From: Thiobacillus thioparus DSM 505
GTDB lineage: Bacteria; Pseudomonadota; Gammaproteobacteria; Burkholderiales; Thiobacillaceae
Assembly: GCF_000373385.1 (NCBI RefSeq)
Contig: NZ_KB891326.1
Coordinates: 209,309 to 273,308 of the forward strand
DNA: 64,000 bases
Reading direction: 5' to 3'
How positions within the stretch are numbered: position 1 is the stretch's first letter; the number at the start of each line of letters is the position of its first letter. This document shows, piece by piece, positions 1 through 64,000 of this stretch. A model generated the notes under the pieces. The model was not told the DNA's origin. It saw nothing but the letters and a program-made list of their open reading frames with translations, and did no database searches. The position numbers were made by a program, and so were the translations under genes.

Positions 1-201
1 ATCTATCTGGCGGACAGGGTTGTCGTGATGACGTCACGCCCCGGTACGATCAAATCGATCATCAATGTGAAGCTGCCTAGACCGCGTACGCCAAACATGA
101 TGCTGAGCGCGGAGTATCTGGCATTGAAGGCCCAGGCGATCGCAGGTGTGCACGAAGAAGCCAAAAAGGCTTTCGAGCGCGGCGAACGTGAACACGCATA
201 A
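1..201 (+). CDS. ABC transporter ATPase, C-terminal fragment (window edge)
   Basis: Frame 1 is open from the window start to a TAA at 199-201 and gives 67 residues. They begin at IYLADR, the region just after the H-loop of NitT/TauT-family ATPases. The C-terminus (HEEAKKAFERGEREHA) closely matches the end of the ATPase at 23810-24673 (HEEAKKAFSAGEKEG). It is therefore probably the paralogue of that subunit, and gene order then matches the second importer: ATPase, permease, ATPase. Walker motifs and signature lie outside the window and cannot be judged. Confidence 0.85.
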   Translation: MYLADRVVVMTSRPGTIKSIINVKLPRPRTPNMMLSAEYLALKAQAIAGVHEEAKKAFERGEREHA

Positions 202-212
202 GTGAGAACAAG

Positions 213-1034
213 ATGAAAGCGGCTCAAGAAACCATAAAAACCCCAATCATGGCTCAAGACATCAAATCCAAATTCCGCTGGCCCCAGTTCAACTGGCGAG
301 GAGCCATTGCCATCGTCGGATTTTTTGCTGCCTGGCATTTTTTTGTGAAGCTTGGCGTACCTGGATTCAAGGAGATCGCTGCTCCTTTCGATGTGCTTCA
401 GACTTTCCTGACGCGCTATGTCAACAACCAGGAATACTGGAGTTCCTGGGTGTCGAGTTTCAAGCGTGTGCTGTATGGCTTCCTGATCGCGCAGGTGTTA
501 GGGATTCCATTGGGTCTGATGCTTGGGACCCGGGAGGTTTTTCATAATCTGGCGTACCCCGTGATCGAAATCCTGCGGCCTATTCCTCCGCTTGCATGGG
601 TGCCAATCTCAATTCTGTTCTGGCCGACTACGGAGATGAGCATTATCTTCATCTGTTTCATTGGCGCGTTCTTCATTATCGTGATCAATGTTCATGATGC
701 AGTTAGAAGTATCAAGAATGAACACATTTGGTTAGCTCAATCGCTCGGCGCCAGCAGTGGCCAGATATTCCGTCGCATCATGATTCCTTCGGTGATCCCG
801 TCCATTGCCGTCGGGATGACACTCGGCATCGCAGTGACCTGGAACGTTGTGATTGCGGCGGAAATGATATCGGGCGGAAATGGGCTGGGACGCCTGACCT
901 GGGAAGGGTATGTCAGCCACACAGTCACGGTGGTCATCATCGGCATGATCAGTATCGGGCTAGCCGGCTATCTGTCGACGATTGTCGTCGACTATCTGGA
1001 AAAGAAAATGATGCCGTGGCGCGTCGTTCGTTAA
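213..1034 (+). CDS. ABC permease, NitT/TauT (SsuC-like) family
   Basis: This 273-residue inner-membrane permease has about six hydrophobic segments. The cytoplasmic loop (LAQSLGASSGQIFRRIMIP) is the ATPase-docking EAA-type loop of binding-protein-dependent permeases. It is collinear with the permease at 24678-25499 (shared segments ILRPIPPLAWVP and EMISGG) and is probably its paralogue. It starts 11 bases after the preceding ATPase and is followed by another ATPase. It would form a channel for an organic anion such as a sulfonate; the substrate is inferred only from family and context. A later ATG at 249 is possible but has no better ribosome site. Confidence 0.88.
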   Translation: MKAAQETIKTPIMAQDIKSKFRWPQFNWRGAIAIVGFFAAWHFFVKLGVPGFKEIAAPFDVLQTFLTRYVNNQEYWSSWVSSFKRVLYGFLIAQVLGIPLGLMLGTREVFHNLAYPVIEILRPIPPLAWVPISILFWPTTEMSIIFICFIGAFFIIVINVHDAVRSIKNEHIWLAQSLGASSGQIFRRIMIPSVIPSIAVGMTLGIAVTWNVVIAAEMISGGNGLGRLTWEGYVSHTVTVVIIGMISIGLAGYLSTIVVDYLEKKMMPWRVVR

Positions 1035-1047
1035 GGGAGGCATCACG

Positions 1048-1842
1048 ATGGAGACGATGGCACTAAGCGGAGAACTGGTGGCGACAGGCCTGCGCAAGTG
1101 GTACCACCCAAAAGGGCAGGCGCCAGTGCATGTGCTTGACGATTGCTCACTCAATATCGAACCGGGAAAACTTACGGTCGTAATGGGCACGTCGGGATGC
1201 GGAAAATCGACACTGGCCTATATCTTATGTGGTTACCTCAATCCGGATGGCGGGCAAGTGACCATGGATGGCCAGCTTGTTAAGGAGCCTGGATCAAGCC
1301 GCATCATGGTGTTTCAGGAAACGGCGCTGTGGCCATGGATGACTGTCCTGCAGAACGTCGTTTTTGGCCCGTTGGCCAGATCCAGCGTCAGCAAGGAAGT
1401 GGCTACCCAGAAAGCTCTGGAACTGCTTCGAAAGTTCGGCTTGTTGGAGTTCAAGGATAAATATCCAGGGCAACTCTCGGGCGGGATGAAGCGACGGGCA
1501 GAATTGGCACAAGCCTTGATCAACAGTCCTAAGGTCATGATTCTGGACGAACCGTTCAGAGGGCTGGACGTCATGACACGAGAGTTGATGCAGGAGTATT
1601 ACATCAAGTTGTTCGAGGAAACCCGCCTTACGACCGTATTCATCACATCCGAATTGGAAGAAGCGATTTTCCTCGCGGATCGCATTCTGATTATGGGTGG
1701 AACACCCAGCAAAATCACGCATACGCTTGAGGTCGACTTGCCGCATCCGAGAACGTTCGATGTACTGGCAAGCGAACGCTATCTTGAAATCAAAAAAGAA
1801 GCTCTGGAAGTACTTTATGGGGACAGTATGCAGGACATTTGA
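1048..1842 (+). CDS. ABC ATPase, NitT/TauT family, switch histidine replaced
   Basis: This 264-residue nucleotide-binding subunit is preceded by a GGGAGG ribosome site. Walker A is at residues 47-54 (GTSGCGKS), the signature LSGGM at 143-147 and Walker B ILDEP at 165-169. At the H-loop the sequence reads FITSELEEA, so the usual switch histidine is Ser201. The paralogue at 25512-26426 has Thr there, whereas the companion ATPase at 23810 keeps His but has a degenerate signature. This implies a heterodimer with one good and one degenerate ATP site. It lies between the permease and the binding-protein gene of the same importer. Confidence 0.9.
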   Translation: METMALSGELVATGLRKWYHPKGQAPVHVLDDCSLNIEPGKLTVVMGTSGCGKSTLAYILCGYLNPDGGQVTMDGQLVKEPGSSRIMVFQETALWPWMTVLQNVVFGPLARSSVSKEVATQKALELLRKFGLLEFKDKYPGQLSGGMKRRAELAQALINSPKVMILDEPFRGLDVMTRELMQEYYIKLFEETRLTTVFITSELEEAIFLADRILIMGGTPSKITHTLEVDLPHPRTFDVLASERYLEIKKEALEVLYGDSMQDI

Positions 1843-1921
1843 TCACTGCTTTTTCGTCAACCGCGAATAGGCGCGCGGTAAAAATTCGCTTCGCTAATTT
1901 ATTAATTGTGGAGGAGAAATT

Positions 1922-3016
1922 ATGAAAACAGTATTGAAATTGATGGCTGTCGGTCTTGTGGCTGGCCTGCTAATCGGCGGACAAACGACGGCACGCGCAG
2001 ATGGGCCCGTGAATATTACCTACGGGTATCACCCCTACTGGACGGGGGGCTGGAGCGGCGTGATTATCAAGGAAAAAGGTTTGTGGAAAAAATATCTTCC
2101 GCCAGGGAGTACGGTACGCTTCGAGCCACAGCTTACGGGACCGCCCATGGTAGCGGCATTGCTCTCCAATAAAATGCAGATCGGCACAATGGGAGACATG
2201 CCTTCACTTGTTGCGACGACCAAATACAAGGTTGCCGATATCCGCCTGGTTTCGGTCCCGATGTATAGCAATGGACAGGTTTGCAACAAGATCCTGGTAA
2301 GGAAGGATGCACCGCAGTTCAAGGACTATAAGGAAGCCATGAAATGGCTTTCCGGCCGTCCGTTTGCTGTGCACCGGGGAACCTGCACAAACCGTTTCGT
2401 GGAATCTCTCATCGATCAGGGTGTCTTCAAACCGTCCGAAATCCTCAGCACCCCCATCGAAGTGATCGCCAGTAATTTTGAAGCCGGAAAGCTTGATGCC
2501 GCTGCGATGTGGGAGCCGCATGCCCGCAGACAAGTGGAGCTTGGAAATGCCCGGTATGTCGCTACCGGCGCGCCATGGAATGAAAGCGATGCGGACTTCA
2601 CGCTGATGCGTCAGGACTTCATCGAGAAAAATCCACAGGCTGCTACAGGCTGGATCAAGGCTGAGATCGAGGCAGTTCAGTTCATGGCCAAGTATCCCAA
2701 GGAAACGGCTGAAATCATCGCGAAAGAGCTGACAGGCTACACTCCGAAAACTGCCTGGCTGGCACTGTATGAGGAAAATCCTGCTTCAATCGGTGGCGAC
2801 CCGGTGAATTACGTGGGCAAGATGGTCTTCGACAAGGATGTCCTCAACCTGATGAACAAGGGATATGGATTCTTGAACAAGCTCAAGGTTACCGATACGC
2901 CCGGTATGCCGCCGCATCCCATTAATGATGGCCCCGTTAAGCAAGCCCTGAAGGAGATGGGCCTTACGGCCCCTGTGGCCGTCATCAAAGGTATGCCGGC
3001 AAGCGCATACAAATAA
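1922..3016 (+). CDS. ABC substrate-binding protein, SsuA/NMT1-like
   Basis: This 364-residue secreted protein follows a strong GGAGGAG ribosome site. Residues 1-26 form a signal peptide ending near TARA. The mature part has the type-2 periplasmic binding fold of nitrate, sulfonate and taurine receptors (GYHPYWTGGWSG near the start, IGTMGDMPSL, FEAGKLDAAAMWEP). It is a clear paralogue of the protein at 21185-22339 (GYQPYYTESWSG, YMGDMPA, KIDAAVIWEP). It would capture the substrate for the permeases encoded upstream. Ligand identity cannot be read from sequence; SsuA-like fold and sulfur-gene context favour an organosulfur anion. Confidence 0.88.
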   Translation: MKTVLKLMAVGLVAGLLIGGQTTARADGPVNITYGYHPYWTGGWSGVIIKEKGLWKKYLPPGSTVRFEPQLTGPPMVAALLSNKMQIGTMGDMPSLVATTKYKVADIRLVSVPMYSNGQVCNKILVRKDAPQFKDYKEAMKWLSGRPFAVHRGTCTNRFVESLIDQGVFKPSEILSTPIEVIASNFEAGKLDAAAMWEPHARRQVELGNARYVATGAPWNESDADFTLMRQDFIEKNPQAATGWIKAEIEAVQFMAKYPKETAEIIAKELTGYTPKTAWLALYEENPASIGGDPVNYVGKMVFDKDVLNLMNKGYGFLNKLKVTDTPGMPPHPINDGPVKQALKEMGLTAPVAVIKGMPASAYK

Positions 3017-3024
3017 TAAACACG

Positions 3025-3074
3025 GTGCGGTCGTGGAAATTTGATCTCGACCGTGCCGGTATTTTCATTTTTTT
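3025..3074 (+). terminator. Candidate intrinsic terminator/attenuator
   Basis: Arms GTGCGGTCG (3025-3033) and CGACCGTGC (3048-3056) can pair over nine positions, two of them G-T. T-rich sequence follows, including seven T at 3068-3074. It lies between the binding-protein gene and the OsmC/lipoyl-carrier pair, so it may lower rather than block their transcription. Confidence 0.5.
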
Positions 3075-3089
3075 ACGAGAAGAGCAGTG

Positions 3090-3494
3090 ATGAGCAAGCA
3101 TTACGCCACTTGTTCCTGGACACCTGAGGCAGGTTATCAGGCCAAGACACCTTATGGTGAAATCAAGATGTTTGAAGAAGATGGGCATCGTGCAGTCGAA
3201 TTGATGTTACTCGCTGCTGCGGCCTGCCTAGATTACTTTCTGGCTGAATATGTACGTGAACGTAAACTTCCTGTGACACGGCTTCATGTGACTTGCGATG
3301 GTGAAATCAGTCCTTATCCGGAACGCGTGTCCGCGATCAGGACGACTGTCAAGATAGAAGGTGGGCTGAGTGAAGCAGAGGAACTCAAGATGGTCGGCAT
3401 GTGCGAGCGTGCCTGTAAAGTCATGAACACGTTCAAGCATTCACCTCAAATCCATGTCGCCATCGAACACATGCCTGCATTGGCCCAGCAGTAG
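3090..3494 (+). CDS. OsmC-like protein
   Basis: This 134-residue OsmC/Ohr-fold protein has Cys46 in an AAACLD segment and Cys105/Cys109 (MCERAC), matching the paired-cysteine layout of thiol-peroxidase-type OsmC proteins. These proteins act in the cytoplasm on hydroperoxides or thiol and persulfide substrates. The ATG at 3090 is preferred to the GTG at 3087 because AAGAG lies just upstream. It is followed after 26 bases by a lipoyl-carrier gene; an OsmC-like plus lipoyl-carrier pairing recurs at 4482-6875. That repetition suggests work on protein-bound sulfur rather than general peroxide defence, which is an inference. Confidence 0.75.
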   Translation: MSKHYATCSWTPEAGYQAKTPYGEIKMFEEDGHRAVELMLLAAAACLDYFLAEYVRERKLPVTRLHVTCDGEISPYPERVSAIRTTVKIEGGLSEAEELKMVGMCERACKVMNTFKHSPQIHVAIEHMPALAQQ

Positions 3495-3520
3495 ATCGGC
3501 ACATTAAAAGGAGAAGTGAG

Positions 3521-3913
3521 ATGATGCCTGCAGACTATCTATGCCATAAAGAACATCTGTGGGCCAAGCCACTAGGAGAAAACGTGGTCCTGGTTGGTGT
3601 TACCCACTATGCGCAGAACAACCTGGGTGAAGTTGTTTACGTGGAGTGTCCTAAAGCGGGTACCGAGATCCGTCAGGATATCGCTTTCGGAATCGTTGAA
3701 TCGGTCAAGATTGTGTCCGATCTCATCAGCCCTGTATCGGGAACAGTGCTCGAAGTGAACGAACAGCTGACAACTGATCCATGTTGCATAAATCGTGATC
3801 CCTATGGCGAAGGGTGGCTTTTGAAGGTTCAACTTCCGGATAACGGTGGGTTGGGTGGATTGATGTCTGCGACAGACTATAAAAAATATACGTCCGGCTC
3901 AGACGACGCATAG
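3521..3913 (+). CDS. GcvH-like lipoyl carrier protein (LbpA-type), copy 1
   Basis: This 130-residue protein has the GcvH/LbpA fold. The lipoylation segment is ESVKIVSDL with Lys63, followed by SPVSGTVLEVN and the conserved DPYGEGW. A good AAGGAG ribosome site precedes the ATG. No glycine decarboxylase genes (gcvP, gcvT) are present. The neighbours are an importer and an OsmC protein, as expected for LbpA-type carriers known to take part in sulfur oxidation with sHdr complexes. The sHdr genes are absent from this window. A role in carrying sulfur on lipoamide is inferred; plain GcvH is the alternative. Confidence 0.75.
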   Translation: MMPADYLCHKEHLWAKPLGENVVLVGVTHYAQNNLGEVVYVECPKAGTEIRQDIAFGIVESVKIVSDLISPVSGTVLEVNEQLTTDPCCINRDPYGEGWLLKVQLPDNGGLGGLMSATDYKKYTSGSDDA

Positions 3914-4481
3914 TTTGTCGTCTGCCACTTTTCCCCGCTGTCACGGGGACCAGGTAGTCCGTTACTTTTTGCACCTAGTTTTTTCGTAAGCGTTGTGCCA
4001 GTCCGATATGTATAACTATTATCTGGACTTGTCAGATACGTTATTTCCAGGCGCTGGTCTGTAATGGCCGGTGCTGCCAGCGCAGTATTCGATATAGGCC
4101 GGCCGGCCAATATAAACCACCTTGAACAGCGCACTGAACTTCGGTTTACGTTTTCCGTGCTAGTTCTTATTGGCAGGCGCCGGCTCGAGATGGTTGGCCT
4201 CGGCGGCCTGTTTTTCACGACTCTCAATCTTACGTATTGCTGTTTTCGAGCGGGCCGGTGTCGCTCGTCCACTGCATCCGGAGCCTGAAAAAGTTTTCAA
4301 CGCTCATTTCCGGATACAGCAAGGTTTTTTGCTGTAGAAATGAGATTCCTCTGTATAGGGATTGTACTTAAGTGGATACGCGCTCATCCGTATGTTTCTT
4401 TCCGGCGTAATGCCCTTTAATTCAAACTAAGGCATACGACGCCGTGTGCTAGGACTTCCACTTATTTAAAGGAGATCAAAT
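3914..4481. other. Intergenic region (568 bp) with a stem-loop
   Basis: No convincing coding sequence on either strand. It contains a short hairpin (CCCCG/CGGGG near 3935-3950) with no T-run and the long interrupted stem at 4303-4344. The base composition shifts here from the AT-richer importer block to the GC-richer module that starts at 4482, so the gap may mark a junction between blocks of different origin. Confidence 0.5.
4303..4344 (+). promoter_or_regulatory. Long interrupted stem-loop
   Basis: Two perfect 8-bp stems are stacked: CTCATTTC (4303-4310) with GAAATGAG (4337-4344), and TACAGCAA (4315-4322) with TTGCTGTA (4329-4336). CGGA forms a one-sided 4-nt bulge and GGTTTT the loop. No T-run follows, so it is not a standard terminator. 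It could be an mRNA leader structure or an operator for the 4482-7301 operon, whose start codon is 138 bases downstream. Confidence 0.4.
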
Positions 4482-5024
4482 ATGTCGCAAGAGACCGTCA
4501 AAGCCGCCCTGATGCAATCGATAGCAGGCATCCAAGGCAACCCCGGTGCCGCCAAGGTGGTGTTCCGTGCGGATACCCAGCTGGAAGAGGATGTGCGCTG
4601 CAGCGCAAAAGTGCGCGATTTCGCTCCGATCATTGTTGATGAACCGCCCGATCTGGGAGGGGCCGATGCGGCAGCCAATCCGGTCGAGCTGTTGCTGGTC
4701 GCCCTGGGCGCATGCCAGGAAATCATGTACAGCGCCTACGCATCAGTCATGGGCGTACAGCTCAACAGCGTCAAGGTGAATCTGCGTGGCTATCTCGATC
4801 TGCGTGGCTTGTTCGGCCTGGATGCAGCCGTCCCGCCGGGCTATCAGAAGATCATTTTCGAAACTACGGTGGACAGCCCGGCCGATATAGAGACCCTGAA
4901 AAAGCTGGTGGAAACGGTGGAAAGCCATTGCCCGGTGCTGGATACCTTGGTGCGCGCCATCGAGGTCAGCGGCCAAGTCACCCTCAATGGCCAACTTATG
5001 GAGGTAGGCGCCGTGCCTGCCTGA
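4482..5024 (+). CDS. OsmC-family protein, copy 2
   Basis: This 180-residue OsmC-fold protein is longer than the copy at 3090. Cys78 (ALGACQE) and Cys150 (ESHCPVLD) sit where OsmC/Ohr proteins carry their reactive cysteines. AAAGGAG lies upstream of the ATG. It opens an apparent operon with a dihydrolipoamide dehydrogenase-like flavoprotein, a lipoyl carrier and a rhodanese. All four are thiol/sulfane-sulfur proteins, so reduction or transfer of protein-bound sulfur is a plausible role. This is inferred from context; organic hydroperoxide detoxification is the standard alternative. Confidence 0.8.
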   Translation: MSQETVKAALMQSIAGIQGNPGAAKVVFRADTQLEEDVRCSAKVRDFAPIIVDEPPDLGGADAAANPVELLLVALGACQEIMYSAYASVMGVQLNSVKVNLRGYLDLRGLFGLDAAVPPGYQKIIFETTVDSPADIETLKKLVETVESHCPVLDTLVRAIEVSGQVTLNGQLMEVGAVPA

Positions 5025-5083
5025 TCTGGAGAAGTCATCCACCCAGTGCCACATGGCCGGGCGGATGACGGAGGAGTCATAAC

Positions 5084-6499
5084 ATGACCAAACATATCGT
5101 GATTGTCGGCGGAGGCCCTGCAGGTTATGTGGCGGCGTCGCACGCCGCTGCAGAAGGCGCGCAAGTAACGCTGATAGATCCACATCCCCTTGGAGGAACG
5201 TGCCTGCATCGCGGCTGCATTCCGACCAAAACCCTGGTGGAAGTCTGCAACCTGCTCGACAAGATGCGCCGGGCCGAGTCCTACGGCTTACACATGTCAG
5301 GCACGGTAGAACCGGATTGGCCGGCGATACGTGCCAAAGCAGGCAAGGTGATCGACCTTCTCAATACCGGCATCAATAGCCTGATGGCAGACCGCCGGGT
5401 GGCCCATGTACAAGGACGCGGCCGCATACTGGACGGGCATCATGTGGAAGTGGCAGGCCATGGCGTAATCGAGGCCGATGCCGTGCTGATCTGTACGGGC
5501 TCCAGCCCGATATTGCCGGAAAGCTTTGATGCCGACCGTGCCCGCGTGGTGACCAGCGACGATTTGTTGCATTGGGATACCTTGCCGCGATTCCTGCTTA
5601 TCGTCGGAGATGGCGTCGTGGCGTGCGAATATGCATTCATCATGAATGCGCTTGGCGTCCAGGTCACTCTGGTCGCCATGGGCGAGCGTCCCTTGCCCTT
5701 CATCGACAGCGACATCTCTGCCATCGTGCAGCGCGAAATGCGCCGGCGTGGAATCGAATTCATCAACAAATGCGCAGTGGAAAGCCTCATGGCCATTCCG
5801 GATGGTGTGGTCGCCCTTGCAGACGACAAGGTCGTGGCCAGTGCCGAACGCGTGCTGGTTGCGATCGGCCGGCGTCCCAACACGCAGGGCATGGGTCTGG
5901 AGGAAGCGGGCGTTGAACTCGGCCCTCGAGGCGAAATCGTGACGAATGGCTTCATGCAGACCTGCCTGGATGGCTTGTATGCGGTAGGCGACGTCAACGG
6001 CAGGCTGGCGCTGGCCCATGCCGCCTCGGCCCAGGCGCGCCTGGCGGTGGATCACGCCCTCGGCGTGGAATGCGCGCCGCTGGACGAATCGATCATTCCA
6101 TGGGCTGTGTTCACCATGCCCGAGATCGGTTGTGTCGGCATGACCGAGCAGCGCGCCATCGAGACAGGGCATGCCGTCAGCGCAGGACGATTCGACCTGC
6201 GCGGCCTCGGCAAGGCGCAAGCCATGAGCGAATTGACCGGGATGGCCAAGGTGGTCGCCGACCGCGTGAGCGGGCGACTGCTCGGCGTTCATATCATCGG
6301 TGCCCACGCGTCTGACATGGTGCATGAAGCCGCCGTACTGCTCCGCCAGGGCGCCACCGTCCATGCTATCACCCAAACCGTCCATGCCCACCCCACACTT
6401 TCCGAAGCCATACACGAAGCGGCAGAGGATGCGCTGGGGCAGGCTGTACATAAACCTATGAAACGAAAAAAGACGCATCATGCCGAAGCATTATCCTGA
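5084..6499 (+). CDS. Dihydrolipoamide dehydrogenase-like flavoprotein
   Basis: This 471-residue class-I pyridine-nucleotide disulfide oxidoreductase is full length for the family. It has an FAD Rossmann motif (IVGGGPAGYVAA), a redox disulfide Cys40/Cys45 in GGTCLHRGCIP, and a second nucleotide site near LLIVGDGVVACEYAF. The FAD motif is YAVGDVNG and the C-terminal HAHPTLSEAIHEAAED contains the catalytic His-Glu pair. All catalytic residues look intact. No 2-oxoacid dehydrogenase or gcv genes accompany it. Its 3' end overlaps the next lipoyl-carrier gene by 20 bases, so its probable substrate is that carrier's dihydrolipoyl group. Confidence 0.9.
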   Translation: MTKHIVIVGGGPAGYVAASHAAAEGAQVTLIDPHPLGGTCLHRGCIPTKTLVEVCNLLDKMRRAESYGLHMSGTVEPDWPAIRAKAGKVIDLLNTGINSLMADRRVAHVQGRGRILDGHHVEVAGHGVIEADAVLICTGSSPILPESFDADRARVVTSDDLLHWDTLPRFLLIVGDGVVACEYAFIMNALGVQVTLVAMGERPLPFIDSDISAIVQREMRRRGIEFINKCAVESLMAIPDGVVALADDKVVASAERVLVAIGRRPNTQGMGLEEAGVELGPRGEIVTNGFMQTCLDGLYAVGDVNGRLALAHAASAQARLAVDHALGVECAPLDESIIPWAVFTMPEIGCVGMTEQRAIETGHAVSAGRFDLRGLGKAQAMSELTGMAKVVADRVSGRLLGVHIIGAHASDMVHEAAVLLRQGATVHAITQTVHAHPTLSEAIHEAAEDALGQAVHKPMKRKKTHHAEALS

Positions 6500-6875
6500 A
6501 GACCGCCTCTACCATCGCGATGCCCTCTGGCTACGACTGCTGGAGAACGGCGAAGCCCTGATTGGAATCAATCACTATGCCCAGGACAGCCTGGGTGAAG
6601 TCGTATTTCTCGATTTGCCGCGCGTAGGCACGACCATTTGCCATGACACGTCCCTGGGTACGGTCGAATCTCGCAAGGCCGTGTCGGACATGATCGCCCC
6701 GGTCGATGGCACGGTACTGGAAATCAATACCCGGTTGCGCAGTGAGCCAACCTTGATCAACAGCGACCCCTATGGAGAAGGCTGGACATTGCGAATTCGC
6801 TTGACCTCGCCAGGCGAGACCGAGCATCTGCACGATGCATCGGCCTATCTCTCGCTCATGGGCTTGACCAATTGA
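6480..6875 (+). CDS. GcvH-like lipoyl carrier protein (LbpA-type), copy 2
   Basis: This 131-residue paralogue of the protein at 3521-3913 shares HYAQ(N/D)(N/S)LGEVV, SDPYGEGW and the lipoylation site ESRKAVSD with Lys66. The start overlaps the end of the dihydrolipoamide dehydrogenase-like gene, so the two are probably translationally coupled. It is followed by a rhodanese. With OsmC, Lpd, lipoyl carrier and sulfurtransferase in one operon, a lipoamide-based sulfur-handling relay is the simplest reading. It is inferred from context and not established for this gene set. Confidence 0.78.
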   Translation: MPKHYPEDRLYHRDALWLRLLENGEALIGINHYAQDSLGEVVFLDLPRVGTTICHDTSLGTVESRKAVSDMIAPVDGTVLEINTRLRSEPTLINSDPYGEGWTLRIRLTSPGETEHLHDASAYLSLMGLTN

Positions 6876-6905
6876 AATGTCACTCTCCGAACCAAGGAAC
6901 ATGAA

Positions 6906-7301
6906 ATGAATTTTACGACTCAGGAATTGATCGCCTACGCCAAGAGCCACATCGTCGAATGGGATGCGGCCACTGCAGCACGTGAACTGGCCGCCCGCCG
7001 TGATATCGTGCTGCTGGACGTACGCGAACCGGCCGAGTTCAACGAGGGATGCATCGGCAATGCCTGCAATGTCCCGCGCGGCGTGCTCGAATTCAAGGTC
7101 GACCCCAGCTACCCAGCCTGCGAGCAGGCTCTATTGGATCGCAACCTAGAGATCCTCGTGTACTGCAAAACTGGCGGACGTAGCGCTCTGGCCGCGCACA
7201 CACTCAAGCAGCTGGGGTATGGCAAGGTGATTTCGCTTGCTGGCGGCATCGAATCATGGAAGGGAGGCGGCTTCAATGCCGCTGTGCCACAGGCTTACTG
7301 A
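6906..7301 (+). CDS. Rhodanese-like sulfurtransferase
   Basis: This 131-residue single-domain rhodanese has the N-terminal signature LLDVREPAEFNEGCIGNACNVP and the active-site loop YCKTGGRSA with Cys87, so it should be catalytically competent. It would transfer sulfane sulfur to a thiophilic acceptor in the cytoplasm. It closes the 4482-7301 operon; the ribosome site is AAGGAACATGAA. Additional cysteines (49, 54, 72) are present. The probable physiological partner is one of the lipoyl or OsmC proteins just upstream. Confidence 0.88.
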   Translation: MNFTTQELIAYAKSHIVEWDAATAARELAARRDIVLLDVREPAEFNEGCIGNACNVPRGVLEFKVDPSYPACEQALLDRNLEILVYCKTGGRSALAAHTLKQLGYGKVISLAGGIESWKGGGFNAAVPQAY

Positions 7302-7415
7302 GAGTCTCCGTGCTGCTGGGCAAAATGTCACGCTGGAGGCATTGGGGACTTCCAATGATCCAGGCGAACGACGGGCAGGGATACCGGTCGGGCAGGTCAA
7401 CCGAGTGGTGTTTGC

Positions 7416-8120
7416 TCAGCAGGTGGGAACCAGCCCGCTGTATTGGCTGATCGGTATGCAGGCGATTTTTTCGCCGACTGCCTGGCGATAGCCGCCGGGT
7501 CCGAAACGGGTGATGAGGTCTGCCTTGTAGGTTGTGAAGAAACGTTTGATGTAGGCCATGCCCATGATCCCGTCGGCGGACAGTTCGTCGGTGCCCGGGT
7601 CATAGACCAAACGGATCGGCATCAGGGGCATGGGGGCCGGCCCAATCACGACCTTGGCGCCATCGGCGGGATCGTACACACTGCCATGCGCGCAGCACAC
7701 GATTCTGCCGGGACCGCCGGCCAATTCGCTACCGCTGGCTGCATAACGCAGATAGGACACCTTGGGTTGAGGATAGCTCATCTGGTGGGTGCAGATGGCC
7801 ACGAAGGCCACGAACTGTCCCCTGGGACCTACTCCTCCCTGCCAGTGGTAATCGCCCTCTTCATTTTTCAGGGCGATATTCGGCTTGGTGGGCCGATCTC
7901 CCAGATTGATCAGGAAGCAGGGCACGCCCGCGAGTGGGTAGGAAAAAACCAGCGCCTCGCCGGTGGGGATGACCGCTCCTTTGAGCGGGGCGCCGGATTG
8001 GTCGGTCAGTTTGGCGGCGGGAAATGCTTCGAAGTCGGCAGCAACAGCCATCTGGCCCCAGTTGGCTGAAGCCAGCGCAGCACTACCCGCGCACACTTTC
8101 ACGAATCCACGTCTGTCCAT
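7416..8120 (-). CDS. Tat-exported Rieske iron-sulfur protein with wide cluster spacing
   Basis: The 234-residue protein begins with a twin-arginine signal (MDRRGFVKVC, then a hydrophobic stretch to about residue 28). Cluster ligands appear to be CTH in box 1 and CCAH in box 2, separated by 29 residues rather than the usual 15-17. The disulfide cysteines of bc1-type Rieske proteins are absent at their normal places (CTHQMS, CCAHGS). The last residue is Cys. It lies downstream of an FccB-like flavoprotein that has no cytochrome partner here. It could be a periplasmic electron acceptor for it, which is an inference. Confidence 0.75.
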   Translation of the reverse strand: MDRRGFVKVCAGSAALASANWGQMAVAADFEAFPAAKLTDQSGAPLKGAVIPTGEALVFSYPLAGVPCFLINLGDRPTKPNIALKNEEGDYHWQGGVGPRGQFVAFVAICTHQMSYPQPKVSYLRYAASGSELAGGPGRIVCCAHGSVYDPADGAKVVIGPAPMPLMPIRLVYDPGTDELSADGIMGMAYIKRFFTTYKADLITRFGPGGYRQAVGEKIACIPISQYSGLVPTC

Positions 8121-8141
8121 CTTGTTTTGTTCTCCCGCAGG

Positions 8142-8164
8142 AAAAACCGCCCCGAAGGGCGGTT
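8142..8164 (-). terminator. Intrinsic terminator after the sulfide dehydrogenase gene
   Basis: AACCGCCC (8157-8164 read on the minus strand) pairs with GGGCGGTT (8145-8152) around a four-base loop, and a run of T follows on the minus strand (A run at 8142-8146). It lies 34 bases beyond the FccB-like stop codon and just before the Rieske gene. The Rieske gene must therefore rely on readthrough or its own promoter. Confidence 0.75.
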
Positions 8165-8197
8165 GTATCGATTACCGGCGAGATCCGGTATTCCGGA

Positions 8198-9553
8198 TCA
8201 GGCGTTAAACATATCGCGATAGATACCGCGTGCCCATTCCAGCGTTGCCTCGCCTTTGGCGGCATCGCGGTTCTCGAAGGTCTTGGTGTCCTTGGAGAAG
8301 CCCGTGATGATGTCCTTCTCGGTGCTGTAGTCGTAGCCGGCATCGACGCTGATGGCCTCCATCGGGTTGGCATTCACCATCGAGTAGCAGATGGTGCGCG
8401 GACTGACCCAGGAGATTTCCTTGCCTTGGGCGCGCGCCGCCAGCACCTTGGCGATGAAATGGCCTTCGGTGTTGGAGGTGTTGGCGCTCTTGGAATAGGG
8501 ATGCGGACGCGAGTCGCCGGTCACGTAGACATGGGGGTCGCCGATGATGTTGTAGAAGCGGGTGTCGATGTGGGCTTCCTTCTGGTTGCTCTTGCTCGAT
8601 GGCGCCATCAAGCCGAGATGTTCGATCAGCGTGGAACCGCGTACGTTGGCATAGATGGCCGCGTCGTCGAACTTGTATTCATCGAATTCGGTCTTGATGA
8701 TTTTCCTGTCCACATCGACGCCCGTCACTGCCTTGGACGGCAGCCATTCGATGTAATCCCGGTACAACTCATTGAAGGCCGCATGGAAGCCATCTTTCTT
8801 GATGGTGATTTCCGGGTTGGCATCCAGCACCAGAACCTTGCCCTTGACCTTGTTCTTTTTGAAGGTCGAGGCGAGCAGGCAGGCGCGCTCGTAGGGGCCG
8901 GGCAGGCAGCGGTAATTGCCGGACGGCACGGTTTGCACGAAGACGCCGCCCTCGAACTCCTTGACCTTGCGATGAATGGTGACGTGTTCGGTAGGCGAGA
9001 TGAAGCCGCCCGGGTAGATCTGGCGCAGAGCGGCCATCGTGTCCACGTCCGTTACGCCGATCTTGTCGTAGTCGTATGAGATGCCGGGTGCCAGGACCAG
9101 GAAATCGTACTTGATGTCACCTTCGTTGGTGGTCAGGGTCCGGCTGGTCCGATCCAAACCGGTTACCGTCGCGTTGAAATAGGTGTAATTGTTGTTGACG
9201 GCAGCGTCCAGGAAGCTGTGGTCGGCCAGAAACTCCAGGTTGATGAGACCGGCGTACCATAAGTTGCTGGAAAAGCAGGACGAATACATGTCGCGTTTTT
9301 CCACCAGGACCACGTCAAATTTCGGATATTCCTTCTTGGCGTATTTGGCGATGGTCAGGCCGGAGGTCCCTCCGCCCACAATGACCAGGCGCGGGCCCTT
9401 GGCTTTCGGGAGTGCCGCCATGGTGCGGGTGGCAACCGCGGGTGCGGCGTTGGCCACGGTCGATCGCGCTGTGCCGGCAAGACCCGCTGTTCCCGCAGCG
9501 AACATGGCGCCGCCCATTTTCATGAAATTACGTCTACTGTTATTCCCTTTCAT
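8198..9553 (-). CDS. FccB-like sulfide dehydrogenase flavoprotein
   Basis: The 451-residue protein starts at an ATG with a GGGAGGAAAC ribosome site. It begins with a Tat signal (SRRNFMKMGGAMFAAG) and so acts in the periplasm. An FAD motif RLVIVGGGTSGLT is at about residue 55. Both redox cysteines expected from flavocytochrome c sulfide dehydrogenase are visible, in YRCLPGPYERA and TICYSMV. It would oxidise sulfide, possibly the sulfide released by methanethiol oxidation. No FccA-type dihaem cytochrome gene is adjacent; a Rieske gene follows instead. Sulfide:quinone reductase is less likely given the Tat signal and FCSD-like C-terminus. Confidence 0.82.
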   Translation of the reverse strand: MKGNNSRRNFMKMGGAMFAAGTAGLAGTARSTVANAAPAVATRTMAALPKAKGPRLVIVGGGTSGLTIAKYAKKEYPKFDVVLVEKRDMYSSCFSSNLWYAGLINLEFLADHSFLDAAVNNNYTYFNATVTGLDRTSRTLTTNEGDIKYDFLVLAPGISYDYDKIGVTDVDTMAALRQIYPGGFISPTEHVTIHRKVKEFEGGVFVQTVPSGNYRCLPGPYERACLLASTFKKNKVKGKVLVLDANPEITIKKDGFHAAFNELYRDYIEWLPSKAVTGVDVDRKIIKTEFDEYKFDDAAIYANVRGSTLIEHLGLMAPSSKSNQKEAHIDTRFYNIIGDPHVYVTGDSRPHPYSKSANTSNTEGHFIAKVLAARAQGKEISWVSPRTICYSMVNANPMEAISVDAGYDYSTEKDIITGFSKDTKTFENRDAAKGEATLEWARGIYRDMFNA

Positions 9554-9633
9554 TCTTGTTTCCTCCCAAAAGACGACAAGTAAATGCTCGGCGTCCGGAC
9601 ACCGGAACCAAGCTACGCAAGCTGCTAGGGGCA

Positions 9634-9665
9634 AAAAATGCGGGCCCAGATGGGCCCGCCAAAAT
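9634..9665 (-). terminator. Intrinsic terminator after the small ferredoxin gene
   Basis: A perfect 9-bp inverted repeat (GCGGGCCCA / TGGGCCCGC) with a 2-base loop is followed on the minus strand by six T. It lies about 55 bases beyond the ferredoxin stop codon at 9720 and would end the mtoX-to-ferredoxin transcript, separating it from the sulfide dehydrogenase gene. Confidence 0.8.
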
Positions 9666-9719
9666 TAACGGGCAGGAGGAGTTATAGGAGAGGCCGCCCG
9701 TCAAAACAAAATCGATCGC

Positions 9720-9896
9720 TCATTCCATTTGCAAGGCTTTCGCCGGACACGCCGCAACCACCTGGCGCACCTGTTCTTCCGTGGCGTTCTCGGGCTGGAT
9801 CACGAACTTGCCGTCTTCCACTTTGAATACCTGCGGCAGCGTCTTGACGCAATTTCCGCTGTGACAGCAGGCTTTTTCATTCCAGACAACTTTCAT
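9720..9896 (-). CDS. Small divergent 4Fe-4S mono-cluster ferredoxin
   Basis: A 58-residue reading frame starts MKVVWNEKACCHSGNC and ends VAACPAKALQME, with a GAAAGGAA-type ribosome site. Cysteines 10, 11, 16 and 50 (the last in the CP dipeptide) match the compact divergent 4Fe-4S domain seen in YjdI-like proteins. It lies downstream of the fae-like gene on the same strand and upstream of the terminator at 9634. It could be an electron carrier for the C1/sulfur block; the partner is unknown. Confidence 0.72.
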   Translation of the reverse strand: MKVVWNEKACCHSGNCVKTLPQVFKVEDGKFVIQPENATEEQVRQVVAACPAKALQME

Positions 9897-9973
9897 CGTG
9901 CCTTCCTTTCGTTGATTAACCAGTCGAAACTCTTCATGAACAGTCTTTGCAGACCACGCCGTTATTCTGCGCG

Positions 9974-10030
9974 CTGGCAGGAAAATTCCTATCCGGGGAA
10001 CTACCTACCCCCTGGCAGGAAATTACCTGC
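9974..10030. repeat. Short direct repeat CTGGCAGGAAA
   Basis: CTGGCAGGAAA occurs at 9974-9984 and again at 10012-10022, 38 bp apart. Each is followed by a near-copy of ATTCCT (ATTCCT, TTACCT), and the first forms a palindrome AGGAAAATTCCT. It lies in the gap between the fae-like and ferredoxin genes; function unknown. Confidence 0.4.
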
Positions 10031-10038
10031 AAGTGGCC

Positions 10039-10578
10039 TCAGGCATCGGGGTCGTACATGTCATGGCGAATACTGTTCCGATTGGCGATCAGTTCGTCGA
10101 TGCCAGGTTCGTCGTTGAGCGCACGCTTGATTGCGAGCTTGGTCGCTTCGTAGTTGGTGCGATAGAGATCTTTGTGATCAAGATTGGGATCGGTCGCGCA
10201 ACGCGGATCGATCCATACCAGGCTGACGATGCACAGATCGTTGACCTGATCGCGCGGCAGGATGCCTTCGATCACGCAGTCCAGAACGGCGTCTGCAGTG
10301 GCCGCCTGGACCGTGCCACCGAACAGGTCGACGTAGGCCATGCTTTTCATGGTGACCTTGGGCACCATCAGGGTGGCGGGACGCACCTGCTGATTGCAGG
10401 CCCGGATGGCGAACATGCGGGTGTGGCCTGCGGTCTGTCCCATCATGTTGGCGAAGGCGTGTCCGACGGGTCCGTCGACGGTGCCGATCAGGATTTCCGG
10501 CATGGCGTCGGTGAACTGACCTTCCCGGGCGAGGATGGTGGCTTCGCCTGTTTTGAAAATGATCGTGTTGTGATCCAT
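10039..10578 (-). CDS. Formaldehyde-activating enzyme (Fae)-like protein
   Basis: The 179-residue protein starts at the ATG at 10578 (GAAAGGA ribosome site). It matches Fae over most of its length, for example RPATLMVPKVTM, EGILPRDQVNDL and NYEATKLAIKRALNDEP. Fae condenses formaldehyde with tetrahydromethanopterin. By eye, the conserved histidine of the VAHID segment in canonical Fae falls on Met (DAMPEILIG), so this may be a paralogue of altered function, a formaldehyde sensor or a carrier. Its place downstream of mtoX-sco-mauG fits a role with formaldehyde released by methanethiol oxidation. Canonical Fae may be elsewhere in the genome. Confidence 0.82.
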   Translation of the reverse strand: MDHNTIIFKTGEATILAREGQFTDAMPEILIGTVDGPVGHAFANMMGQTAGHTRMFAIRACNQQVRPATLMVPKVTMKSMAYVDLFGGTVQAATADAVLDCVIEGILPRDQVNDLCIVSLVWIDPRCATDPNLDHKDLYRTNYEATKLAIKRALNDEPGIDELIANRNSIRHDMYDPDA

Positions 10579-10659
10579 GTTTTTCCTTTCGACATTCAGT
10601 GCAGTTTGATGGTGGGTTTGTTTGGGGATTTGATGATGTTGGTGAGGGTGCCGAGTACG

Positions 10660-10833
10660 ACTTTGAATAGCAGGCGGCACAGTCGCCGACCGCGAAGATG
10701 CGGGCACAGTCGATCAGGGCGACTCCGGCCTGGCCACGCCGACCAGGCGGTCACCCGAGCGTGTGATCAACTCGAGTCCCCCTGCACCGCCGCCGATCGC
10801 GATGATGCGGTGGGGGCTCTGCGGGTCGGGCAA
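10660..10833 (-). pseudogene. Remnant of a type II NADH dehydrogenase (ndh-like)
   Basis: From a TTG at 10833 (AGGAG upstream) the minus strand reads HRIIAIGGGAGGLELITR, the N-terminal FAD motif of NDH-2. It reaches a stop at 10714. About 10 bases later, in another frame, it reads ARIFAVGDCAAC, the second FAD motif from the C-terminal half of the same family. Only the two ends of the gene are left, so an internal deletion of several hundred bases is likely. It sits between the mauG-like and fae-like genes. Confidence 0.65.
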
Positions 10834-10883
10834 ATTCTTCTCCTTTATATTTCGAGAGGGGCCGGGATGGAATGGCGCCCAGT

Positions 10884-12089
10884 TCAGGGCTGGCTGGCGT
10901 TGATCAGGTCCAAGTATGTGTCGCTCGGATCTTGAGCCGGAACAGGCAGATTTTCTGGCGCTTGCCGTGCATCGCGCACTAGCGCGGCGACGTTGTCGCC
11001 AGTCAGGCTCTTCAGGAATGCAACCAGAGCAGATTTTTCCTCTGATGTCAGATTCAAACGCACTATAAGGGGAGATTTTTCGGGATTGTCGATTCCACCC
11101 TTGTCGTAGAAATCGACGACTTCCTCCAGCGTGCTCAGCGAGCCGTCATGCATATAGGGGGAGGTCAGTTCCACGTCGCGTAGGATAGGGGTCTTGTAGG
11201 CCCAGCTGTCTTTCGGGTTGAACGTGACTTCATAGCGCCCTACGTCAGGCAGTGGCGGCTCGAACGGCTTGAGATGCTTGGCATTCACGTCGACGAACAC
11301 ATTGGGTGCAAGTTGTACGCGATAGCTCTTGCGATCGGGAAACATGGTGCGTTCCCAGCCAAGCCCGGTGTTGTGGAATTTGTGATCGGTGAACAGCGCG
11401 CTTTTCTCGCCTACCGAGTGGCAGGTGACGCAGCGCCCCTTGCCCATGAACACCTGGAAACCACGCTGTTCCTTGGTATTCAGCGCATTCTTCTCGCCTC
11501 CGTAGTACCAGCGGTCGAAACGGGAGTTTCCGGAAACCAGAGTGCGCTCATAGCTGGCCAGGGCCTGACCAAGGCGCTCGGCATTGACCGGGCCATTGAA
11601 AGCAGTTTCGAATAGACCCTTGTATTCGGGCAGTTGGCGCACTTTTTCAACGACATAGCCGATCGACGGCATGTCCATTTCATTCTTGCTCAGCAGTGGA
11701 CCCCAGATCTGGTCTTCCAGATGCGGTTCGCGTCCATCGTGGAACAGACTGCGCTGATAGCCCACGTTGAATATGGTGGGCGAGTTACGGCGATGGCTGC
11801 GGCCTTCGAGGCCAATCGCAGCACCCAGTTCGTGTGAGGTGAATCCTTGCTCGGGCACATGGCACATGCCGCAGGACATGACGTTGTTGTGGGAAAGACG
11901 TCGATCCATGAACAGGCGGCGTCCGAGATCGATTTTTTCTTGAGTCAGAGGATTGGATGCAGGAATGACGAGAGGCGGCAGACCCAGCGGGATGGGCAGA
12001 TTGACAGGGGTGTCGGCATGTACGATTGGTGATAGAGAGGACAACACGCTGGCCATCGAGAGCCAGCGCAGGGCACGAATTACTTTCAT
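10884..12089 (-). CDS. MauG/cytochrome c peroxidase-like dihaem protein
   Basis: The 401-residue protein has a signal peptide (cleavage near VHA, residue 25) and two haem c motifs, CGMCH at 73-77 and CVTCH at 220-224. The YMHDGSLSTLEEVVDFYDKGG segment near the C-terminus is typical of the CcpA/MauG family. It acts in the periplasm, reducing peroxide or oxidising a protein partner. Its start overlaps the sco stop (ATGA). A mauG gene behind mtoX and SCO is the arrangement reported for methanethiol oxidase operons. It may mature MtoX or remove the hydrogen peroxide formed. Confidence 0.88.
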   Translation of the reverse strand: MKVIRALRWLSMASVLSSLSPIVHADTPVNLPIPLGLPPLVIPASNPLTQEKIDLGRRLFMDRRLSHNNVMSCGMCHVPEQGFTSHELGAAIGLEGRSHRRNSPTIFNVGYQRSLFHDGREPHLEDQIWGPLLSKNEMDMPSIGYVVEKVRQLPEYKGLFETAFNGPVNAERLGQALASYERTLVSGNSRFDRWYYGGEKNALNTKEQRGFQVFMGKGRCVTCHSVGEKSALFTDHKFHNTGLGWERTMFPDRKSYRVQLAPNVFVDVNAKHLKPFEPPLPDVGRYEVTFNPKDSWAYKTPILRDVELTSPYMHDGSLSTLEEVVDFYDKGGIDNPEKSPLIVRLNLTSEEKSALVAFLKSLTGDNVAALVRDARQAPENLPVPAQDPSDTYLDLINASQP

Positions 12090-12841
12090 GGCAGTTTTAT
12101 ACCTTCTTCCATTAACAAAGTGAGAATGTCGTTGTAGACGACGTCGGGTCCTAGATAGGAGGCGGTGTAGATTTCCCGGATGACATGGTTAGGGTCAATC
12201 AGAAAGACCTTCAGTACATGGCTTTTTGCGTTGATAGGCTTTAGGGTGACGGGGTCGACACCGACATAGACATCCTGGCCGTATGCATCCAGTATCGGGA
12301 CAAGATCGCGTAGCGATGCCGTGGTGAGAAAATCCCACTGCACATCATGATTCCCGTGCGCATTGTCGCCTGCGTAGAGCTTGAGCACTTCAGGCGTATC
12401 GTGCTCGGGGTCGAACGAAACACTGACGAGACGAACTTTTCCCTTCAGTGCAGGTAGTGCCTGCAAGCGGCTCTGCAAATTGTGAAACACGAGGTAAGCA
12501 TAGGGACATCCTGCCGGGTCGGCACAACTCGAGTAAATAAATGACAATAGCGTGACTTTGCCTCCGGTGAACTCGGATAGCGCGCGTGTTTTGCCATTTA
12601 TATCCAGTACCTTGCCATCTGGCGCGGGTTTGATCGCATAAAGCTTGTAGCTACCAGGCGGATGGGGCTTAAAGTCCATGATCACCCCGGCTTGTTCGGT
12701 AATTTCCTTGGACTGATCGCCATCAGAAGCATTGGCGATGGAAGCACCAGTCAAAACCAGCGTCATGAGCACGGAAAAAAAACCGCCCCCCCGCAAGGGG
12801 AGGCGGAGAGCCCCAACAATGTAAGCGCTCAGTTTGGACAT
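12086..12841 (-). CDS. SCO1/SenC copper-handling protein of the mtoX operon
   Basis: The 251-residue thioredoxin-fold protein has an N-terminal signal or anchor (ends near ANA, residue 38). The copper-binding cysteines are in CADPAGCP, one residue longer than the CxxxC of most SCO proteins, and the metal histidine is in SHVLKVFLID. MtoX is copper dependent, so this is probably its copper chaperone. It starts five bases after mtoX. Codons of its signal peptide contain a textbook intrinsic terminator (12775-12806). A downstream ATG at 12766 is possible but would leave a poor signal peptide. Confidence 0.85.
   Translation of the reverse strand: MSKLSAYIVGALRLPLRGGGFFSVLMTLVLTGASIANASDGDQSKEITEQAGVIMDFKPHPPGSYKLYAIKPAPDGKVLDINGKTRALSEFTGGKVTLLSFIYSSCADPAGCPYAYLVFHNLQSRLQALPALKGKVRLVSVSFDPEHDTPEVLKLYAGDNAHGNHDVQWDFLTTASLRDLVPILDAYGQDVYVGVDPVTLKPINAKSHVLKVFLIDPNHVIREIYTASYLGPDVVYNDILTLLMEEGIKLP
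12775..12806 (-). terminator. Intrinsic terminator/attenuator inside the start of sco
   Basis: On the minus strand CCGCCTCCCC (12806-12797) pairs with GGGGGGGCGG (12792-12783), all ten positions with one G-T, around a TTGC loop. Eight T follow (12782-12775). It is 40 bases beyond the mtoX stop and within the first codons of sco. It probably ends most mtoX transcripts and sets a low level of sco-mauG. Confidence 0.82.
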
Positions 12842-12845
12842 CAAA

Positions 12846-14231
12846 TTATTTACCCTTCGGCTCGGTCAGTGCGAGCTTGAGGCTGTCCAGATTCTGCGAT
12901 CCTGCAGCCAGCGGCTGCAACTTGCTCAAGTCGAGCGCCTGGAATTTCATGTGGTGGGCGCGACCGAGCTTCTCTTTGTAGAAGTCGATACTGAAGCCGA
13001 GCGTGAGTTTCTTGCCGTTCCAGTTGTACATCTTCAGGAACTGCTCGTCGTCCTTGCCCTTCTTGTCCCAGTTGCCCAGCAGGGAGGTGGTGAAATATAC
13101 CCGCTTGCCGTCGAAGGATTGCGACACCATGTTGACTTGGGAGCCGATCTTCTTCGAATAGACTTCTTTCGGCTTCATCGGGTTGCTGAAATCGTAGAAG
13201 CGCGTCATGCCTTCCATCATGGTATTGACCCACAGGCCCTTGCCGTTGGCGGTCATGGAAATATCCACCGGCAACGGAACATCCGCGGGGTTGCCGATGG
13301 TGCCGACGTCGTACGACTGCCATTCACCTTGCTTGTCCTGCTTGATGACATACAGCTTGGAAGTCAAGGCGGTGGCGGTCACGGCCCAGTTGTCGCCTTT
13401 TTTCAGCGACCAGCGGATTTCCAGTGGCGCACCGGGCACATCGAAGATTTTCTTGGGCTCCATGGTCTTCAGATCCCATATGGCCATGGTCTTGCCAAAG
13501 TGCTTCATGGCGTCGGGATCCTTGACCATCTTGCCGAGATCCATCATATAGTTGTTCCAGCCGGTGAAGCTAGACGTCAGCAAGACGTTCTTCTGCGGGT
13601 TGATGCCGAGGTCATAACCATAACCATCGCCCATGACGCCGCCAATCTTGGTGGTGGGCATGTCATGCTTGGAAATCAACGCGCCCTCGTTGTTGTAAAT
13701 GGCGATGCCGGTCACGCCGCCATGATCCTTGGTATTGGACAGGGCCTGTACCATCATGCGGCCGGGTAGTGCGTAGAAGGTGTGCGGACCGACATAGCCA
13801 GTCTTCTCGGCGAAATCTGTGATGGTCTTGACCAGCGTCGGCTTGGCCGGGTTGGTGTGAATGTCGAACACGAAAATCTTGTTACTGTCCAGAGCACCCG
13901 CCCACAGATAACGACGGTCATCGGTGAAGCCAGTATGGTGTGCTTCGCCACGGCCACCTACGGACAGGTAGTTGATCACTTTGCCATAGGTTTTGGAGCC
14001 AGGGCGCACGTCCACGGTTACGAGTTTGTCTGAGCCGTCGCCGACGCCTTCGACACCCAGTGTCCAGACATAGACTACATCTTCTTGGCCTTTGATGAGT
14101 GGCGTGAACGGCGAGTTACAGGTCTCATCCGCATAAGTAGTTGCCGGCAGGGTGGTCACACCCAATGCAACAGTGGCAGAAACGGCGGCCGCCAGGGCCT
14201 TCAGTGAAAAGCGGTTATTACATTTGGGCAT
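12846..14231 (-). CDS. mtoX: Methanethiol oxidase (SBP56 family)
   Basis: The 461-residue SBP56-family protein has a signal peptide (about residues 1-34), so it is periplasmic. Histidine clusters likely to bind copper are visible: HH at 98-99 (GEAHHTGF), His150 (VGPHTFY) and HH near residue 433 (RAHHMKF). Family members oxidise methanethiol to formaldehyde, sulfide and hydrogen peroxide. The following SCO and mauG genes match the published mtoX operon layout, which separates it from plain selenium-binding proteins. A sigma-54 promoter (14327-14341) and several dyads lie upstream. Confidence 0.9.
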   Translation of the reverse strand: MPKCNNRFSLKALAAAVSATVALGVTTLPATTYADETCNSPFTPLIKGQEDVVYVWTLGVEGVGDGSDKLVTVDVRPGSKTYGKVINYLSVGGRGEAHHTGFTDDRRYLWAGALDSNKIFVFDIHTNPAKPTLVKTITDFAEKTGYVGPHTFYALPGRMMVQALSNTKDHGGVTGIAIYNNEGALISKHDMPTTKIGGVMGDGYGYDLGINPQKNVLLTSSFTGWNNYMMDLGKMVKDPDAMKHFGKTMAIWDLKTMEPKKIFDVPGAPLEIRWSLKKGDNWAVTATALTSKLYVIKQDKQGEWQSYDVGTIGNPADVPLPVDISMTANGKGLWVNTMMEGMTRFYDFSNPMKPKEVYSKKIGSQVNMVSQSFDGKRVYFTTSLLGNWDKKGKDDEQFLKMYNWNGKKLTLGFSIDFYKEKLGRAHHMKFQALDLSKLQPLAAGSQNLDSLKLALTEPKGK

Positions 14232-14326
14232 ATCGGTCTCCTTATCTTTGAACGGACAAACTCAGCGACGCAACGCTCTCTAATAGATCATGGATAAGCT
14301 AGAGCGAAGTTCGCGCCTTACGTTAA

Positions 14327-14341
14327 GCAATGCTCATGCCA
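14327..14341 (-). promoter_or_regulatory. Sigma-54 promoter of mtoX
   Basis: The minus strand reads TGGCAT-GAGCA-TTGC, a one-base departure from the TGGCAC-N5-TTGC consensus with exact -24/-12 spacing. It lies about 95 bases from the mtoX start codon. Confidence 0.75.
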
Positions 14342-14382
14342 TGCATTCTTTTTCATATAAATCAAAATGTTCCGTTGTTTAT

Positions 14383-14454
14383 ATAAGGGTTTACCCTTAT
14401 GTCTTTTGCGTATAAATAATTATCTTTCCGTGGATTGTTAGGGGTTTACCCTTA
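14383..14454. promoter_or_regulatory. Paired operator dyads upstream of mtoX
   Basis: ATAAGGGT-TT-ACCCTTAT (14383-14400) is a perfect 8-bp dyad. TAGGGGT-TT-ACCCTTA (14439-14454) is a second copy with one mismatch. Centres are 55 bp apart, about five helical turns, as expected for cooperative binding. The regulator is unknown; the adjacent CysB-like protein or the sigma-54 activator at 37569 are candidates. Confidence 0.65.
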
Positions 14455-14479
14455 GTCCGATTGTTACTGAACGACTCGG

Positions 14480-14514
14480 GACGGTGTGACAATCTGTCTC
14501 ACCCCCAGGTCACT
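14480..14514. promoter_or_regulatory. Enhancer-like box shared with the formate dehydrogenase promoter
   Basis: This 35-bp segment matches 29105-29139 at 29 of 35 positions. Its core GTGTGACA-ATC-TGTCTCAC is a near-perfect dyad. Its centre is 152 bp from the 5' end of the mtoX -24 element, against 151 bp at the formate dehydrogenase promoter. This is typical of a sigma-54 activator site. Confidence 0.7.
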
Positions 14515-14755
14515 ATAGTAGTCAGCGCTTCACCGACAACAGATCAATGGAAGGAACCAGGCTGATTCGATGGGCGCCAAGCCTGGATATGGGTGCATTT
14601 TCCTGATAGACGAGAATGCCAATGATTTGGTTGCGGCAGGATGCGATGCCTTGCAAATTGCTGCCATTCGAGCGCGAGAGAATTCAATTCTTGATTTCTG
14701 CCGATGGATGACAAATTGCTTGATAGGCCCATCAAGCCGAATCAATCGCGTGGTA

Positions 14756-15730
14756 TTAATAATTCCGGATGGCTAAAGTTGCGAATAGTTCGTCCCGTTC
14801 GACTGGCGTGCTGACTTTCGCGGCTCGATCTACAACTTCTCGCGACAGGTGACTGGAAAAAGTCCTGATGAAGTCGTAATGACAAGCGCGCAGGAACAGG
14901 CCTTTGCGGAAACCGATGCGGGTAATACTGGGTTCGAACAGATGGCTGGCATCCAGAAAACTGAGATCGCTATCATGGCTTTCATCTTCTGCCATCTCCG
15001 CCAGAATACCCACCCCAAGCCCTAGGCGGATGTAGGTCTTGATCACATCCGCATCGGTGGCGGTAAGCGCTACGCGGGGCGCGAGTCCGCGTCGTTGGAA
15101 GGCATCGTTGATATGAGAGCGATCGGTGAAACCGAACACATAAGTGAGAATGGGATATTCCCCTACTGCCTCCAGAGTTAATGGTTCAGCCATCTCTAGA
15201 GCATGTCCCCTGGGTACCACTACAGCGCGATTCCAGCGATAGCAAGGCAGCATGATCAGTTCATCGAAGAGATGCAGGGATTCCGTGGCGATGGCAAAGT
15301 CGATTCCGCCACTGGCTGCCATTTCCGCGATCTGGGCCGGGCTGCCCTGGTGGAGATGTAGGCTCAGTTCAGGGTATGTGCGCCTGAAGGTCCGGATGAC
15401 GGGGGGCAGCACGTAGCGGGCCTGCGTATGAGTCGTGGCAATAGACAGTTCACCGCTACTCGGGTCACTGAACTCGAGTGAGACTCGGCGGATCGCCTCT
15501 ATGTTGGCAAGCGTGCATTCAGCCAATTCCATGACTGCCCGTCCAGCTGCGGTACATCCAATAAGTTGGCGTCCAGCGCGTTCGAATAGAGGTACGCCCA
15601 ATTCTTCCTCAAGCAATCGGAGTTGTTTACTCAAACTAGGTTGCGACTTGAACAGCCGTTCAGCAGCGCTGGTGACATTGAACCCGCTGTGGGCTAGCGC
15701 TAGAAGATAGCGTAGCTGTTGTAACTGCAT
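14756..15730 (-). CDS. CysB-like LysR-family regulator
   Basis: The 324-residue protein starts at MQLQQLRYLLAL, which aligns with the start of CysB; the longer upstream frame is not needed. The N-terminal winged helix has the LysR pattern (SQPSLSKQLRLLEEELG). CysB-specific stretches follow: IATTHTQARYVLP, LHLHQGSPAQIAEM, MLPCYRWNRAVVVP, and TATDADVIKTYIRLGLGVGI. CysB proteins sense sulfur status through (acetyl)serine, sulfide or thiosulfate and control sulfur assimilation and sulfonate use. Its position between mtoX and a DsrC-like gene suggests control of one or both. Confidence 0.87.
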   Translation of the reverse strand: MQLQQLRYLLALAHSGFNVTSAAERLFKSQPSLSKQLRLLEEELGVPLFERAGRQLIGCTAAGRAVMELAECTLANIEAIRRVSLEFSDPSSGELSIATTHTQARYVLPPVIRTFRRTYPELSLHLHQGSPAQIAEMAASGGIDFAIATESLHLFDELIMLPCYRWNRAVVVPRGHALEMAEPLTLEAVGEYPILTYVFGFTDRSHINDAFQRRGLAPRVALTATDADVIKTYIRLGLGVGILAEMAEDESHDSDLSFLDASHLFEPSITRIGFRKGLFLRACHYDFIRTFSSHLSREVVDRAAKVSTPVERDELFATLAIRNY

Positions 15731-15800
15731 GGGCCACTCCTCTGGATAACGGTAACAACATAGCGCAATTAGCGCCAATCTCCGGTGACCATAGCTTTTA

Positions 15801-15816
15801 GCCATGGGACCATGGC
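15801..15816. promoter_or_regulatory. Dyad in the divergent cysB-like/tusE-like promoter
   Basis: GCCATGG-GA-CCATGGC is a perfect inverted repeat with 7-bp arms, midway between the two divergent start codons (15730 and 15888). It is a candidate operator, perhaps for the CysB-like protein itself. Confidence 0.4.
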
Positions 15817-15887
15817 CAAGCGTGATTTCACAGTACCGCTGTAGTCCGTTACCTTGCAAACTTGAATTCATGAGCAAGGAATGGGCC

Positions 15888-16229
15888 ATGAGTATTATCC
15901 TGATCACACAACCCGTTGCAGGCGATATTTCCGACTGGTTCGACGCCGATGGTTTCTTTGCCGAACCCCATCTCTGGGAGCGTCAAGTGGCGGTACGTAT
16001 CGCGCTGGAGGATGGCATTCCTGTTCTTACCCCCAAGCACTGGGACGTGATTGACCATGTGCGCAGCCACTATTTCGCACTGGGTAGCTTGCCGGTGATG
16101 CGCCTGATCTGCCGGGCCACCGGATTGGATCGCCACAAGGCCCACAAACTGTTCAGCAGTTGCAAGATATTGTGGCGGGTAGCCGGTTTGCCCAATCCTG
16201 GGGGAGAAGCCGCTGCCTACATGAACTGA
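15888..16229 (+). CDS. DsrC/TusE-like protein lacking both C-terminal cysteines
   Basis: The 113-residue protein starts at the ATG preceded by AAGGA. It follows the DsrC/TusE/RspA pattern: DADGFFAEPHLWERQVA, LTPKHWDVIDHVRSHYF, and a C-terminal arm ending VAGLPNPGGEAAAYMN. In DsrC this arm reads CKIAGLPKPTGCV with two redox cysteines. Here those positions are Trp and Glu, and the only nearby cysteine is in FSSCKI. It cannot carry a DsrC-type trisulfide. Cys-less members have been grouped as regulatory (RspA). It is divergent from the CysB-like gene. Confidence 0.8.
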   Translation: MSIILITQPVAGDISDWFDADGFFAEPHLWERQVAVRIALEDGIPVLTPKHWDVIDHVRSHYFALGSLPVMRLICRATGLDRHKAHKLFSSCKILWRVAGLPNPGGEAAAYMN

Positions 16230-17347
16230 CGTACGTTTTCTTGAGGGCCTCTTTCGTGCCTTGGCAGCAGGCTCTCAATTATTGCGAGGTTATCCTGCGG
16301 ATCTACAATTTGCATTCCGGATGGCGTTAGCGATCGGGGGCGATTGGGCATTGACGAGCACACAGAAATTGGCGCCAGGGCAAACTATTATGTGGTAGTA
16401 GGCCGATGTTTGGGTTTGCCAAGCCGGGGTTTCGTGCCGTTTTCCATATAGAGAACAGATCGGCTTGGTTCAAGCTGGCGAGCATCAGATTCTGTTCGTG
16501 CGTACTGAGGACCTCGCCGAGGTGTATTGGCCGGCCAAGTCGGCCACCGCGTTCAACGGGTCGGCAGTGATGTCGCCCGGCGCGATACCGGTCTTCTTCA
16601 GCGAGCAATACCATACTGGTGTAGTGGTCAACTCTGTTTTCCAATGCCTCGGTGTGTGACGGACCTGATCCAGCAATACCTGGCTGATCAAAGTTTTCTC
16701 GCTCGGCTCGAGCGTCTGTCGGCCGACCTGTACCTTGGTCGGCGAGGTCGAGAAGCGGGCTTGGGTGTAATCTGATGGCGTTCTTTCCTGAGTCGTCGGC
16801 GGCAGAAGCCTATGTACGCACGCACGGCATCATGCTTTCTGGACTCGAGGGAACTGTATTTCCGCTCAACAGCGCCCAAACCCTTGCCGCTATCCGTCAC
16901 AAGAATGGGCATCGCGCGCAAGGATCGGCTTGAGCACCGCCCCGATTGCCCCTTATCTGACTTCTCCAACACAAAGCCAGTCGTTCGCGGTGCGGCCCCG
17001 GCAAATCAGCTCAGGAATCTTTCACCGGACAGGCCGCTTTTTTCAGCTTGCTGCCCTGCTTATGGGGCATGCGCGTCATTCCGCATTTCTTTATTTCTGG
17101 ACGGTTCAAGAATACCGTTTCATCCACTCGGGGAACGCCCGGCAGACTGACCACCTGTAGGGTGTTAGTCTCGCTCAAGGAAGCGATAAACGTTGAGGAT
17201 AATTGTTTCGTCCCCGCAAGAAAGCCTCTCTTACCAGGCCATCTGGGCGCACTACACGAGGCCGCCAGTGATTCAGTTCAGGAGGATGTAGCAAATTTGG
17301 CGCACACTGTTTCAAAAAATACCTTGATCGTTACAGGGTAAAGGTTA

Positions 17348-17388
17348 TTTTGAATGAGTGCCTCGATCGGGCATTCACTCTTTTTATT
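17348..17388 (+). terminator. Terminator-like hairpin with no gene before it
   Basis: GAATGAGTGCC pairs with GGCATTCACTC-type sequence over about 11 positions (one mismatch, one G-T) around a short loop. A T5 run (TTTTTATT) follows. No convincing gene ends before it, so it may be a relic of a lost gene or an insulator for the Rieske operon. Confidence 0.5.
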
Positions 17389-17444
17389 ATGACAGACGTG
17401 ATTTTACGCATTGCGCGTGAAGTCAAAATTCATTTTTTAATGCC

Positions 17445-17459
17445 TGGCACGGCCTATGC
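17445..17459 (+). promoter_or_regulatory. Sigma-54 promoter of the Rieske oxygenase operon
   Basis: TGGCAC-GGCCT-ATGC matches the -24/-12 consensus except for one T to A at the -12 side, with exact spacing. It lies 52 bases before the oxygenase start. Confidence 0.65.
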
Positions 17460-17511
17460 TTAACCTTTTTTAAAAAATGTTTTTACCTTGCCACACTCAT
17501 AGGAGACAAGA

Positions 17512-18711
17512 ATGTCGCGTAATGAAATTGCATGGAAAGAGCAGCCCAAATTTCCGTCTACTCATTTTGTAGATACCCGGATTTATACGGATAACGAGAT
17601 CTTCCGTGAGGAGCAGGAAAAGATTTTCAATAAATGCTGGATTATTGGCTGCCACGAGTCGGAATTGCCCAACGCGTTCGATTACCGCACTTTTCATCAT
17701 CCTGGCGGGGCACAGCTCTTTATGATCCGCGGCGAAGACATGAAAGTGCGCGCCTTCTACAATATCTGTCCGCATCGTGGCAACACGCTCCTTTACGATC
17801 CTGTCGGAAACGCCAAACGCATCACATGTATTTTCCATGCCTGGTCATTCAGCCCGAAAGGCGATTGCACGGATATCCCTCGTGGCAAGGAAGGTTACCA
17901 GGAACGTTACGGCTGCAAAGACGCGAGTTTGCGTGAAGTGAAAAGCGAAGTGGGTTACGGGGGCTTTGTTTGGGTCAACGTGGACGACGATAGCTGCACA
18001 CTCAAGGAATATATCGGCGATGCGCTGGGCATGATGGAAGAGAATCTCAGCATGCCTTTGGAAGTCTTTACCTATCATAAGGCGATCGTCAATACGAATT
18101 ACAAGTTGTGGCATGACACGAACAGCGAGTTCTACCACGACTATATGCATTACTTCAACCGTATTACGGGAATGATGCAACCAGGCTACTTTGATCGCAA
18201 GTACAAGGGGTATCCGAACGGCCACGCATCGGTGGGTTCGATGGCGATTAAATACGATGCTTACGCAGGTAGCCAAGAGCGCGCTGTGGGCTGGCCGGGT
18301 TTGGCGCCTGGCGGTTGGGTCCTGATTGACCTTTTTCCTGGAATGACCTTCAACCTTCGTACGTCGGTGCTACGAATGGATACGGCTATCCCGTTGGGGC
18401 CGGACAAACTGATTATCGAATTCCGTGGATTAGGGCTAAAGAGCGACACGCCGGAGCAGCGTGCTGAGCGAGTGCGTGATCACAATACGATTTGGGGGCC
18501 GTTTGGTCGCAACTTGCATGAAGATCTGCTCGGTGTGCATGGACAAGGATTGGCCATGCGTGAGCGAAGCGACAGCAAATGGGTTTTGCATGGTCGTGAA
18601 GAAAACTCGACGATACATGATGAGGTTGGGATGCGGCACTTCTACGCTGAGTGGGGCAAGCGCATGGGGCGTCAAGCATCCGATCCCTTCGGTGACAACA
18701 AGTTGGCTTGA
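17512..18711 (+). CDS. Rieske non-haem iron oxygenase, large subunit
   Basis: The 399-residue protein has an N-terminal Rieske domain (CPH at about residue 86, 17-residue spacing, then CIFH). The catalytic iron site is in NSEFYHDYMH (two histidines, upstream acidic residue). AGGAGAC precedes the start. It would hydroxylate or cleave a small substrate using electrons from the reductase and ferredoxin encoded next. The set large/small/reductase/Rieske ferredoxin followed by an SsuA-type importer recalls methanesulfonate monooxygenase (msmABCD plus msmEFGH). The normal 17-residue Rieske spacing differs from the 26 reported for MsmA. Substrate unknown. Confidence 0.85.
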   Translation: MSRNEIAWKEQPKFPSTHFVDTRIYTDNEIFREEQEKIFNKCWIIGCHESELPNAFDYRTFHHPGGAQLFMIRGEDMKVRAFYNICPHRGNTLLYDPVGNAKRITCIFHAWSFSPKGDCTDIPRGKEGYQERYGCKDASLREVKSEVGYGGFVWVNVDDDSCTLKEYIGDALGMMEENLSMPLEVFTYHKAIVNTNYKLWHDTNSEFYHDYMHYFNRITGMMQPGYFDRKYKGYPNGHASVGSMAIKYDAYAGSQERAVGWPGLAPGGWVLIDLFPGMTFNLRTSVLRMDTAIPLGPDKLIIEFRGLGLKSDTPEQRAERVRDHNTIWGPFGRNLHEDLLGVHGQGLAMRERSDSKWVLHGREENSTIHDEVGMRHFYAEWGKRMGRQASDPFGDNKLA

Positions 18712-18790
18712 GCCATGTTGATTTTTTGTGCCGCAAGTGTGACGACAACCATTTGCAGGCTTTCATTACTTCAATACGAGGACTATTGGC

Positions 18791-19252
18791 GTGACGCCCA
18801 AACAATTAATTGATGAACTGATTTACCGGTCCTCCCTTGCGATGGACAGTAAGAACTTTACTGGATTCCTTGACTTGTGCGATCCGGCATTTCGCTATGC
18901 CATTACTGCTTACATTCCGGAAATCCGCAAAGAAATGACCTGGCTTGAACATGATAAAGACGGCATGAAGGTTCTGTTCGACAATTTGCCCAGACACAAC
19001 AGCGATCATTCATCGCTAAGCCGTCACGTCACAGTGTATACCGTCGAACAAGACGAAGCCAAACAACAGGCCAAAACGGTCAGTGCGTTACAGGTCTTTA
19101 AGACATCGCTGGATGGTGGTGCGACTGAGTTGTTCGCAGTTGGAAAAGTCTACGACACCATCTCCATGAATGGGGGCAATCCAAAGTTACTGGACCGGAA
19201 TGTTCGTCTAGATACGCGGATGCTCGGTATCGGTTACCACATCCCGCTTTGA
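18791..19252 (+). CDS. Rieske oxygenase small (beta) subunit
   Basis: This 153-residue protein has the SnoaL/NTF2-like layout of ring-hydroxylating oxygenase beta subunits: an N-terminal helical segment (LIDELIYRSSLAMDSKNF) followed by a strand-rich part (SSLSRHVTVYTV, LFAVGKVYDTISMN). It starts GTG after the large-subunit gene. Beta subunits stabilise the alpha3beta3 oxygenase and carry no cofactor. The gene order supports this assignment more strongly than the sequence alone. Confidence 0.78.
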   Translation: MTPKQLIDELIYRSSLAMDSKNFTGFLDLCDPAFRYAITAYIPEIRKEMTWLEHDKDGMKVLFDNLPRHNSDHSSLSRHVTVYTVEQDEAKQQAKTVSALQVFKTSLDGGATELFAVGKVYDTISMNGGNPKLLDRNVRLDTRMLGIGYHIPL

Positions 19253-19276
19253 TGGCTTTAATGGACTAACAGCGCT

Positions 19277-20314
19277 ATGAAAATCCAGGTCAATGCCAGA
19301 AACCGCGCACATCATTTTAATGCGACCGAAGGGGAAAAATTACTTTACGCTGGATTGAGTGGTGCTGTTGGCCTGCCCTATGAATGTGGTAGTGGAACAT
19401 GTGGAACGTGCAAGGCGCGGCTGATCTCGGGAGAGATCGTCGATGCTTGGCCCGATGCTCCAGGGCGCAAATACCTAAAGGGCGAGGATGAGTTTCTGAT
19501 GTGTCAGTGTGCGGCTAAAACTGATGCATCAATCGAAGTGGCAAGCTTTGTTCAGACTATGGAAGCGGGCGTTTGCGTACCTGCTGCATTGAAGGGGAAT
19601 ATAAGTTCGGCAAAGCTGTTGACGTCCGACGTGATTCATCTTCAGATCAAGCTGAGCCAGCCGATGGAGTTTGATGCCGGCCAGTTTGTGATGGTCCAGG
19701 TACCCGGCGTGGCGGGGTTTCGCGGTTGGTCAATGGTCAACTATCAGCGTGAAGCGGAAAGCCTCGAATTCATTGTCAAGAAGAAGCCGGGGGGCGGGAT
19801 ATCCGAATGGCTGTTCAATAGCCAGTGCACAGGTGTGGAGGTCGAGGTGTTTGGACCTTTGGGCCATGCGACTTTTTACCCGGGCTTGTCAAAAAACATA
19901 CTTTGTATTGCCGGCGGCAGCGGCATTGCGGGAATGATATCCATCCTGTCGCGGGCTGCACAGGATGATTATTTCCGCCAATATCGGGGTGATGTGTTCT
20001 TTGGTGTGCAGACGCTGAAGGATGCCTTTTTCCTCGATGAGTTTTCTCGATTACGGGCTCAATGCGGTGACAAACTGAATGTGACCATAGCCCTCTCGAA
20101 AGAGGATCCTCCTGCTTCAGCCCTGAGCGACTATCCGCACCTGAAGTTCGACACGGGTTATGTGCACGATGTAGCGGGGCGTCATATGCAGGGCAGTTAT
20201 CAAAACGTCAGGGCCTATCTTGCCGGCCCACCGCCAATGGTGGATGCAACCGTCCGAATATTACTTCAGGCGAGATTAACCACCGACAACATTTGTTATG
20301 ACAAATTCAGTTAG
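19277..20314 (+). CDS. Oxygenase reductase (2Fe-2S, FAD, NAD domains)
   Basis: The 345-residue protein has a plant-type 2Fe-2S ferredoxin domain (CGSGTCGTC, final Cys in MCQC) in residues 1-90. A ferredoxin-NADP reductase-like module follows, with RGWSMVN for flavin binding and IAGGSGIAGM for nucleotide binding; the C-terminus is YDKFS. It passes electrons from NAD(P)H to the Rieske ferredoxin encoded next. The domain order (ferredoxin first) is that of BenC/XylZ/MsmD-type reductases. It starts 24 bases after the small subunit. Confidence 0.9.
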   Translation: MKIQVNARNRAHHFNATEGEKLLYAGLSGAVGLPYECGSGTCGTCKARLISGEIVDAWPDAPGRKYLKGEDEFLMCQCAAKTDASIEVASFVQTMEAGVCVPAALKGNISSAKLLTSDVIHLQIKLSQPMEFDAGQFVMVQVPGVAGFRGWSMVNYQREAESLEFIVKKKPGGGISEWLFNSQCTGVEVEVFGPLGHATFYPGLSKNILCIAGGSGIAGMISILSRAAQDDYFRQYRGDVFFGVQTLKDAFFLDEFSRLRAQCGDKLNVTIALSKEDPPASALSDYPHLKFDTGYVHDVAGRHMQGSYQNVRAYLAGPPPMVDATVRILLQARLTTDNICYDKFS

Positions 20315-20324
20315 GAATGGCGGA

Positions 20325-21050
20325 ATGAGCAAGATACGCATATGCAATACGGCTGAAATTCCCAGCAATGGAATGAAAGACTATGACGTCGAGGGCGGGC
20401 TCAAAGTCCTCATAGCCAACGCGGGCGATTGTTATTACGCGTATCAGGGAATTTGCCCCCATCAGGAAGTTTGCCTGGCCGAGGGCTATTACGATGGCGC
20501 AGTGCTTACCTGCCACCAGCATTTATGGCAGTGGGACATTACCACCGGAAAAGCGCTCGGCCTTGCCGAGGCTCCTCTTGAAAAATACGAAGTCAAGGTT
20601 GAGGACGGCGAAATATTCGTATTGCAATCCAGCGCGCTGAAGGCGGCACAGTTGTTCATGGATGTTTCTGGCGACACCCTGAAACGGCTTGATTTGCTTG
20701 CCCGTCGTGAGAAATACGAAAGCGGGAGCACCCTCTATAACATCGGCGACCCAACCGATGATCTTTATATTCTAGAGTCGGGTCGCGTTGAGTTTCTCAT
20801 TGGCCGTGATGGCACCAGCCCTGCCGGTTTTGTTTTGCATAAGGGTGAAGTGTTTGGTTGGGCCGCATTACTCGAGAATCAAGCGCGTCGGATTGCAAAG
20901 GCCACCTGCTTGGAAGACTCGGTCCTGTTGCGACTGAATGGCGAGGAAACCTTGAAGGTCCTCGAATCCGATCCGGCATCGGGATATCTCGTCATGCGTA
21001 AGCTTTCGACGCTGATCACTCGACATCTGGGTTCCCAAGGAGAGAAATAG
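20325..21050 (+). CDS. Rieske ferredoxin fused to a Crp-like cNMP-binding domain
   Basis: The 241-residue protein has two parts. Residues 1-105 are a Rieske ferredoxin (CPH, 16-residue spacing, CHQH), the usual electron carrier to a Rieske oxygenase. Residues 115-241 form a cyclic-nucleotide-binding fold (YESGSTLYNIGDPTDDLYILESG, GEVFGWAALLENQ). There is no DNA-binding domain. In the phosphate cassette the usual FGE is FGW, so cAMP binding is doubtful. The same FGWAA variant occurs in the N-terminal domain of the permease at 22488. The fusion implies that electron supply is gated by a ligand or by docking. A start at 20298 is possible. Confidence 0.85.
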   Translation: MSKIRICNTAEIPSNGMKDYDVEGGLKVLIANAGDCYYAYQGICPHQEVCLAEGYYDGAVLTCHQHLWQWDITTGKALGLAEAPLEKYEVKVEDGEIFVLQSSALKAAQLFMDVSGDTLKRLDLLARREKYESGSTLYNIGDPTDDLYILESGRVEFLIGRDGTSPAGFVLHKGEVFGWAALLENQARRIAKATCLEDSVLLRLNGEETLKVLESDPASGYLVMRKLSTLITRHLGSQGEK

Positions 21051-21184
21051 CCAAAACACTAATAGCGGGATTAGCACCAAGACTTTGCGTTGCACAGCAT
21101 ATGAATTTCGTACAGATATAAAGAGTAATCAGTATTGATTATGACCCGTACCAGGGAAGTGTCTAACAAGAGGAGAATTTCATC

Positions 21185-22339
21185 ATGACTTGCCTTATGA
21201 ATTGGTTTGATCGTTGCATTGGTCTCGCATTAGCAGTTTTAGTTGCGACTTTTGGCCTTACTGTCGGGAACGTGTCTTCTGCGTTCGCAGGGGAGAACAG
21301 CTATGGGAAAGTGGGTGACCCCATTCACTTGGTCATTGGTTACCAGCCGTATTACACGGAGTCTTGGTCCGGTGTGGTAATGCAGCCCATGAAGTTTTAT
21401 GAGAAATACCTGCCCAAGGGATCCACTGTTGAATTTTCGATCGGCTTGCAGGGCGCCGTTATCGTCAACGCGATGCTCGCAGGCAAGCAGGATATTGGTT
21501 ACATGGGAGACATGCCGGCCATCGTCTCGACGACCAAACAGAATGTTGCAGATCTTCGTATCGTTGCCACAGCGGGTTTAGGCCACGATCAATGCAATAT
21601 CTTCCTTGCAAGGACTGACGCCCCTAAATTTGCCAATCAGACAGAGGCCATCAAATGGCTGAATGGCAAACGGGTGGCCGTGCCAAAAGGCTCTTGTACA
21701 GATCGTTTTGCACAAGCCGTGTTCAAAAAAATGGGTATTGAACCTGCAAGTTACCTGAATCAGAACATCGAGGTCATTACCAGCGGTTTCCGGGCTGGCA
21801 AGATCGATGCCGCGGTTATTTGGGAGCCTACAGCGTCCCGCCTGGTGCTTGAAGGCCTCGCCAAGCGCGTCGCGTCTGGTACGGCAGTGAATGAAAACGA
21901 CGGTGGATTCATTGTCATGCGCAACGACCTGATACAGCAGCGTCCAGACGTCGTTAAGGCATGGCTGAATGCCGAACTCGATGCCCAGCAATATTTGGCT
22001 GACCCGAAAAACGCACAAAAGATTGCGCGTATGGTGAAGGATCAAACCACGGGCTTCACAGAAAAGGTTCTCTGGACATCGCTGTATGGCGAATATCCGG
22101 AAGCCCAAGGGGGTACCGCAGTACGGCTCCAGCTGCCTTACACAATTAGCCCGGAAGCTTCGGCGCTAATCACCAAAGCTGCAGCGTTTCTTTATTCCGT
22201 AAAGAGCATTAATACGCCTACATTGCGGCCCGACGCCGTCATGCCGGAGTTCACCGAGGCGATATTGAAAGAGCGTGGCCTGAAGAGTCCGATCGGCGTG
22301 GTTAAAGCCTTGCCAGCTTCCGCATATAAAGGCGAGTAA
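21185..22339 (+). CDS. ABC substrate-binding protein, SsuA/NMT1-like, copy 2
   Basis: This 384-residue secreted protein has a signal peptide of about 36 residues (ending SAFAG) and a ribosome site AGAGGAG. It is a paralogue of the protein at 1922 (GYQPYYTESWSGVV, DIGYMGDMPAIV, GKIDAAVIWEP, and the ending LPASAYK). It would deliver substrate to the heteromeric permease encoded next. It sits directly behind the oxygenase operon, so the imported compound is probably the oxygenase substrate. A sulfonate or related organosulfur anion is inferred from the family. Confidence 0.88.
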   Translation: MTCLMNWFDRCIGLALAVLVATFGLTVGNVSSAFAGENSYGKVGDPIHLVIGYQPYYTESWSGVVMQPMKFYEKYLPKGSTVEFSIGLQGAVIVNAMLAGKQDIGYMGDMPAIVSTTKQNVADLRIVATAGLGHDQCNIFLARTDAPKFANQTEAIKWLNGKRVAVPKGSCTDRFAQAVFKKMGIEPASYLNQNIEVITSGFRAGKIDAAVIWEPTASRLVLEGLAKRVASGTAVNENDGGFIVMRNDLIQQRPDVVKAWLNAELDAQQYLADPKNAQKIARMVKDQTTGFTEKVLWTSLYGEYPEAQGGTAVRLQLPYTISPEASALITKAAAFLYSVKSINTPTLRPDAVMPEFTEAILKERGLKSPIGVVKALPASAYKGE

Positions 22340-22487
22340 CTCTCTCCAACACAATTTATCAGGATTGTTCCCAGCTGTGCGCATGGCTTGACGCGTACGG
22401 CTGGCGGGAGTCTTGACTTCTGAAATACATCGGCGCCATCGCCGGCGGCCCAAGATTTCAGACAGTATAGCTTCAAGAGGAATATAA

Positions 22488-23810
22488 ATGGACCAGAACC
22501 AAACTGTAGCCTTGCTGAAGCGATCTATGCCGTTCCAGACGGTTCCGAGCGACATGCTCGATGCAATTGCTAAGCTGGCTCGATATGAGTCTTATGCTCG
22601 AGGGGATGTCATTTATCACCAGGGCGATTTTGCTGACGATGTTTATATCGTGTCCTCAGGTACGGTACAGCACACGCTTGGGATTGGCTTCCAGGCGACC
22701 CACCCGGAAAAAATCCTGCATAGCGGCGATGTATTTGGCTGGGCAGCGGTGCTCGATAATCAGCGCAGCCGTTTGGCGAAGACCGTCTGCATGGAACGGA
22801 CTGAACTGATCCGGATCAACGGCGAGGAACTGATCAATCTCTTCAGGGCTTCGCCCGAAACCGGCGATATTGTCATGAGTCGCTTCGCGACCATGATCAA
22901 TAAAGAATACACCATGCCGGAAGAAGTGGCGGGGCATGTCCCGCATTTCACGCAAGTGCCGGTCACCATGGCCACCGGTTTGACCTTGACGATGTTCCGT
23001 CTGTCGCAGTGGCTGAAAAGTCCAAAGCCCTATCTGATGTTCACGGGATTCGGAATCCTGTTGGCTACCTGGTATTTCACAGTCGAGGTCTGGAAATTGC
23101 CCAGGTTTGTGGACATGCCGGGATTGACCGTGGTGATGAAAGAATGGTTCAGCAAAGACCCGGTATATGGTTTATCTATCTATACGCCTGAGTATTACCA
23201 GCATATCTGGGTCAGCGTTCGCCGAATCCTGATTGCATTTTTCCTTGCCACGGTCCTTGGCGTACCGCTGGGGCTATTTCTAGGCTGGTCCAAGACGTTC
23301 CGCGAATACGTCTTTCCTGTTTTTGAAACGTTGCGCCCCATCCCAATTCTTGCCTGGGTGCCTTTGGCGATCCTAATGTTTCAGGGTTCCGAAACGCCTG
23401 TTATCTACCTTACCTTTCTTGCATCTTTCTATGCCACCGCCCTGAATACCATGCTGGGCGTCGAAACTATCGACGAGTCTTACAGCCGGGCGGCCGCTTG
23501 TCTCGGCGCAAGTAAGTGGCAAACCTTTAAGGAAGTGATTGTGCCGGGGGCCATGCCATTTATGTTTACGGGCCTGCAAATATCGATCGGTGTTGCCTGG
23601 TTCTCTCTGGTTGCAGGAGAAATGGTATCCGGCGAGTTCGGGCTGGGTTATGTGATCAACACGTCTTATACGATGGTTCGCTATCCGACTATCGTGATCG
23701 GCATGATCACACTTGGCATAGTTGGCTACACCTCCAGCGCCCTCGTACGCATGGCAGGTGACTACATGATGCAGTGGCGAGTCCGCGAACTTGCCTTGGG
23801 AGGTCGTTAA
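22488..23810 (+). CDS. ABC permease with an N-terminal Crp-like sensor domain
   Basis: The 440-residue protein is a fusion. Residues 1-145 form a cNMP-binding-type domain (YARGDVIYHQGDFADDVYIVSSG, GDVFGWAAVLDNQRSR), homologous to the C-terminal domain of the protein at 20325 and sharing its FGW variant. From about residue 180 it is a NitT/TauT-family permease with six membrane segments and a docking loop (RAAACLGASKWQTFKEVIVPG). Permeases of this family are normally about 260 residues without a sensor. A cytoplasmic domain here could gate transport. RBS AGAGGAA. Confidence 0.9.
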   Translation: MDQNQTVALLKRSMPFQTVPSDMLDAIAKLARYESYARGDVIYHQGDFADDVYIVSSGTVQHTLGIGFQATHPEKILHSGDVFGWAAVLDNQRSRLAKTVCMERTELIRINGEELINLFRASPETGDIVMSRFATMINKEYTMPEEVAGHVPHFTQVPVTMATGLTLTMFRLSQWLKSPKPYLMFTGFGILLATWYFTVEVWKLPRFVDMPGLTVVMKEWFSKDPVYGLSIYTPEYYQHIWVSVRRILIAFFLATVLGVPLGLFLGWSKTFREYVFPVFETLRPIPILAWVPLAILMFQGSETPVIYLTFLASFYATALNTMLGVETIDESYSRAAACLGASKWQTFKEVIVPGAMPFMFTGLQISIGVAWFSLVAGEMVSGEFGLGYVINTSYTMVRYPTIVIGMITLGIVGYTSSALVRMAGDYMMQWRVRELALGGR

Positions 23811-24673
23811 TGAGTGCCGTATTGCAAAAATCTGCGAAGGCTGAAAAAGGAGCATTGAAAGGTGCAATCCGGATTGAGGATGTAGTCAAGATCTATGATC
23901 CTGAAGGCGCTGCGGTGATGGCTGTGGACCATTGTTCGCTTGATATTCCCGCTGGCGAAATATGCATGATTGTCGGGCCATCCGGCTGCGGAAAAACCAC
24001 ACTGTTGAATGCCATTGCAGGGTTTCACAGTATCAGTTCGGGCAAGATCTTCCTTGATGACGAACTCCTGTGCGGGCCCGAGAAACCCATGGCCCAACCG
24101 GGCTCTGATCGCATTGTGGTGTTTCAGAACGGTGCGCTGTTTCCATGGAAATCCAACTTGGACAACGTCGCTTTTGGCCCGTTGATGCAAGGCAAGTTGG
24201 GTAAAAAGGAAATCTACGACAAAGCCCGCAGCATGATGGCAGATGCCGGTCTAAGCGGGACCGAGCACAATTTCCCCGGCGAAGTTTCCTCCGGCTTGCG
24301 CCGTCGGGTAGAAATTGTACGGGCCCTGATGAATGAACCCAAGGTATTGCTGTTCGACGAACCTTATCGCGCACTCGACTCGCTCACCAAATCGGTGATG
24401 CATGAGGCTCTACTGGAAATTTATTACAAAAACAAAGTCACTATCTTCTTTATCACCCACGATCTGGAAGAAGCGATCTTTCTTGGACATCGACTTGTCA
24501 TCATGTCCTCGCGTCCATGTAAGCCGAAAAAAATTATTGATGTTGATATCCCTCATCCGCGTGATTACAGCGTACTGACCAGTACACGATATCGCCAATT
24601 GATGGATGAGACGATAGAACTCGTACATGAAGAAGCCAAGAAAGCTTTTTCGGCTGGCGAGAAAGAAGGGTAA
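23810..24673 (+). CDS. ABC ATPase with degenerate signature motif
   Basis: The 287-residue NitT/TauT-type ATPase starts at an ATG overlapping the permease stop (TAATG, GGGAGG upstream). Walker A is at 56-63 (GPSGCGKT), Walker B LFDEP at 181-185 and the switch His217 is present (ITHD). The signature is VSSGL (159-163) instead of LSGGQ. It complements the ATPase at 25512, which has a good signature but no switch histidine. Together they can form one consensus and one degenerate ATP site. The C-terminus matches the fragment at 1-201. Confidence 0.9.
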   Translation: MSAVLQKSAKAEKGALKGAIRIEDVVKIYDPEGAAVMAVDHCSLDIPAGEICMIVGPSGCGKTTLLNAIAGFHSISSGKIFLDDELLCGPEKPMAQPGSDRIVVFQNGALFPWKSNLDNVAFGPLMQGKLGKKEIYDKARSMMADAGLSGTEHNFPGEVSSGLRRRVEIVRALMNEPKVLLFDEPYRALDSLTKSVMHEALLEIYYKNKVTIFFITHDLEEAIFLGHRLVIMSSRPCKPKKIIDVDIPHPRDYSVLTSTRYRQLMDETIELVHEEAKKAFSAGEKEG

Positions 24674-24677
24674 CAAT

Positions 24678-25499
24678 ATGAATGCCAAACGTTTGAGAAA
24701 AGCACTATTTAATCGATCCAAACTACGTGCTGTCATTGCCATTTTCGTGTTCCTCGTATTGTGGGAGATCGGTTCGCGGTCCAAGGAGTGGTTCGGCTTT
24801 GCCGTGCCCTGGATTGGCCATGTTCCCGCGCCAACTGCAGTTGTGGTCGCGTGGTACGGATTGCTGGGTGACCCAGGCTACTGGCAAAGCTGGTATATGA
24901 GCACGCTCCGTGTGCTGGCGGGATTCTTTGCTGCCATGGTGGTCGGTATTCCCCTGGGCTTATTCATGGCAGTGAACAGGACATTCAACGGTCTGGTTTT
25001 TCCTTCTTTTGAAATATTGCGGCCGATCCCGCCACTGGCCTGGGTTCCGGCATCGATCATTTTCTGGCCAAGCCAGGAATTGTCCATTGCATTCGTTACT
25101 TTTCTCGGGGCCTTTTTCACGATCGTGATAAACGTTCTGGGAGGTGCGAAATCCATTGATCCCCGCTATTTCCAGTCCGCACAGTCAATGGGCTCTTCGC
25201 AATGGGATGTCTTCCGGCGTGTCGTTCTCCCGGCAACGCTTCCTTCGATCGTCGTGGGGTCTGCCGTAGGCATGGGGATCACCTGGGAAGTCGTGGTCGC
25301 TGCCGAAATGATTTCGGGCGGTGGTGGGTCGGGTGGTTCGGGTGGTGGATTGGGCTTTTTCATCTGGAATTCATATGTCGGTGGGTCATACGAACAGATC
25401 GTTGTCGGCATGATCAGCATCGGCATCGCTGGATTCATCTCCAGCGAGCTTTTACGAAAACTCGGTAGTTACTTAACCCCATGGTTGAGAAAACGGTAA
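24678..25499 (+). CDS. ABC permease, NitT/TauT family, with Gly/Ser-rich insert
   Basis: This 273-residue six-helix permease starts at 24678 (AAGAAGGG upstream). It pairs with the sensor-fused permease at 22488 to make a heterodimeric channel. The docking loop is AQSMGSSQWDVFRRVVLPA. After EMISG there is a glycine/serine stretch (GGGSGGSGGGLG) absent from the otherwise collinear paralogue at 213 (EMISGGNGLGRL). The DNA there (about 25318-25350) is a GGTGGGTCG-like microrepeat, so slippage is a likely origin. Confidence 0.88.
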   Translation: MNAKRLRKALFNRSKLRAVIAIFVFLVLWEIGSRSKEWFGFAVPWIGHVPAPTAVVVAWYGLLGDPGYWQSWYMSTLRVLAGFFAAMVVGIPLGLFMAVNRTFNGLVFPSFEILRPIPPLAWVPASIIFWPSQELSIAFVTFLGAFFTIVINVLGGAKSIDPRYFQSAQSMGSSQWDVFRRVVLPATLPSIVVGSAVGMGITWEVVVAAEMISGGGGSGGSGGGLGFFIWNSYVGGSYEQIVVGMISIGIAGFISSELLRKLGSYLTPWLRKR

Positions 25500-25511
25500 A
25501 GGATGATTCGA

Positions 25512-26426
25512 ATGAACGCTATTACTCAAAATCTATCGCCTGCTTCATCGAAGAGTCCAAATGTGAAGATCAAGGCTGCTGAAATCAAAGTTACAAATGT
25601 CAGCAAATCGTATGGCGCGGGCCTCTTTACCAAAGAAGTAATCAAGGATTGTTCGTTCACCATCGAACGCAACAAGCTTACTGTGATGATCGGCCCTTCA
25701 GGCTGCGGTAAAAGCACGTTGATACGGCTTCTTGCGGGCTTCGAGAAATCCTCGTCCGGCAGTATCGAAATTGACGGGAAACGAATTACCGGTCCGGGGC
25801 GTGATCGTCTGGTTGTTTTCCAGGAATCGGCATTGTTTCCCTGGATGACTACCTACGACAACATCATGTATGGGCCCAAAGCGCGCGGCGAAAATACCCA
25901 GCTGAATCGGGATCAAGCTGAATATTTGCTGGAAAAGGTTGGACTGACGGCTTTCAGGGAGAAATATCCTCCGCAACTCTCCGGCGGCATGCAGCGTCGG
26001 GCTGAATTGGCTCGTGCGATGATCAATAACCCCGATGTCATGATCCTCGATGAACCGTTTCGAGGCTTGGATTGCATGTCCAAGGAATTGATGTGGGAGT
26101 ACTACTCAGGGCTTTATGAAGAGTCGCATAGAACGAACTTCTTCGTTACCACGGATATCGATGAAGCAATTTTCCTGGCTGATCGCCTCCTGATCATGTC
26201 AAACATTCCGGGACAGGTTCGTGCAACCATCGAAGTCGATTTGCCGCGCCCGAGAAGACTGGCTTTTGTTTTTGATAATGAACGGGCCGTTGCCATAAAA
26301 ATGGAGGCTTTGTCCATCCTTCACAAGGAAGCGATGAAATCCTTCAGTGGTGGAAGCAAGGCGGCGGCAGATTTTGTCGAAGCTTATTCAAAGCGTTCCA
26401 GTGGCAGTGGGCCATCCGAACAATAG
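25512..26426 (+). CDS. ABC ATPase, switch histidine replaced by Thr
   Basis: The 304-residue ATPase starts at the ATG with AAAGGA upstream (an ATG at 25503 is less well placed). Walker A is at 61-68 (GPSGCGKS), signature LSGGM at 156-160 and Walker B ILDEP at 178-182. The H-loop reads FVTTDIDEA, with Thr214 replacing the switch histidine. The paralogue at 1048 has Ser there, so loss of this residue is conserved in both importers. The long C-terminal tail (SSGSGPSEQ) is extra. Last gene of the importer. Confidence 0.9.
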   Translation: MNAITQNLSPASSKSPNVKIKAAEIKVTNVSKSYGAGLFTKEVIKDCSFTIERNKLTVMIGPSGCGKSTLIRLLAGFEKSSSGSIEIDGKRITGPGRDRLVVFQESALFPWMTTYDNIMYGPKARGENTQLNRDQAEYLLEKVGLTAFREKYPPQLSGGMQRRAELARAMINNPDVMILDEPFRGLDCMSKELMWEYYSGLYEESHRTNFFVTTDIDEAIFLADRLLIMSNIPGQVRATIEVDLPRPRRLAFVFDNERAVAIKMEALSILHKEAMKSFSGGSKAAADFVEAYSKRSSGSGPSEQ

Positions 26427-26694
26427 ATCAATTCATCATATAAAACGCCATGCTTAGTCCTGGATAACGGGTGGATTGCTCACGCTCAAATTCACCGATT
26501 TCTCTTGTTTTTGTTTAGGTTTGCTTCACGTCTTAATTTGTAAATATTTGTTTTTCCTGGGGAAAATTTTTTCGTTTGAATTATTTATTCTAAGTAAAAC
26601 AAGTAATTGTTAAAAGGCAAAACGCAAAATTTCGCATGCTGTCCTCGATGTGTATTTGAATGCTGATCGAAGCTTTTAATATTTGGAGATGAAA
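26427..26694. other. Intergenic region (268 bp), AT-rich
   Basis: No gene or clear promoter motif found. Strongly AT-rich with several T and A runs. No -24/-12 element of sigma-54 type was seen, so the downstream amidohydrolase-like gene is probably transcribed from another promoter class. Confidence 0.5.
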
Positions 26695-27549
26695 ATGGGA
26701 AAAAAAGTAATTGATATGCGCAGTAGGCCTTCATTTTTGCATGATTTTTATGGGGCGACGCCGGGTACCAATGAGTATGAGGTGGTCAAATGGCTGAATA
26801 GGCGTGTGGGTTCAAAAGACGACGAGCACTTTACCCGCTCAAAAGATGTCGAGGGGTTTGTAGGCGAAATCAGGGAAGTGGGCATAACAGCGTCTGTGGT
26901 GGTGGGCCGAGACATACCAGGAATTCGGCATACAAATGATGAAATCAGTGAAATAACACAAGGACATAAAGAGCTTGTTGGCATGGGCTCTGTCGACCCC
27001 TTGGCATTGGGCGTCAAAGGGTCGATTGCCGAAGTGGAGCGGGCCATTAAAAAACTAGGCTTGAAAGGTATCAATCTCGAGCCTGGATTCGGTAGTGCGC
27101 CTATGAAGGCCGACAATCCATTGTTATATCCAATCTATGATGCCTGTGATCAATTGGGCGTTCCCGTTTGCCTTATGTCAGGGCCAACCTCTCCTAGTCT
27201 CGAACTGACTGATCCCGCTCCTGTGGGACGGATTGCGAAGGCATTTCCTAACCTGTCGATTATTTGTTATCACGGGTTCTATCCCTATGTGAACGAAATA
27301 ATCGGGGTTGCCTTCCGCTGGGAAAATGTTTTCCTTGTGCCGGATATGTATATATTTCTTCCGGGTGGAAGTCTTTATGTTGAAGCAGCAAACGGTTTCA
27401 TGAAAGACCAACTCCTGTTTGGTAGTTCATATCCCTTCCGGGCGATGGGGCAGTCAGTTGATGATTATAGAAACCTTGGATTCAAAGATGATGTTATCGA
27501 CCAGGTCATGTATAAAAATGCCAAACGGGTACTTAAATTAAAAATCTAG
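26695..27549 (+). CDS. Amidohydrolase-2 family protein, metal ligands replaced
   Basis: The 284-residue TIM-barrel protein resembles the ACMSD/amidohydrolase-2 family (GINLEPGFG, YPIYDACDQLGVPVCLMSG, NLSIICYHGFYPYVNE, LLFGSSYPFRAMGQ). The N-terminal metal motif, usually DxHxH, here reads DMRSRP (Arg9, Arg11), and the usual GTDYPF aspartate is Ser. The metal site therefore looks dismantled. It may be a non-hydrolytic homologue, binding protein or decarboxylase-like enzyme. It sits between the importer and a TauE-type exporter in the oxygenase block. The start at 26695 follows GGAG by six bases. Confidence 0.7.
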   Translation: MGKKVIDMRSRPSFLHDFYGATPGTNEYEVVKWLNRRVGSKDDEHFTRSKDVEGFVGEIREVGITASVVVGRDIPGIRHTNDEISEITQGHKELVGMGSVDPLALGVKGSIAEVERAIKKLGLKGINLEPGFGSAPMKADNPLLYPIYDACDQLGVPVCLMSGPTSPSLELTDPAPVGRIAKAFPNLSIICYHGFYPYVNEIIGVAFRWENVFLVPDMYIFLPGGSLYVEAANGFMKDQLLFGSSYPFRAMGQSVDDYRNLGFKDDVIDQVMYKNAKRVLKLKI

Positions 27550-27597
27550 ATAAATCTGGAAGCATCCTGAAAAAATTGAATTTTATGGCTATTCGAA

Positions 27598-28047
27598 ATG
27601 AACGTTGCGATTAGAGAGGCGGAATTGTCTGACCTTTCTCGGTTGGTCGAGCTTTATAAATTGCTTGACTTCTATCCCGAGGAAGATCAGCCATTCGACA
27701 AGCTTCAACAACAGTTTATGCGCCATACAGAATATCCCGACTATCACGTCTTTGTCGCAGAAGAGGACAACGTGATAGTCGGTACCTTTGCGCTAATTGT
27801 GATCGAAAGCGCAGCTCATGGTGGGAAACCCTTCGGGATTGTCGAAGATGTTGTCGTTTCGAATAAGTGGCAAGGGAAGGGGATCGGTAAGAAGATGATG
27901 TTGTTTGCAATGCAACACTGTCAGGCGCGAGGATGTTACAAGCTTGCGTTGTCGAGCCATTTACAACGGGATGAGGCGCATAAATTCTATGAGTCGCTTG
28001 GTTTCGCAAAACATGGTTTCAGTTTTCAGATAGCCTGGGCTGTCTAA
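27598..28047 (+). CDS. GNAT family N-acetyltransferase
   Basis: The 149-residue protein is a single GNAT domain. It opens MNVAIREAELSDLSRLVELY, has the acetyl-CoA-binding motif VVSNKWQGKGIGKKMM, and ends with the usual C-terminal segment AHKFYESLGFAKHGFSF. It would acetylate an amine on a small molecule or protein; the substrate is unknown. It lies between the amidohydrolase-like and TauE-type genes on the same strand, so acetylation of a pathway compound is possible but unsupported by sequence. Confidence 0.85.
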   Translation: MNVAIREAELSDLSRLVELYKLLDFYPEEDQPFDKLQQQFMRHTEYPDYHVFVAEEDNVIVGTFALIVIESAAHGGKPFGIVEDVVVSNKWQGKGIGKKMMLFAMQHCQARGCYKLALSSHLQRDEAHKFYESLGFAKHGFSFQIAWAV

Positions 28048-28141
28048 GTTAGATGATTACAGAAGGCAGGGGGTTCATCAATCAGGTTCAACGTGGCTTC
28101 TGCAATCAATGTATTGTTCTTAATCTGATATTGCCGCATCA

Positions 28142-28894
28142 ATGACAATTGCCTGGCTGCTTGCGGTTTCTCTTGTCGTCGGCATGCTCATCGGCGCTGT
28201 AGGTATAGGTGGAATCCTACTCATTCCGGCACTCAATATTCTTGGAGGATTGACAATCCAAGAGGCCATGGCAACCGCATTGGCCACATTTATTTTTACG
28301 GGGGTTATTGGGACATTTTCATTTCAACGGCGTGGAAGTATCGACTGGAGCATTACTGTACCGCTGTGCATTGGAGCAGCAATCTTTGGATTTTTCGGCG
28401 CCTGGGCAAATGCAAAGATCAATGCACAAGCCCTCTCTTTGATTCTGTCTTCGATTATTGTTTTCGCGGGCATTTACACTTTCTATACGAAAAATAAAAA
28501 GAAATCGGTCATATTTCAGAATCGTCCACGATTTCAGCAGGCATTATTGATTGGCGTAGGTGCTGTCGTGGGTTTCGGCTCGGGCCTTACGGGTGTCGGA
28601 GGACCCGCTTTGTCTGTTCCCATGATGATTTTGCTGGGATTTCCTCCCCTGAGCACAATAGGCGCAAGCCAGGTAATTCAGATCCTGGCAGCACTCTCAG
28701 GGACAGCCGGGAATCTGCAATATGGGTCATTCGATTACAAACTTCTGGTCATTTGCACACTTTTTGAAGTCGCAGGTGTCGTAGCAGGCGTGCGGATCGT
28801 ACATGCCATGAATGCGCAGGTTTTGCGGGGTAGCGTAGGGGTATTGTGCATTCTTGTTGGTGCGGGGCTCATGGTGCGGGCATTGGGGTTTTGA
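28142..28894 (+). CDS. TauE/SafE-family membrane exporter
   Basis: The 250-residue membrane protein has about seven to eight hydrophobic helices in two repeats (GAVGIGGILLIPAL and GSGLTGVGGPALSVPMM are the paired family motifs). TauE/SafE proteins export sulfite, sulfoacetate or related anions, and are common beside sulfonate-degradation genes. Here it closes the oxygenase/importer block, consistent with export of sulfite released from an organosulfur substrate. The family is broad, so the transported anion is not certain. Confidence 0.83.
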   Translation: MTIAWLLAVSLVVGMLIGAVGIGGILLIPALNILGGLTIQEAMATALATFIFTGVIGTFSFQRRGSIDWSITVPLCIGAAIFGFFGAWANAKINAQALSLILSSIIVFAGIYTFYTKNKKKSVIFQNRPRFQQALLIGVGAVVGFGSGLTGVGGPALSVPMMILLGFPPLSTIGASQVIQILAALSGTAGNLQYGSFDYKLLVICTLFEVAGVVAGVRIVHAMNAQVLRGSVGVLCILVGAGLMVRALGF

Positions 28895-29104
28895 TGGCCT
28901 ATCGGAGTTCCTATAGGGGGAACTCAGCACACAAGACCAGTGTGTAATAGAGCGTTGTTCACCCATCGACATCCATTGGAAGTACGGATCATGCCTGACC
29001 CGGCTGATCAAGAAACGAACTGAAAGCCGGAGTCGCCCAAGGCCAAGCTCATACAACTGGCTCAAACCTACTACAAAGTACCCGGATGATTCATTGTGAA
29101 TCGT

Positions 29105-29169
29105 GACGGTGTGACAATTTGTGTCGACTCCAGATCACTTTTCTGCCTGATCTGGCATGACATTCTGTC
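29105..29169. promoter_or_regulatory. Enhancer-like sites upstream of the formate dehydrogenase operon
   Basis: 29105-29139 matches the mtoX upstream box at 29 of 35 positions. Its GACA-ATT-TGTG core is centred 151 bp from the -24 element. A second, perfect GACA-TTC-TGTC dyad lies at 29159-29169, 105 bp from it. Two sites at this range fit a sigma-54 activator. Confidence 0.7.
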
Positions 29170-29268
29170 CTAGTACTGGATCTTCCTGCACTGGATTCGC
29201 GTGCTTTGCGATTGATTAGGCGGTTGTTTATGCATGATTTTGCAATCGCCCCGGTTTGAAAAATCGAT

Positions 29269-29283
29269 TGGCACGCGAATTGC
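29269..29283 (+). promoter_or_regulatory. Sigma-54 promoter of the formate dehydrogenase operon
   Basis: TGGCAC-GCGAA-TTGC is a perfect -24/-12 match with exact spacing, 69 bases before the first start codon at 29338. Confidence 0.88.
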
Positions 29284-29337
29284 AGAGAGCTCTCAAACAC
29301 CCCGCCCCAATGGTTTTCTTGATTGCTCAGAGGATTT

Positions 29338-29763
29338 ATGTCCAGTACAAATCAAGCCGACTTGTTGCCTGCACTGCACCGGCTACAGGAAAAATTCGGC
29401 TATATCCCCGACCATGCCATTGCCGAACTGGCAAAAGCCCACAACATGGCGCAGGCAGAAGTGGTCGGCGTCATCGGCTTCTATCATGACTTTCGCCGTA
29501 CGCCACCCGGCCGCCAGCGTCTTCGGATATGTCGCGCAGAGTCATGCCAGGCTATGGGCGCGGATGCCCTGGCCCTGCACGCCAGCACGCAACTCGGCGT
29601 CGAGTTCGGCGCCACCACGGCCGATGGCGAAGTGACGCTGGAAGCGGCTTATTGCCTGGGCAATTGCGCCTGTTCGCCGGCGGTGATGCTGGACGACGAA
29701 TTGCACGGCCGGGTCAGCGCCGAGCGCCTCGACGCCATGCTTGCAGAAGGACGAGGGGTATGA
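29338..29763 (+). CDS. fdsG: NAD-dependent formate dehydrogenase, gamma subunit
   Basis: The 141-residue NuoE-like thioredoxin-fold subunit has four 2Fe-2S ligands (CRAESCQ and CLGNCAC). It starts at the ATG following CAGAGGATTT. With FdsB it forms the diaphorase part of the soluble molybdenum formate dehydrogenase, passing electrons to NAD. The next gene overlaps its stop by four bases (ATGA). The gene order fdsG-B-A-(fdhD)-D matches the Cupriavidus/Rhodobacter operon. Confidence 0.92.
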   Translation: MSSTNQADLLPALHRLQEKFGYIPDHAIAELAKAHNMAQAEVVGVIGFYHDFRRTPPGRQRLRICRAESCQAMGADALALHASTQLGVEFGATTADGEVTLEAAYCLGNCACSPAVMLDDELHGRVSAERLDAMLAEGRGV

Positions 29764-31322
29764 CGCAACGGATTTTTGTGCCTCGCGATGCCAGTGCCGT
29801 ATCGGTGGGCGCGGAGCGTGTGTGTCGAACGATCGAGAACGAGGCCCGGAACCGCGGGCTGGATGTGGAAATCGTGCGCAACGGCTCGCGCGGACTGTAT
29901 TGGCTGGAGCCACTGATCGAGATCGAGCTTGACGGGCAACGTATCGCCTACGGGCCGGTTAATCCTGAGGACGTGCTGGGTCTGTTCGAGGCCGGATGGC
30001 TGCAGGGCGGTGCGCATGCCTTATGCCATGGCCCCAGTGAAGAGATTCCATATCTGAAGCGCCAAACCCGGCTCACCTTTGCCCGCATGGGCGTCACCGA
30101 TCCTCTGTCGCTGGAGGACTATCGTGCGCATGGCGGATTAAAGGGACTGGAGCGCGCGCTCGACATGAAGGCCGAAGACATCGTGGATGCCATCGATACG
30201 GGTGGCTTGCGCGGCCGTGGCGGCGCAGGTTTCCCCACGGGAATCAAGTGGCGCACCGTGATGAATGCAGGCGGCGGACAAAAATACATCGTCTGCAATG
30301 CCGACGAGGGTGACTCCGGCACATTCTCGGACCGCATGCTGATGGAGGGCGATCCCTTTTGTCTGATCGAAGGCATGATCATTGCCGGCCTGGCAGTGGG
30401 GGCGGACACCGGTTACATCTACCTGCGCTCGGAATACCCGGATGCCTGGGACGTGCTCGAGGATGCCATCGTCACGGCCACGCGTGAAGGCATACTGGGC
30501 GCCAATGTGCTCGGCTCTGGACGACGCTTCGAACTGAATCTTTTCAAGGGCGCCGGGGCCTACGTGTGTGGCGAGGAAACCTCGTTGCTGGAGAGCATCG
30601 AGGGCAAGCGCGGTCTGGTCCGCGCCAAGCCGCCGCTGCCTGCGTTGCAGGGCCTGTTCGGCCGTCCCACGGTGGTCAACAACGTCATCACGCTGGGCAG
30701 CGTGCCCTGGATCCTGGCGCATGGCGGCGAAGCCTACAAAGCGCACGGCAGCGGTCGTTCGCGCGGCACGCTGCCGTTCCAGCTTGCGGGCAACCTGAAG
30801 CAACCCGGTCTGGTCGAGGTCGCCTTTGGCATGACCCTGCGCGAACTGCTATACGATTTCGGCGGCGGCTCCGCCAGTGGACGGCCAATCCGTGCCGTGC
30901 AGGTGGGCGGACCGCTCGGCGCCTATCTGCCAGAGTCGCGCTTCGACCTGCCCCTCGATTATGAGGCGTTTGCGGCAGTCGGTGCCACGGTGGGCCATGG
31001 CGGGATCGTTGCCTTCGACGACAGCGTCGACATGGCGAAAATGGCCCGCTATGCCATGGAATTCTGCGCCATCGAGTCCTGCGGCAAATGCACGCCGTGC
31101 CGTATCGGTTCGGTTCGTGGCGTGGAGTTGCTGGACAGCATGCTGGCCGCGCGCCCGCAACATTCCAACGACGACACCCTGCTGCGCGATCTTTGCCAGA
31201 CTATGCTGGAAGGATCGCTTTGCGCCATGGGCGGTATGACGCCGTATCCGGTCCTGTCCGCACTCGATCACTATCCTGAAGATTTCGGCCTGTCGCCGAA
31301 GCAAGAGGAGGCCTCCACATGA
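29760..31322 (+). CDS. fdsB: NAD-dependent formate dehydrogenase, beta subunit
   Basis: The 520-residue NuoF-like flavoprotein starts at the ATG overlapping the fdsG stop; frames extending further upstream are inside fdsG. Visible motifs are the glycine-rich NADH loop GRGGAGFPTGIKW, the FMN region CNADEGDSGTFSDR and GAGAYVCGEETSLLESIEG, and the 4Fe-4S site ESCGKCTPCR near the C-terminus. An N-terminal thioredoxin-like extension is present, as in other FdsB proteins. It reduces NAD with electrons from FdsA. Confidence 0.93.
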   Translation: MTQRIFVPRDASAVSVGAERVCRTIENEARNRGLDVEIVRNGSRGLYWLEPLIEIELDGQRIAYGPVNPEDVLGLFEAGWLQGGAHALCHGPSEEIPYLKRQTRLTFARMGVTDPLSLEDYRAHGGLKGLERALDMKAEDIVDAIDTGGLRGRGGAGFPTGIKWRTVMNAGGGQKYIVCNADEGDSGTFSDRMLMEGDPFCLIEGMIIAGLAVGADTGYIYLRSEYPDAWDVLEDAIVTATREGILGANVLGSGRRFELNLFKGAGAYVCGEETSLLESIEGKRGLVRAKPPLPALQGLFGRPTVVNNVITLGSVPWILAHGGEAYKAHGSGRSRGTLPFQLAGNLKQPGLVEVAFGMTLRELLYDFGGGSASGRPIRAVQVGGPLGAYLPESRFDLPLDYEAFAAVGATVGHGGIVAFDDSVDMAKMARYAMEFCAIESCGKCTPCRIGSVRGVELLDSMLAARPQHSNDDTLLRDLCQTMLEGSLCAMGGMTPYPVLSALDHYPEDFGLSPKQEEAST

Positions 31323-34168
31323 GCCTGCATTGCCATCACGACCGGGGTACCCCGGCACGCACGTCCACCCAACACGTCACGCTGTCCATCGACGGCGTTC
31401 CCATTACCGTTCCGGCCGGAACCTCGGTGATGCATGCCGCCGCCGAAGCGGGAATCGATATTCCCAAGCTGTGTGCGACCGAACAGCTGGAATCGTTCGG
31501 CTCCTGCCGACTCTGTGTAGTCCAGGTGAAGAACCGGCGTGGCTACCCGGCTTCATGTACCACGCTGGCGGAGGAGGGCATGGAGGTCACCACCGAGAAC
31601 GATGCCCTGTTCCGTCTGCGCCGTGGCGTCATGGAGTTGTATATCTCCGATCATCCGCTCGACTGCCTGACCTGTTCCGCCAACGGCAACTGCGAGTTGC
31701 AGGACCAGGCCGGCCGCGTCGGCCTTCGCGAAGTCCGCTACGCCGACGGCCAAAACCATCTGCAGGAAGCGACGGATACCTCGAATCCCTATTTCGCCTA
31801 CGATCCGTCGAAGTGCATCGTCTGCTCGCGCTGCGTGCGGGCCTGTTCCGACATCCAGGGCACCTACGCCTTGACCACCACCGAACGCGGATTCGACAGT
31901 CGCATCGCGGCAGCGGGCGGCGAGGATTTCATGTCGTCCGAATGCGTGTCCTGCGGCGCCTGTGTCGCGGCCTGCCCCACAGCGGCGCTGATGGAAAAAT
32001 CCGTCATCGAGATGGGGCAGCCCCAACGCAGCGTCACAACCACCTGCGCCTATTGCGGCGTGGGGTGCTCGCTCAATGCCGAGTTGCAGGGCGAGAAAGT
32101 GATCCGCATGGTGCCCGACCTCAATGGTGGCGCCAATCATGGCCATGCCTGCGTCAAGGGCCGTTTCGCCTGGGGCTATGCCACGCATGCCGACCGTATC
32201 ACCACGCCGATGATCCGCAGTTCGATCCGCGATCCCTGGCGCGAGGTGAGCTGGGAGGAGGCCATCGCCCACACGGCGAGCGAGCTGCGGCGCCTGCAGG
32301 AAAAATACGGGGCCGAGTCGATCGGCTCGATCACCTCCTCGCGTTGTTCCAACGAGGAGACCTATCTGGTCCAGAAGCTGACGCGTGCGGCCTTTGGCGT
32401 CAACAACGTCGACACCTGCGCTCGCGTGTGCCATTCGCCAACCGGGTATGGCCTCAAGCAGACGCTGGGCGAATCGGCGGGTACTCAGGACTTCGATTCC
32501 GTGATGCAGGCGGACGTGATCATGGTGATCGGTGCCAACCCGACCGATGGTCACCCGGTATTCGGTTCACGCATGAAGCAGCGCCTGCGCCAGGGCGCCA
32601 AGCTGATCGTCGCCGACCCGCGCGCCATCGATCTGGTCGACACGCCGCACGTGCGCGCCGCCCATCACCTGAAGCTGCTGCCCGGCACCAATGTCGCGCT
32701 GATCAATGCCCTGGCGCATGTCGTCGTGGCCGAGGGGCTGGTCGACGAGGATTTCGTCGTGGATCGCTGCGAGGCGGAGGCCTTCAATAAATGGCGTACC
32801 TTCATTGCCGATCCGCGGCATTCGCCGGAAGCGACCGCATCCGTCACCGGCGTGCCGGCGGACGAGGTACGCGCGGCTGCGCGACTGTATGCGACAGGCG
32901 GCAATGCAGCCATCTACTACGGTTTGGGCGTGACCGAGCACAGCCAGGGGTCCACCATGGTCATGGGGATCGCCAACCTGGCCATGGCCACCGGCAACAT
33001 CGGGCGCCCCGGCGTCGGCGTCAATCCGCTGCGCGGCCAGAACAACGTGCAGGGCTCGTGCGACATGGGATCCTTCCCGCACGAACTGCCCGGGTATCGC
33101 CACGTTTCGGACGTCGCCACCCGCGAGCTGTTCGAGTCGGTCTGGGGTGTGCCGCTTTCGGACGAACCCGGCCTGCGTATCCCGAACATGTTCGACGCCG
33201 CCATCGCCGGCAGCTTCAAAGGGCTCTACGTACAGGGTGAAGACATCGCCCAGTCCGACCCGAACACCGGGCATGTCACCCATGCACTGGAGTCCCTTGA
33301 GTGTCTGGTGGTGCAGGATCTCTTCCTCAACGAAACCGCGAAATTCGCGCATGTCTTCCTGCCCGGCGCCAGCTTCCTTGAAAAGGACGGCACCTTCACC
33401 AACGCAGAACGGCGCATTTCGCGCATCCGCAAGGTGATGCGTCCGCTTGCCACCTATGCGGACTGGGAAGTGACCCAGATGCTGTCGAACGCACTCGGTT
33501 ATCCGATGAATTACAGCCATCCGTCCGAGATCATGGACGAAATTGCGCGCCTGACCCCCACCTTCCACGACGTGTCCTACGCCAATCTGGACCGGTTGGG
33601 CAGCATCCAGTGGCCTTGCAACGCGGAACATCCGGACGGCACGCCGACCATGCACGTGACGGAATTCGTGCGGGGCAAGGGACGCTTCATGCTGACCGAG
33701 TACGTTGCCACGGACGAGCGCGTCAACCGTCGCTTCCCGCTGCTGCTTACCACCGGCCGCATCCTGTCGCAATACAACGTCGGTGCACAGACCCGGCGTA
33801 CCGCGAATAACGCGTGGCATCCGGAAGACATCCTCGAGCTGCATCCAGTGGATGCCGAGGATCGCGGCATCCGTGACGGCGACTGGGTCGGCGTGCAGAG
33901 CCGTGCCGGCGAGACCGTGCTGCGCGCGCGAATCAGCGAGCGCATGCAGCCCGGCGTCGTCTACACCACGTTCCACTGGCCCGGCTCCGGCGCCAACGTG
34001 GTGACCACGGAGAACTCCGACTGGGCCACCAATTGCCCGGAGTACAAGGTGACCGCTGTGCAGTTGTCGCGTGTGGAACAGCCCTCGACCTGGCAGAAGC
34101 AGTTTGCGCAATTCAGCGAGGAACAGATGAAACTGCTGAAGCAGGAGCCGGCCGGTGCGCCTGTGTGA
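31319..34168 (+). CDS. fdsA: NAD-dependent formate dehydrogenase, catalytic alpha subunit
   Basis: The 949-residue molybdopterin enzyme oxidises formate to CO2. N-terminal iron-sulfur domains come first: 2Fe-2S (CATEQLESFGSCRLC with a later Cys), a His/Cys-ligated 4Fe-4S (HPLDCLTCSANGNC), and two ferredoxin clusters (CIVCSRCVRAC, CVSCGACVAAC). A further 4Fe-4S site is CAYCGVGC. The molybdenum ligand is the Cys in ARVCHSPTGYG, so this is the Mo/Cys form, not selenocysteine. The C-terminal dinucleotide-binding domain is complete. It overlaps fdsB by four bases. It is the last step of formaldehyde oxidation. Confidence 0.95.
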   Translation: MSLHCHHDRGTPARTSTQHVTLSIDGVPITVPAGTSVMHAAAEAGIDIPKLCATEQLESFGSCRLCVVQVKNRRGYPASCTTLAEEGMEVTTENDALFRLRRGVMELYISDHPLDCLTCSANGNCELQDQAGRVGLREVRYADGQNHLQEATDTSNPYFAYDPSKCIVCSRCVRACSDIQGTYALTTTERGFDSRIAAAGGEDFMSSECVSCGACVAACPTAALMEKSVIEMGQPQRSVTTTCAYCGVGCSLNAELQGEKVIRMVPDLNGGANHGHACVKGRFAWGYATHADRITTPMIRSSIRDPWREVSWEEAIAHTASELRRLQEKYGAESIGSITSSRCSNEETYLVQKLTRAAFGVNNVDTCARVCHSPTGYGLKQTLGESAGTQDFDSVMQADVIMVIGANPTDGHPVFGSRMKQRLRQGAKLIVADPRAIDLVDTPHVRAAHHLKLLPGTNVALINALAHVVVAEGLVDEDFVVDRCEAEAFNKWRTFIADPRHSPEATASVTGVPADEVRAAARLYATGGNAAIYYGLGVTEHSQGSTMVMGIANLAMATGNIGRPGVGVNPLRGQNNVQGSCDMGSFPHELPGYRHVSDVATRELFESVWGVPLSDEPGLRIPNMFDAAIAGSFKGLYVQGEDIAQSDPNTGHVTHALESLECLVVQDLFLNETAKFAHVFLPGASFLEKDGTFTNAERRISRIRKVMRPLATYADWEVTQMLSNALGYPMNYSHPSEIMDEIARLTPTFHDVSYANLDRLGSIQWPCNAEHPDGTPTMHVTEFVRGKGRFMLTEYVATDERVNRRFPLLLTTGRILSQYNVGAQTRRTANNAWHPEDILELHPVDAEDRGIRDGDWVGVQSRAGETVLRARISERMQPGVVYTTFHWPGSGANVVTTENSDWATNCPEYKVTAVQLSRVEQPSTWQKQFAQFSEEQMKLLKQEPAGAPV

Positions 34169-34976
34169 CCTGCCCGGCTCCTCCATGACGCTGCCGTCTC
34201 CCTTGGTGGAAACCGCCGCGCGCGGTCCGAGTGGCATGCGAATGGACTCGGTGCCGGAAGAAGTACCGGTCGCCTTGTCCTACAACGGCATCTCGCATGT
34301 CGTGATGCTGGCCAGTCCGACCGACCTGGAGGACTTTGCCCTCGGATTCAGCCTGAGCGAAGGAATCCTGGCGGACCCCAGCGAGCTGTATGACCTGGAT
34401 CTGGAGATCGAAACCCGCGGCGTAGTCGTGCAAATGCGTATTGCCGAAGCGCGGTTCGCCGAACTCAAGAACCGTCGCCGTGCGCTGGCCGGCCGTACGG
34501 GATGCGGCTTGTGCGGCGTAGAAAGCCTGGATCAGGTGGCCCGCACCCTGGCGCTGTTGCCAGCCGGCCCCGCCATCGCGGCCGCGGCGCTCCATCGGGC
34601 GCTGGCCCAGTTGCAGCAGAAGCAGCCGCTGCATGCCAGCACCGGTGGCGTACATGCGGCCGCCTGGGCAGACGCCGCAGGCGATTTGCTGGCGGTGCGT
34701 GAGGACGTGGGCCGCCACAATGCGCTGGACAAGCTGATCGGCGCATTGGCTAAAGACCGGCGCGATCCTGCCGCCGGCTTCGCGTTGGTCACCAGCCGTG
34801 CCAGCTTCGAGATGGTGCAGAAGGCAGCCAGCGTCGGCATCCCCATTCTGGCGGCGGTCTCCGCGCCGACAGCCTACGCGATCCGGCTGGCCCAGGAAGT
34901 GGGGCTGGCCCTGGCGGGTTTCGTACGCCAGGGCCGTTACACCATTTATTCAACCCCGGAACGAATCGAAACCTGA
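34155..34976 (+). CDS. fdhD: Formate dehydrogenase sulfurtransferase FdhD/FdsC
   Basis: The 273-residue FdhD-family protein transfers sulfur from a cysteine desulfurase to the molybdenum cofactor of formate dehydrogenase. The reactive cysteine pair is in GRTGCGLCGVES and the conserved STGGVHAAAW and REDVGRHNALDKLIG segments are present. The GTG at 34155, inside the end of fdsA with AGGAG eight bases upstream, is chosen; an ATG at 34185 is an alternative. Its place between fdsA and fdsD is standard for fds operons. Confidence 0.92.
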   Translation: MRLCDLPGSSMTLPSPLVETAARGPSGMRMDSVPEEVPVALSYNGISHVVMLASPTDLEDFALGFSLSEGILADPSELYDLDLEIETRGVVVQMRIAEARFAELKNRRRALAGRTGCGLCGVESLDQVARTLALLPAGPAIAAAALHRALAQLQQKQPLHASTGGVHAAAWADAAGDLLAVREDVGRHNALDKLIGALAKDRRDPAAGFALVTSRASFEMVQKAASVGIPILAAVSAPTAYAIRLAQEVGLALAGFVRQGRYTIYSTPERIET

Positions 34977-34983
34977 GCAACAC

Positions 34984-35220
34984 ATGAATATTGAACACCT
35001 GATCCACATGGCCAATCAGATCGGCGCCTACTTCGAGGCCGAGCCCGATCGGGTGGTCGCAAGCGCGGGCGTTGCGGATCATCTGGCCCGCTTCTGGGAG
35101 AAGCGCATGCGCCAGAGTCTTTACGCCTACCTGGATTCGGCGCAGGACAGCACCCTGACGCCGTTGGTCAGCGAAGCCCTGACCCGGCATCGTGAGCAGA
35201 TACTGGGCAAACTCCAATGA
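34984..35220 (+). CDS. fdsD: Formate dehydrogenase delta subunit
   Basis: The 78-residue FdsD protein (MNIEHLIHMANQIGAYFEAEPD, HLARFWEKRMRQSLYAYL) is a small subunit or accessory factor required for active FdsABG enzyme in relatives. It starts seven bases after fdhD and its stop overlaps the folK start by four bases. Confidence 0.9.
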   Translation: MNIEHLIHMANQIGAYFEAEPDRVVASAGVADHLARFWEKRMRQSLYAYLDSAQDSTLTPLVSEALTRHREQILGKLQ

Positions 35221-35774
35221 GCCGAGCCTTCGTCGCCCTGGGGGGGAATGTCGACGGGCCCGCAGCTCGCCTGCTTGCCGTCATGGATGAATTCGATTCC
35301 CTGCCGCATACCCGCCTGTTGCGTGCGTCGTCGCTCTATCGGACGGCGCCCGTGGGCTATGCCGACCAACCCGACTTCATCAATGCGGCCGTTCTACTGG
35401 AAACCGGACTGTCGCCGGATGCGCTGATGGGCGAATTGCTAGCGATGGAGACGCGCCATGGCCGTGTGCGTCACGTGCGCAACGGGCCGCGCACGCTGGA
35501 TCTCGATTTGCTTCTGTACGATGGCCTGATCCTGGATGGCGATCCGGCGCTGATCGTGCCACATCCGCGCCTGCACCTGCGGTCTTTCGTCCTGGCGCCG
35601 CTGGTGGAAATCGAGCCCGAGTGCGTGCTGCCCCGGCATGGCCGGGCGGCTTCGATCCTCGAAAGAATGACGGACCGGGATGAGGTCCGCCGCATCGATT
35701 TCCCTGGATTGGACGATGGACTGCAGGTTCTGCGCAGACTTGGCCAGGGATTGATGCCCCGCGCCTACGCCTGA
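35217..35774 (+). CDS. folK: Hydroxymethyldihydropterin pyrophosphokinase
   Basis: The 185-residue HPPK activates 6-hydroxymethyl-dihydropterin with ATP for pteridine coenzyme synthesis. Family motifs are FVALGGNVDGP at the start, ASSLYRTAPVGY, and the catalytic RNGPRTLDLDLLLYD and VPHPRLHLRSFVLAPL. It is translationally coupled to fdsD, so cofactor supply is co-expressed with formate dehydrogenase. Because the neighbouring genes make tetrahydromethanopterin, this copy may serve that pathway rather than folate; a second folK elsewhere would support this. Confidence 0.92.
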   Translation: MSRAFVALGGNVDGPAARLLAVMDEFDSLPHTRLLRASSLYRTAPVGYADQPDFINAAVLLETGLSPDALMGELLAMETRHGRVRHVRNGPRTLDLDLLLYDGLILDGDPALIVPHPRLHLRSFVLAPLVEIEPECVLPRHGRAASILERMTDRDEVRRIDFPGLDDGLQVLRRLGQGLMPRAYA

Positions 35775-35818
35775 CCTATCCGGTTGTCTGGTCCCGCCGG
35801 CCCCAATGCAGTCCTGAC

Positions 35819-36691
35819 TTATACGGGAAGCGGTGCGGTGCGCTCAATCAGCGCATAGGCGGAATGATTGTGGATCGATTCGAAATTCTCCGATTCGACC
35901 ACATAGGATTCGATGCGAGCATCCTCGTTCAGAGCGCTGGCCACATCGCGCACCAGGTCCTCCACGAATTTCGGATTCTCGTAAGCCTTCTCGGTGACGT
36001 ATTTCTCATCCGGCCGCTTCAGTAGACCATAGAGCTGGCTGGAGGCATTCGCTTCGGCGATGTGGATCAGGTCTTCGATCCAGATGAAATCGTTCGTCTT
36101 GACGGTGATCGTTATATGCGAGCGCTGATTGTGAGCGCCGTATTTCGAGATGCCCTTGGAACAGGGACACAGGCTGGTGCATGGCACCAGGATTCTGACA
36201 GTCTGGTGATACACACCATCCCGGATTTCTCCGATGAACGTGACTTCGTAATCGAGCAGACTCTTGACGCCCGAGACCGGTGCGCGCTTGTTGACGAAGT
36301 AGGGGAAGCTCATCTCGATGTGCCCGGAGCGGGCTTCCAGACGCTCGATCATCTGGCGAAGCATGCTTTCGAAGGATTCCACCGTGATCTCGCGATCCTG
36401 GCTGTTCAGGATCTCGATGAAGCGGGACATGTGCGTGCCCTTGAAGTGGTGGGGCAAATGCACGTACATGCCGAAGGTGGCGATGGTGTGCTGGGTGCCG
36501 CTGCTCTTATCCCGCACCCTGACGGGATGGCGGATGGCCTTGATGCCGACCTTGTCGATGGCGATCCTGCGGGCATCCGGCGTGTTCTGGACATCGGGGA
36601 TGGCTGCATCGGCAGGCTGGGCAGGCCTGCGGCCAGGCAGGGTTGAAGGGCAGGGCAGGTCGGTTTCGCAAACGGTGTCGCAGGAGGTCAT
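35819..36691 (-). CDS. folE2: GTP cyclohydrolase IB (FolE2/MptA-like)
   Basis: The 290-residue COG1469 protein has [24 protein letters not shown], which carries the conserved metal-binding cysteine and histidines. It makes 7,8-dihydroneopterin triphosphate (or a cyclic phosphate in MptA) from GTP. The ATG at 36691 with AAGGA upstream is chosen; an ATG at 36715 overlapping the sco stop would add eight residues. It is on the minus strand behind a SCO gene under a sigma-54 promoter. Co-location with H4MPT genes points to that pathway. Confidence 0.9.
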
Positions 36692-36711
36692 GAGCGTCCT
36701 TGGTCTGTTCA

Positions 36712-37269
36712 TCAAGGCAGCAAGGCCGTGACGAGTTTCAGTACATCCTGGGTGGGGGTGCCGTAAGGAATGATTCTCACGAGCTTGCCCTGGGTGTCGA
36801 TGAGGAAGATGTTCACCGTATGGTCGACGGTATAGCTGGAGCCCGTCGGCACATAGCGGAAGTGCGCGCCATACTGGCCGGCCACTTTGTGCAACTCCTG
36901 CTCGCTGCCGGTCAGCGCCAGAATGCTCTTGTCAAAAAAACCCACATAGGGTTCCAGGACATCGGCGGTGTCCCGTTTCGGGTCAACACTGATAAAAATC
37001 GGTTGAACCAGGGAGCGCTTGTCGGCAGGCAGCATGGCCAGTAATTGCTTGAATTGCAGCAGTTCCGTCGGGCACATGTCCGGGCAATAAGTGAAGCCAA
37101 AATACAGCAACACAGCCTTGCCCTTGAACGACGAAAGCGAGACTTCCTTGTTCTGTGTGGTGCGGAGCGTGAAATCCCCGCCCAGCGTATGCGACCCGGC
37201 CCATGCCAGGGACGTGCAGAACAGGAGCAGGGACACGATGCCATAGCGCACAGAATTCATATTTCTCAT
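36712..37269 (-). CDS. SCO1/SenC family protein, copy 2
   Basis: The 185-residue thioredoxin-fold copper chaperone has a signal peptide ([24 protein letters not shown]). Copper ligands are CPDMC (standard CxxxC) and the His in [11 protein letters not shown]. It differs from the copy at 12086, which has an expanded motif, and probably serves a cytochrome oxidase or another copper enzyme. It precedes folE2 with a stop/start overlap, an odd pairing that suggests shared control rather than shared biochemistry. Confidence 0.9.
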
Positions 37270-37301
37270 TGCCTAACAAGTATCTAGTGCCAGAGGCTGC
37301 T

Positions 37302-37316
37302 GCATGAACCGTGCCA
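37302..37316 (-). promoter_or_regulatory. Sigma-54 promoter of sco-folE2
   Basis: The minus strand reads TGGCAC-GGTTC-ATGC with correct spacing, the same one-base variant as at 17445. It is 33 bases before the sco start at 37269. Confidence 0.65.
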
Positions 37317-37404
37317 TGTAGCCCGATGTCTTATGGATCAGGGTGCAGGTGATCCGTCCATTCGGAGCAATATTGGAGAAAAAGGCTTGTGAACGTTCCA
37401 GTTT

Positions 37405-37489
37405 CGGTACAACCTGTACCGTATATTTCACGCGATCTGTATTTCGATCGGCAACTATTTCAGTTTGTCCCCGTTTTTTGGGGACAAAC
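37405..37489. promoter_or_regulatory. Two perfect dyads upstream of the sigma-54 activator gene
   Basis: CGGTACA-ACC-TGTACCG (37405-37421) has 7-bp arms. GTTTGTCCCC (37463-37472) and GGGGACAAAC (37480-37489) form a 10-bp dyad with a 7-base centre. They lie between the divergent genes and could serve the sco-folE2 promoter, the activator gene, or both. Confidence 0.6.
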
Positions 37490-37568
37490 AACGGAATACG
37501 ACGTGCGCTGGGCACCTTTGTAATGTTGGTGCGGATATTGCTTCCATATTCACGGTAAGGATTTAGCG

Positions 37569-39539
37569 ATGGAAAGGCACGAAATCTTGGAACATGCCCG
37601 TATTGTGAATGCTGTGGTCGAGTCGCGTGGCGACATGAACGCGACGGAAGTCGGGCCGGCGATTGCCCAGTCATGGAATCGATGCGTGCGGGACTTCGGC
37701 CTGGATCCGGTTCGCGATGAGCCGGTGGTCGTACTGGACAGCCGAGAACTGAAGGATAGGCAGGAGCCTTTGGAGTCCTTGCGTGCGATCGCGCAAGGCG
37801 AGATGGCCACGCTATACCAGCAATTGTCGGGATCCGGTTTTTCGGTGTTGCTGACCTACCGCGAAGGCGTGGTACTGGATTATCTGGGCGATCCCTCGTT
37901 TTCCGACGCCGCGAGGCAGTGTGGGATGGTGGAGGGGGCGCTGTGGAGCGAGCAGTACCAAGGCACGAACGGTATGGGCACCTGTGCCATCGAGCAGCGT
38001 CCCCTTCTGGTCCACCACCATGAGCACTTTCTGGCACGCAATGTCGGGTTGACCTGTTCGGCTGCGCCTATCTTCGATCATGAAGGCAGGCTGATGGCGG
38101 TCCTGGACGCCTCCAGCTTTTCCCATCTCGCGCAGCAACATACCCTGGTTCTGGTCAACATGTCGGCGCAGATGATCGAGAACCGTACTTTCCTGTGCAA
38201 TTTCCGCGATCATTACGCACTACGCTTCCACAGCCGGCCTGAATTCATCGGGACACTCTGGGAAGGCGCGCTGGCCTTGAATGAGGAAGGCTATATCCTG
38301 GCCGCCAACCGGAGCGCCCTGTTCCAGCTGGGTTACAAGAAGCATGCCGATCTGGCTGGACTTCAACTACGTGACCTCTTCAATACGGGTATGGACGCCC
38401 TGCTCGGACGGAACAACCAGGGATGGCTTAACCCGGTCGCCCTGTATGAGGCCAAGCGGGGGAACCGCTTCTTCGGCCTTGTCCAGCCGCCCGAGTCGCG
38501 CAGTTCTGTCCTGTCCGGACGGGCTGCGCGGCAGGCTGTCATCGAGAACCCGCCTGCGGGCGACGAAAAGGTCATACGCCTAAGTGAGCTCCAGTTCGGC
38601 GACCAGACCATGGAACATAACGTTCACTGCGCCAAGCGCGTGCTGGGCCGGGATATCCCCATCCTGCTGCTGGGCGAGACCGGGACGGGCAAGGAGGTGT
38701 TTGCCCAAGGCGTCCATCAGGAACAGGCTGGCGGCAAGCGTCCCTTCGTGGCGGTGAACTGTGCGTCCATCCCGGAAACCCTGATCGAGAGCGAGCTTTT
38801 CGGCTACAAGTCGGGGGCGTTCACCGGCGCCAACCGTGAGGGTCGTCGCGGGAAAATTCTCCAGGCGAACGGCGGCACCCTGTTCCTGGATGAAATCGGC
38901 GACATGCCCGTGATGCTGCAGGCCCGTTTGCTGCGGGTACTGGAAGAACGCGAAGTGATCCCGCTGGGTGGCGAAACGCCCGTCAAGGTCGACATCAAGC
39001 TGATCAGTGCCACCCACCGTGACCTCAAGGAACTGGTGGCGGAAGGGCGCTTTCGGGAAGATCTGTACTACCGCTTGCAGGGCATCACGCTGAACCTCCC
39101 GCCTTTGCGTGAACGAGGCGACAAGCGCGAACTCATCAACCATATCCTGAGCCTAGAATGCGGGGAAAAGGAACGGGTAGGGTTGAGCAAGGGTGCCTTA
39201 CGGCAACTCGAATCATACGCTTGGCCCGGCAACATCCGGCAGTTGCGCAATGTCCTGAGGACGGCTCTGGCTCTTTGCGATGGCCCTGAAATCACGATTT
39301 ACGATCTGCCTGAAGAAATCTGCGCGCAAGCGCCCCGGTCGGAAGCCGATGACAGTGCTGGCAGCAGTAAGGAGACCCCGTTGTCCGCGCTGGAGATGGC
39401 GGAACGGGAAACTATTTTGCTGAACCTGGAGAAGAGCCGCTGGAACGTCACGCTCGCGGCCCGAAATCTGAAAATCAGCCGCAACACGCTGTATCGCAAG
39501 ATGAACAACCTGAACATCCGCATCAACAAGGAGGAATGA
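37569..39539 (+). CDS. AcoR-like sigma-54 enhancer-binding regulator
   Basis: The 656-residue regulator has an N-terminal GAF-type sensor part (about residues 70-210), a linker, an AAA+ domain and a Fis-type helix-turn-helix at the end (NVTLAARNLKISRNTLYRKMN). The AAA+ domain contains Walker A GETGTGKE and the GAFTGA loop that contacts sigma-54. The layout is that of AcoR/PrpR-like activators sensing small metabolites. No acetoin genes are near. Nearby sigma-54 promoters at mtoX, the Rieske operon, fds and sco-folE2 make it the candidate regulator of C1-sulfur metabolism. It is co-directional with the H4MPT genes, starting 5 bases before the next. Confidence 0.9.
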   Translation: MERHEILEHARIVNAVVESRGDMNATEVGPAIAQSWNRCVRDFGLDPVRDEPVVVLDSRELKDRQEPLESLRAIAQGEMATLYQQLSGSGFSVLLTYREGVVLDYLGDPSFSDAARQCGMVEGALWSEQYQGTNGMGTCAIEQRPLLVHHHEHFLARNVGLTCSAAPIFDHEGRLMAVLDASSFSHLAQQHTLVLVNMSAQMIENRTFLCNFRDHYALRFHSRPEFIGTLWEGALALNEEGYILAANRSALFQLGYKKHADLAGLQLRDLFNTGMDALLGRNNQGWLNPVALYEAKRGNRFFGLVQPPESRSSVLSGRAARQAVIENPPAGDEKVIRLSELQFGDQTMEHNVHCAKRVLGRDIPILLLGETGTGKEVFAQGVHQEQAGGKRPFVAVNCASIPETLIESELFGYKSGAFTGANREGRRGKILQANGGTLFLDEIGDMPVMLQARLLRVLEEREVIPLGGETPVKVDIKLISATHRDLKELVAEGRFREDLYYRLQGITLNLPPLRERGDKRELINHILSLECGEKERVGLSKGALRQLESYAWPGNIRQLRNVLRTALALCDGPEITIYDLPEEICAQAPRSEADDSAGSSKETPLSALEMAERETILLNLEKSRWNVTLAARNLKISRNTLYRKMNNLNIRINKEE

Positions 39540-39543
39540 TTTG

Positions 39544-40038
39544 ATGCCGTCCCCGTTTGTCACCTGGGTTGAGCCTGCCGATCTGGGTTTCAATTCCGCT
39601 CACTTCATCACCTATGGCAATGTCTGTGAAAATTTGCACGGCCATAACTTTCACACGCGCGTGACGGCGCATGGCGAGGATACGGGCGAAGGCTACGTCC
39701 TGGATTTTGTCGCATTGACCCGCCTGGCGCGGGAAATCTGCCAGGAATTGTCCGATCGCGTGATCTTGCCCGCCACCAGCCCTGTTGTCCGCTTGGCCGA
39801 GGAAGACGGCCTGGTCAAGGTTGAAAGCTTCGGCAAGCGTTTCTGGATCGAGAAGGAAAGCTGCGCCATTCTGCAGATACCCAATGCCACAGCGGAGTTG
39901 ATCGCCCGGCATATCGGCGAACGCCTGACCGAGGCACTTCACCGGGAAAACCTGGCAGGAGGCGTCCATTTGCTGGAAGTCGGAGTGGAGGAGGCCGATC
40001 GCCAATGGGGGTTCTCCCGACACGTCTTCCCGCAATGA
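39544..40038 (+). CDS. 6-pyruvoyl-tetrahydropterin synthase-like protein
   Basis: The 164-residue PTPS/QueD-family protein has zinc histidines in FNSAHF and LHGHNF and the catalytic cysteine region NVCENLHGHN. It is preceded by a strong AAGGAGG. Such proteins act on dihydroneopterin triphosphate-type substrates. In this cluster, with FolE2, a dihydropteroate-synthase-like protein and MfnB, it is probably part of tetrahydromethanopterin synthesis, like the PTPS-like genes found in methylotroph H4MPT clusters. Its C-terminal half is longer than in QueD. Confidence 0.85.
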   Translation: MPSPFVTWVEPADLGFNSAHFITYGNVCENLHGHNFHTRVTAHGEDTGEGYVLDFVALTRLAREICQELSDRVILPATSPVVRLAEEDGLVKVESFGKRFWIEKESCAILQIPNATAELIARHIGERLTEALHRENLAGGVHLLEVGVEEADRQWGFSRHVFPQ

Positions 40039-40054
40039 ACCCCGAGGCAAGGCC

Positions 40055-40612
40055 GTGCTAGTGCAAGAAACGCCCCGCATCGCCTGGGGACTGACAGGTT
40101 CGGGACATTACCTTCGCGAAAGCCTGGAAATTATCGAGACGCTTCCGGATGTCGATCTTTTCGTCACGCGAGCTGCGGCCGAAGTACTCGGAATGTATGG
40201 CATCCCGCTCAAGAGCCTGCGTGAGAAAATGCGCGTCTTTCAGGACCACACGGCCAGCAGCGTGCCGGTAGGCTTTCTCTATAGCGGCCACTACCACACG
40301 CTGATTGTCGGCCCGGCCACGTCCAACACCGTGGCCAAATGCGTGGCCGGAATCTCCGACACGCTGGTCACCAATCTCTACGCCCAGGCGGGCAAATGCC
40401 GCATTCCCAGTATCGTGTTTGCCTGTGACTGCGAGCCGACGGTGATCACCGAAGCGCCAGGCCAGACCGTCATGCTGTATCCCCGGCCCATCGATCTGGA
40501 AAATACCGAAAGGCTGAAGCGCTTTCCCTATACCCAGGTGGCGGAAAGCATCGAGGCATTGAAGTCTGCCATTGACCAAAGAATGACATGTCTGAGCACA
40601 TCCTCTTCCTGA
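40055..40612 (+). CDS. Flavoprotein, probable dihydromethanopterin reductase (DmrX-like)
   Basis: The 185-residue FMN-binding flavoprotein belongs to the UbiX/PpcD/Dfp-type fold (WGLTGSGHYLRES near the start, VGPATSNTVAKCVAGISDTLVTNLYAQA). It contains several cysteines near ACDCEPTV that might bind an iron-sulfur cluster. Related proteins in archaea and Burkholderiales (DmrB, DmrX) reduce dihydromethanopterin to tetrahydromethanopterin, which fits the position between PTPS-like and DHPS-like genes. It starts with GTG; the overlap with the next gene is 25 bases. Confidence 0.8.
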   Translation: MLVQETPRIAWGLTGSGHYLRESLEIIETLPDVDLFVTRAAAEVLGMYGIPLKSLREKMRVFQDHTASSVPVGFLYSGHYHTLIVGPATSNTVAKCVAGISDTLVTNLYAQAGKCRIPSIVFACDCEPTVITEAPGQTVMLYPRPIDLENTERLKRFPYTQVAESIEALKSAIDQRMTCLSTSSS

Positions 40613-41991
40613 CGGGCCGCCTGGCCGAACTGCAGTTGAGGCGTGTGCTCACGGACATGGGTGACGCGGGCTTTACCTGGGACGTGCAGGTGCCGGGTGT
40701 GCAGGTTGCGGCCTTGTTGACGGGCGACATGATCCGTCGCCGCTTGACGGACACCCGAGGGGCTGACCGCATCCTGTTGCCCGGCCGTTGCCGCGGCGAC
40801 CTTGCGGCCTTGTCCGAACATTTCGGCATCCCGGTCGAACGGGGGCCCGACGAACTCATGGACTTACCGGCGTTTTTCGGCCGGCAGCGCCGCGCGCCCG
40901 ATCTGTCGCGCCATGATGTCCTCGTGTTTGCCGAGCTGGTCGATGCGCCGCGCATGCGCATCGAGGCCATACTGGACCAGGCTGCTCGTTACGTTGCCGA
41001 TGGCGCCGACGTGATCGATATCGGCGGCTTGCCTCAGACACCGTTTCCGCACCTGGAAGAAACGGTGCAGGCGCTGAAAGCGGCCGGTTACCGGGTCAGC
41101 GTCGACTCCCTCGATCCGGACGAATTGCTGCGCGGCGGCCGGGCGGGCGCGGATTACCTGCTGTCGCTCACCACGGACACCCTGTATCTGGCCGACGAAG
41201 TGGCGGCCACGCCCATCCTGATTCCCGCGCACCATGGAGATCTGAACGATCTGATCGAAGCCATGCAACGGATGGAGGCGAACAATCGCCCGTATTTCGC
41301 CGACCCTATTCTGGATCCGCTGCCGTTCGGATTTGCTGCGTCGCTGGCGCGCTACCATGAACTGCGCCGGCGAATGCCCGAGGCCGACATCCTGATGGGC
41401 ACCGGCAACCTCTCCGAGCTCACGGATGCCGACACAGCCGGCATCCATGCCCTGTTGCTGGGGGTCATGGCGGAGCTGAATATCCGGGCGCTGCTCACCA
41501 CGGAGGTCAGTCCGCATTGCCGCAGCGCGGTACGGGAGATCGACGCTGCACGTCGGATGATGTTCGCCGCGCGCGAGGGGCAGAGCCTGCCGCGCGATTT
41601 GTCCGATGCGCTGCTCGGCATGCATCACCGCAGGCCGTTTCCGTACGACCGAGAAGAAATCGCCGCGATGGCGAGCGCTGTGAAGGATCCCAGCTTCCGG
41701 ATCCAGATCAGCGAGGAAGGCCTGCACATCTACAACCGCGACGGCATGCACAGTGCGACCGATCCGTTTGCGCTGTGGCCGCATCTCAAACTGGAACAGG
41801 ATGGCGGCCATGCGTTTTATCTGGGTGTAGAACTGGCCCGGGCGCAGATCGCCTGGCAACTGGGCAAGCGTTACAGCCAGGACGAGGAGCTGACCTGGGG
41901 CTGCATGGGACTGCGTCGCAAGGAAGAAAACCTCACGGTTCAATGCGGACCCGGCAGCACGCGCACAACCCCTCAAACGGAGCCATCATGA
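40588..41991 (+). CDS. Dihydropteroate synthase-like protein of H4MPT synthesis
   Basis: The 467-residue protein has an N-terminal DUF6513-type domain (about residues 1-120) and a TIM-barrel pterin-binding domain (ADVIDIGGLPQTPFPHLEE, RVSVDSLDPDELL, ILMGTGNLSELTDADTAG). It is much longer than folate DHPS. This family is found in methanogens and methylotrophs and is associated with joining the pterin and arylamine moieties in methanopterin synthesis. The next gene starts in an ATGA overlap. The C-terminal tail after TWGCMG is low in conserved features. Confidence 0.85.
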   Translation: MSEHILFLTGRLAELQLRRVLTDMGDAGFTWDVQVPGVQVAALLTGDMIRRRLTDTRGADRILLPGRCRGDLAALSEHFGIPVERGPDELMDLPAFFGRQRRAPDLSRHDVLVFAELVDAPRMRIEAILDQAARYVADGADVIDIGGLPQTPFPHLEETVQALKAAGYRVSVDSLDPDELLRGGRAGADYLLSLTTDTLYLADEVAATPILIPAHHGDLNDLIEAMQRMEANNRPYFADPILDPLPFGFAASLARYHELRRRMPEADILMGTGNLSELTDADTAGIHALLLGVMAELNIRALLTTEVSPHCRSAVREIDAARRMMFAAREGQSLPRDLSDALLGMHHRRPFPYDREEIAAMASAVKDPSFRIQISEEGLHIYNRDGMHSATDPFALWPHLKLEQDGGHAFYLGVELARAQIAWQLGKRYSQDEELTWGCMGLRRKEENLTVQCGPGSTRTTPQTEPS

Positions 41992-42560
41992 GCATGATTC
42001 TGGAAGCCATCCTGACCACCGCCACGCCGGACGGCGGGACGCATATCGCCCCATTGGGCTTCCGGCGTGAAAACGGATATATCGTCCTGTCGCCTTTTCA
42101 TCCCTCACGCACACTCGACAACCTGCGCGCCACCGGCGTGGCTGCGATCAGTCACCCCACCGACGTGCGCGTATTCGCCGGTTGCCTCACGGGGCGGCGC
42201 GATTGGCCGCTTGTTCCGTGTACCCAGGTCACTTGCGGCCGGCTCGCGGACGCGCTCAGTCACAGCGAGTTGATTGTGGAGCGGATCGAGGAAGACGCGG
42301 TCCGGCCCCGTTTCATCTGTCGCGAACTGATCCATGCCAACCATGAAGCCTTCCCCGGTCACAACCGTGCCCAGGCTGCCGTCATAGAGGCCTGCATCCT
42401 GATCAGCCGGCTCGGCATGCTGCCTGCCGACAAGGTGAAACAGGAAATGGACTATCTCGCCATTGCGATCGGCAAGACGGCGGGGCCACGCGAATTGGAG
42501 GCCTGGAATTGGCTGAAGGAAAAAATCGACGCGCATCGCCAGCAGGAGCAGGCGGCATGA
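41988..42560 (+). CDS. DUF447 family flavin-binding-like protein (H4MPT cluster)
   Basis: The 190-residue protein (MSMILEAILTTATPDGGTHIAPLGF, LDNLRATGVAAISH, FPGHNRAQAAVIEACILISRL) belongs to the DUF447 family, with a split-barrel flavin-binding-like fold. It is a regular member of archaeal-type C1 cofactor clusters in methylotrophs. Its exact role is unknown. Both ends overlap neighbours by ATGA, so it is in a tightly coupled operon with the DHPS-like and mfnB-like genes. Confidence 0.82.
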   Translation: MSMILEAILTTATPDGGTHIAPLGFRRENGYIVLSPFHPSRTLDNLRATGVAAISHPTDVRVFAGCLTGRRDWPLVPCTQVTCGRLADALSHSELIVERIEEDAVRPRFICRELIHANHEAFPGHNRAQAAVIEACILISRLGMLPADKVKQEMDYLAIAIGKTAGPRELEAWNWLKEKIDAHRQQEQAA

Positions 42561-43276
42561 CGGGCTGGCTCGCCAGCGTGACGGACGTCGGTGAGGCGCG
42601 GCAAGTGCTCGCCGCAGGTGCCGACATCGTCGACGCCAAGAACCCGCATACCGGCGCACTGGGCGCCTTGCCTCTGGATACCGTACGTGCCATCGTCAAT
42701 GCCGTGGGTGGGCATGCGCCAGTCAGCGCGACAGTGGGTGATTTTCCCACCATGGAGCCGTACGGCGTCGTCCATGCCGTCGACATGATGGCCGCTACCG
42801 GCGTCGATTTCGTGAAGATCGGGCTGTTCCGGGCCCCGGCGTTGCATGATTGCCTCGCGGCACTGGCGCCCTTGTGCAGCCAGCACCGTCTGGTTGCAGT
42901 CTTGTTCGCCGACCGCAACCCGGATATCGATATCGGACTGGCCGATCGGCTCGCCGAATGTGGGTTTGCGGGCATCATGCTGGACACGCTGGACAAGTCC
43001 GCGGGCGGCCTGCTTCGGCATCAGCCAGTCGCACGTCTCACCCGCTTTGTTGACCATGCCAGACACCTGGGGCTGATCAGCGGCCTTGCCGGATCCTTGC
43101 GGGCAACGGATATCCCCGTCCTCGCGCCGCTTGGTGCGGACTATCTTGGGTTTCGTGGTGCCTTGTGCCGCAGTCATGCCCGTACCCAGTCGCTGGATGC
43201 GGGGGCCATGTTTGCCGTCTCCGATGCCATTGTGAAGATGCGAGGGGTATCCGCACAAACAATGGCCTGCGTATGA
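42557..43276 (+). CDS. mfnB: MfnB-like (5-formylfuran-3-yl)methyl phosphate synthase
   Basis: The 239-residue DUF556/COG1891 TIM-barrel enzyme makes the furan precursor of methanofuran from glyceraldehyde-3-phosphate. Catalytic residues match the family: Lys in VDAKNP, and the Asp and Lys of MLDTLDKS at the required spacing of four. It starts in an ATGA overlap with the DUF447 gene. Its presence shows that the host makes methanofuran as well as tetrahydromethanopterin, and hence uses the formyltransferase/hydrolase branch from formaldehyde to formate. Confidence 0.88.
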   Translation: MTGWLASVTDVGEARQVLAAGADIVDAKNPHTGALGALPLDTVRAIVNAVGGHAPVSATVGDFPTMEPYGVVHAVDMMAATGVDFVKIGLFRAPALHDCLAALAPLCSQHRLVAVLFADRNPDIDIGLADRLAECGFAGIMLDTLDKSAGGLLRHQPVARLTRFVDHARHLGLISGLAGSLRATDIPVLAPLGADYLGFRGALCRSHARTQSLDAGAMFAVSDAIVKMRGVSAQTMACV

Positions 43277-43346
43277 GCTTGCGCAAGCCCTCGGACTTTC
43301 TGGCCATTTCCATGAGCGGCTACGATGGGAGGGGCCGGTAGGGTAG

Positions 43347-43373
43347 GGCTGGCAGGCCGACACCTGCCAAGCC
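43347..43373. terminator. Hairpin between convergent mfnB and dsrA
   Basis: GGCTGGCAGG (43347-43356) pairs with CCTGCCAAGCC (43363-43373) with one bulged A and a six-base loop. No T-run on either side, so termination strength is uncertain. Confidence 0.4.
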
Positions 43374-43402
43374 ACGGCCATCAAGCACGTTCAATATCAC
43401 CG

Positions 43403-44707
43403 TCACGCCGTTTTGCTGGCCTTGTATTCCAGCCATTTCTCGACCTGCTCGTCCCAGTCGTCGGAACGGAAGAAGGGATTGGAGCGTGGCTGGACGACCA
43501 TGTTGGGATCGACCGGCAACTCCAAGCCCTCGAGGAAGTTGGTCAGGCCGATACGCTCGATCATCTCGCCGGTGCGCTCGTGTTCCAGCGCATTTTCCGC
43601 AAAGAAGTCGATGACATTGCGGCCCAGTTCATTCAGTTTCTCAAAGTCCTCATCGGTTTCCAGCTTCATGAACGGGATCACGACCGTGCCCATGGTAGCG
43701 CCGATCTTCAGCACGCCCTTGCCGCCGATGAGTATCGTGACACCCTTGTCCTTGCCTGGCAGGAGACCGCCAGGCATGACATTCAGACAATGCATGCAGC
43801 GCACGCAGTTCTTGTTGTCGATACACATGGTTTTGCCGTCGCCCAGGTTGGCAGCGGACACATGTTCGTCGGCCTTGAACTTGTCGGAAGACACCAGGGC
43901 GATGGCCTTGGTCGGGCACTTGGTGATGACGTCATTGATGAGATCCTCCATGCCGTGGACCTTGTAGTAAGCCTGAACCAGTTCTTCATTGACCCGGATG
44001 TTGTCGCGCCAAGTGCCGATGGTTGCCAGGTCGGAGCGCATGATGGCGTTGACGCAGTCGTTCGGGCATCCCGAAAACTTGAACTTGAATTTGTATGGCA
44101 GCGAAGGACGATGCATGTCGTCTATGTTGTTGTTGATGACGGTACGCAGCGCCTTGGCTTCGTCGTAGCAGGACATTTCGCAACGTGCTGCGCCGACGCA
44201 CGACATTGAGGTACGCAGCGAGGGGCCCGCGCCCCCAAGATCGAAACCCATCTCGTTCAGGCGGTCGAAGGCCTTCTGGACGTTCTCGGTGCGGATGCCC
44301 TGGAACATGATGTCGCCAGACTGGCCATGGAAGGCGATCAGGCCAGATCCCCCCGTTTCCTGCCAAACGTCGCACATCTTGCGCAGGAGATCAGAGGTGT
44401 AGTGCATGCCGGCCGGCGGCTGGATGCGCAGCGTGTGGAACTCGGCCGCCTCGGGGAATACAGGCTTGCCGTTCCCGTCCTTCAGTTCGGTGAACCGCGG
44501 GATCACGCCACCTCCGTAGCCGAATACGCCGACAGTCCCGCCTTTCCAGTAACCGGTCTTGGTCTTATACGACGTTTCCAGCTGACCCAGCAGGTCATGC
44601 ATCATGTCGCTCTCTTTTGCCAGACGCTTGAGACCAGTGACAAAACTTGGCCAAGGGCCTTTCTCGAGTTCGTCAAGATTAGGGGTTTCGAACAGGGGCT
44701 TGCTCAT
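43403..44707 (-). CDS. dsrA: Dissimilatory sulfite reductase alpha subunit, orphan copy
   Basis: The 434-residue protein has all DsrA landmarks. Sirohaem/4Fe-4S cysteines Cys170 and Cys176 (CVGAARC) with Cys214 and Cys218 (CPNDC) are followed by an inserted ferredoxin domain (Cys264 in KCPTKA, then Cys301, 304, 307 in CVRCMHC). In sulfur oxidisers DsrAB oxidises DsrC-bound persulfide to sulfite in the cytoplasm. DsrA works only with DsrB, yet no dsrB or other dsr gene follows. The gene downstream is mfnB on the other strand. It is probably a second copy or a relocated gene. GGAGAC precedes the start. Confidence 0.9.
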   Translation of the reverse strand: MSKPLFETPNLDELEKGPWPSFVTGLKRLAKESDMMHDLLGQLETSYKTKTGYWKGGTVGVFGYGGGVIPRFTELKDGNGKPVFPEAAEFHTLRIQPPAGMHYTSDLLRKMCDVWQETGGSGLIAFHGQSGDIMFQGIRTENVQKAFDRLNEMGFDLGGAGPSLRTSMSCVGAARCEMSCYDEAKALRTVINNNIDDMHRPSLPYKFKFKFSGCPNDCVNAIMRSDLATIGTWRDNIRVNEELVQAYYKVHGMEDLINDVITKCPTKAIALVSSDKFKADEHVSAANLGDGKTMCIDNKNCVRCMHCLNVMPGGLLPGKDKGVTILIGGKGVLKIGATMGTVVIPFMKLETDEDFEKLNELGRNVIDFFAENALEHERTGEMIERIGLTNFLEGLELPVDPNMVVQPRSNPFFRSDDWDEQVEKWLEYKASKTA

Positions 44708-45104
44708 ATCGGTCTCCTTCGCGGGTCGTAAATTGCTGATTGGTCAAATGCTTGCGTATTCCACTTTGCAGAGCGCCGATCCCTGGCTAGCAGAAGGGAA
44801 TATCGGGCAGGAAGAGGCTGGCGAGATTGCACTGCCACTGCCTCATCAAGCAAAGATAGTTTTTTTCGAATATTTAACAAACGATATTTTTTTCTGGTTA
44901 TCTATCGCATATTTCGATTGATGGAGCCAAATGGGATCGCTCAGGCCGGATGAGCACATGCCTTATTACGCACCGGCTGAACTTGCCGGTCTGAATCCAT
45001 TACTTCGCATAATGTATATTATGTTAAATAATAAGAATAGTTACATTTGAAACCATTTCTGACACTATGATACTAACCAACCAACTGGCTAGCATGGCAA
45101 AGAC
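44708..45104. other. Intergenic region between divergent dsrA and marR (397 bp)
   Basis: AT-rich, no convincing gene. It contains the MarR-type dyad at 45008-45023. No sigma-54 element was found for dsrA. Confidence 0.5.
45008..45023. promoter_or_regulatory. Candidate MarR operator
   Basis: CATAAT-GTAT-ATTATG is a 6-bp inverted repeat with a 4-bp centre in AT-rich DNA, about 80 bp before the marR start. Size and symmetry fit MarR/EmrR sites. Confidence 0.5.
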
Positions 45105-45614
45105 GTGAACCTGGATTTCACCTATTTCGAGAATGGTATCGGCCGCATATCCGGGCAACTGCCTGGCATGCCCCAGGACCGGGTTGTGTTGAACCGTCTG
45201 TTCTTTTATGTTTTCAAGGAATTGGACGATGTTTATAACCAACATCTTTTAGAGTTTGGGCTCAACAGTTCCACCTTCCTGGCGCTCGCCATGATTTTGA
45301 GCAGCGAGGACAACCGGCTGAATCCCAGCCATTTGAGCGACGCGCTGATTGCATCCCGCACCAATGTGACCCGTTTGGCGGATGACCTGGTCGGTTCGGG
45401 CTGGGTCAGCCGCAAACCGTGCACGCAAGACCGCCGACGGGTGGAACTGTCGCTGACGCCGTCAGGACGGAAACTGATCCTAGTCGTGTTGCCAGTCATC
45501 TGGCAACGGATCGAGCAGCAATGGATCGATTTCAGCCCGGCCGAGATCGCCGAGTTCGACCGCTTGCTGAGGAAGATGCTGGAAGGTTTGCGGCGCTTCA
45601 GGGTGGCCTCGTGA
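45105..45614 (+). CDS. MarR-family repressor of the efflux operon
   Basis: The 169-residue winged-helix protein has the MarR layout: N-terminal dimer helix (LNRLFFYVFKELDDVYNQHLLEFGL), recognition helix region (PSHLSDALIASRTNVTRLADDLVGSGWVSRK) and wing (CTQDRRRVELSLTPSGRKLI). It starts with GTG. Its stop overlaps the start of the outer-membrane factor gene. By analogy with EmrR, it probably represses the efflux genes and is released by a drug-like ligand. Confidence 0.88.
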   Translation: MNLDFTYFENGIGRISGQLPGMPQDRVVLNRLFFYVFKELDDVYNQHLLEFGLNSSTFLALAMILSSEDNRLNPSHLSDALIASRTNVTRLADDLVGSGWVSRKPCTQDRRRVELSLTPSGRKLILVVLPVIWQRIEQQWIDFSPAEIAEFDRLLRKMLEGLRRFRVAS

Positions 45615-47035
45615 AGCGACTGCTGCCCAGCGTGTTCCTGGTGTTCATCGGCTGTGCCGAACTGCCGCACGACTTGCCGGCCCGGCCGGCGCTGAAGGCG
45701 CCCGAGACGGCGACCACGCTGTCGGCTTTGTCTAACACGTCCGCGGACACTGATATTCCGCTTCTCCAAGAACACTGGTGGACGTCCTTCGGGTTGACCA
45801 ACCTGGACCGATTGATCGAAACAGCCTTGCAGGATGCCCCCGATCTGGCCGCCGCGCAGGCGCGCCTGCGCACGGCCGATCAAGCCGAACGCCTGGCCCG
45901 CCTCGACGCCCAGGTGCACTATGAAACCGATGCCTCCATTGCCCGCGAACATCTGAGCAAGAATGGGCTGTTTCCGCCGCCCATCGGCGGTAGTACCTTT
46001 ACTCAGACCGATATCACCGAAAACCTTTCGTACACGCTCGACTGGTGGGGCAAGAACCGGGCGTTGATCCAAGCTGCGGGCAACGAGCGGCAGGCAGCAC
46101 GCGACGAAGCTGATGCCGTCCGCCAGACCCTGGCGGCAGCGGTCGCCGATACGTATTTTACCTGGGCCGATGTCGAGGCGCGCCTGGCAGCCGCGCGCGC
46201 ATTGACCCAGAGCCACCGCAAGGAACATGCGCTGCTCAAGGCACGTTTCGACCTGGGTCTGGATTCTGCCCAGCCCCTGATCGATGCGCGCAAAAAGTTG
46301 GATCTGGACGAGGACTGGACCCGCAGTCTGGACTATCTGGCGCGCGCGCTGCGCTATCGCATGAGCGCCCTGATCGGCAGCGACCCGGACCACGCTGCCA
46401 GTCTGCCGATGCCTGAACTCGACGCCCGGCTCCCAGCCCTGCCAGCCCGTCTGCCGTTGGACTGGCTGGCCCGCCGACCCGATGTGGCGGCGTTGCGCAG
46501 CCAGGTTGAAGCCGCTTCCGACCGGAGTGCGGCAGCCAAGGCGGATTTCTACCCCAATCTGGATCTGCGCATGATGATCGGCCTGGAAACCCTCGATCTC
46601 AGCAAGCTGTTCCAGGCCAACAGCCTGTCCGCATCGATCGGTCCGGCCCTGCATCTGCCGATCTTCAACCGCCAGACCCTGAGCGCGAAACTCGGCATGC
46701 GCGAAGCGGATTACGCCGCATCCGTGGCGGTCTATAACCGCACCATCCTGGAAGCTGCCCGCCAGGCCGCCGATGCGTATGCCCTGATTGCGAGCCTGGA
46801 GCACCGCAGTCAGGCGCAGCGACTGGCGCTGCATGAAACCGAACAGACCCGTTCCCTGGCGGAACAGCGCCGGCAGATCGGGTTGGCCAGCCCGCTCGAC
46901 GCACTCGAAGCGAACAGTGCCGTCCTCGCCCAGCGCATGAATGAGATCGAGGTCCAGGCCGCCCGCCTGCGCGCCCGTGTGGCGCTGTTCAAGGCATTGG
47001 GCGGCGACGCCCTCCACAAGGACCCTGCCCCATGA
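45611..47035 (+). CDS. Outer-membrane efflux lipoprotein (NodT/OprM family)
   Basis: The 474-residue protein starts with GTG overlapping the marR stop (GTGA); longer upstream frames lie in marR. A lipoprotein signal (KRLLPSVFLVFIGC) puts it in the outer membrane. The repeated TolC-type coiled-coil halves follow (LIETALQDAPDLAAAQARLRTADQAERLARLDAQ; ADFYPNLDLRMMIGLETLDLSKLF). It forms the exit duct for the EmrAB-like pump encoded next, whose start overlaps by four bases. Confidence 0.9.
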   Translation: MKRLLPSVFLVFIGCAELPHDLPARPALKAPETATTLSALSNTSADTDIPLLQEHWWTSFGLTNLDRLIETALQDAPDLAAAQARLRTADQAERLARLDAQVHYETDASIAREHLSKNGLFPPPIGGSTFTQTDITENLSYTLDWWGKNRALIQAAGNERQAARDEADAVRQTLAAAVADTYFTWADVEARLAAARALTQSHRKEHALLKARFDLGLDSAQPLIDARKKLDLDEDWTRSLDYLARALRYRMSALIGSDPDHAASLPMPELDARLPALPARLPLDWLARRPDVAALRSQVEAASDRSAAAKADFYPNLDLRMMIGLETLDLSKLFQANSLSASIGPALHLPIFNRQTLSAKLGMREADYAASVAVYNRTILEAARQAADAYALIASLEHRSQAQRLALHETEQTRSLAEQRRQIGLASPLDALEANSAVLAQRMNEIEVQAARLRARVALFKALGGDALHKDPAP

Positions 47036-48174
47036 CCATTGATCCTCCGGAAGCCAATCCGGCCAAACGCAAACGCCTGCTGACGATCCTGGCCCTGATT
47101 TTTCTCATTGCCGGGACGATTTGGGGCGTACGCTGGTTCCTGCACAGCCGCGGACACGAAAGTACCGACGACGCCTACGTGGCCGGCAACCTGGTGCGAG
47201 CCACGCCGCGTGTCGCCGGTTCGGTGGTGGCGGTACTGGCCGACGACACCGACTTCGTCAAGCAGGGCCAGGTCGTGGTGAAGCTGGACGATACCGATGC
47301 CAGGCTGTCCCTCGCCAAGGCCGAGGCCGATCTGGGGGAAATCGTGCGCCGGATCAGCCAGACCTTCGAGGCCCACGCCCAGCAGACCGCCAATCTGGCC
47401 GTGAAGCAACGCATCCTGGAACAGGCCGAGGCCGATCTGGTGCGGCGCGAGCGGGCGGTCGCCGTCGATGCGATCTCGCGCGAGGAAGCCGAGCATGCCC
47501 GCGCCGCGCGTGACCTGGCCCGATCCGAGCTCGATCTGGCGCGCGCCCAGTTGGCAGCTTCGAAAGCCGAAGTGGGTGGCACCTCGGTGGCGACTCATCC
47601 GGCCGTCAAACAGGCTGAAGCCCGGCTGCGCGAAGCCTGGCTGGCCCTGAATCGCTGCGAGATCCGGGCGCCTTCCGATGGACAGGTGGCCAAGCGCTCG
47701 GTCCAGGTCGGCCAACAGGTTGCACCCGGCATGGCGCTCATGGCCATCGTGCCAATGACCCAGCTGTGGGTGGAGGCCAATTTCAAGGAAGACCAGCTCA
47801 AGGGCATGCACATCGGTCAGCCGGTGCAACTGGTTTCCGATCTCTACGGCAGCGGCACGATCTTCCACGGCACCGTCGCGGGCCTGTCGCCCGGTACGGG
47901 CAGCGTGTTCTCCCTGTTGCCGGCACAGAACGCCAGCGGCAACTGGATCAAGATCGTCCAGCGCCTGCCGGTGCGCATCGCCCTCGACACCAAGGAATTG
48001 GCCGAACATCCTTTACGGGTCGGCTTGTCGATGAAAGTTGAAGTGGAAACCGCTGCAGCCGGCAAGGCAGACTCGCATCCCGCAACCCGTTACGTCACGC
48101 CGGTGGAAGACGCGACCGGTGCGGATGCACTGATCCGCTCCATCCTGCGGGCCAACCTGGTCCATACGGGCTGA
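47032..48174 (+). CDS. emrA: EmrA-like membrane fusion protein
   Basis: The 380-residue HlyD-family adaptor has one N-terminal membrane segment (LLTILALIFLIAGTIWGVRWFL). A lipoyl-like barrel (DDAYVAGNLVRATPRVAGSV), a long coiled coil (residues about 95-205) and the second half-motif (RAPSDGQVAKRSVQVGQQV) follow. It bridges the inner-membrane transporter and the outer-membrane duct. The next gene starts 11 bases after its stop. Confidence 0.9.
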   Translation: MTIDPPEANPAKRKRLLTILALIFLIAGTIWGVRWFLHSRGHESTDDAYVAGNLVRATPRVAGSVVAVLADDTDFVKQGQVVVKLDDTDARLSLAKAEADLGEIVRRISQTFEAHAQQTANLAVKQRILEQAEADLVRRERAVAVDAISREEAEHARAARDLARSELDLARAQLAASKAEVGGTSVATHPAVKQAEARLREAWLALNRCEIRAPSDGQVAKRSVQVGQQVAPGMALMAIVPMTQLWVEANFKEDQLKGMHIGQPVQLVSDLYGSGTIFHGTVAGLSPGTGSVFSLLPAQNASGNWIKIVQRLPVRIALDTKELAEHPLRVGLSMKVEVETAAAGKADSHPATRYVTPVEDATGADALIRSILRANLVHTG

Positions 48175-48184
48175 GCCGGGCGCC

Positions 48185-49708
48185 ATGGCCCATCCTCCGT
48201 TGCACGGTCCCACTCTGGTCCTGCTGACTCTGGGCCTGAGCCTGGGCACCTTCATGCAGGTACTGGACACGTCGATCGCCAACGTCTCGCTGCCGGCGAT
48301 TTCAGGCGACCTGGCCGTGAGCCCGAACCAGGGCACCTGGGTCATTACTTCCTTCGCCGTCAGCAACGCCATCGCCCTGCCGCTGACCGGCTGGCTGTCG
48401 CGTCGTTTCGGCGACGTCCGACTGTTCGTGCTGTCCACCCTGCTGTTCACCCTCGCCTCCTGGCTGTGCGGCCTGGCCTCCAGCCTGCCGGTCCTGATCG
48501 CCGCGCGCGTCCTGCAGGGCGCCGTGGCGGGGCCGATGATCCCGCTCTCGCAGAGCCTGCTGCTGAACAATTACCCGCCGGAAAAGAAGGGACTCGCGCT
48601 GGCGCTCTGGTCGATGACGGTCATCGTCGCGCCCATCCTGGGGCCGATCCTCGGCGGCTGGATTACTGACAACATCAACTGGCCGTGGATCTTCTACATC
48701 AACCTGCCGGTCGGCCTGCTGTCGGCCTTCCTGACCTGGACGATTCTCGGCAAGCGCTCCAGCGCAACCCAGGTCGTGCCCATCGACAAGGTGGGCTTGG
48801 TGCTGCTGGTGCTGGGCGTGGGCGCGCTGCAGATCCTGCTGGACAAGGGCAACGAGCTGGACTGGTTCGAGTCCGGCACCATCGCCGCCCTGGCGGTCGT
48901 CTCCGTGGTGGCACTGAGCGTGCTGGTAGTCTGGGAGCTGACCGACCGCCACCCGGTGGTGGACTTCCATCTGTTCGGCCAACGCAACTTCCTGGTCGGC
49001 ACGGTCATCCTGAGCGTCGGCTACCTGGTGTTCTTCGGCAACGTCGTGATCCTGCCGCTATGGCTGCAGACCAACATGGGCTACACCGCCACCTGGGCGG
49101 GCATGGCCGCCGCGCCCATCGGCATCCTGCCGGTGTTCCTGTCCGCGTTCGTAGGCAAGTACATGCACAAGGTCGACCTGCGCATCTGGGCCACCTTCAG
49201 TTTCATGGTGTTCGCCGCGGTGTCGTTCTGGAACAGCAATTTCAACTCCGACGTCACTTTCCAGCACATCGTGATTCCGCGCCTGCTGATGGGCTTCGGC
49301 GTCGCGAGCTTCTTCGTGCCGCTGACCGCCCTTACGCTGGCGGATATTCCGCCCCACATGATGCCTAGCGCCACCGGCCTGTCGAACTTTTCCCGCATCC
49401 TGGCCGGCAGTTTCGGTACCTCACTCAGCATCACTCTTTGGGACCGCCGCGCCGAGTTCCATCACAGCATCCTGACCTCGCATGTCTCGGCTTTCGACCC
49501 GTCGGCTGCCGACGCCCTCGGCAGCCTGGGCAATCCGGCCACGGACCCGGCCATGCTGGAGCGGATCATCAATCAGCAGGCGGTACTGCTGGCAACCAAT
49601 GATATCTTCTGGCTGTCAGGCTGCTTCTTCGTTGCCCTGATGTTGATGGTCTGGCTGGCCCGTCCGCCCAAACGGGGGAGCGCACCGGTCGCCAGCGGTG
49701 CTCATTGA
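48185..49708 (+). CDS. emrB: EmrB-like DHA2-family drug:proton antiporter
   Basis: The 507-residue major-facilitator protein has 14 predicted helices. Family motifs include the QVLDTSIANVSLP start, WLSRRFGDVRLF (motif A) and ARVLQGAVAGPMIPLSQSLL with the conserved proline-rich helix. The long C-terminal loop between helices 13 and 14 is typical of EmrB. It exports hydrophobic compounds together with the two preceding proteins. Confidence 0.93.
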   Translation: MAHPPLHGPTLVLLTLGLSLGTFMQVLDTSIANVSLPAISGDLAVSPNQGTWVITSFAVSNAIALPLTGWLSRRFGDVRLFVLSTLLFTLASWLCGLASSLPVLIAARVLQGAVAGPMIPLSQSLLLNNYPPEKKGLALALWSMTVIVAPILGPILGGWITDNINWPWIFYINLPVGLLSAFLTWTILGKRSSATQVVPIDKVGLVLLVLGVGALQILLDKGNELDWFESGTIAALAVVSVVALSVLVVWELTDRHPVVDFHLFGQRNFLVGTVILSVGYLVFFGNVVILPLWLQTNMGYTATWAGMAAAPIGILPVFLSAFVGKYMHKVDLRIWATFSFMVFAAVSFWNSNFNSDVTFQHIVIPRLLMGFGVASFFVPLTALTLADIPPHMMPSATGLSNFSRILAGSFGTSLSITLWDRRAEFHHSILTSHVSAFDPSAADALGSLGNPATDPAMLERIINQQAVLLATNDIFWLSGCFFVALMLMVWLARPPKRGSAPVASGAH

Positions 49709-49891
49709 GCGGGAATCCGGCTCTGGCTGGGCGATTACGGAACCAAAATCCGATTTTTATTTCTACATGCTGCCCATTCTCTAAGATGAGCACATCAGCC
49801 GCACCGCTCCGGCAGTGTCCGACTGATTGTCACGCCGCGTTCTGGCTTGTGCGGCGCTTTCCAAGACCTTTAATAATTCTGGAGCAAAAAA

Positions 49892-50251
49892 ATGAACCAA
49901 GCACGCTCGTACAAAATGTTTTCCCTCCTCGGTATTTCTTTGGTTTGCGCAGCCTTGCTGGGCGGCTGCGCCACGACCGACGCACTGAACAAGGCTCAGG
50001 CCACGGCAGACCAGGCATCGAAAAAAGCCGATGAGGCCAATGCCAACGCCAATGCCGCCAAGACTGCCGCCGCCCAGGCTTCGCAAAAGGCTGACCAGGC
50101 CAACGCGACCGCCGACGGGGCCAAGTCGACTGCCGACCAGGCCAACTCCACTGCCAATGCGGCGAAGGCCGAAGCCGACAAGGCCATGCAGGAAGTCGAC
50201 AAGCTGGCCGAGAAAATCGACCGCATGTTCAAGAAAACAATGCAGAAGTAA
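49892..50251 (+). CDS. Alanine-rich coiled-coil lipoprotein
   Basis: The 119-residue protein has a lipoprotein signal (FSLLGISLVCAALLGGC). Almost the whole mature part is an alanine-zipper coiled coil with repeating ADQA.KKAD.ANA units, and the ending DKLAEKIDRMFKKTMQK recalls Lpp. It is a probable outer-membrane structural lipoprotein, possibly attached to peptidoglycan by the L,D-transpeptidases encoded next to it; the terminal lysine would suit this. GGAGC precedes the start. Confidence 0.8.
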   Translation: MNQARSYKMFSLLGISLVCAALLGGCATTDALNKAQATADQASKKADEANANANAAKTAAAQASQKADQANATADGAKSTADQANSTANAAKAEADKAMQEVDKLAEKIDRMFKKTMQK

Positions 50252-50265
50252 TTTTTGCTGGTCCG

Positions 50266-50294
50266 ACGGACAGACGGCCTGGGACCGTCTATCC
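50266..50294. terminator. Hairpin between convergent lipoprotein and transpeptidase genes
   Basis: CGGACAGACGG (50266-50276) pairs with CCGTCTATCCG (50284-50294) with one mismatch and a seven-base loop. It sits just after the lipoprotein stop. There is no strong T-run downstream, so it may serve as a weak or bidirectional terminator. Confidence 0.45.
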
Positions 50295-50362
50295 GCCGGC
50301 ATCAATCAAGTCGGACTGGTTTGAGTGGCCGATACCGATACGTTGGAGCGGCAGCGGGAATT

Positions 50363-50920
50363 TCAGCGAATGATCACGCGCGTACCCACATGCATCCATT
50401 GGGCAAGCCGCCGGATGTCGCGGTTGGTGAGCGCCACGCAGCCGTTGGTCCAGTTGACCGCCTGTTGGACGTCGGGGTTGCCGCCACCGAGTCCATGGAT
50501 TCCAATCTGGCCGCCGAGCGGCGTATCCTGGGGTGGCGTGCGGTGATGTCGCAAGGCCTGCATGATGGCATCGAATTGCGCCTGACTGAGAGTGCCGGCG
50601 TCATACGCATGGCGGGCGACAGGAGCAGACGGGTAATCGAGGCCGTAGAAGGTGTTGAAGCGGCTGTGGCGATCGATCCAGGTGACGTGGAATATGCCGC
50701 GCGGCGTGGTTTCGTCGCCCCGGCGATGGATTTCGGCGACGCCGCCGCTACCGATCGCGATGTTGTGGAAACGGGCCAGGACACGGTTTTCAGCGGAAAA
50801 CACCGTCAGGGTCAGCGCCTGGGTATCCACCAGCACCCAGTCCACCCCTCCGGCTGCCCGGGAGATCGTGGATATCCCCAGGATGACGGCAGCCAACAAC
50901 GCATTCAAACTGAATCGCAA
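50363..50920 (-). CDS. L,D-transpeptidase (YkuD domain)
   Basis: The 185-residue secreted protein has a signal peptide ending near SRA (residue 21) and a YkuD domain. The catalytic region reads IGIHGLGG and NWTNGCVALTNRD, with His and Cys in place. It cross-links peptidoglycan or attaches lipoproteins in the periplasm. It is convergent with the alanine-rich lipoprotein gene and divergent from the LysM transpeptidase at 50944, forming a small envelope cluster. Confidence 0.88.
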   Translation of the reverse strand: MRFSLNALLAAVILGISTISRAAGGVDWVLVDTQALTLTVFSAENRVLARFHNIAIGSGGVAEIHRRGDETTPRGIFHVTWIDRHSRFNTFYGLDYPSAPVARHAYDAGTLSQAQFDAIMQALRHHRTPPQDTPLGGQIGIHGLGGGNPDVQQAVNWTNGCVALTNRDIRRLAQWMHVGTRVIIR

Positions 50921-50943
50921 TTCAGGACCTCCATGATCAACCC

Positions 50944-52014
50944 ATGAAATGCATCATGCACTCCCCTTCTCCGACCGCTATCTTGCGTTCAGTTCCCGGC
51001 CTGCAAGTGCTTGTCCTGCTGCTGGCGTGGTGGGTCACCCCAGCTTGGAGCGCGACGTTTCCGTTGCCAACCGATGGCAGCAACCTCGTCGGCCGGCTGC
51101 AGGTGGTGACGGCTGACGCCCGTAACACCTTGCTGGACATCGCCCGGCATTATGACCTCGGCTATGACGAAATCACCCGCGCCAATCCGGGAATGTCGGT
51201 CTGGCTGCCTGGCGAGGGAACCCCGGTCGTCGTTCCGTCCGAATTCATCCTGCCGCCGCGGCCATGGGTCGGTATCGTCGTGAACATTCCCCAGCGCCGG
51301 CTTTATTATTTCCCGCGCCACAAAGCCAATGAAGCGGCAACGGTGGTCACCTTTCCCATTGGAATCGCCCGTCCTGGCTGGCCAACGCCGCTGGGCAGTA
51401 CCCGGATCATCGCCAAATACAAGGATCCCGCCTGGATCGTTCCCAAGGACATCCAGGCCGAGCATCATCGACAGGGCGAAGCCAATTTTCCCGATTACTT
51501 TCCCCCTGGACCCAACAATCCCATGGGCATGCTCGCCCTGGAAACCGGGTTTTCGCAAATCTTCATTCACGGCACCAACCGGCCGTGGGGCGTAGGGATG
51601 GAAGTCAGCCATGGCTGCGTCCATCTGTATCCCGAGAATGCGGCCTATCTGTTTCCCAAGGTGCCCAAGGGCACGCCAGTGAGGATCATCAACCAACCGG
51701 TGCTGGCGGGATACCGCAAGCATCAACTCTATCTCAGCGTATCCGCACCGGTGGGGGAATATCCCGGCGACCAGGACAGCCTCCTCATGCGCGCGATCGA
51801 TGCCATCTCGCAGTCCAGAAGCCGGGACTGGCCGACCATCGATTGGGACCGTGTGCGGCAGGTCGTCGATGCCAGACAGGTCGTACCTGTTCCCGTCAAC
51901 ATTGGCGCACCCAGCCTCGACCGCCTCATTGCGTCGATCAAGCCGGAACACTACAGCTTCGAGCCCTACGGCATCGAGGCCAACGACGCGGCGCCACCGG
52001 ATGCTCCGCGCTGA
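50944..52014 (+). CDS. L,D-transpeptidase with LysM-like domain (ErfK/YbiS family)
   Basis: The 356-residue secreted protein has a signal peptide (about residues 1-34, ending WSA). A LysM-like segment follows (NTLLDIARHYDLGYDEITRANPGM), then a YkuD domain (GIVVNIPQRRLYYFP) with catalytic IHGTNRPWGVGMEVSHGCVHLYP. The C-terminal 90 residues are a family extension. It makes 3-3 cross-links or anchors outer-membrane lipoprotein; the likely target is the Lpp-like protein at 49892. Confidence 0.9.
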   Translation: MKCIMHSPSPTAILRSVPGLQVLVLLLAWWVTPAWSATFPLPTDGSNLVGRLQVVTADARNTLLDIARHYDLGYDEITRANPGMSVWLPGEGTPVVVPSEFILPPRPWVGIVVNIPQRRLYYFPRHKANEAATVVTFPIGIARPGWPTPLGSTRIIAKYKDPAWIVPKDIQAEHHRQGEANFPDYFPPGPNNPMGMLALETGFSQIFIHGTNRPWGVGMEVSHGCVHLYPENAAYLFPKVPKGTPVRIINQPVLAGYRKHQLYLSVSAPVGEYPGDQDSLLMRAIDAISQSRSRDWPTIDWDRVRQVVDARQVVPVPVNIGAPSLDRLIASIKPEHYSFEPYGIEANDAAPPDAPR

Positions 52015-52052
52015 CCCTTGATTTCCGGAACTGGGGGGATGCGTTCGGGTCA

Positions 52053-52331
52053 ATGCCATCAACCAGCCAGGCTGTAGATGTTTCGTATCCAGACGACGTG
52101 ACCGAACGCTCTCTTTCTTCTTTCCGGCAATATCCGAAGGCATCCTGTGTTATCGAACTCGATTCCTATTTGTGCCCGCTATGCGGACAGCACGGATTGA
52201 TCCGGATCCGCCGTCGCCTCATCGACCGGATCCTGAGCCTCTTCGTCAGGCAGCGGCGATTTCGCTGCACGCAACCCGGATGCCAGTGGCAAGGAAACCT
52301 GCGCGAGAAGGCCGCACGCCGGAAATCGTGA
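52053..52331 (+). CDS. Small zinc-ribbon-like protein
   Basis: A 92-residue frame has two CxxC-type knuckles: CPLCG and CTQPGC, with an Arg-rich segment between (RIRRRLIDRILSLFVRQRRFRC). This looks like a short treble-clef or zinc-ribbon protein of unknown role. The ATG at 52053 is the most economical start; the open frame extends upstream into the transpeptidase gene but that part is out of frame with it and is not likely coding. Confidence 0.62.
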   Translation: MPSTSQAVDVSYPDDVTERSLSSFRQYPKASCVIELDSYLCPLCGQHGLIRIRRRLIDRILSLFVRQRRFRCTQPGCQWQGNLREKAARRKS

Positions 52332-52412
52332 GGGCGCAATCAAGAATGCCCCGTAACAAACTGATTTGACGGATTTATTCAACATGTTGCACCCGCCGTG
52401 CGCGAGACCACA

Positions 52413-52616
52413 ATGAGCATGTCGACAATTTTATGGGGATTGCTTTTCGGCTCGATCGGGCTGGGCTTCTTCTTGTACGGCAAGAAGCAGCAGGCGATCG
52501 TTCCGTTATTTTGCGGGCTTGCGCTCATGGTCTTTCCGTATTTCGTTTCCAACACCTTCCTGTTGGTCGCCATCGGGGTCGCATTGACCGCGCTCCCCTA
52601 TTTCGTCCGGATCTGA
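52413..52616 (+). CDS. Small two-helix membrane protein
   Basis: The 67-residue protein (MSMSTILWGLLFGSIGLGFF, LFCGLALMVFPYFV, FLLVAIGVALTALPYFVRI) has two to three hydrophobic segments and is an unnamed inner-membrane protein common in proteobacteria. A GTG at 52398 would add five residues. No function can be assigned. Confidence 0.72.
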   Translation: MSMSTILWGLLFGSIGLGFFLYGKKQQAIVPLFCGLALMVFPYFVSNTFLLVAIGVALTALPYFVRI

Positions 52617-52639
52617 GATGCCATCAATCTGGCGAGGCC

Positions 52640-53524
52640 TCAGTTATCCCGGGCTTCGTTCACCAGTTGCTGACGGATCGACAGCAATTCCTGCCGATGC
52701 TTGGCGTCGGTCTTGGGGTACTGCATCCGGAGCGATCTGAAGGTATCGACAACGATCCGGGCAATGATCAACCGGGCATTTTCCTTGTCGTCGGCAGGTA
52801 CCACGTACCAGGGCGCGCGCTGGGTGCTCGTTGAACTCAGGCACGCCTCATAGGCCTTCATGTAATCGTTCCAGAACCCGCGCTCGACGAGATCCGCCTG
52901 GCTGAACTTCCAGTTTTTATCGGGCTCGTCGATGCGATCGATGAAGCGTTTCCGCTGTTCTTCCTTCGAGAGGTGCAGAAAAAACTTGATGATCCGCGTG
53001 CCGTTTCGGTGGAGATGGTTTTCCAGGTCGACGATGGAACGATAGCGTTCCTTCCAGATCGTTTTTTCATTGAGTAGCCCGTCCGGAATCCCCTGGCTGC
53101 GGAGAATCTCCGGATGGACACGCACGATCAGCACTTCCTCGTAATAGGAGCGGTTGAAGATGCCGATGCGACCGCGTTCCGGCAAGGACTGCGTGGTTCG
53201 CCATAGAAAATCATGCTCGAGCTCGGTCGCGCTCGGATGCTTGAAGCTGAATACCTGGCAGCCTTGGGGATTGATTCCGGACATCACGTGCTTGATGGCG
53301 CCATCCTTGCCGGCGGCATCCATGGCCTGAAAAATCAGCAGGACCGCATAGCGGTTGGACGCATAGTGCAGCTGTTGCAGCGCGCTCAGTTCAGACACTT
53401 GGTCCTCAAGGAGCTTTTGGTACTGCTCCTTGGATTTGTAGAGCGGTTTCACGCGTGTCGGCCACTTCTTGAGGTTGACCTTGTCCCCTTCCTGTACCTG
53501 GAAATCCCTGGATTTGATTTTCAT
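52640..53524 (-). CDS. ppk2: Polyphosphate kinase 2 (PPK2 family)
   Basis: The 294-residue PPK2-family kinase moves phosphate between polyphosphate and nucleotides. Walker A is in [19 protein letters not shown], Walker B/lid region in [16 protein letters not shown], and [22 protein letters not shown] is characteristic. The ATG at 53524 with GAAAGGA upstream is chosen; frames starting earlier (53545, 53704) have no ribosome site. It is a single gene with no polyphosphate partner nearby. Class I (one domain) by length. Confidence 0.92.
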
Positions 53525-53726
53525 CCCCGTCCTTTCGGTCGTCATTGAGGCGATTCGTTTCCGGTCGTTGCCTGTCCGCTGCGGCCGCGGGCGGGCGATG
53601 TGAACCGCTGGGTTTGGGCCGGCCGTTGACCCTGTCCTTATTATCCCTGCCAAGGTAGCGAGCGACTTGTATAAACGAGTAGCATTAAAACCAGCGGTTT
53701 CCAATACACAAAAAGGATAAATTGCG

Positions 53727-53954
53727 ATGAGAAAGACACCTTCCGAAGCCTATCTTGAAAAAGCCAGACACCTGTCCAAGGAAGAAACCGAGCGACTGCT
53801 GTCCAGAATGCGCGAGAAACTGACGCGCAGGCTGGAAGACAAAAAACTGAGCGCGCTGGAAGTCGTGGCGATACAACTGGAGATAGAGGATGAGGCCTTG
53901 AACGAATGGCGGGAACGGATGCAGGAAATCAGGAAAAAACCCAAGTCCAAATAA
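53727..53954 (+). CDS. Small charged helical protein, unknown
   Basis: The 75-residue protein is almost entirely predicted helix and highly charged ([41 protein letters not shown]). AAGGAT lies upstream of the ATG. No known domain is recognised. It is divergent from ppk2. Confidence 0.68.
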
Positions 53955-54185
53955 CCCGCTTATCGTTCGAAATCCTGGCAGCGTCAATATTGCCGCTGCC
54001 CGCGGCGAAGCACTCAGACCCATGAAACCGAATTATCGGCAGGCATGCGGAGACGGGGTATCTTGCCGTCCATCTACGTTGTAAATCATCCGGCCCTCCC
54101 CGCTCAACCGATCTCTACTGGAATCGAATCAACCCTGGTCTACTCTCCGTAGTATGGATGGGAGGTCAATTTTCTGCTCGATTCC

Positions 54186-54230
54186 GCCCCATGCCGGTGC
54201 GAGTGACAGAAATATGCCCCATGCCTGTGC
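54186..54230. promoter_or_regulatory. Tandem upstream repeat of the prkA operon
   Basis: GCCCCATGCCGGTGC (54186-54200) and GCCCCATGCCTGTGC (54216-54230) differ at one base. They are exactly 30 bp apart, so they fall on the same helix face. They are 135 and 105 bp from the -24 element: a probable enhancer for a sigma-54 activator. Confidence 0.62.
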
Positions 54231-54327
54231 AGCTTCCGGGAGATGCACTGGTTTTGATCGGCATGCATTTCTTCCGTCGCACTATTTGTGCTCAACCCGG
54301 TCGAACTTTTGGCCGCTAAAAAGAACA

Positions 54328-54342
54328 TGGCACGATCATTGC
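54328..54342 (+). promoter_or_regulatory. Sigma-54 promoter of the prkA operon
   Basis: TGGCAC-GATCA-TTGC is a perfect -24/-12 match, 62 bases before the prkA start. The E. coli yeaGH homologues are also sigma-54 dependent. Confidence 0.88.
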
Positions 54343-54389
54343 GACAGCAGGATCAGGCCTAACATCGATTCACCGAACAGGAGGACTCC

Positions 54390-56309
54390 ATGAGCTTGTT
54401 CAACCAGTACATCGAACGCTACCGCAGAGAAGAAGAGGAATTCACCCTCGAGGAATTCCTGGATATCTGCAAGCAGGACCGGATGGCTTACGCGAGCTCC
54501 GCCGAACGCATGCTGGCGGCGATCGGCGAGCCGGAACTGGTGGATACCCGGAAGGATCCCCGATTGTCCCGCCTGTTCTCCAACAAGGTCATCAAGATCT
54601 ATCCGGCCTTCAAGGATTTTTACGGCATGGAAGACACGATCGAGCAGATCGTGTCCTATTTCCGGCATGCGGCACAAGGCCTGGAAGAGAAAAAGCAGAT
54701 CCTCTATCTGCTGGGCCCGGTGGGCGGCGGAAAATCCTCGCTGGCGGAGAAGCTCAAGCACCTGATGGAGAAGGCGCCGTTCTACGCCATCAAGGGCTCG
54801 CCGGTGAACGACTCGCCGCTGTCACTGTTCTCGGCCGACGAGGATGGTGACATTCTGTTGCAGGAATATGGCATTGCACTCCGCTATCTCGGCAAGGTAC
54901 TGTCGCCCTGGGCGGTGAAGCGGCTGCATGAGTACAACGGCGACATCACCAAGTTTCGCGTGGTCAAGCGCTGGCCTTCGGTGCTGGGCCAGGTCGGCAT
55001 ATCCAAGACCGAGCCGGGCGACGAGAATAACCAGGACATCTCCTCACTGGTTGGCAAGGTGGATATCCGCAAGCTGGAAAAATATTCGCAGGACGACCCC
55101 GACGCCTACAGCTATTCGGGCGGACTGTCCCTGTCCAACCAGGGCCTGATGGAGTTCGTCGAGATGTTCAAGGCGCCGATCAAGGTGCTGCATCCGCTCC
55201 TGACCGCCACACAGGAAGGCAACTACAAGGGCACCGAGGGCTTCGGCGCAATTCCCTTCGACGGCGTGGTGCTGGCGCACAGTAACGAGTCGGAGTGGAC
55301 CACCTTCCGCAACAACAAGAACAACGAGGCCTTCCTCGACCGCATCTACATCGTCAAGGTGCCCTACTGCCTCCGCGTGTCCGAGGAGGTGAAGATCTAC
55401 GAGAAACTCCTGCAGCACAGTTCGCTGTCGGAATCGCCCTGCGCGCCCGGCACGCTGGAAATGCTGGCGCAGTTCTCGGTCCTGACCCGTTTGAAAGAGC
55501 CGGAAAATTCCAGCATCTATTCCAAGATGCGCGTCTATGACGGCGAGAACCTCAAGGACACCGACCCCAAGGCCAAGAGCTACCAGGAATATCGCGACTT
55601 CGCCGGCGTCGACGAAGGCATGACCGGCATCTCGACCCGTTTCGCCTTCAAGATCCTGTCGCGCGTGTTCAACTTCGACCACAGCGAAATCGCCGCCAAC
55701 CCGGTGCATCTGCTCTACGTGCTGGAACAGCAGATCGAGCAGGAACAGCTTCCGCCCGAGGTGGAGCAGCGCTATATCGCCTACCTGAAAGAATACCTGT
55801 CGCCACACTACGCCGAGTACATCGAGAAGGAGTTGCAGACCGCCTACCTGGAGTCCTACTCGGAATATGGCCAGAACATCTTCGACCGCTACGTGACCTA
55901 CGCTGACATGTGGATCCAGGATCAGGAATTCCGCGACCCCGACACCGGCGAGGTTCTCGACCGCGCCCAGCTCAATACCGAACTGGAGAAGATCGAAAAG
56001 CCTGCCGGCATCGCCAACCCGAAGGACTTCCGCCACGAGGTGGTCAACTTCGTGCTGCGCGCACGCGCCCAGAACCACGGCAAGAATCCGGCCTGGACCA
56101 GCTACGAGAAGCTGCGCGTGGTGATCGAGAAGCGCATGTTCTCCAGCACCGAGGACCTGCTGCCGGTGATCTCGTTCAACGCCAAGGCGTCCAGCGACGA
56201 ACAGAAGAAGCACCAGGACTTCGTCCAGCGCATGGTCGACAAGGGTTACACTGACAAGCAGGTGCGCCTGCTGGCCGAGTGGTATCTGCGCGCGCGAAAG
56301 GCGTCCTGA
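54390..56309 (+). CDS. prkA: Serine protein kinase PrkA (YeaG)
   Basis: The 639-residue protein has the PrkA AAA+ region (GPVGGGKSSLAEKLK near residue 112) and the C-terminal PrkA domain, full length for the family. It acts in the cytoplasm in stress and starvation responses; E. coli YeaG shows kinase activity. AGGAG precedes the ATG. It starts a three-gene operon with the YeaH and SpoVR homologues, an arrangement conserved in proteobacteria. Confidence 0.95.
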   Translation: MSLFNQYIERYRREEEEFTLEEFLDICKQDRMAYASSAERMLAAIGEPELVDTRKDPRLSRLFSNKVIKIYPAFKDFYGMEDTIEQIVSYFRHAAQGLEEKKQILYLLGPVGGGKSSLAEKLKHLMEKAPFYAIKGSPVNDSPLSLFSADEDGDILLQEYGIALRYLGKVLSPWAVKRLHEYNGDITKFRVVKRWPSVLGQVGISKTEPGDENNQDISSLVGKVDIRKLEKYSQDDPDAYSYSGGLSLSNQGLMEFVEMFKAPIKVLHPLLTATQEGNYKGTEGFGAIPFDGVVLAHSNESEWTTFRNNKNNEAFLDRIYIVKVPYCLRVSEEVKIYEKLLQHSSLSESPCAPGTLEMLAQFSVLTRLKEPENSSIYSKMRVYDGENLKDTDPKAKSYQEYRDFAGVDEGMTGISTRFAFKILSRVFNFDHSEIAANPVHLLYVLEQQIEQEQLPPEVEQRYIAYLKEYLSPHYAEYIEKELQTAYLESYSEYGQNIFDRYVTYADMWIQDQEFRDPDTGEVLDRAQLNTELEKIEKPAGIANPKDFRHEVVNFVLRARAQNHGKNPAWTSYEKLRVVIEKRMFSSTEDLLPVISFNAKASSDEQKKHQDFVQRMVDKGYTDKQVRLLAEWYLRARKAS

Positions 56310-56319
56310 GAGGTAAGTC

Positions 56320-57579
56320 ATGAACCGGCTTGTAGACCGTCGTCTCTCCGGCAAGAACCGCAGCGCCGTCAACCGGCAGCGTTTCCTGCGCCGCTTCAAG
56401 GCGCAGATCCGCAAGGCGGCGTCGGATGTCGTGTCCGGCCGCAAGGTGACGGATCTGGAGCGCGGCGAGAAGATCTCCATTCCCTCCAAGGATCTGTCCG
56501 AGCCCATCTTCCACCATGGCCCCGGCGGCCGCCGCAACATCGTGCTGCCGGGCAACCGCGACTTCGTCACCGGCGATCGGGTGGATCGTCCTGAGGGCGG
56601 CGGCGGAGCCGGAAGCGGCGGCGGTCCGGCTGACGAGAGCATGGACGACTTTGTGTTCGAGCTGTCCAAGGAAGAATTCATGGACTACTTCTTCCAGGAT
56701 CTGGCGCTGCCGGACCTGGTAAAGAAACAGCTCGCCGCCGTCCCTGAAGTGAAGAAGGCCCGTGCCGGCTTCGTCAGCCAGGGCAACCCGTCCAACCTGC
56801 ACGTGGTGCGCTCGATGAAGCAGGCCATCGGGCGCCGGCTCGCCATGGCAGCCGGTCCGCGCGACGCGCTGAGGGAGGCCGAGGAAAAGCTTGCCGAGCT
56901 GGAGGCAAACGGGCTGGGTGCGAGCACGGAAGCCGACGAACTGCGCGAGGAGATCGCGTCCTTCAAGGCCCGGCTTGCCGCCGTCCCCTTCATCGACACC
57001 TGGGATCTGCGCTACGCCAACCGGGTCGACCAGCCGACACCCAGCAGCCAGGCGGTAATGTTCTGCCTGATGGACGTGTCGGGCTCGATGGACGAGGACC
57101 GCAAGAATATCGCCAAGCGCTTCTTCATGCTGCTCTATCTCTTCCTGACCAAGAGCTACGAGCGCATCGACGTGGTGTTCATTCGCCACCACACCGTGGC
57201 CAAGGAAGTCGACGAGGAGGACTTCTTCAGTTCACGCGAAAGCGGCGGCACCGTGGTATCGAGTGCCCTCGAACTGATGCACGACATCATCCGCGAACGC
57301 TACCCGAGTGCCAACTGGAACATCTATGCCGCCCAGGCTTCGGATGGCGACAACTGGCAGGATGACTCGCCGCGCTGTCGCGAGCTGCTGCTGCAAAGCA
57401 TCCTGCCGCTGACGCAGTACTTCGCCTATGTGGAGATCGAGGCCGAGGAGCCGCAAAGCCTGTGGCACGAATACGAGCGGGTGAAGGCGGCGAGCCCGCG
57501 CTTCGCCATGCAGCGCATTCTCACGCTGGAAGATATCTATCCGGTATTCCGAGAACTGTTCAGGAAGAAGGTGGCCTGA
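56320..57579 (+). CDS. yeaH: UPF0229/YeaH family protein (VWA-like)
   Basis: The 419-residue YeaH-family protein has an N-terminal basic segment (DRRLSGKNRSAVNRQRFLRR), a glycine-rich linker near residue 92, and a C-terminal von Willebrand A-like domain with the metal-site motif MDVSGSMDE. It acts with PrkA and SpoVR in starvation response; biochemical role unknown. It starts 10 bases after prkA. Confidence 0.93.
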   Translation: MNRLVDRRLSGKNRSAVNRQRFLRRFKAQIRKAASDVVSGRKVTDLERGEKISIPSKDLSEPIFHHGPGGRRNIVLPGNRDFVTGDRVDRPEGGGGAGSGGGPADESMDDFVFELSKEEFMDYFFQDLALPDLVKKQLAAVPEVKKARAGFVSQGNPSNLHVVRSMKQAIGRRLAMAAGPRDALREAEEKLAELEANGLGASTEADELREEIASFKARLAAVPFIDTWDLRYANRVDQPTPSSQAVMFCLMDVSGSMDEDRKNIAKRFFMLLYLFLTKSYERIDVVFIRHHTVAKEVDEEDFFSSRESGGTVVSSALELMHDIIRERYPSANWNIYAAQASDGDNWQDDSPRCRELLLQSILPLTQYFAYVEIEAEEPQSLWHEYERVKAASPRFAMQRILTLEDIYPVFRELFRKKVA

Positions 57580-57580
57580 G

Positions 57581-59119
57581 ATGGAACCCGAAATGGAATC
57601 AGACATCGCGCCGATCCCGCCCGTCGCTTCACGCCAGCCCCTGTCCGAAGGCTCCGAATGGGGCTTCGAGTTGCTCGACCGCTACGACCGCGAAATCGCG
57701 CGGGTGGCCGCGCACTATGGCCTCGACACCTATCCTAGCCAGATCGAGATCATCACCTCCGAGCAGATGATCGATGCCTATTCCTCGGTCGGCATGCCGG
57801 TAGGCTATCACCACTGGTCCTACGGCAAGCAGTTCCTCGCCACCCAGAAAGGCTACAAGCGCGGGCAGATGGGGCTGGCCTACGAGATCGTCATCAATTC
57901 CAGCCCCTGCATTGCCTATCTGATGGAAGAGAACACGATGACCATGCAGGCGCTGGTGATCGCCCATGCCGCCTATGGCCACAACTCCTTCTTCAAGGGC
58001 AACTACCTGTTCCGCACCTGGACCGATGCCGAAGGCATCCTCGACTATCTGGTGTTCGCCCGCAACTATATCGCCGACTGCGAACAGCGGCACGGCGAAG
58101 AAGCCGTCGAGGAACTGCTCGATTCCTGTCACGCCCTGATGAACCTCGGCGTCGACCGCTACAAGCGCCCGACCCGGCTCTCGATGGCCAAGGAGCAGCT
58201 GCGCCAGACCGAACGCGAGGCCTATCTGCAATCCCAGGTCAATGACCTGTGGCGCACCCTGCCGACCAGGCAGGCGGCAGGGCAGGAAAAACTTGCGGCC
58301 CGCTTTCCCAGCGAACCGCAGGAGAACCTGCTGTATTTCATCGAGAAGAATGCGCCGCGATTGGAGCCCTGGCAGCGCGAGATCGTCCGCATCGTCAGGA
58401 AGATCGCGCAGTATTTCTACCCGCAGCGCCAGACCCAGGTGATGAATGAGGGCTGGGCCACCTTCTGGCACTACACCCTGCTGAACCACCTGTACGAGGA
58501 AGGCAAACTCACCGATGGCTTCATGATGGAGTTCCTGCAGTCGCACACCAACGTGGTCTACCAGCCGCCCTACAACAGCCGCCATTACAATGGCATCAAC
58601 CCGTACGCGCTGGGCTTCGCCATGTTCACCGACCTGCGTCGCATCTGCGAACACCCCACCGAGGAGGACCACCGCTGGTTCCCCGAGCTTGCCGGCAGCG
58701 ACTGGGTGAAGTCGCTGGACTTCGCCATGCGCAACTTCAAGGACGAGAGCTTTATCGCGCAATATCTCTCGCCCAAACTGATCCGCGACTTCAAGCTGTT
58801 TACCATGGTCGACGACGACACCGAGGAGAAGCTGGAAGTCACCGCGATCCACGACGACGCCGGCTACCGCGCCGTCCGTCAGCAGCTCGCCGAGCAATAC
58901 AATCTGGGCAATCGCGAGCCCAACATCCAGGTCTACGAGGTCGACGTTTTCGGAAACCGCTCGCTCAGCCTGCGTCACTATATGCACGACCGCCGTCCAT
59001 TGGGCGAGTCGACACCGGAGATGTTGCGCCACGTCGCCCGCCTGTGGGGCTACACCGTGCGCATCGACAGCGTGGACCAGGACGGGGTATCGCACATGAC
59101 GGCCGTCAGCGAGGTCTGA
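57581..59119 (+). CDS. SpoVR family protein (YcgB)
   Basis: The 512-residue SpoVR/YcgB protein has HGEEAVEELLDSCHALMNLGVDR, MNEGWATFWHYTLLNHLYEEG and a histidine/glutamate-rich core that suggests metal binding. First named for spore cortex formation in Bacillus, it is conserved in non-sporulating proteobacteria next to prkA and yeaH. It starts two bases after yeaH, so the three are one operon under the sigma-54 promoter at 54328. Confidence 0.93.
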   Translation: MEPEMESDIAPIPPVASRQPLSEGSEWGFELLDRYDREIARVAAHYGLDTYPSQIEIITSEQMIDAYSSVGMPVGYHHWSYGKQFLATQKGYKRGQMGLAYEIVINSSPCIAYLMEENTMTMQALVIAHAAYGHNSFFKGNYLFRTWTDAEGILDYLVFARNYIADCEQRHGEEAVEELLDSCHALMNLGVDRYKRPTRLSMAKEQLRQTEREAYLQSQVNDLWRTLPTRQAAGQEKLAARFPSEPQENLLYFIEKNAPRLEPWQREIVRIVRKIAQYFYPQRQTQVMNEGWATFWHYTLLNHLYEEGKLTDGFMMEFLQSHTNVVYQPPYNSRHYNGINPYALGFAMFTDLRRICEHPTEEDHRWFPELAGSDWVKSLDFAMRNFKDESFIAQYLSPKLIRDFKLFTMVDDDTEEKLEVTAIHDDAGYRAVRQQLAEQYNLGNREPNIQVYEVDVFGNRSLSLRHYMHDRRPLGESTPEMLRHVARLWGYTVRIDSVDQDGVSHMTAVSEV

Positions 59120-59363
59120 CTCGCCCATCTTGCCGGCATACTCAACTGTCGAGACCGGGCCAGCACGACGCGGGCTTCGAATCGGTATCGAGTTCTCGCG
59201 TGCGTAACCTACAGGTTTCCGCGTTTGGCAATATCGGGAATGTTGTTTTTACGTCTGCTGGACGAATCCGGGCGACACCCTGGTGTAGCTGCCGCGCTGA
59301 TACCGTCCGCTTATTTACAAGACTTCCAGTAAATTCAAGCGTCTAAAGCGACGGGACGGTAAT

Positions 59364-59453
<90 letters not shown>

Positions 59454-59523
59454 GGCGGCGCGTATTGTAACCGAGTCTGGCGGTTTGCTGGACGAAAATT
59501 TCGCTCTCGTTCAGACTGTATTC

Positions 59524-60936
59524 ATGCCCATCATAAAAACAAAGGGATGGATCGGGAGATTGGCTGCACTGGCGCTGACACTGGCACTGGCTGCCTGCGG
59601 TCGTCCCATTCCACCGTCCGAAACCAGCGGCGAATTGCAGGTGGGCGTACGCAACAGCCCTGCGACCTACTATATCGCCCGTAACGGCGAGGCTGCCGGC
59701 TTCGAACACGATTTGATCCAGGCATACGGCCAGTCGCAGAACTGGACGCTCGCGTGGACGACGAAGCCCCGGCCCGAAGCCCTGTTCGACTTGCTTGAGA
59801 ACCGCCAGATCCATCTGGCGGCAGCGACCTTGCCGCAAGCGGTAGTCAAGGATCGCCATCTGATTGCCGGCCCGGTTTTATTCGAGACACCGGTCCATAT
59901 CGTCTATCGCGCCAGCGAGCAGGCACCTCGCGACATCGCTGCCCTGTCCGGCAAGAAGCTGGCATTGATCATCGGTTCCGGCCATACGCCCATGCTGATG
60001 CGTCTGAAGCGCAAGTATCCCAAGCTGTCCTGGTCCGCGCTGGACAATGTCTGGCCGGACGAACTGCTGGCGCAACTGCAGGCCGGCAAATACGACGCGG
60101 TGGTCATCAACGGCATGGATTTCGATCCCGTGCGCACCTTCTATCCCGAACTGGCGGTGGCCTTCGACCTGCCCGACACCCAGAAGATCGTATGGGCGCT
60201 GCCGAAACACAGCTCGCTCATCCTGCGCAATTCGCTGGTCCGCTTCATCGAACAGGCGCGCAGGGACGGCACCATCAAACGCATCTACGAGCGTTACTTC
60301 GGCCACGTCAAGCGGCTGGACAGCACGGACATCCTCGGTATCATGCAACGCCGTCCACAACGCCTGCCGGATCTGCGCCGATATTTCCAGGAAGCCCAGA
60401 CGCTCACCGGCATCGACTGGCGTCTGCTGGCCGCGATCGGCTATCAGGAATCACAGTGGGATCCGTCTGCCACCTCGCCGACCGGTGTGCGTGGTTTGAT
60501 GATGCTGACCGCCGAAACGGCCGACCGCATGGGGATCGGCAATCGGCTCAATGCACGTCAGAGCATCCTCGGCGGCGCACGCTACCTAGCCATGCTGAAG
60601 GATGCACTGCCTGCCCGCATTCCCGAGCCCGATCGCACCTGGCTGGCGTTGGCTGCCTACAACCAGGGGCAGGGCCATCTGGAAGATGCGCGACGCATCG
60701 CGCAAGCGCGCGGCGGCAGTCCGGACAGCTGGGCGGACGTGAAAGCGGCCCTGCCCTATCTGGGCCGCGGCGACTTTGCCAAGGTAATGAAATACGGCTA
60801 TGCCCGCGGCACCGAGGCATTGCTGTTCGCCGAGAACATCCGCAATTACTACGACATCCTGATGCGGCTGGAGCCCGAATACAACCCGCTGATCAATCTG
60901 GGAAACAGCGAAGCCGGCCTGCCTACACCCGGCTGA
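59524..60936 (+). CDS. mltF: Membrane-bound lytic transglycosylase F
   Basis: The 470-residue outer-membrane lipoprotein (lipobox LALAAC) has a periplasmic binding-type domain (about residues 40-265, LQVGVRNSPATYYI) and a C-terminal SLT domain with the catalytic Glu in AIGYQESQWDPSATSPTGVRGLMMLT. It cleaves peptidoglycan to 1,6-anhydromuropeptides. The ATG at 59524 is chosen; the open frame runs 13 codons further up from a TTG. Confidence 0.92.
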   Translation: MPIIKTKGWIGRLAALALTLALAACGRPIPPSETSGELQVGVRNSPATYYIARNGEAAGFEHDLIQAYGQSQNWTLAWTTKPRPEALFDLLENRQIHLAAATLPQAVVKDRHLIAGPVLFETPVHIVYRASEQAPRDIAALSGKKLALIIGSGHTPMLMRLKRKYPKLSWSALDNVWPDELLAQLQAGKYDAVVINGMDFDPVRTFYPELAVAFDLPDTQKIVWALPKHSSLILRNSLVRFIEQARRDGTIKRIYERYFGHVKRLDSTDILGIMQRRPQRLPDLRRYFQEAQTLTGIDWRLLAAIGYQESQWDPSATSPTGVRGLMMLTAETADRMGIGNRLNARQSILGGARYLAMLKDALPARIPEPDRTWLALAAYNQGQGHLEDARRIAQARGGSPDSWADVKAALPYLGRGDFAKVMKYGYARGTEALLFAENIRNYYDILMRLEPEYNPLINLGNSEAGLPTPG

Positions 60937-60958
60937 CCTGCCACGCCAAAAGTCCCCT

Positions 60959-62297
<1,339 letters not shown>

Positions 62298-62313
62298 CTA
62301 GAGGTGCGTGAAA

Positions 62314-64000
62314 TTAGGCCGCTTCGACCATCCCTACCGCTTCATCCACATCGACCGCGACGATGCGCGACACGCCCTGTTCCTGCATGGTGACACCGGC
62401 CAGGTGCTGCGCCATTTCCATGGTGACGCGGTTGTGGGTGATGAAGAGGAACTGCGTATGGTCGGACATCGCCTTGACGAGGTTGCAGTAACGCTCGGTA
62501 TTGGCGTCGTCGAGCGGCGCGTCGACCTCGTCCAGCAGGCAGAACGGCGCCGGGTTGAGCTTGAACATGGCGAACACCAGCGACAGCGCGGTGAGCGTCT
62601 TCTCTCCGCCGGACAGCAAGTGGATCGAGGCGTTCTTCTTGCCGGGCGGCTGCGCGAACACCTGCACGCCGGCATCGAGCAGTTCGTCGCCGGTGAGAAT
62701 GAGCCGTGCCTGGCCGCCACCGAACAGCTGCGGGAACAGCTCGCCCATGTGCTGGTTCACGGTATCGAATGTTTCCTTGAGCCGCGCGCGCGATTCCTGG
62801 TCGATGCGGCGGATCGCGTCTTCCAGCGTGGTGACGGCTTCTAGCAAGTCGGCACATTGCGCGGCGAGGTATTCGGAACGCTCCTGCGCCTGGGTCAGCT
62901 CGTCCAGTGCGGCGAGGTTGACCGCACCGAGCGCGGCGATCTCGTTCTGCAGGCGGTTGATATCGGCCTGCAATTGGCTGGGCTTGGGACTGTCGGCCAG
63001 GCCCGATTCGAGGCTGGCCTCGTCGGCAGCTGCCTCGCGCAGTTGCAGTTCGAACTGCGACTGCATCAGCATGGCTTCCTGGTTCTTGAGTTTCAACTGC
63101 TCGATGCTGCGGCGCAGCGGGTCGAGCCCCTGCTCGCAGGCCATCCGGGCCTCGTCATGACCGCGCAGTTGGGCGGTCAGCCCTTCCAGTGCATCGCGCG
63201 CGGCGGCCAGCGCGGCTTCGGTTTCGGTGCGCGTCGCCAGGGCTGCCTGCAACTCGGCATCCAGCGCGTCGGCTGGCAGGTGGCCCAATTCGTCGCGTGC
63301 CTGGGCCAGTCGGGCATCGTCGTCGGCGATTTCCTGTTCGATGCGTGCCAGCGTCTCGGCGAGTTCCTGGATCTTGTTGGTGCAGGTGGTCAGCGCGAAG
63401 CCGGCTTCCTGATGCCGCCGTTCGGCCGCTCGCTGCAGTTCGCGCGCATCGAACACCGCACGGTCGGCCTGGTCGCGCTGCTGACGCGCGGCATAGAGCG
63501 CTTCGCGGGCGGCCTCGTCCTGTGCGCGGTAGTCCTTGAGGCGAGCATCCAGTGTTTCCAGCATGGTGCGCTCGCCGGTTTGCTGACGGGTGACTTCCTC
63601 GAGTTCCTGCGTGATCTGCGCCGCCCGGCTCTGCACCCGCTCCACCGCCTGTTGCAGCCGCAGTAGTTCCATCTGTGCGGTGTGGTGGCGGTTTTGCGTC
63701 TGGCCGGTTTGCGCGCGCAAGGCCTGGATATCGCGCTGGCGCTCCATGTAGCCCTGCTGCGCCTCGGCGTAGGCGGCTTCGAGTTGGGCGACTTCATCAC
63801 GCAACCGTACCGCATCCGTCGTCAGCCGTTCGAGTTCGCGCCCGCGCGCAAGAATGCCTTCCACCGCAGTATGCGGCCCGTGGAACGTGACGCTGTGGCG
63901 GGTGAAGAGATGGCCTTGCGGCGTCACGACCGTTTCCCCGGCTGAGAGATTCGCTGTACGCGCGCGCGCAGCGTCCGCATCGTCGGCCCAGTACACGCCG
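62314..64000 (-). CDS. smc: Chromosome segregation protein SMC, C-terminal part (window edge)
   Basis: The frame is open to the right edge of the window; 560 or so residues of the C-terminal part are present. They cover the region after the hinge ([16 protein letters not shown]), a long coiled coil, and the C-terminal ATPase head with signature [20 protein letters not shown] and Walker [14 protein letters not shown]. The ATPase head pairs with an N-terminal Walker A outside the window. SMC compacts and segregates the chromosome. Confidence 0.93.

Follow-up and report, generated by a model that had tools for sequence, protein, structure and literature searches.

Cyclic nucleotide-binding domains (CNBDs) have been described within individual channels, kinases, and regulators, and in those that bind cAMP the cassette glutamate contacts the ribose 2'-OH. 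ABC importers with a fused regulatory domain, such as ModC, MetN, and NrtC, are also known. The 64,000-nucleotide stretch of Thiobacillus thioparus DSM 505 DNA analyzed here (the window) encodes two proteins that bring these themes together. Their CNBDs have the fold found in CNBD-gated channels, PKA/PKG regulatory subunits, and Crp/Fnr regulators, but the cassette glutamate is replaced by tryptophan, and the effectors are a Rieske ferredoxin and the permease of an ABC importer. As in ModC, MetN, and NrtC, an importer is joined to a regulatory domain; here, however, the domain is a CNBD and resides on the permease instead of the ATPase. A CNBD also occurs on an electron carrier in locus L129 (genome G276), but that protein is a ferredoxin of the 4Fe-4S type and has two CNBDs with a canonical FGE or GE cassette. 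No earlier report of the present CNBD module was found in a full-text literature search, which covered mostly papers outside subscription journals.

In gene content the locus resembles MsmABCD and the MsmEFGH importer, in that both have a four-component Rieske oxygenase and a sulfonate-type ABC importer, and the 26-spacer cluster of Methylobacterium nodulans, in that TauE/SafE and amidohydrolase genes adjoin. It differs from the Msm system in having a spacer of 17 instead of 26 residues, and in forming one operon instead of two divergent ones. As given in PMC4433239, MsmC of strain M2 is a 16 kDa protein and Filomicrobium MsmF is encoded by 888 bases, and the proven MSA enzymes depart from the 17-residue spacer; at these sizes MsmC and MsmF are both too short to include a CNBD. 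Short-spacer (n=17) 'MsmA' proteins are listed there for Methylibium, Methyloversatilis, Ralstonia PBA, and Thiobacillus, with the statement that the authors are aware of no data for MSA oxidation by short-spacer enzymes (PMC4433239). The term 'cyclic nucleotide' is absent from the main text of PMC4433239. Our loci include Methylibium (L025), Methyloversatilis (L022), Thiobacillus (L012), and strain PBA (L045), and the window oxygenase and the short-spacer 'MsmA' proteins are probably the same family.

The four oxygenase components are encoded together on the + strand. These are the alpha subunit (17512..18711), identified by Pfam, whose sequence shows a Rieske spacer of 17 residues, as in relatives; the beta subunit (18791..19252), whose Ring_hydroxyl_B score of 24.5 bits is just below the cut-off of 27; a ferredoxin reductase with 2Fe-2S, FAD, and NAD domains (19277..20314); and the Rieske ferredoxin (20325..21050), which the reductase precedes. 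The importer follows on the same strand: a periplasmic binding protein of SsuA/TauA type (21185..22339; NMT1_2 over cut-off, SsuA_fam at 111 bits and under its cut-off of 163.5), ABC permease 1 (22488..23810), ATPase 1 (23810..24673), permease 2, which has no CNBD and whose true start is perhaps further in (24627..25499), and ATPase 2 (25503..26426). Beyond these, also on the + strand, lie an amidohydrolase (26683..27549), which is found in synteny across many relatives and shares 58% identity with one adjoining a 26-spacer operon (L188), and a TauE/SafE exporter (28142..28894; PF01925 at 135.4 bits versus a cut-off of 32.6). A CysB-type LysR regulator is located upstream on the - strand (14756..15730; NF009326 at 457.2 bits versus a cut-off of 436). 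The nearby genes for methanethiol oxidase (MtoX), CysB, and TauE provide a sulfonate context. The oxygenase is related to methanesulfonate monooxygenase, a likeness beyond what the preliminary description of this DNA had covered. The 26-residue MSAMO spacer is absent from the window alpha subunit and its close relatives, which have 17 residues; it occurs in L026, L029, L054, L188, and L189, and in L026 and L029 the 26-spacer oxygenase is found together with the same CNBD-bearing genes. Permease 1 has the traits of a NitT/TauT-type importer, namely a BPD_transp_1 domain and resemblance to permeases for nitrate, bicarbonate, and taurine (CmpB, 1.6e-31; nitrate permease, 1e-28), and does not reach the NCBIfam equivalog cut-offs. 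The operon probably imports and oxidizes a small alkanesulfonate.

The Rieske ferredoxin is 241 amino acids in length, with a Rieske domain (PF00355) at residues 4–80 and a C-terminal CNBD part at residues 104–241 (20634..21047, + strand), within which PF00027 matches at 62.0 bits (residues 129–216). In the 440-amino acid permease 1, the CNBD part is N-terminal (residues 1–150; 22488..22937, + strand; PF00027 at 52.7 bits, residues 34–120) and BPD_transp_1 is at residues 258–421, with PF00027 and PF00528 both over cut-off. The curated cut-off for PF00027 is 27.5 bits. The domains thus lie where the preliminary description had placed them, with correct coordinates, and its claim that neither protein has a DNA-binding part agrees with the Pfam search (E≤0.001), in which no such domain, and hence no equivalent of the C-terminal DNA-binding domain of Crp/Fnr proteins, was detected in either. 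In the predicted structure of the ferredoxin, the chain ends directly past the C-helix; the permease model is poor (mean pLDDT 61.6). The full-length ferredoxin matched 1302 proteins at E≤1e-3 (of 1906 candidates), and the full-length permease at least 3747 (8000 candidates examined), a number that may take in permeases without the fusion. Among the matches listed, 120 of 120 for each query contained the pair of Pfam domains that makes up the fusion in question. Ten plasmid records matched the ferredoxin fusion, none covering >80% of the query. An assembly or frame artefact is ruled out, as both fusions were found again in many assemblies.

The two window CNBDs share 42% identity across 131 columns (E 3e-37, two-sequence comparison), in agreement with the resemblance first described. 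Both have FGW in the phosphate cassette (F177 G178 W179, 20853..20861, in the ferredoxin and F83 G84 W85, 22734..22742, in the permease, both + strand), where canonical CNBDs have FGE; the canonical glutamate is therefore missing. The canonical arginine is present (R189, 20889..20891, and R95, 22770..22772, both + strand). Of the longer motif proposed earlier, FGWAA stands, and the R-x-AK that follows narrows to R-[IL]-A-K in the window. In an alignment over the subfamily, the cassette tryptophan is found in 87 of 87 rows and the arginine in 86; the sole exception is the permease of L045, a locus that is also without a ferredoxin CNBD. Since these residues do not vary freely, the result that the preliminary description had itself named as refuting was not seen. 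The permease CNBD is nonetheless fast-diverging, at a mean distance of 0.87 vs 0.23 for the membrane part.

In a CNBD tree, 91 family rows formed one clade versus 16 other CNBDs (branch 95); the tree took in L005 from the window's own genome, with L008, also from that genome, and L009 left out. Inside the family clade are ferredoxin (93), stand-alone (97), and permease (99) groups, the last with 4 stand-alone rows within it. Chance resemblance of the two CNBDs is ruled out by the pairwise comparison and the tree, and as judged by sequence relationship the window CNBDs and the stand-alone copies share one ancestry. FGW as sole signature of the subfamily was rejected, as one of the 16 unrelated comparison CNBDs has GW at this position (L137) and FGW/VGW also occurs elsewhere, in stand-alone proteins of genome G006.

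Scanning for two peptide patterns, a method that misses relatives without those peptides, yielded 47 loci. Ferredoxins were scored at ≥45% and permeases at ≥60% identity. Thirty-eight loci could be scored for both genes: both CNBDs are present in 29, neither in 7, and only one in 2. The permease CNBD of L024, whose contig ends inside the permease gene, was set positive by hand. Among 300 genomes of the order, the ferredoxin fusion and the permease fusion occur in the same 9. The fusions thus do co-occur across genomes, a check that had been proposed with the first description. The two loci with a single fusion, L034 and L045, indicate that neither fusion strictly needs the other. Locus L047 is without both CNBDs and is nested among fused relatives in the tree (branches 98, 100, 95, and 99), which in the simplest reading suggests joint loss in two genes. 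The locus tree, from which 10 of the 47 loci were excluded for having <5 backbone proteins, has 3 changes per trait, of which 2 coincide, too few pairs to reach significance. A very similar operon occurs with no such CNBD in L046, L048-L050, L052, and L053, and the module is thus not needed for the chemistry.

CNBD profile scores in 33 genomes fall into two classes, ≥126 bits or ≤67, and none of the 6 genomes of the Polynucleobacter-type unfused group has a score in the high class. A stand-alone copy is found in 20 of the 27 genomes carrying the CNBD subfamily and is absent from the other 7; the window's genome has none. A TauE/SafE (sulfite-exporter-type) gene is located within ~1.5 kb of 19 of 21 stand-alone copies. 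These copies in relatives, outside the window, had not figured in the preliminary description. Genome G006 has two stand-alone permease-type relatives, with no fusion found; only similarity matches were relied on here, since genes called as longest frames are unreliable in GC-rich loci.

What is observed, namely the domain architecture with its conservation and co-occurrence, the shared ancestry, the retained pocket motif, and the gene neighborhood, is best explained by one CNBD subfamily serving as a pathway-wide, shared allosteric module on sulfonate import and oxidation, a reading that we consider about evenly balanced between right and wrong. Weighing against it are the 17-residue spacer, the two loci with a single fusion, the small number of independent changes, the lack of co-variation between the two CNBDs beyond the backbone (below), the genomes with no stand-alone copy, the very similar operons that have no such CNBD, and genome G006. 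The substrate is most likely methanesulfonate, with sulfite and an aldehyde as the expected products of its oxidation. The pocket appears re-tooled, with glutamate changed to tryptophan and arginine kept, and its ligand would probably be a small anion or other pathway metabolite rather than a conventionally bound cyclic nucleotide. The permease CNBD, ahead of the membrane part, would set uptake, by gating of either sign, and the ferredoxin CNBD would govern how electrons reach the oxygenase. The stand-alone copy that many relatives have by TauE/SafE would influence product export or work in trans. Import, oxygenation, and export would thereby be matched to one internal pool. Taken at the level of sequence, this arrangement is suggestive of a single signal governing several steps of the pathway.

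A structural role for the domains is an alternative that we regard as unlikely: the CNBDs would pair via their C-helices and tie the ferredoxin to the permease, and to the stand-alone partner, which would place oxygenation at the importer. The presence of the same subfamily on both proteins and the lack of both domains in L047 are consistent with such docking, as is the C-helix region, in which G220, M224, and I231 are kept at 94, 95, and 92% across the three CNBD types. However, the phosphate cassette is among the most strictly conserved parts, and the two CNBDs show no extra co-variation beyond the backbone (partial distance correlation 0.11, p 0.16; 24 rows, L026 and L029 deliberately excluded). 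In the same 24 rows, the partial correlation was 0.19 (p 0.028) between the ferredoxin CNBD and the permease membrane part, 0.22 (p 0.022) between the Rieske part and the permease membrane part, and 0.34 and 0.41 (p 0.002) between the two parts within one protein. Docking is also at odds with L034 and L045, which have one domain only, although a stand-alone copy is retained in each of these two genomes.

The single CNBD-tree group for each fusion, the largely syntenic operon, and the small number of independent events would also fit domains that merely hitch-hiked, as stability or dimerization add-ons fixed early in one spreading operon, with co-occurrence reflecting operon inheritance. We find this improbable, given that the pocket motif is kept despite fast divergence, that both domains are jointly absent in L047, and that the stand-alone copies adjoin TauE/SafE genes. 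Ordinary cyclic-nucleotide control, in which cAMP, cGMP, or a relative is bound despite the tryptophan and reports carbon status, has in our estimate a similarly low probability. The CNBD fold and cassette arginine are kept, and two matches to class III cyclases are present in the genome (88.3 and 74.5 bits), but no family row has the cassette glutamate and the genome has no class I cyclase match.

The shared allosteric module may be extended to a more speculative proposal, which we consider doubtful: one metabolite would control the whole catabolic route post-translationally through CNBD copies carried by the importer and the electron carrier of the oxygenase and, in relatives, encoded next to the product exporter, with the Trp/Arg pocket binding a pathway anion (sulfite or sulfonate) as a new class of CNBD ligand. 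The module offers a handle on the short-spacer enzymes akin to methanesulfonate monooxygenase, for which no substrate has been proven, and on the means by which bacteria regulate sulfite and aldehyde release from C1 sulfonates. If the reading is true, CNBD copies on successive steps would constitute a compact means of coordinating import and oxidation, and perhaps export as well, independently of transcription.

The Rieske ferredoxin with a C-terminal cyclic-nucleotide-binding-type domain (CNBD; 20325–21050, + strand, 241 aa) and the ABC permease with an N-terminal CNBD (22488–23810, + strand, 440 aa) are real fusions, as the preliminary description had held. Protein searches (E≤1e-3) returned 1302 matches to the ferredoxin and at least 3747 to the permease, and the best 120 for each query all contain both domains of the respective fusion; an artefact was therefore rejected. 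Some permeases (616–625 aa), and that of locus L027, have a tandem CNBD pair. One Thiobacillus ferredoxin (P0024, 214 aa) lacks the stretch bearing the FGW cassette (columns 172–199 of alignment A1), and is either a deletion variant or an assembly slip. Another CNBD–electron-carrier fusion, combining two CNBDs with 4Fe-4S ferredoxin domains in one protein, occurs in locus L129 (3413–5053).

Co-occurrence of the two fusions had been proposed as a check, and they do co-occur. A pattern-based scan of one genome per species (84,980 species) yielded 47 loci, with both genes fused in 29, neither in 7, and one only in 2 (ferredoxin in L034, permease in L045). The other nine were not scorable for one or both genes: six have no scorable permease in the stretch (five fused ferredoxins, one unfused), and three have distant ferredoxins only. 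In an even sample of 300 genomes of the order, the ferredoxin fusion is present in nine (match spanning at least residues 3–239 of 241, E≤1e-15); exactly these nine also carry the permease CNBD (E≤1e-9; 49–59% identity, 100% for the window; open frames of 345–909 aa). Neither fusion was detected at these thresholds in the other 291. Three of these (G172, G211, and G294) gave a ferredoxin-only match, whereas G006, G036, G129, and G276 gave a CNBD match, of a different kind where examined. The 47-locus and 300-genome counts are not independent, as some genomes are common to both (e.g., G132, corresponding to L027).

In a tree of 107 CNBDs that includes several long outgroup branches, the 91 domains of the subfamily to which both window CNBDs belong form one clade apart from 16 other CNBDs (support 95). 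Within it, the ferredoxin CNBDs form one group (support 93), as do stand-alone copies neighboring TauE/SafE genes (support 97) and the permease CNBDs (support 99), the last enclosing four other stand-alone domains (two soloB, two from G006). Inner forks are weak due to the few columns. From this grouping, each fusion seems to have arisen once. A second tree, built from eight backbone proteins without the Rieske and CNBD parts (38 rows, 2404 columns), sets apart a Polynucleobacter-type unfused group of six (support 100). Locus L047, which lacks both domains, lies beside L032 and L036 within the fused clade (support 98; next branches 100, 95, and 99), a position most simply explained by one joint loss of both domains. 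Each trait requires three changes on this tree and two of the changes coincide, a number too small for a test. L047, L010, and L011 are labeled Bordetella parapertussis, Rhizobium, and Anaerolineales, but their operons cluster with those of betaproteobacteria; all three derive from metagenome bins, whose label or binning may be wrong.

The cassette Trp and Arg do not vary freely; domains that lack a ligand pocket and vary freely would have spoken against the earlier proposal. In 87 aligned family domains (34 from ferredoxins, 32 from permeases, and 21 stand-alone), Trp replaces the cassette Glu in all, aligning in profile alignments onto the Glu of FGE in PKG. The Gly preceding this Trp and the Ala two residues past a conserved Arg are likewise invariant; the Arg, ten residues past the Trp, is present in 86, the exception being the L045 permease, whose locus also lacks a ferredoxin CNBD. 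These pocket residues are conserved even though the permease CNBDs are fast-diverging (mean distance 0.87, versus 0.23 for the membrane part), which argues for a retained binding site. GW occurs at the cassette position in one of the 16 other CNBDs. Trp is thus also found there outside the family: a two-CNBD protein of locus L137 (469–2445), with an apparent acyltransferase end, has GW in both cassettes. The cassette Glu has a role in usual cyclic-nucleotide binding, and its loss argues against such binding here. Cyclic nucleotides are nevertheless possible ligands: two class III cyclase matches, and no class I match, were found in the window's genome.

Many loci have, close to the operon, a stand-alone CNBD protein that belongs to the same subfamily. 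When 33 whole genomes were searched with a profile built from ten CNBDs (A5), every score was either ≥126 bits or ≤67 bits. Of the 27 genomes with a high score, 20 have a stand-alone copy and 7 do not; no high score was obtained for the six Polynucleobacter-type genomes. The copy is retained in the genomes of L034, L045, and L047, where one or both fusions are absent. Of 21 copies, 19 have a TauE/SafE (sulfite-exporter-type) gene no more than about 1.5 kb away, the exceptions being L177 (none) and L187 (weak partial match, 42 bits). Among 398 genomes sampled from the phylum, 22 match A5 at E≤1e-15, and only the window's genome and G264 reach the high level (≥149 bits; next best, 68 bits). Nine PF00027 matches occur in the window's genome, and A5 (E≤1e-15) recovers only the operon's two; no stand-alone copy was found there by this search. 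A further kind, a stand-alone permease-type FGW-CNBD, is located upstream of the oxygenase genes in L016 (4332–4994) and L042 (3913–4872), and in G006, a genome that is 68% complete, two stand-alone proteins related to the permease CNBD occur in different gene contexts (L119, 5587–6126; L120, 154–690).

The Rieske spacer of the window's oxygenase alpha subunit is 17 residues. The account of these spacers in PMC4433239 gives 26 for proven methanesulfonate monooxygenases, and lists 17-residue proteins for Methylibium, Methyloversatilis, Ralstonia, a Rhodocyclaceae strain, and Thiobacillus; its authors state that they were aware of no data on methanesulfonate (MSA) oxidation by these 17-residue proteins. 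Hybrid operons in L026 (6338–10729) and L029 (6336–10729) pair a 26-spacer alpha with a small ferredoxin of its own, followed by a reductase, a second, CNBD-bearing ferredoxin, a binding protein, and a CNBD-permease resembling those of the window. Two plasmids encode 26-spacer alphas with 61% and 53% identity to the window's; on one of them, the Methylobacterium plasmid, TauE/SafE and an amidohydrolase (58% identical to the window's) adjoin the 26-spacer operon. The ferredoxins of the two plasmid clusters (122 and 105 aa) are unfused, as is the 16-kDa MsmC in the msm operons described in PMC4433239, whereas the window's is fused. Upstream of the window operon, on the opposite strand, is a CysB regulator gene (457 bits, cut-off 436), and beyond it lie genes on the − strand for methanethiol oxidase MtoX (12846–14231; NF052453, 747 bits, cut-off 650), SCO1/SenC (12086–12844), and CCP_MauG (10884–12089), a group that with the adjoining sulfonate operon is a C1-sulfur gene island. 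Downstream (29344–34168, + strand) are NAD-linked formate-dehydrogenase-like genes (thioredoxin-like ferredoxin, Nuo51-type, and molybdopterin subunits). Together with the hybrid operons, the plasmid relatives, and a binding protein that is SsuA-like (score below cut-off), the CysB, MtoX, and formate-dehydrogenase-like genes are evidence for a C1 sulfonate as the probable substrate.

The family CNBDs are most likely a shared allosteric module. The main rival is that they dock the CNBD-bearing proteins to each other, but co-variation between the two CNBDs does not exceed that of the backbone (partial r 0.11, p 0.16). For an allosteric module, a pathway anion is our favored ligand, as the retained Arg could hold an anion and the copies are placed at entry, oxidation, and exit. 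A product inhibiting import and a substrate activating it fit equally well. The earlier proposal that one ligand or partner gates both electron supply and uptake is plausible, and gains strength both from the stand-alone copies and from the joint loss suggested by L047: import and electron flow would both be set by one internal signal through the shared CNBD, and the third copy in relatives would serve the exporter or act in trans.
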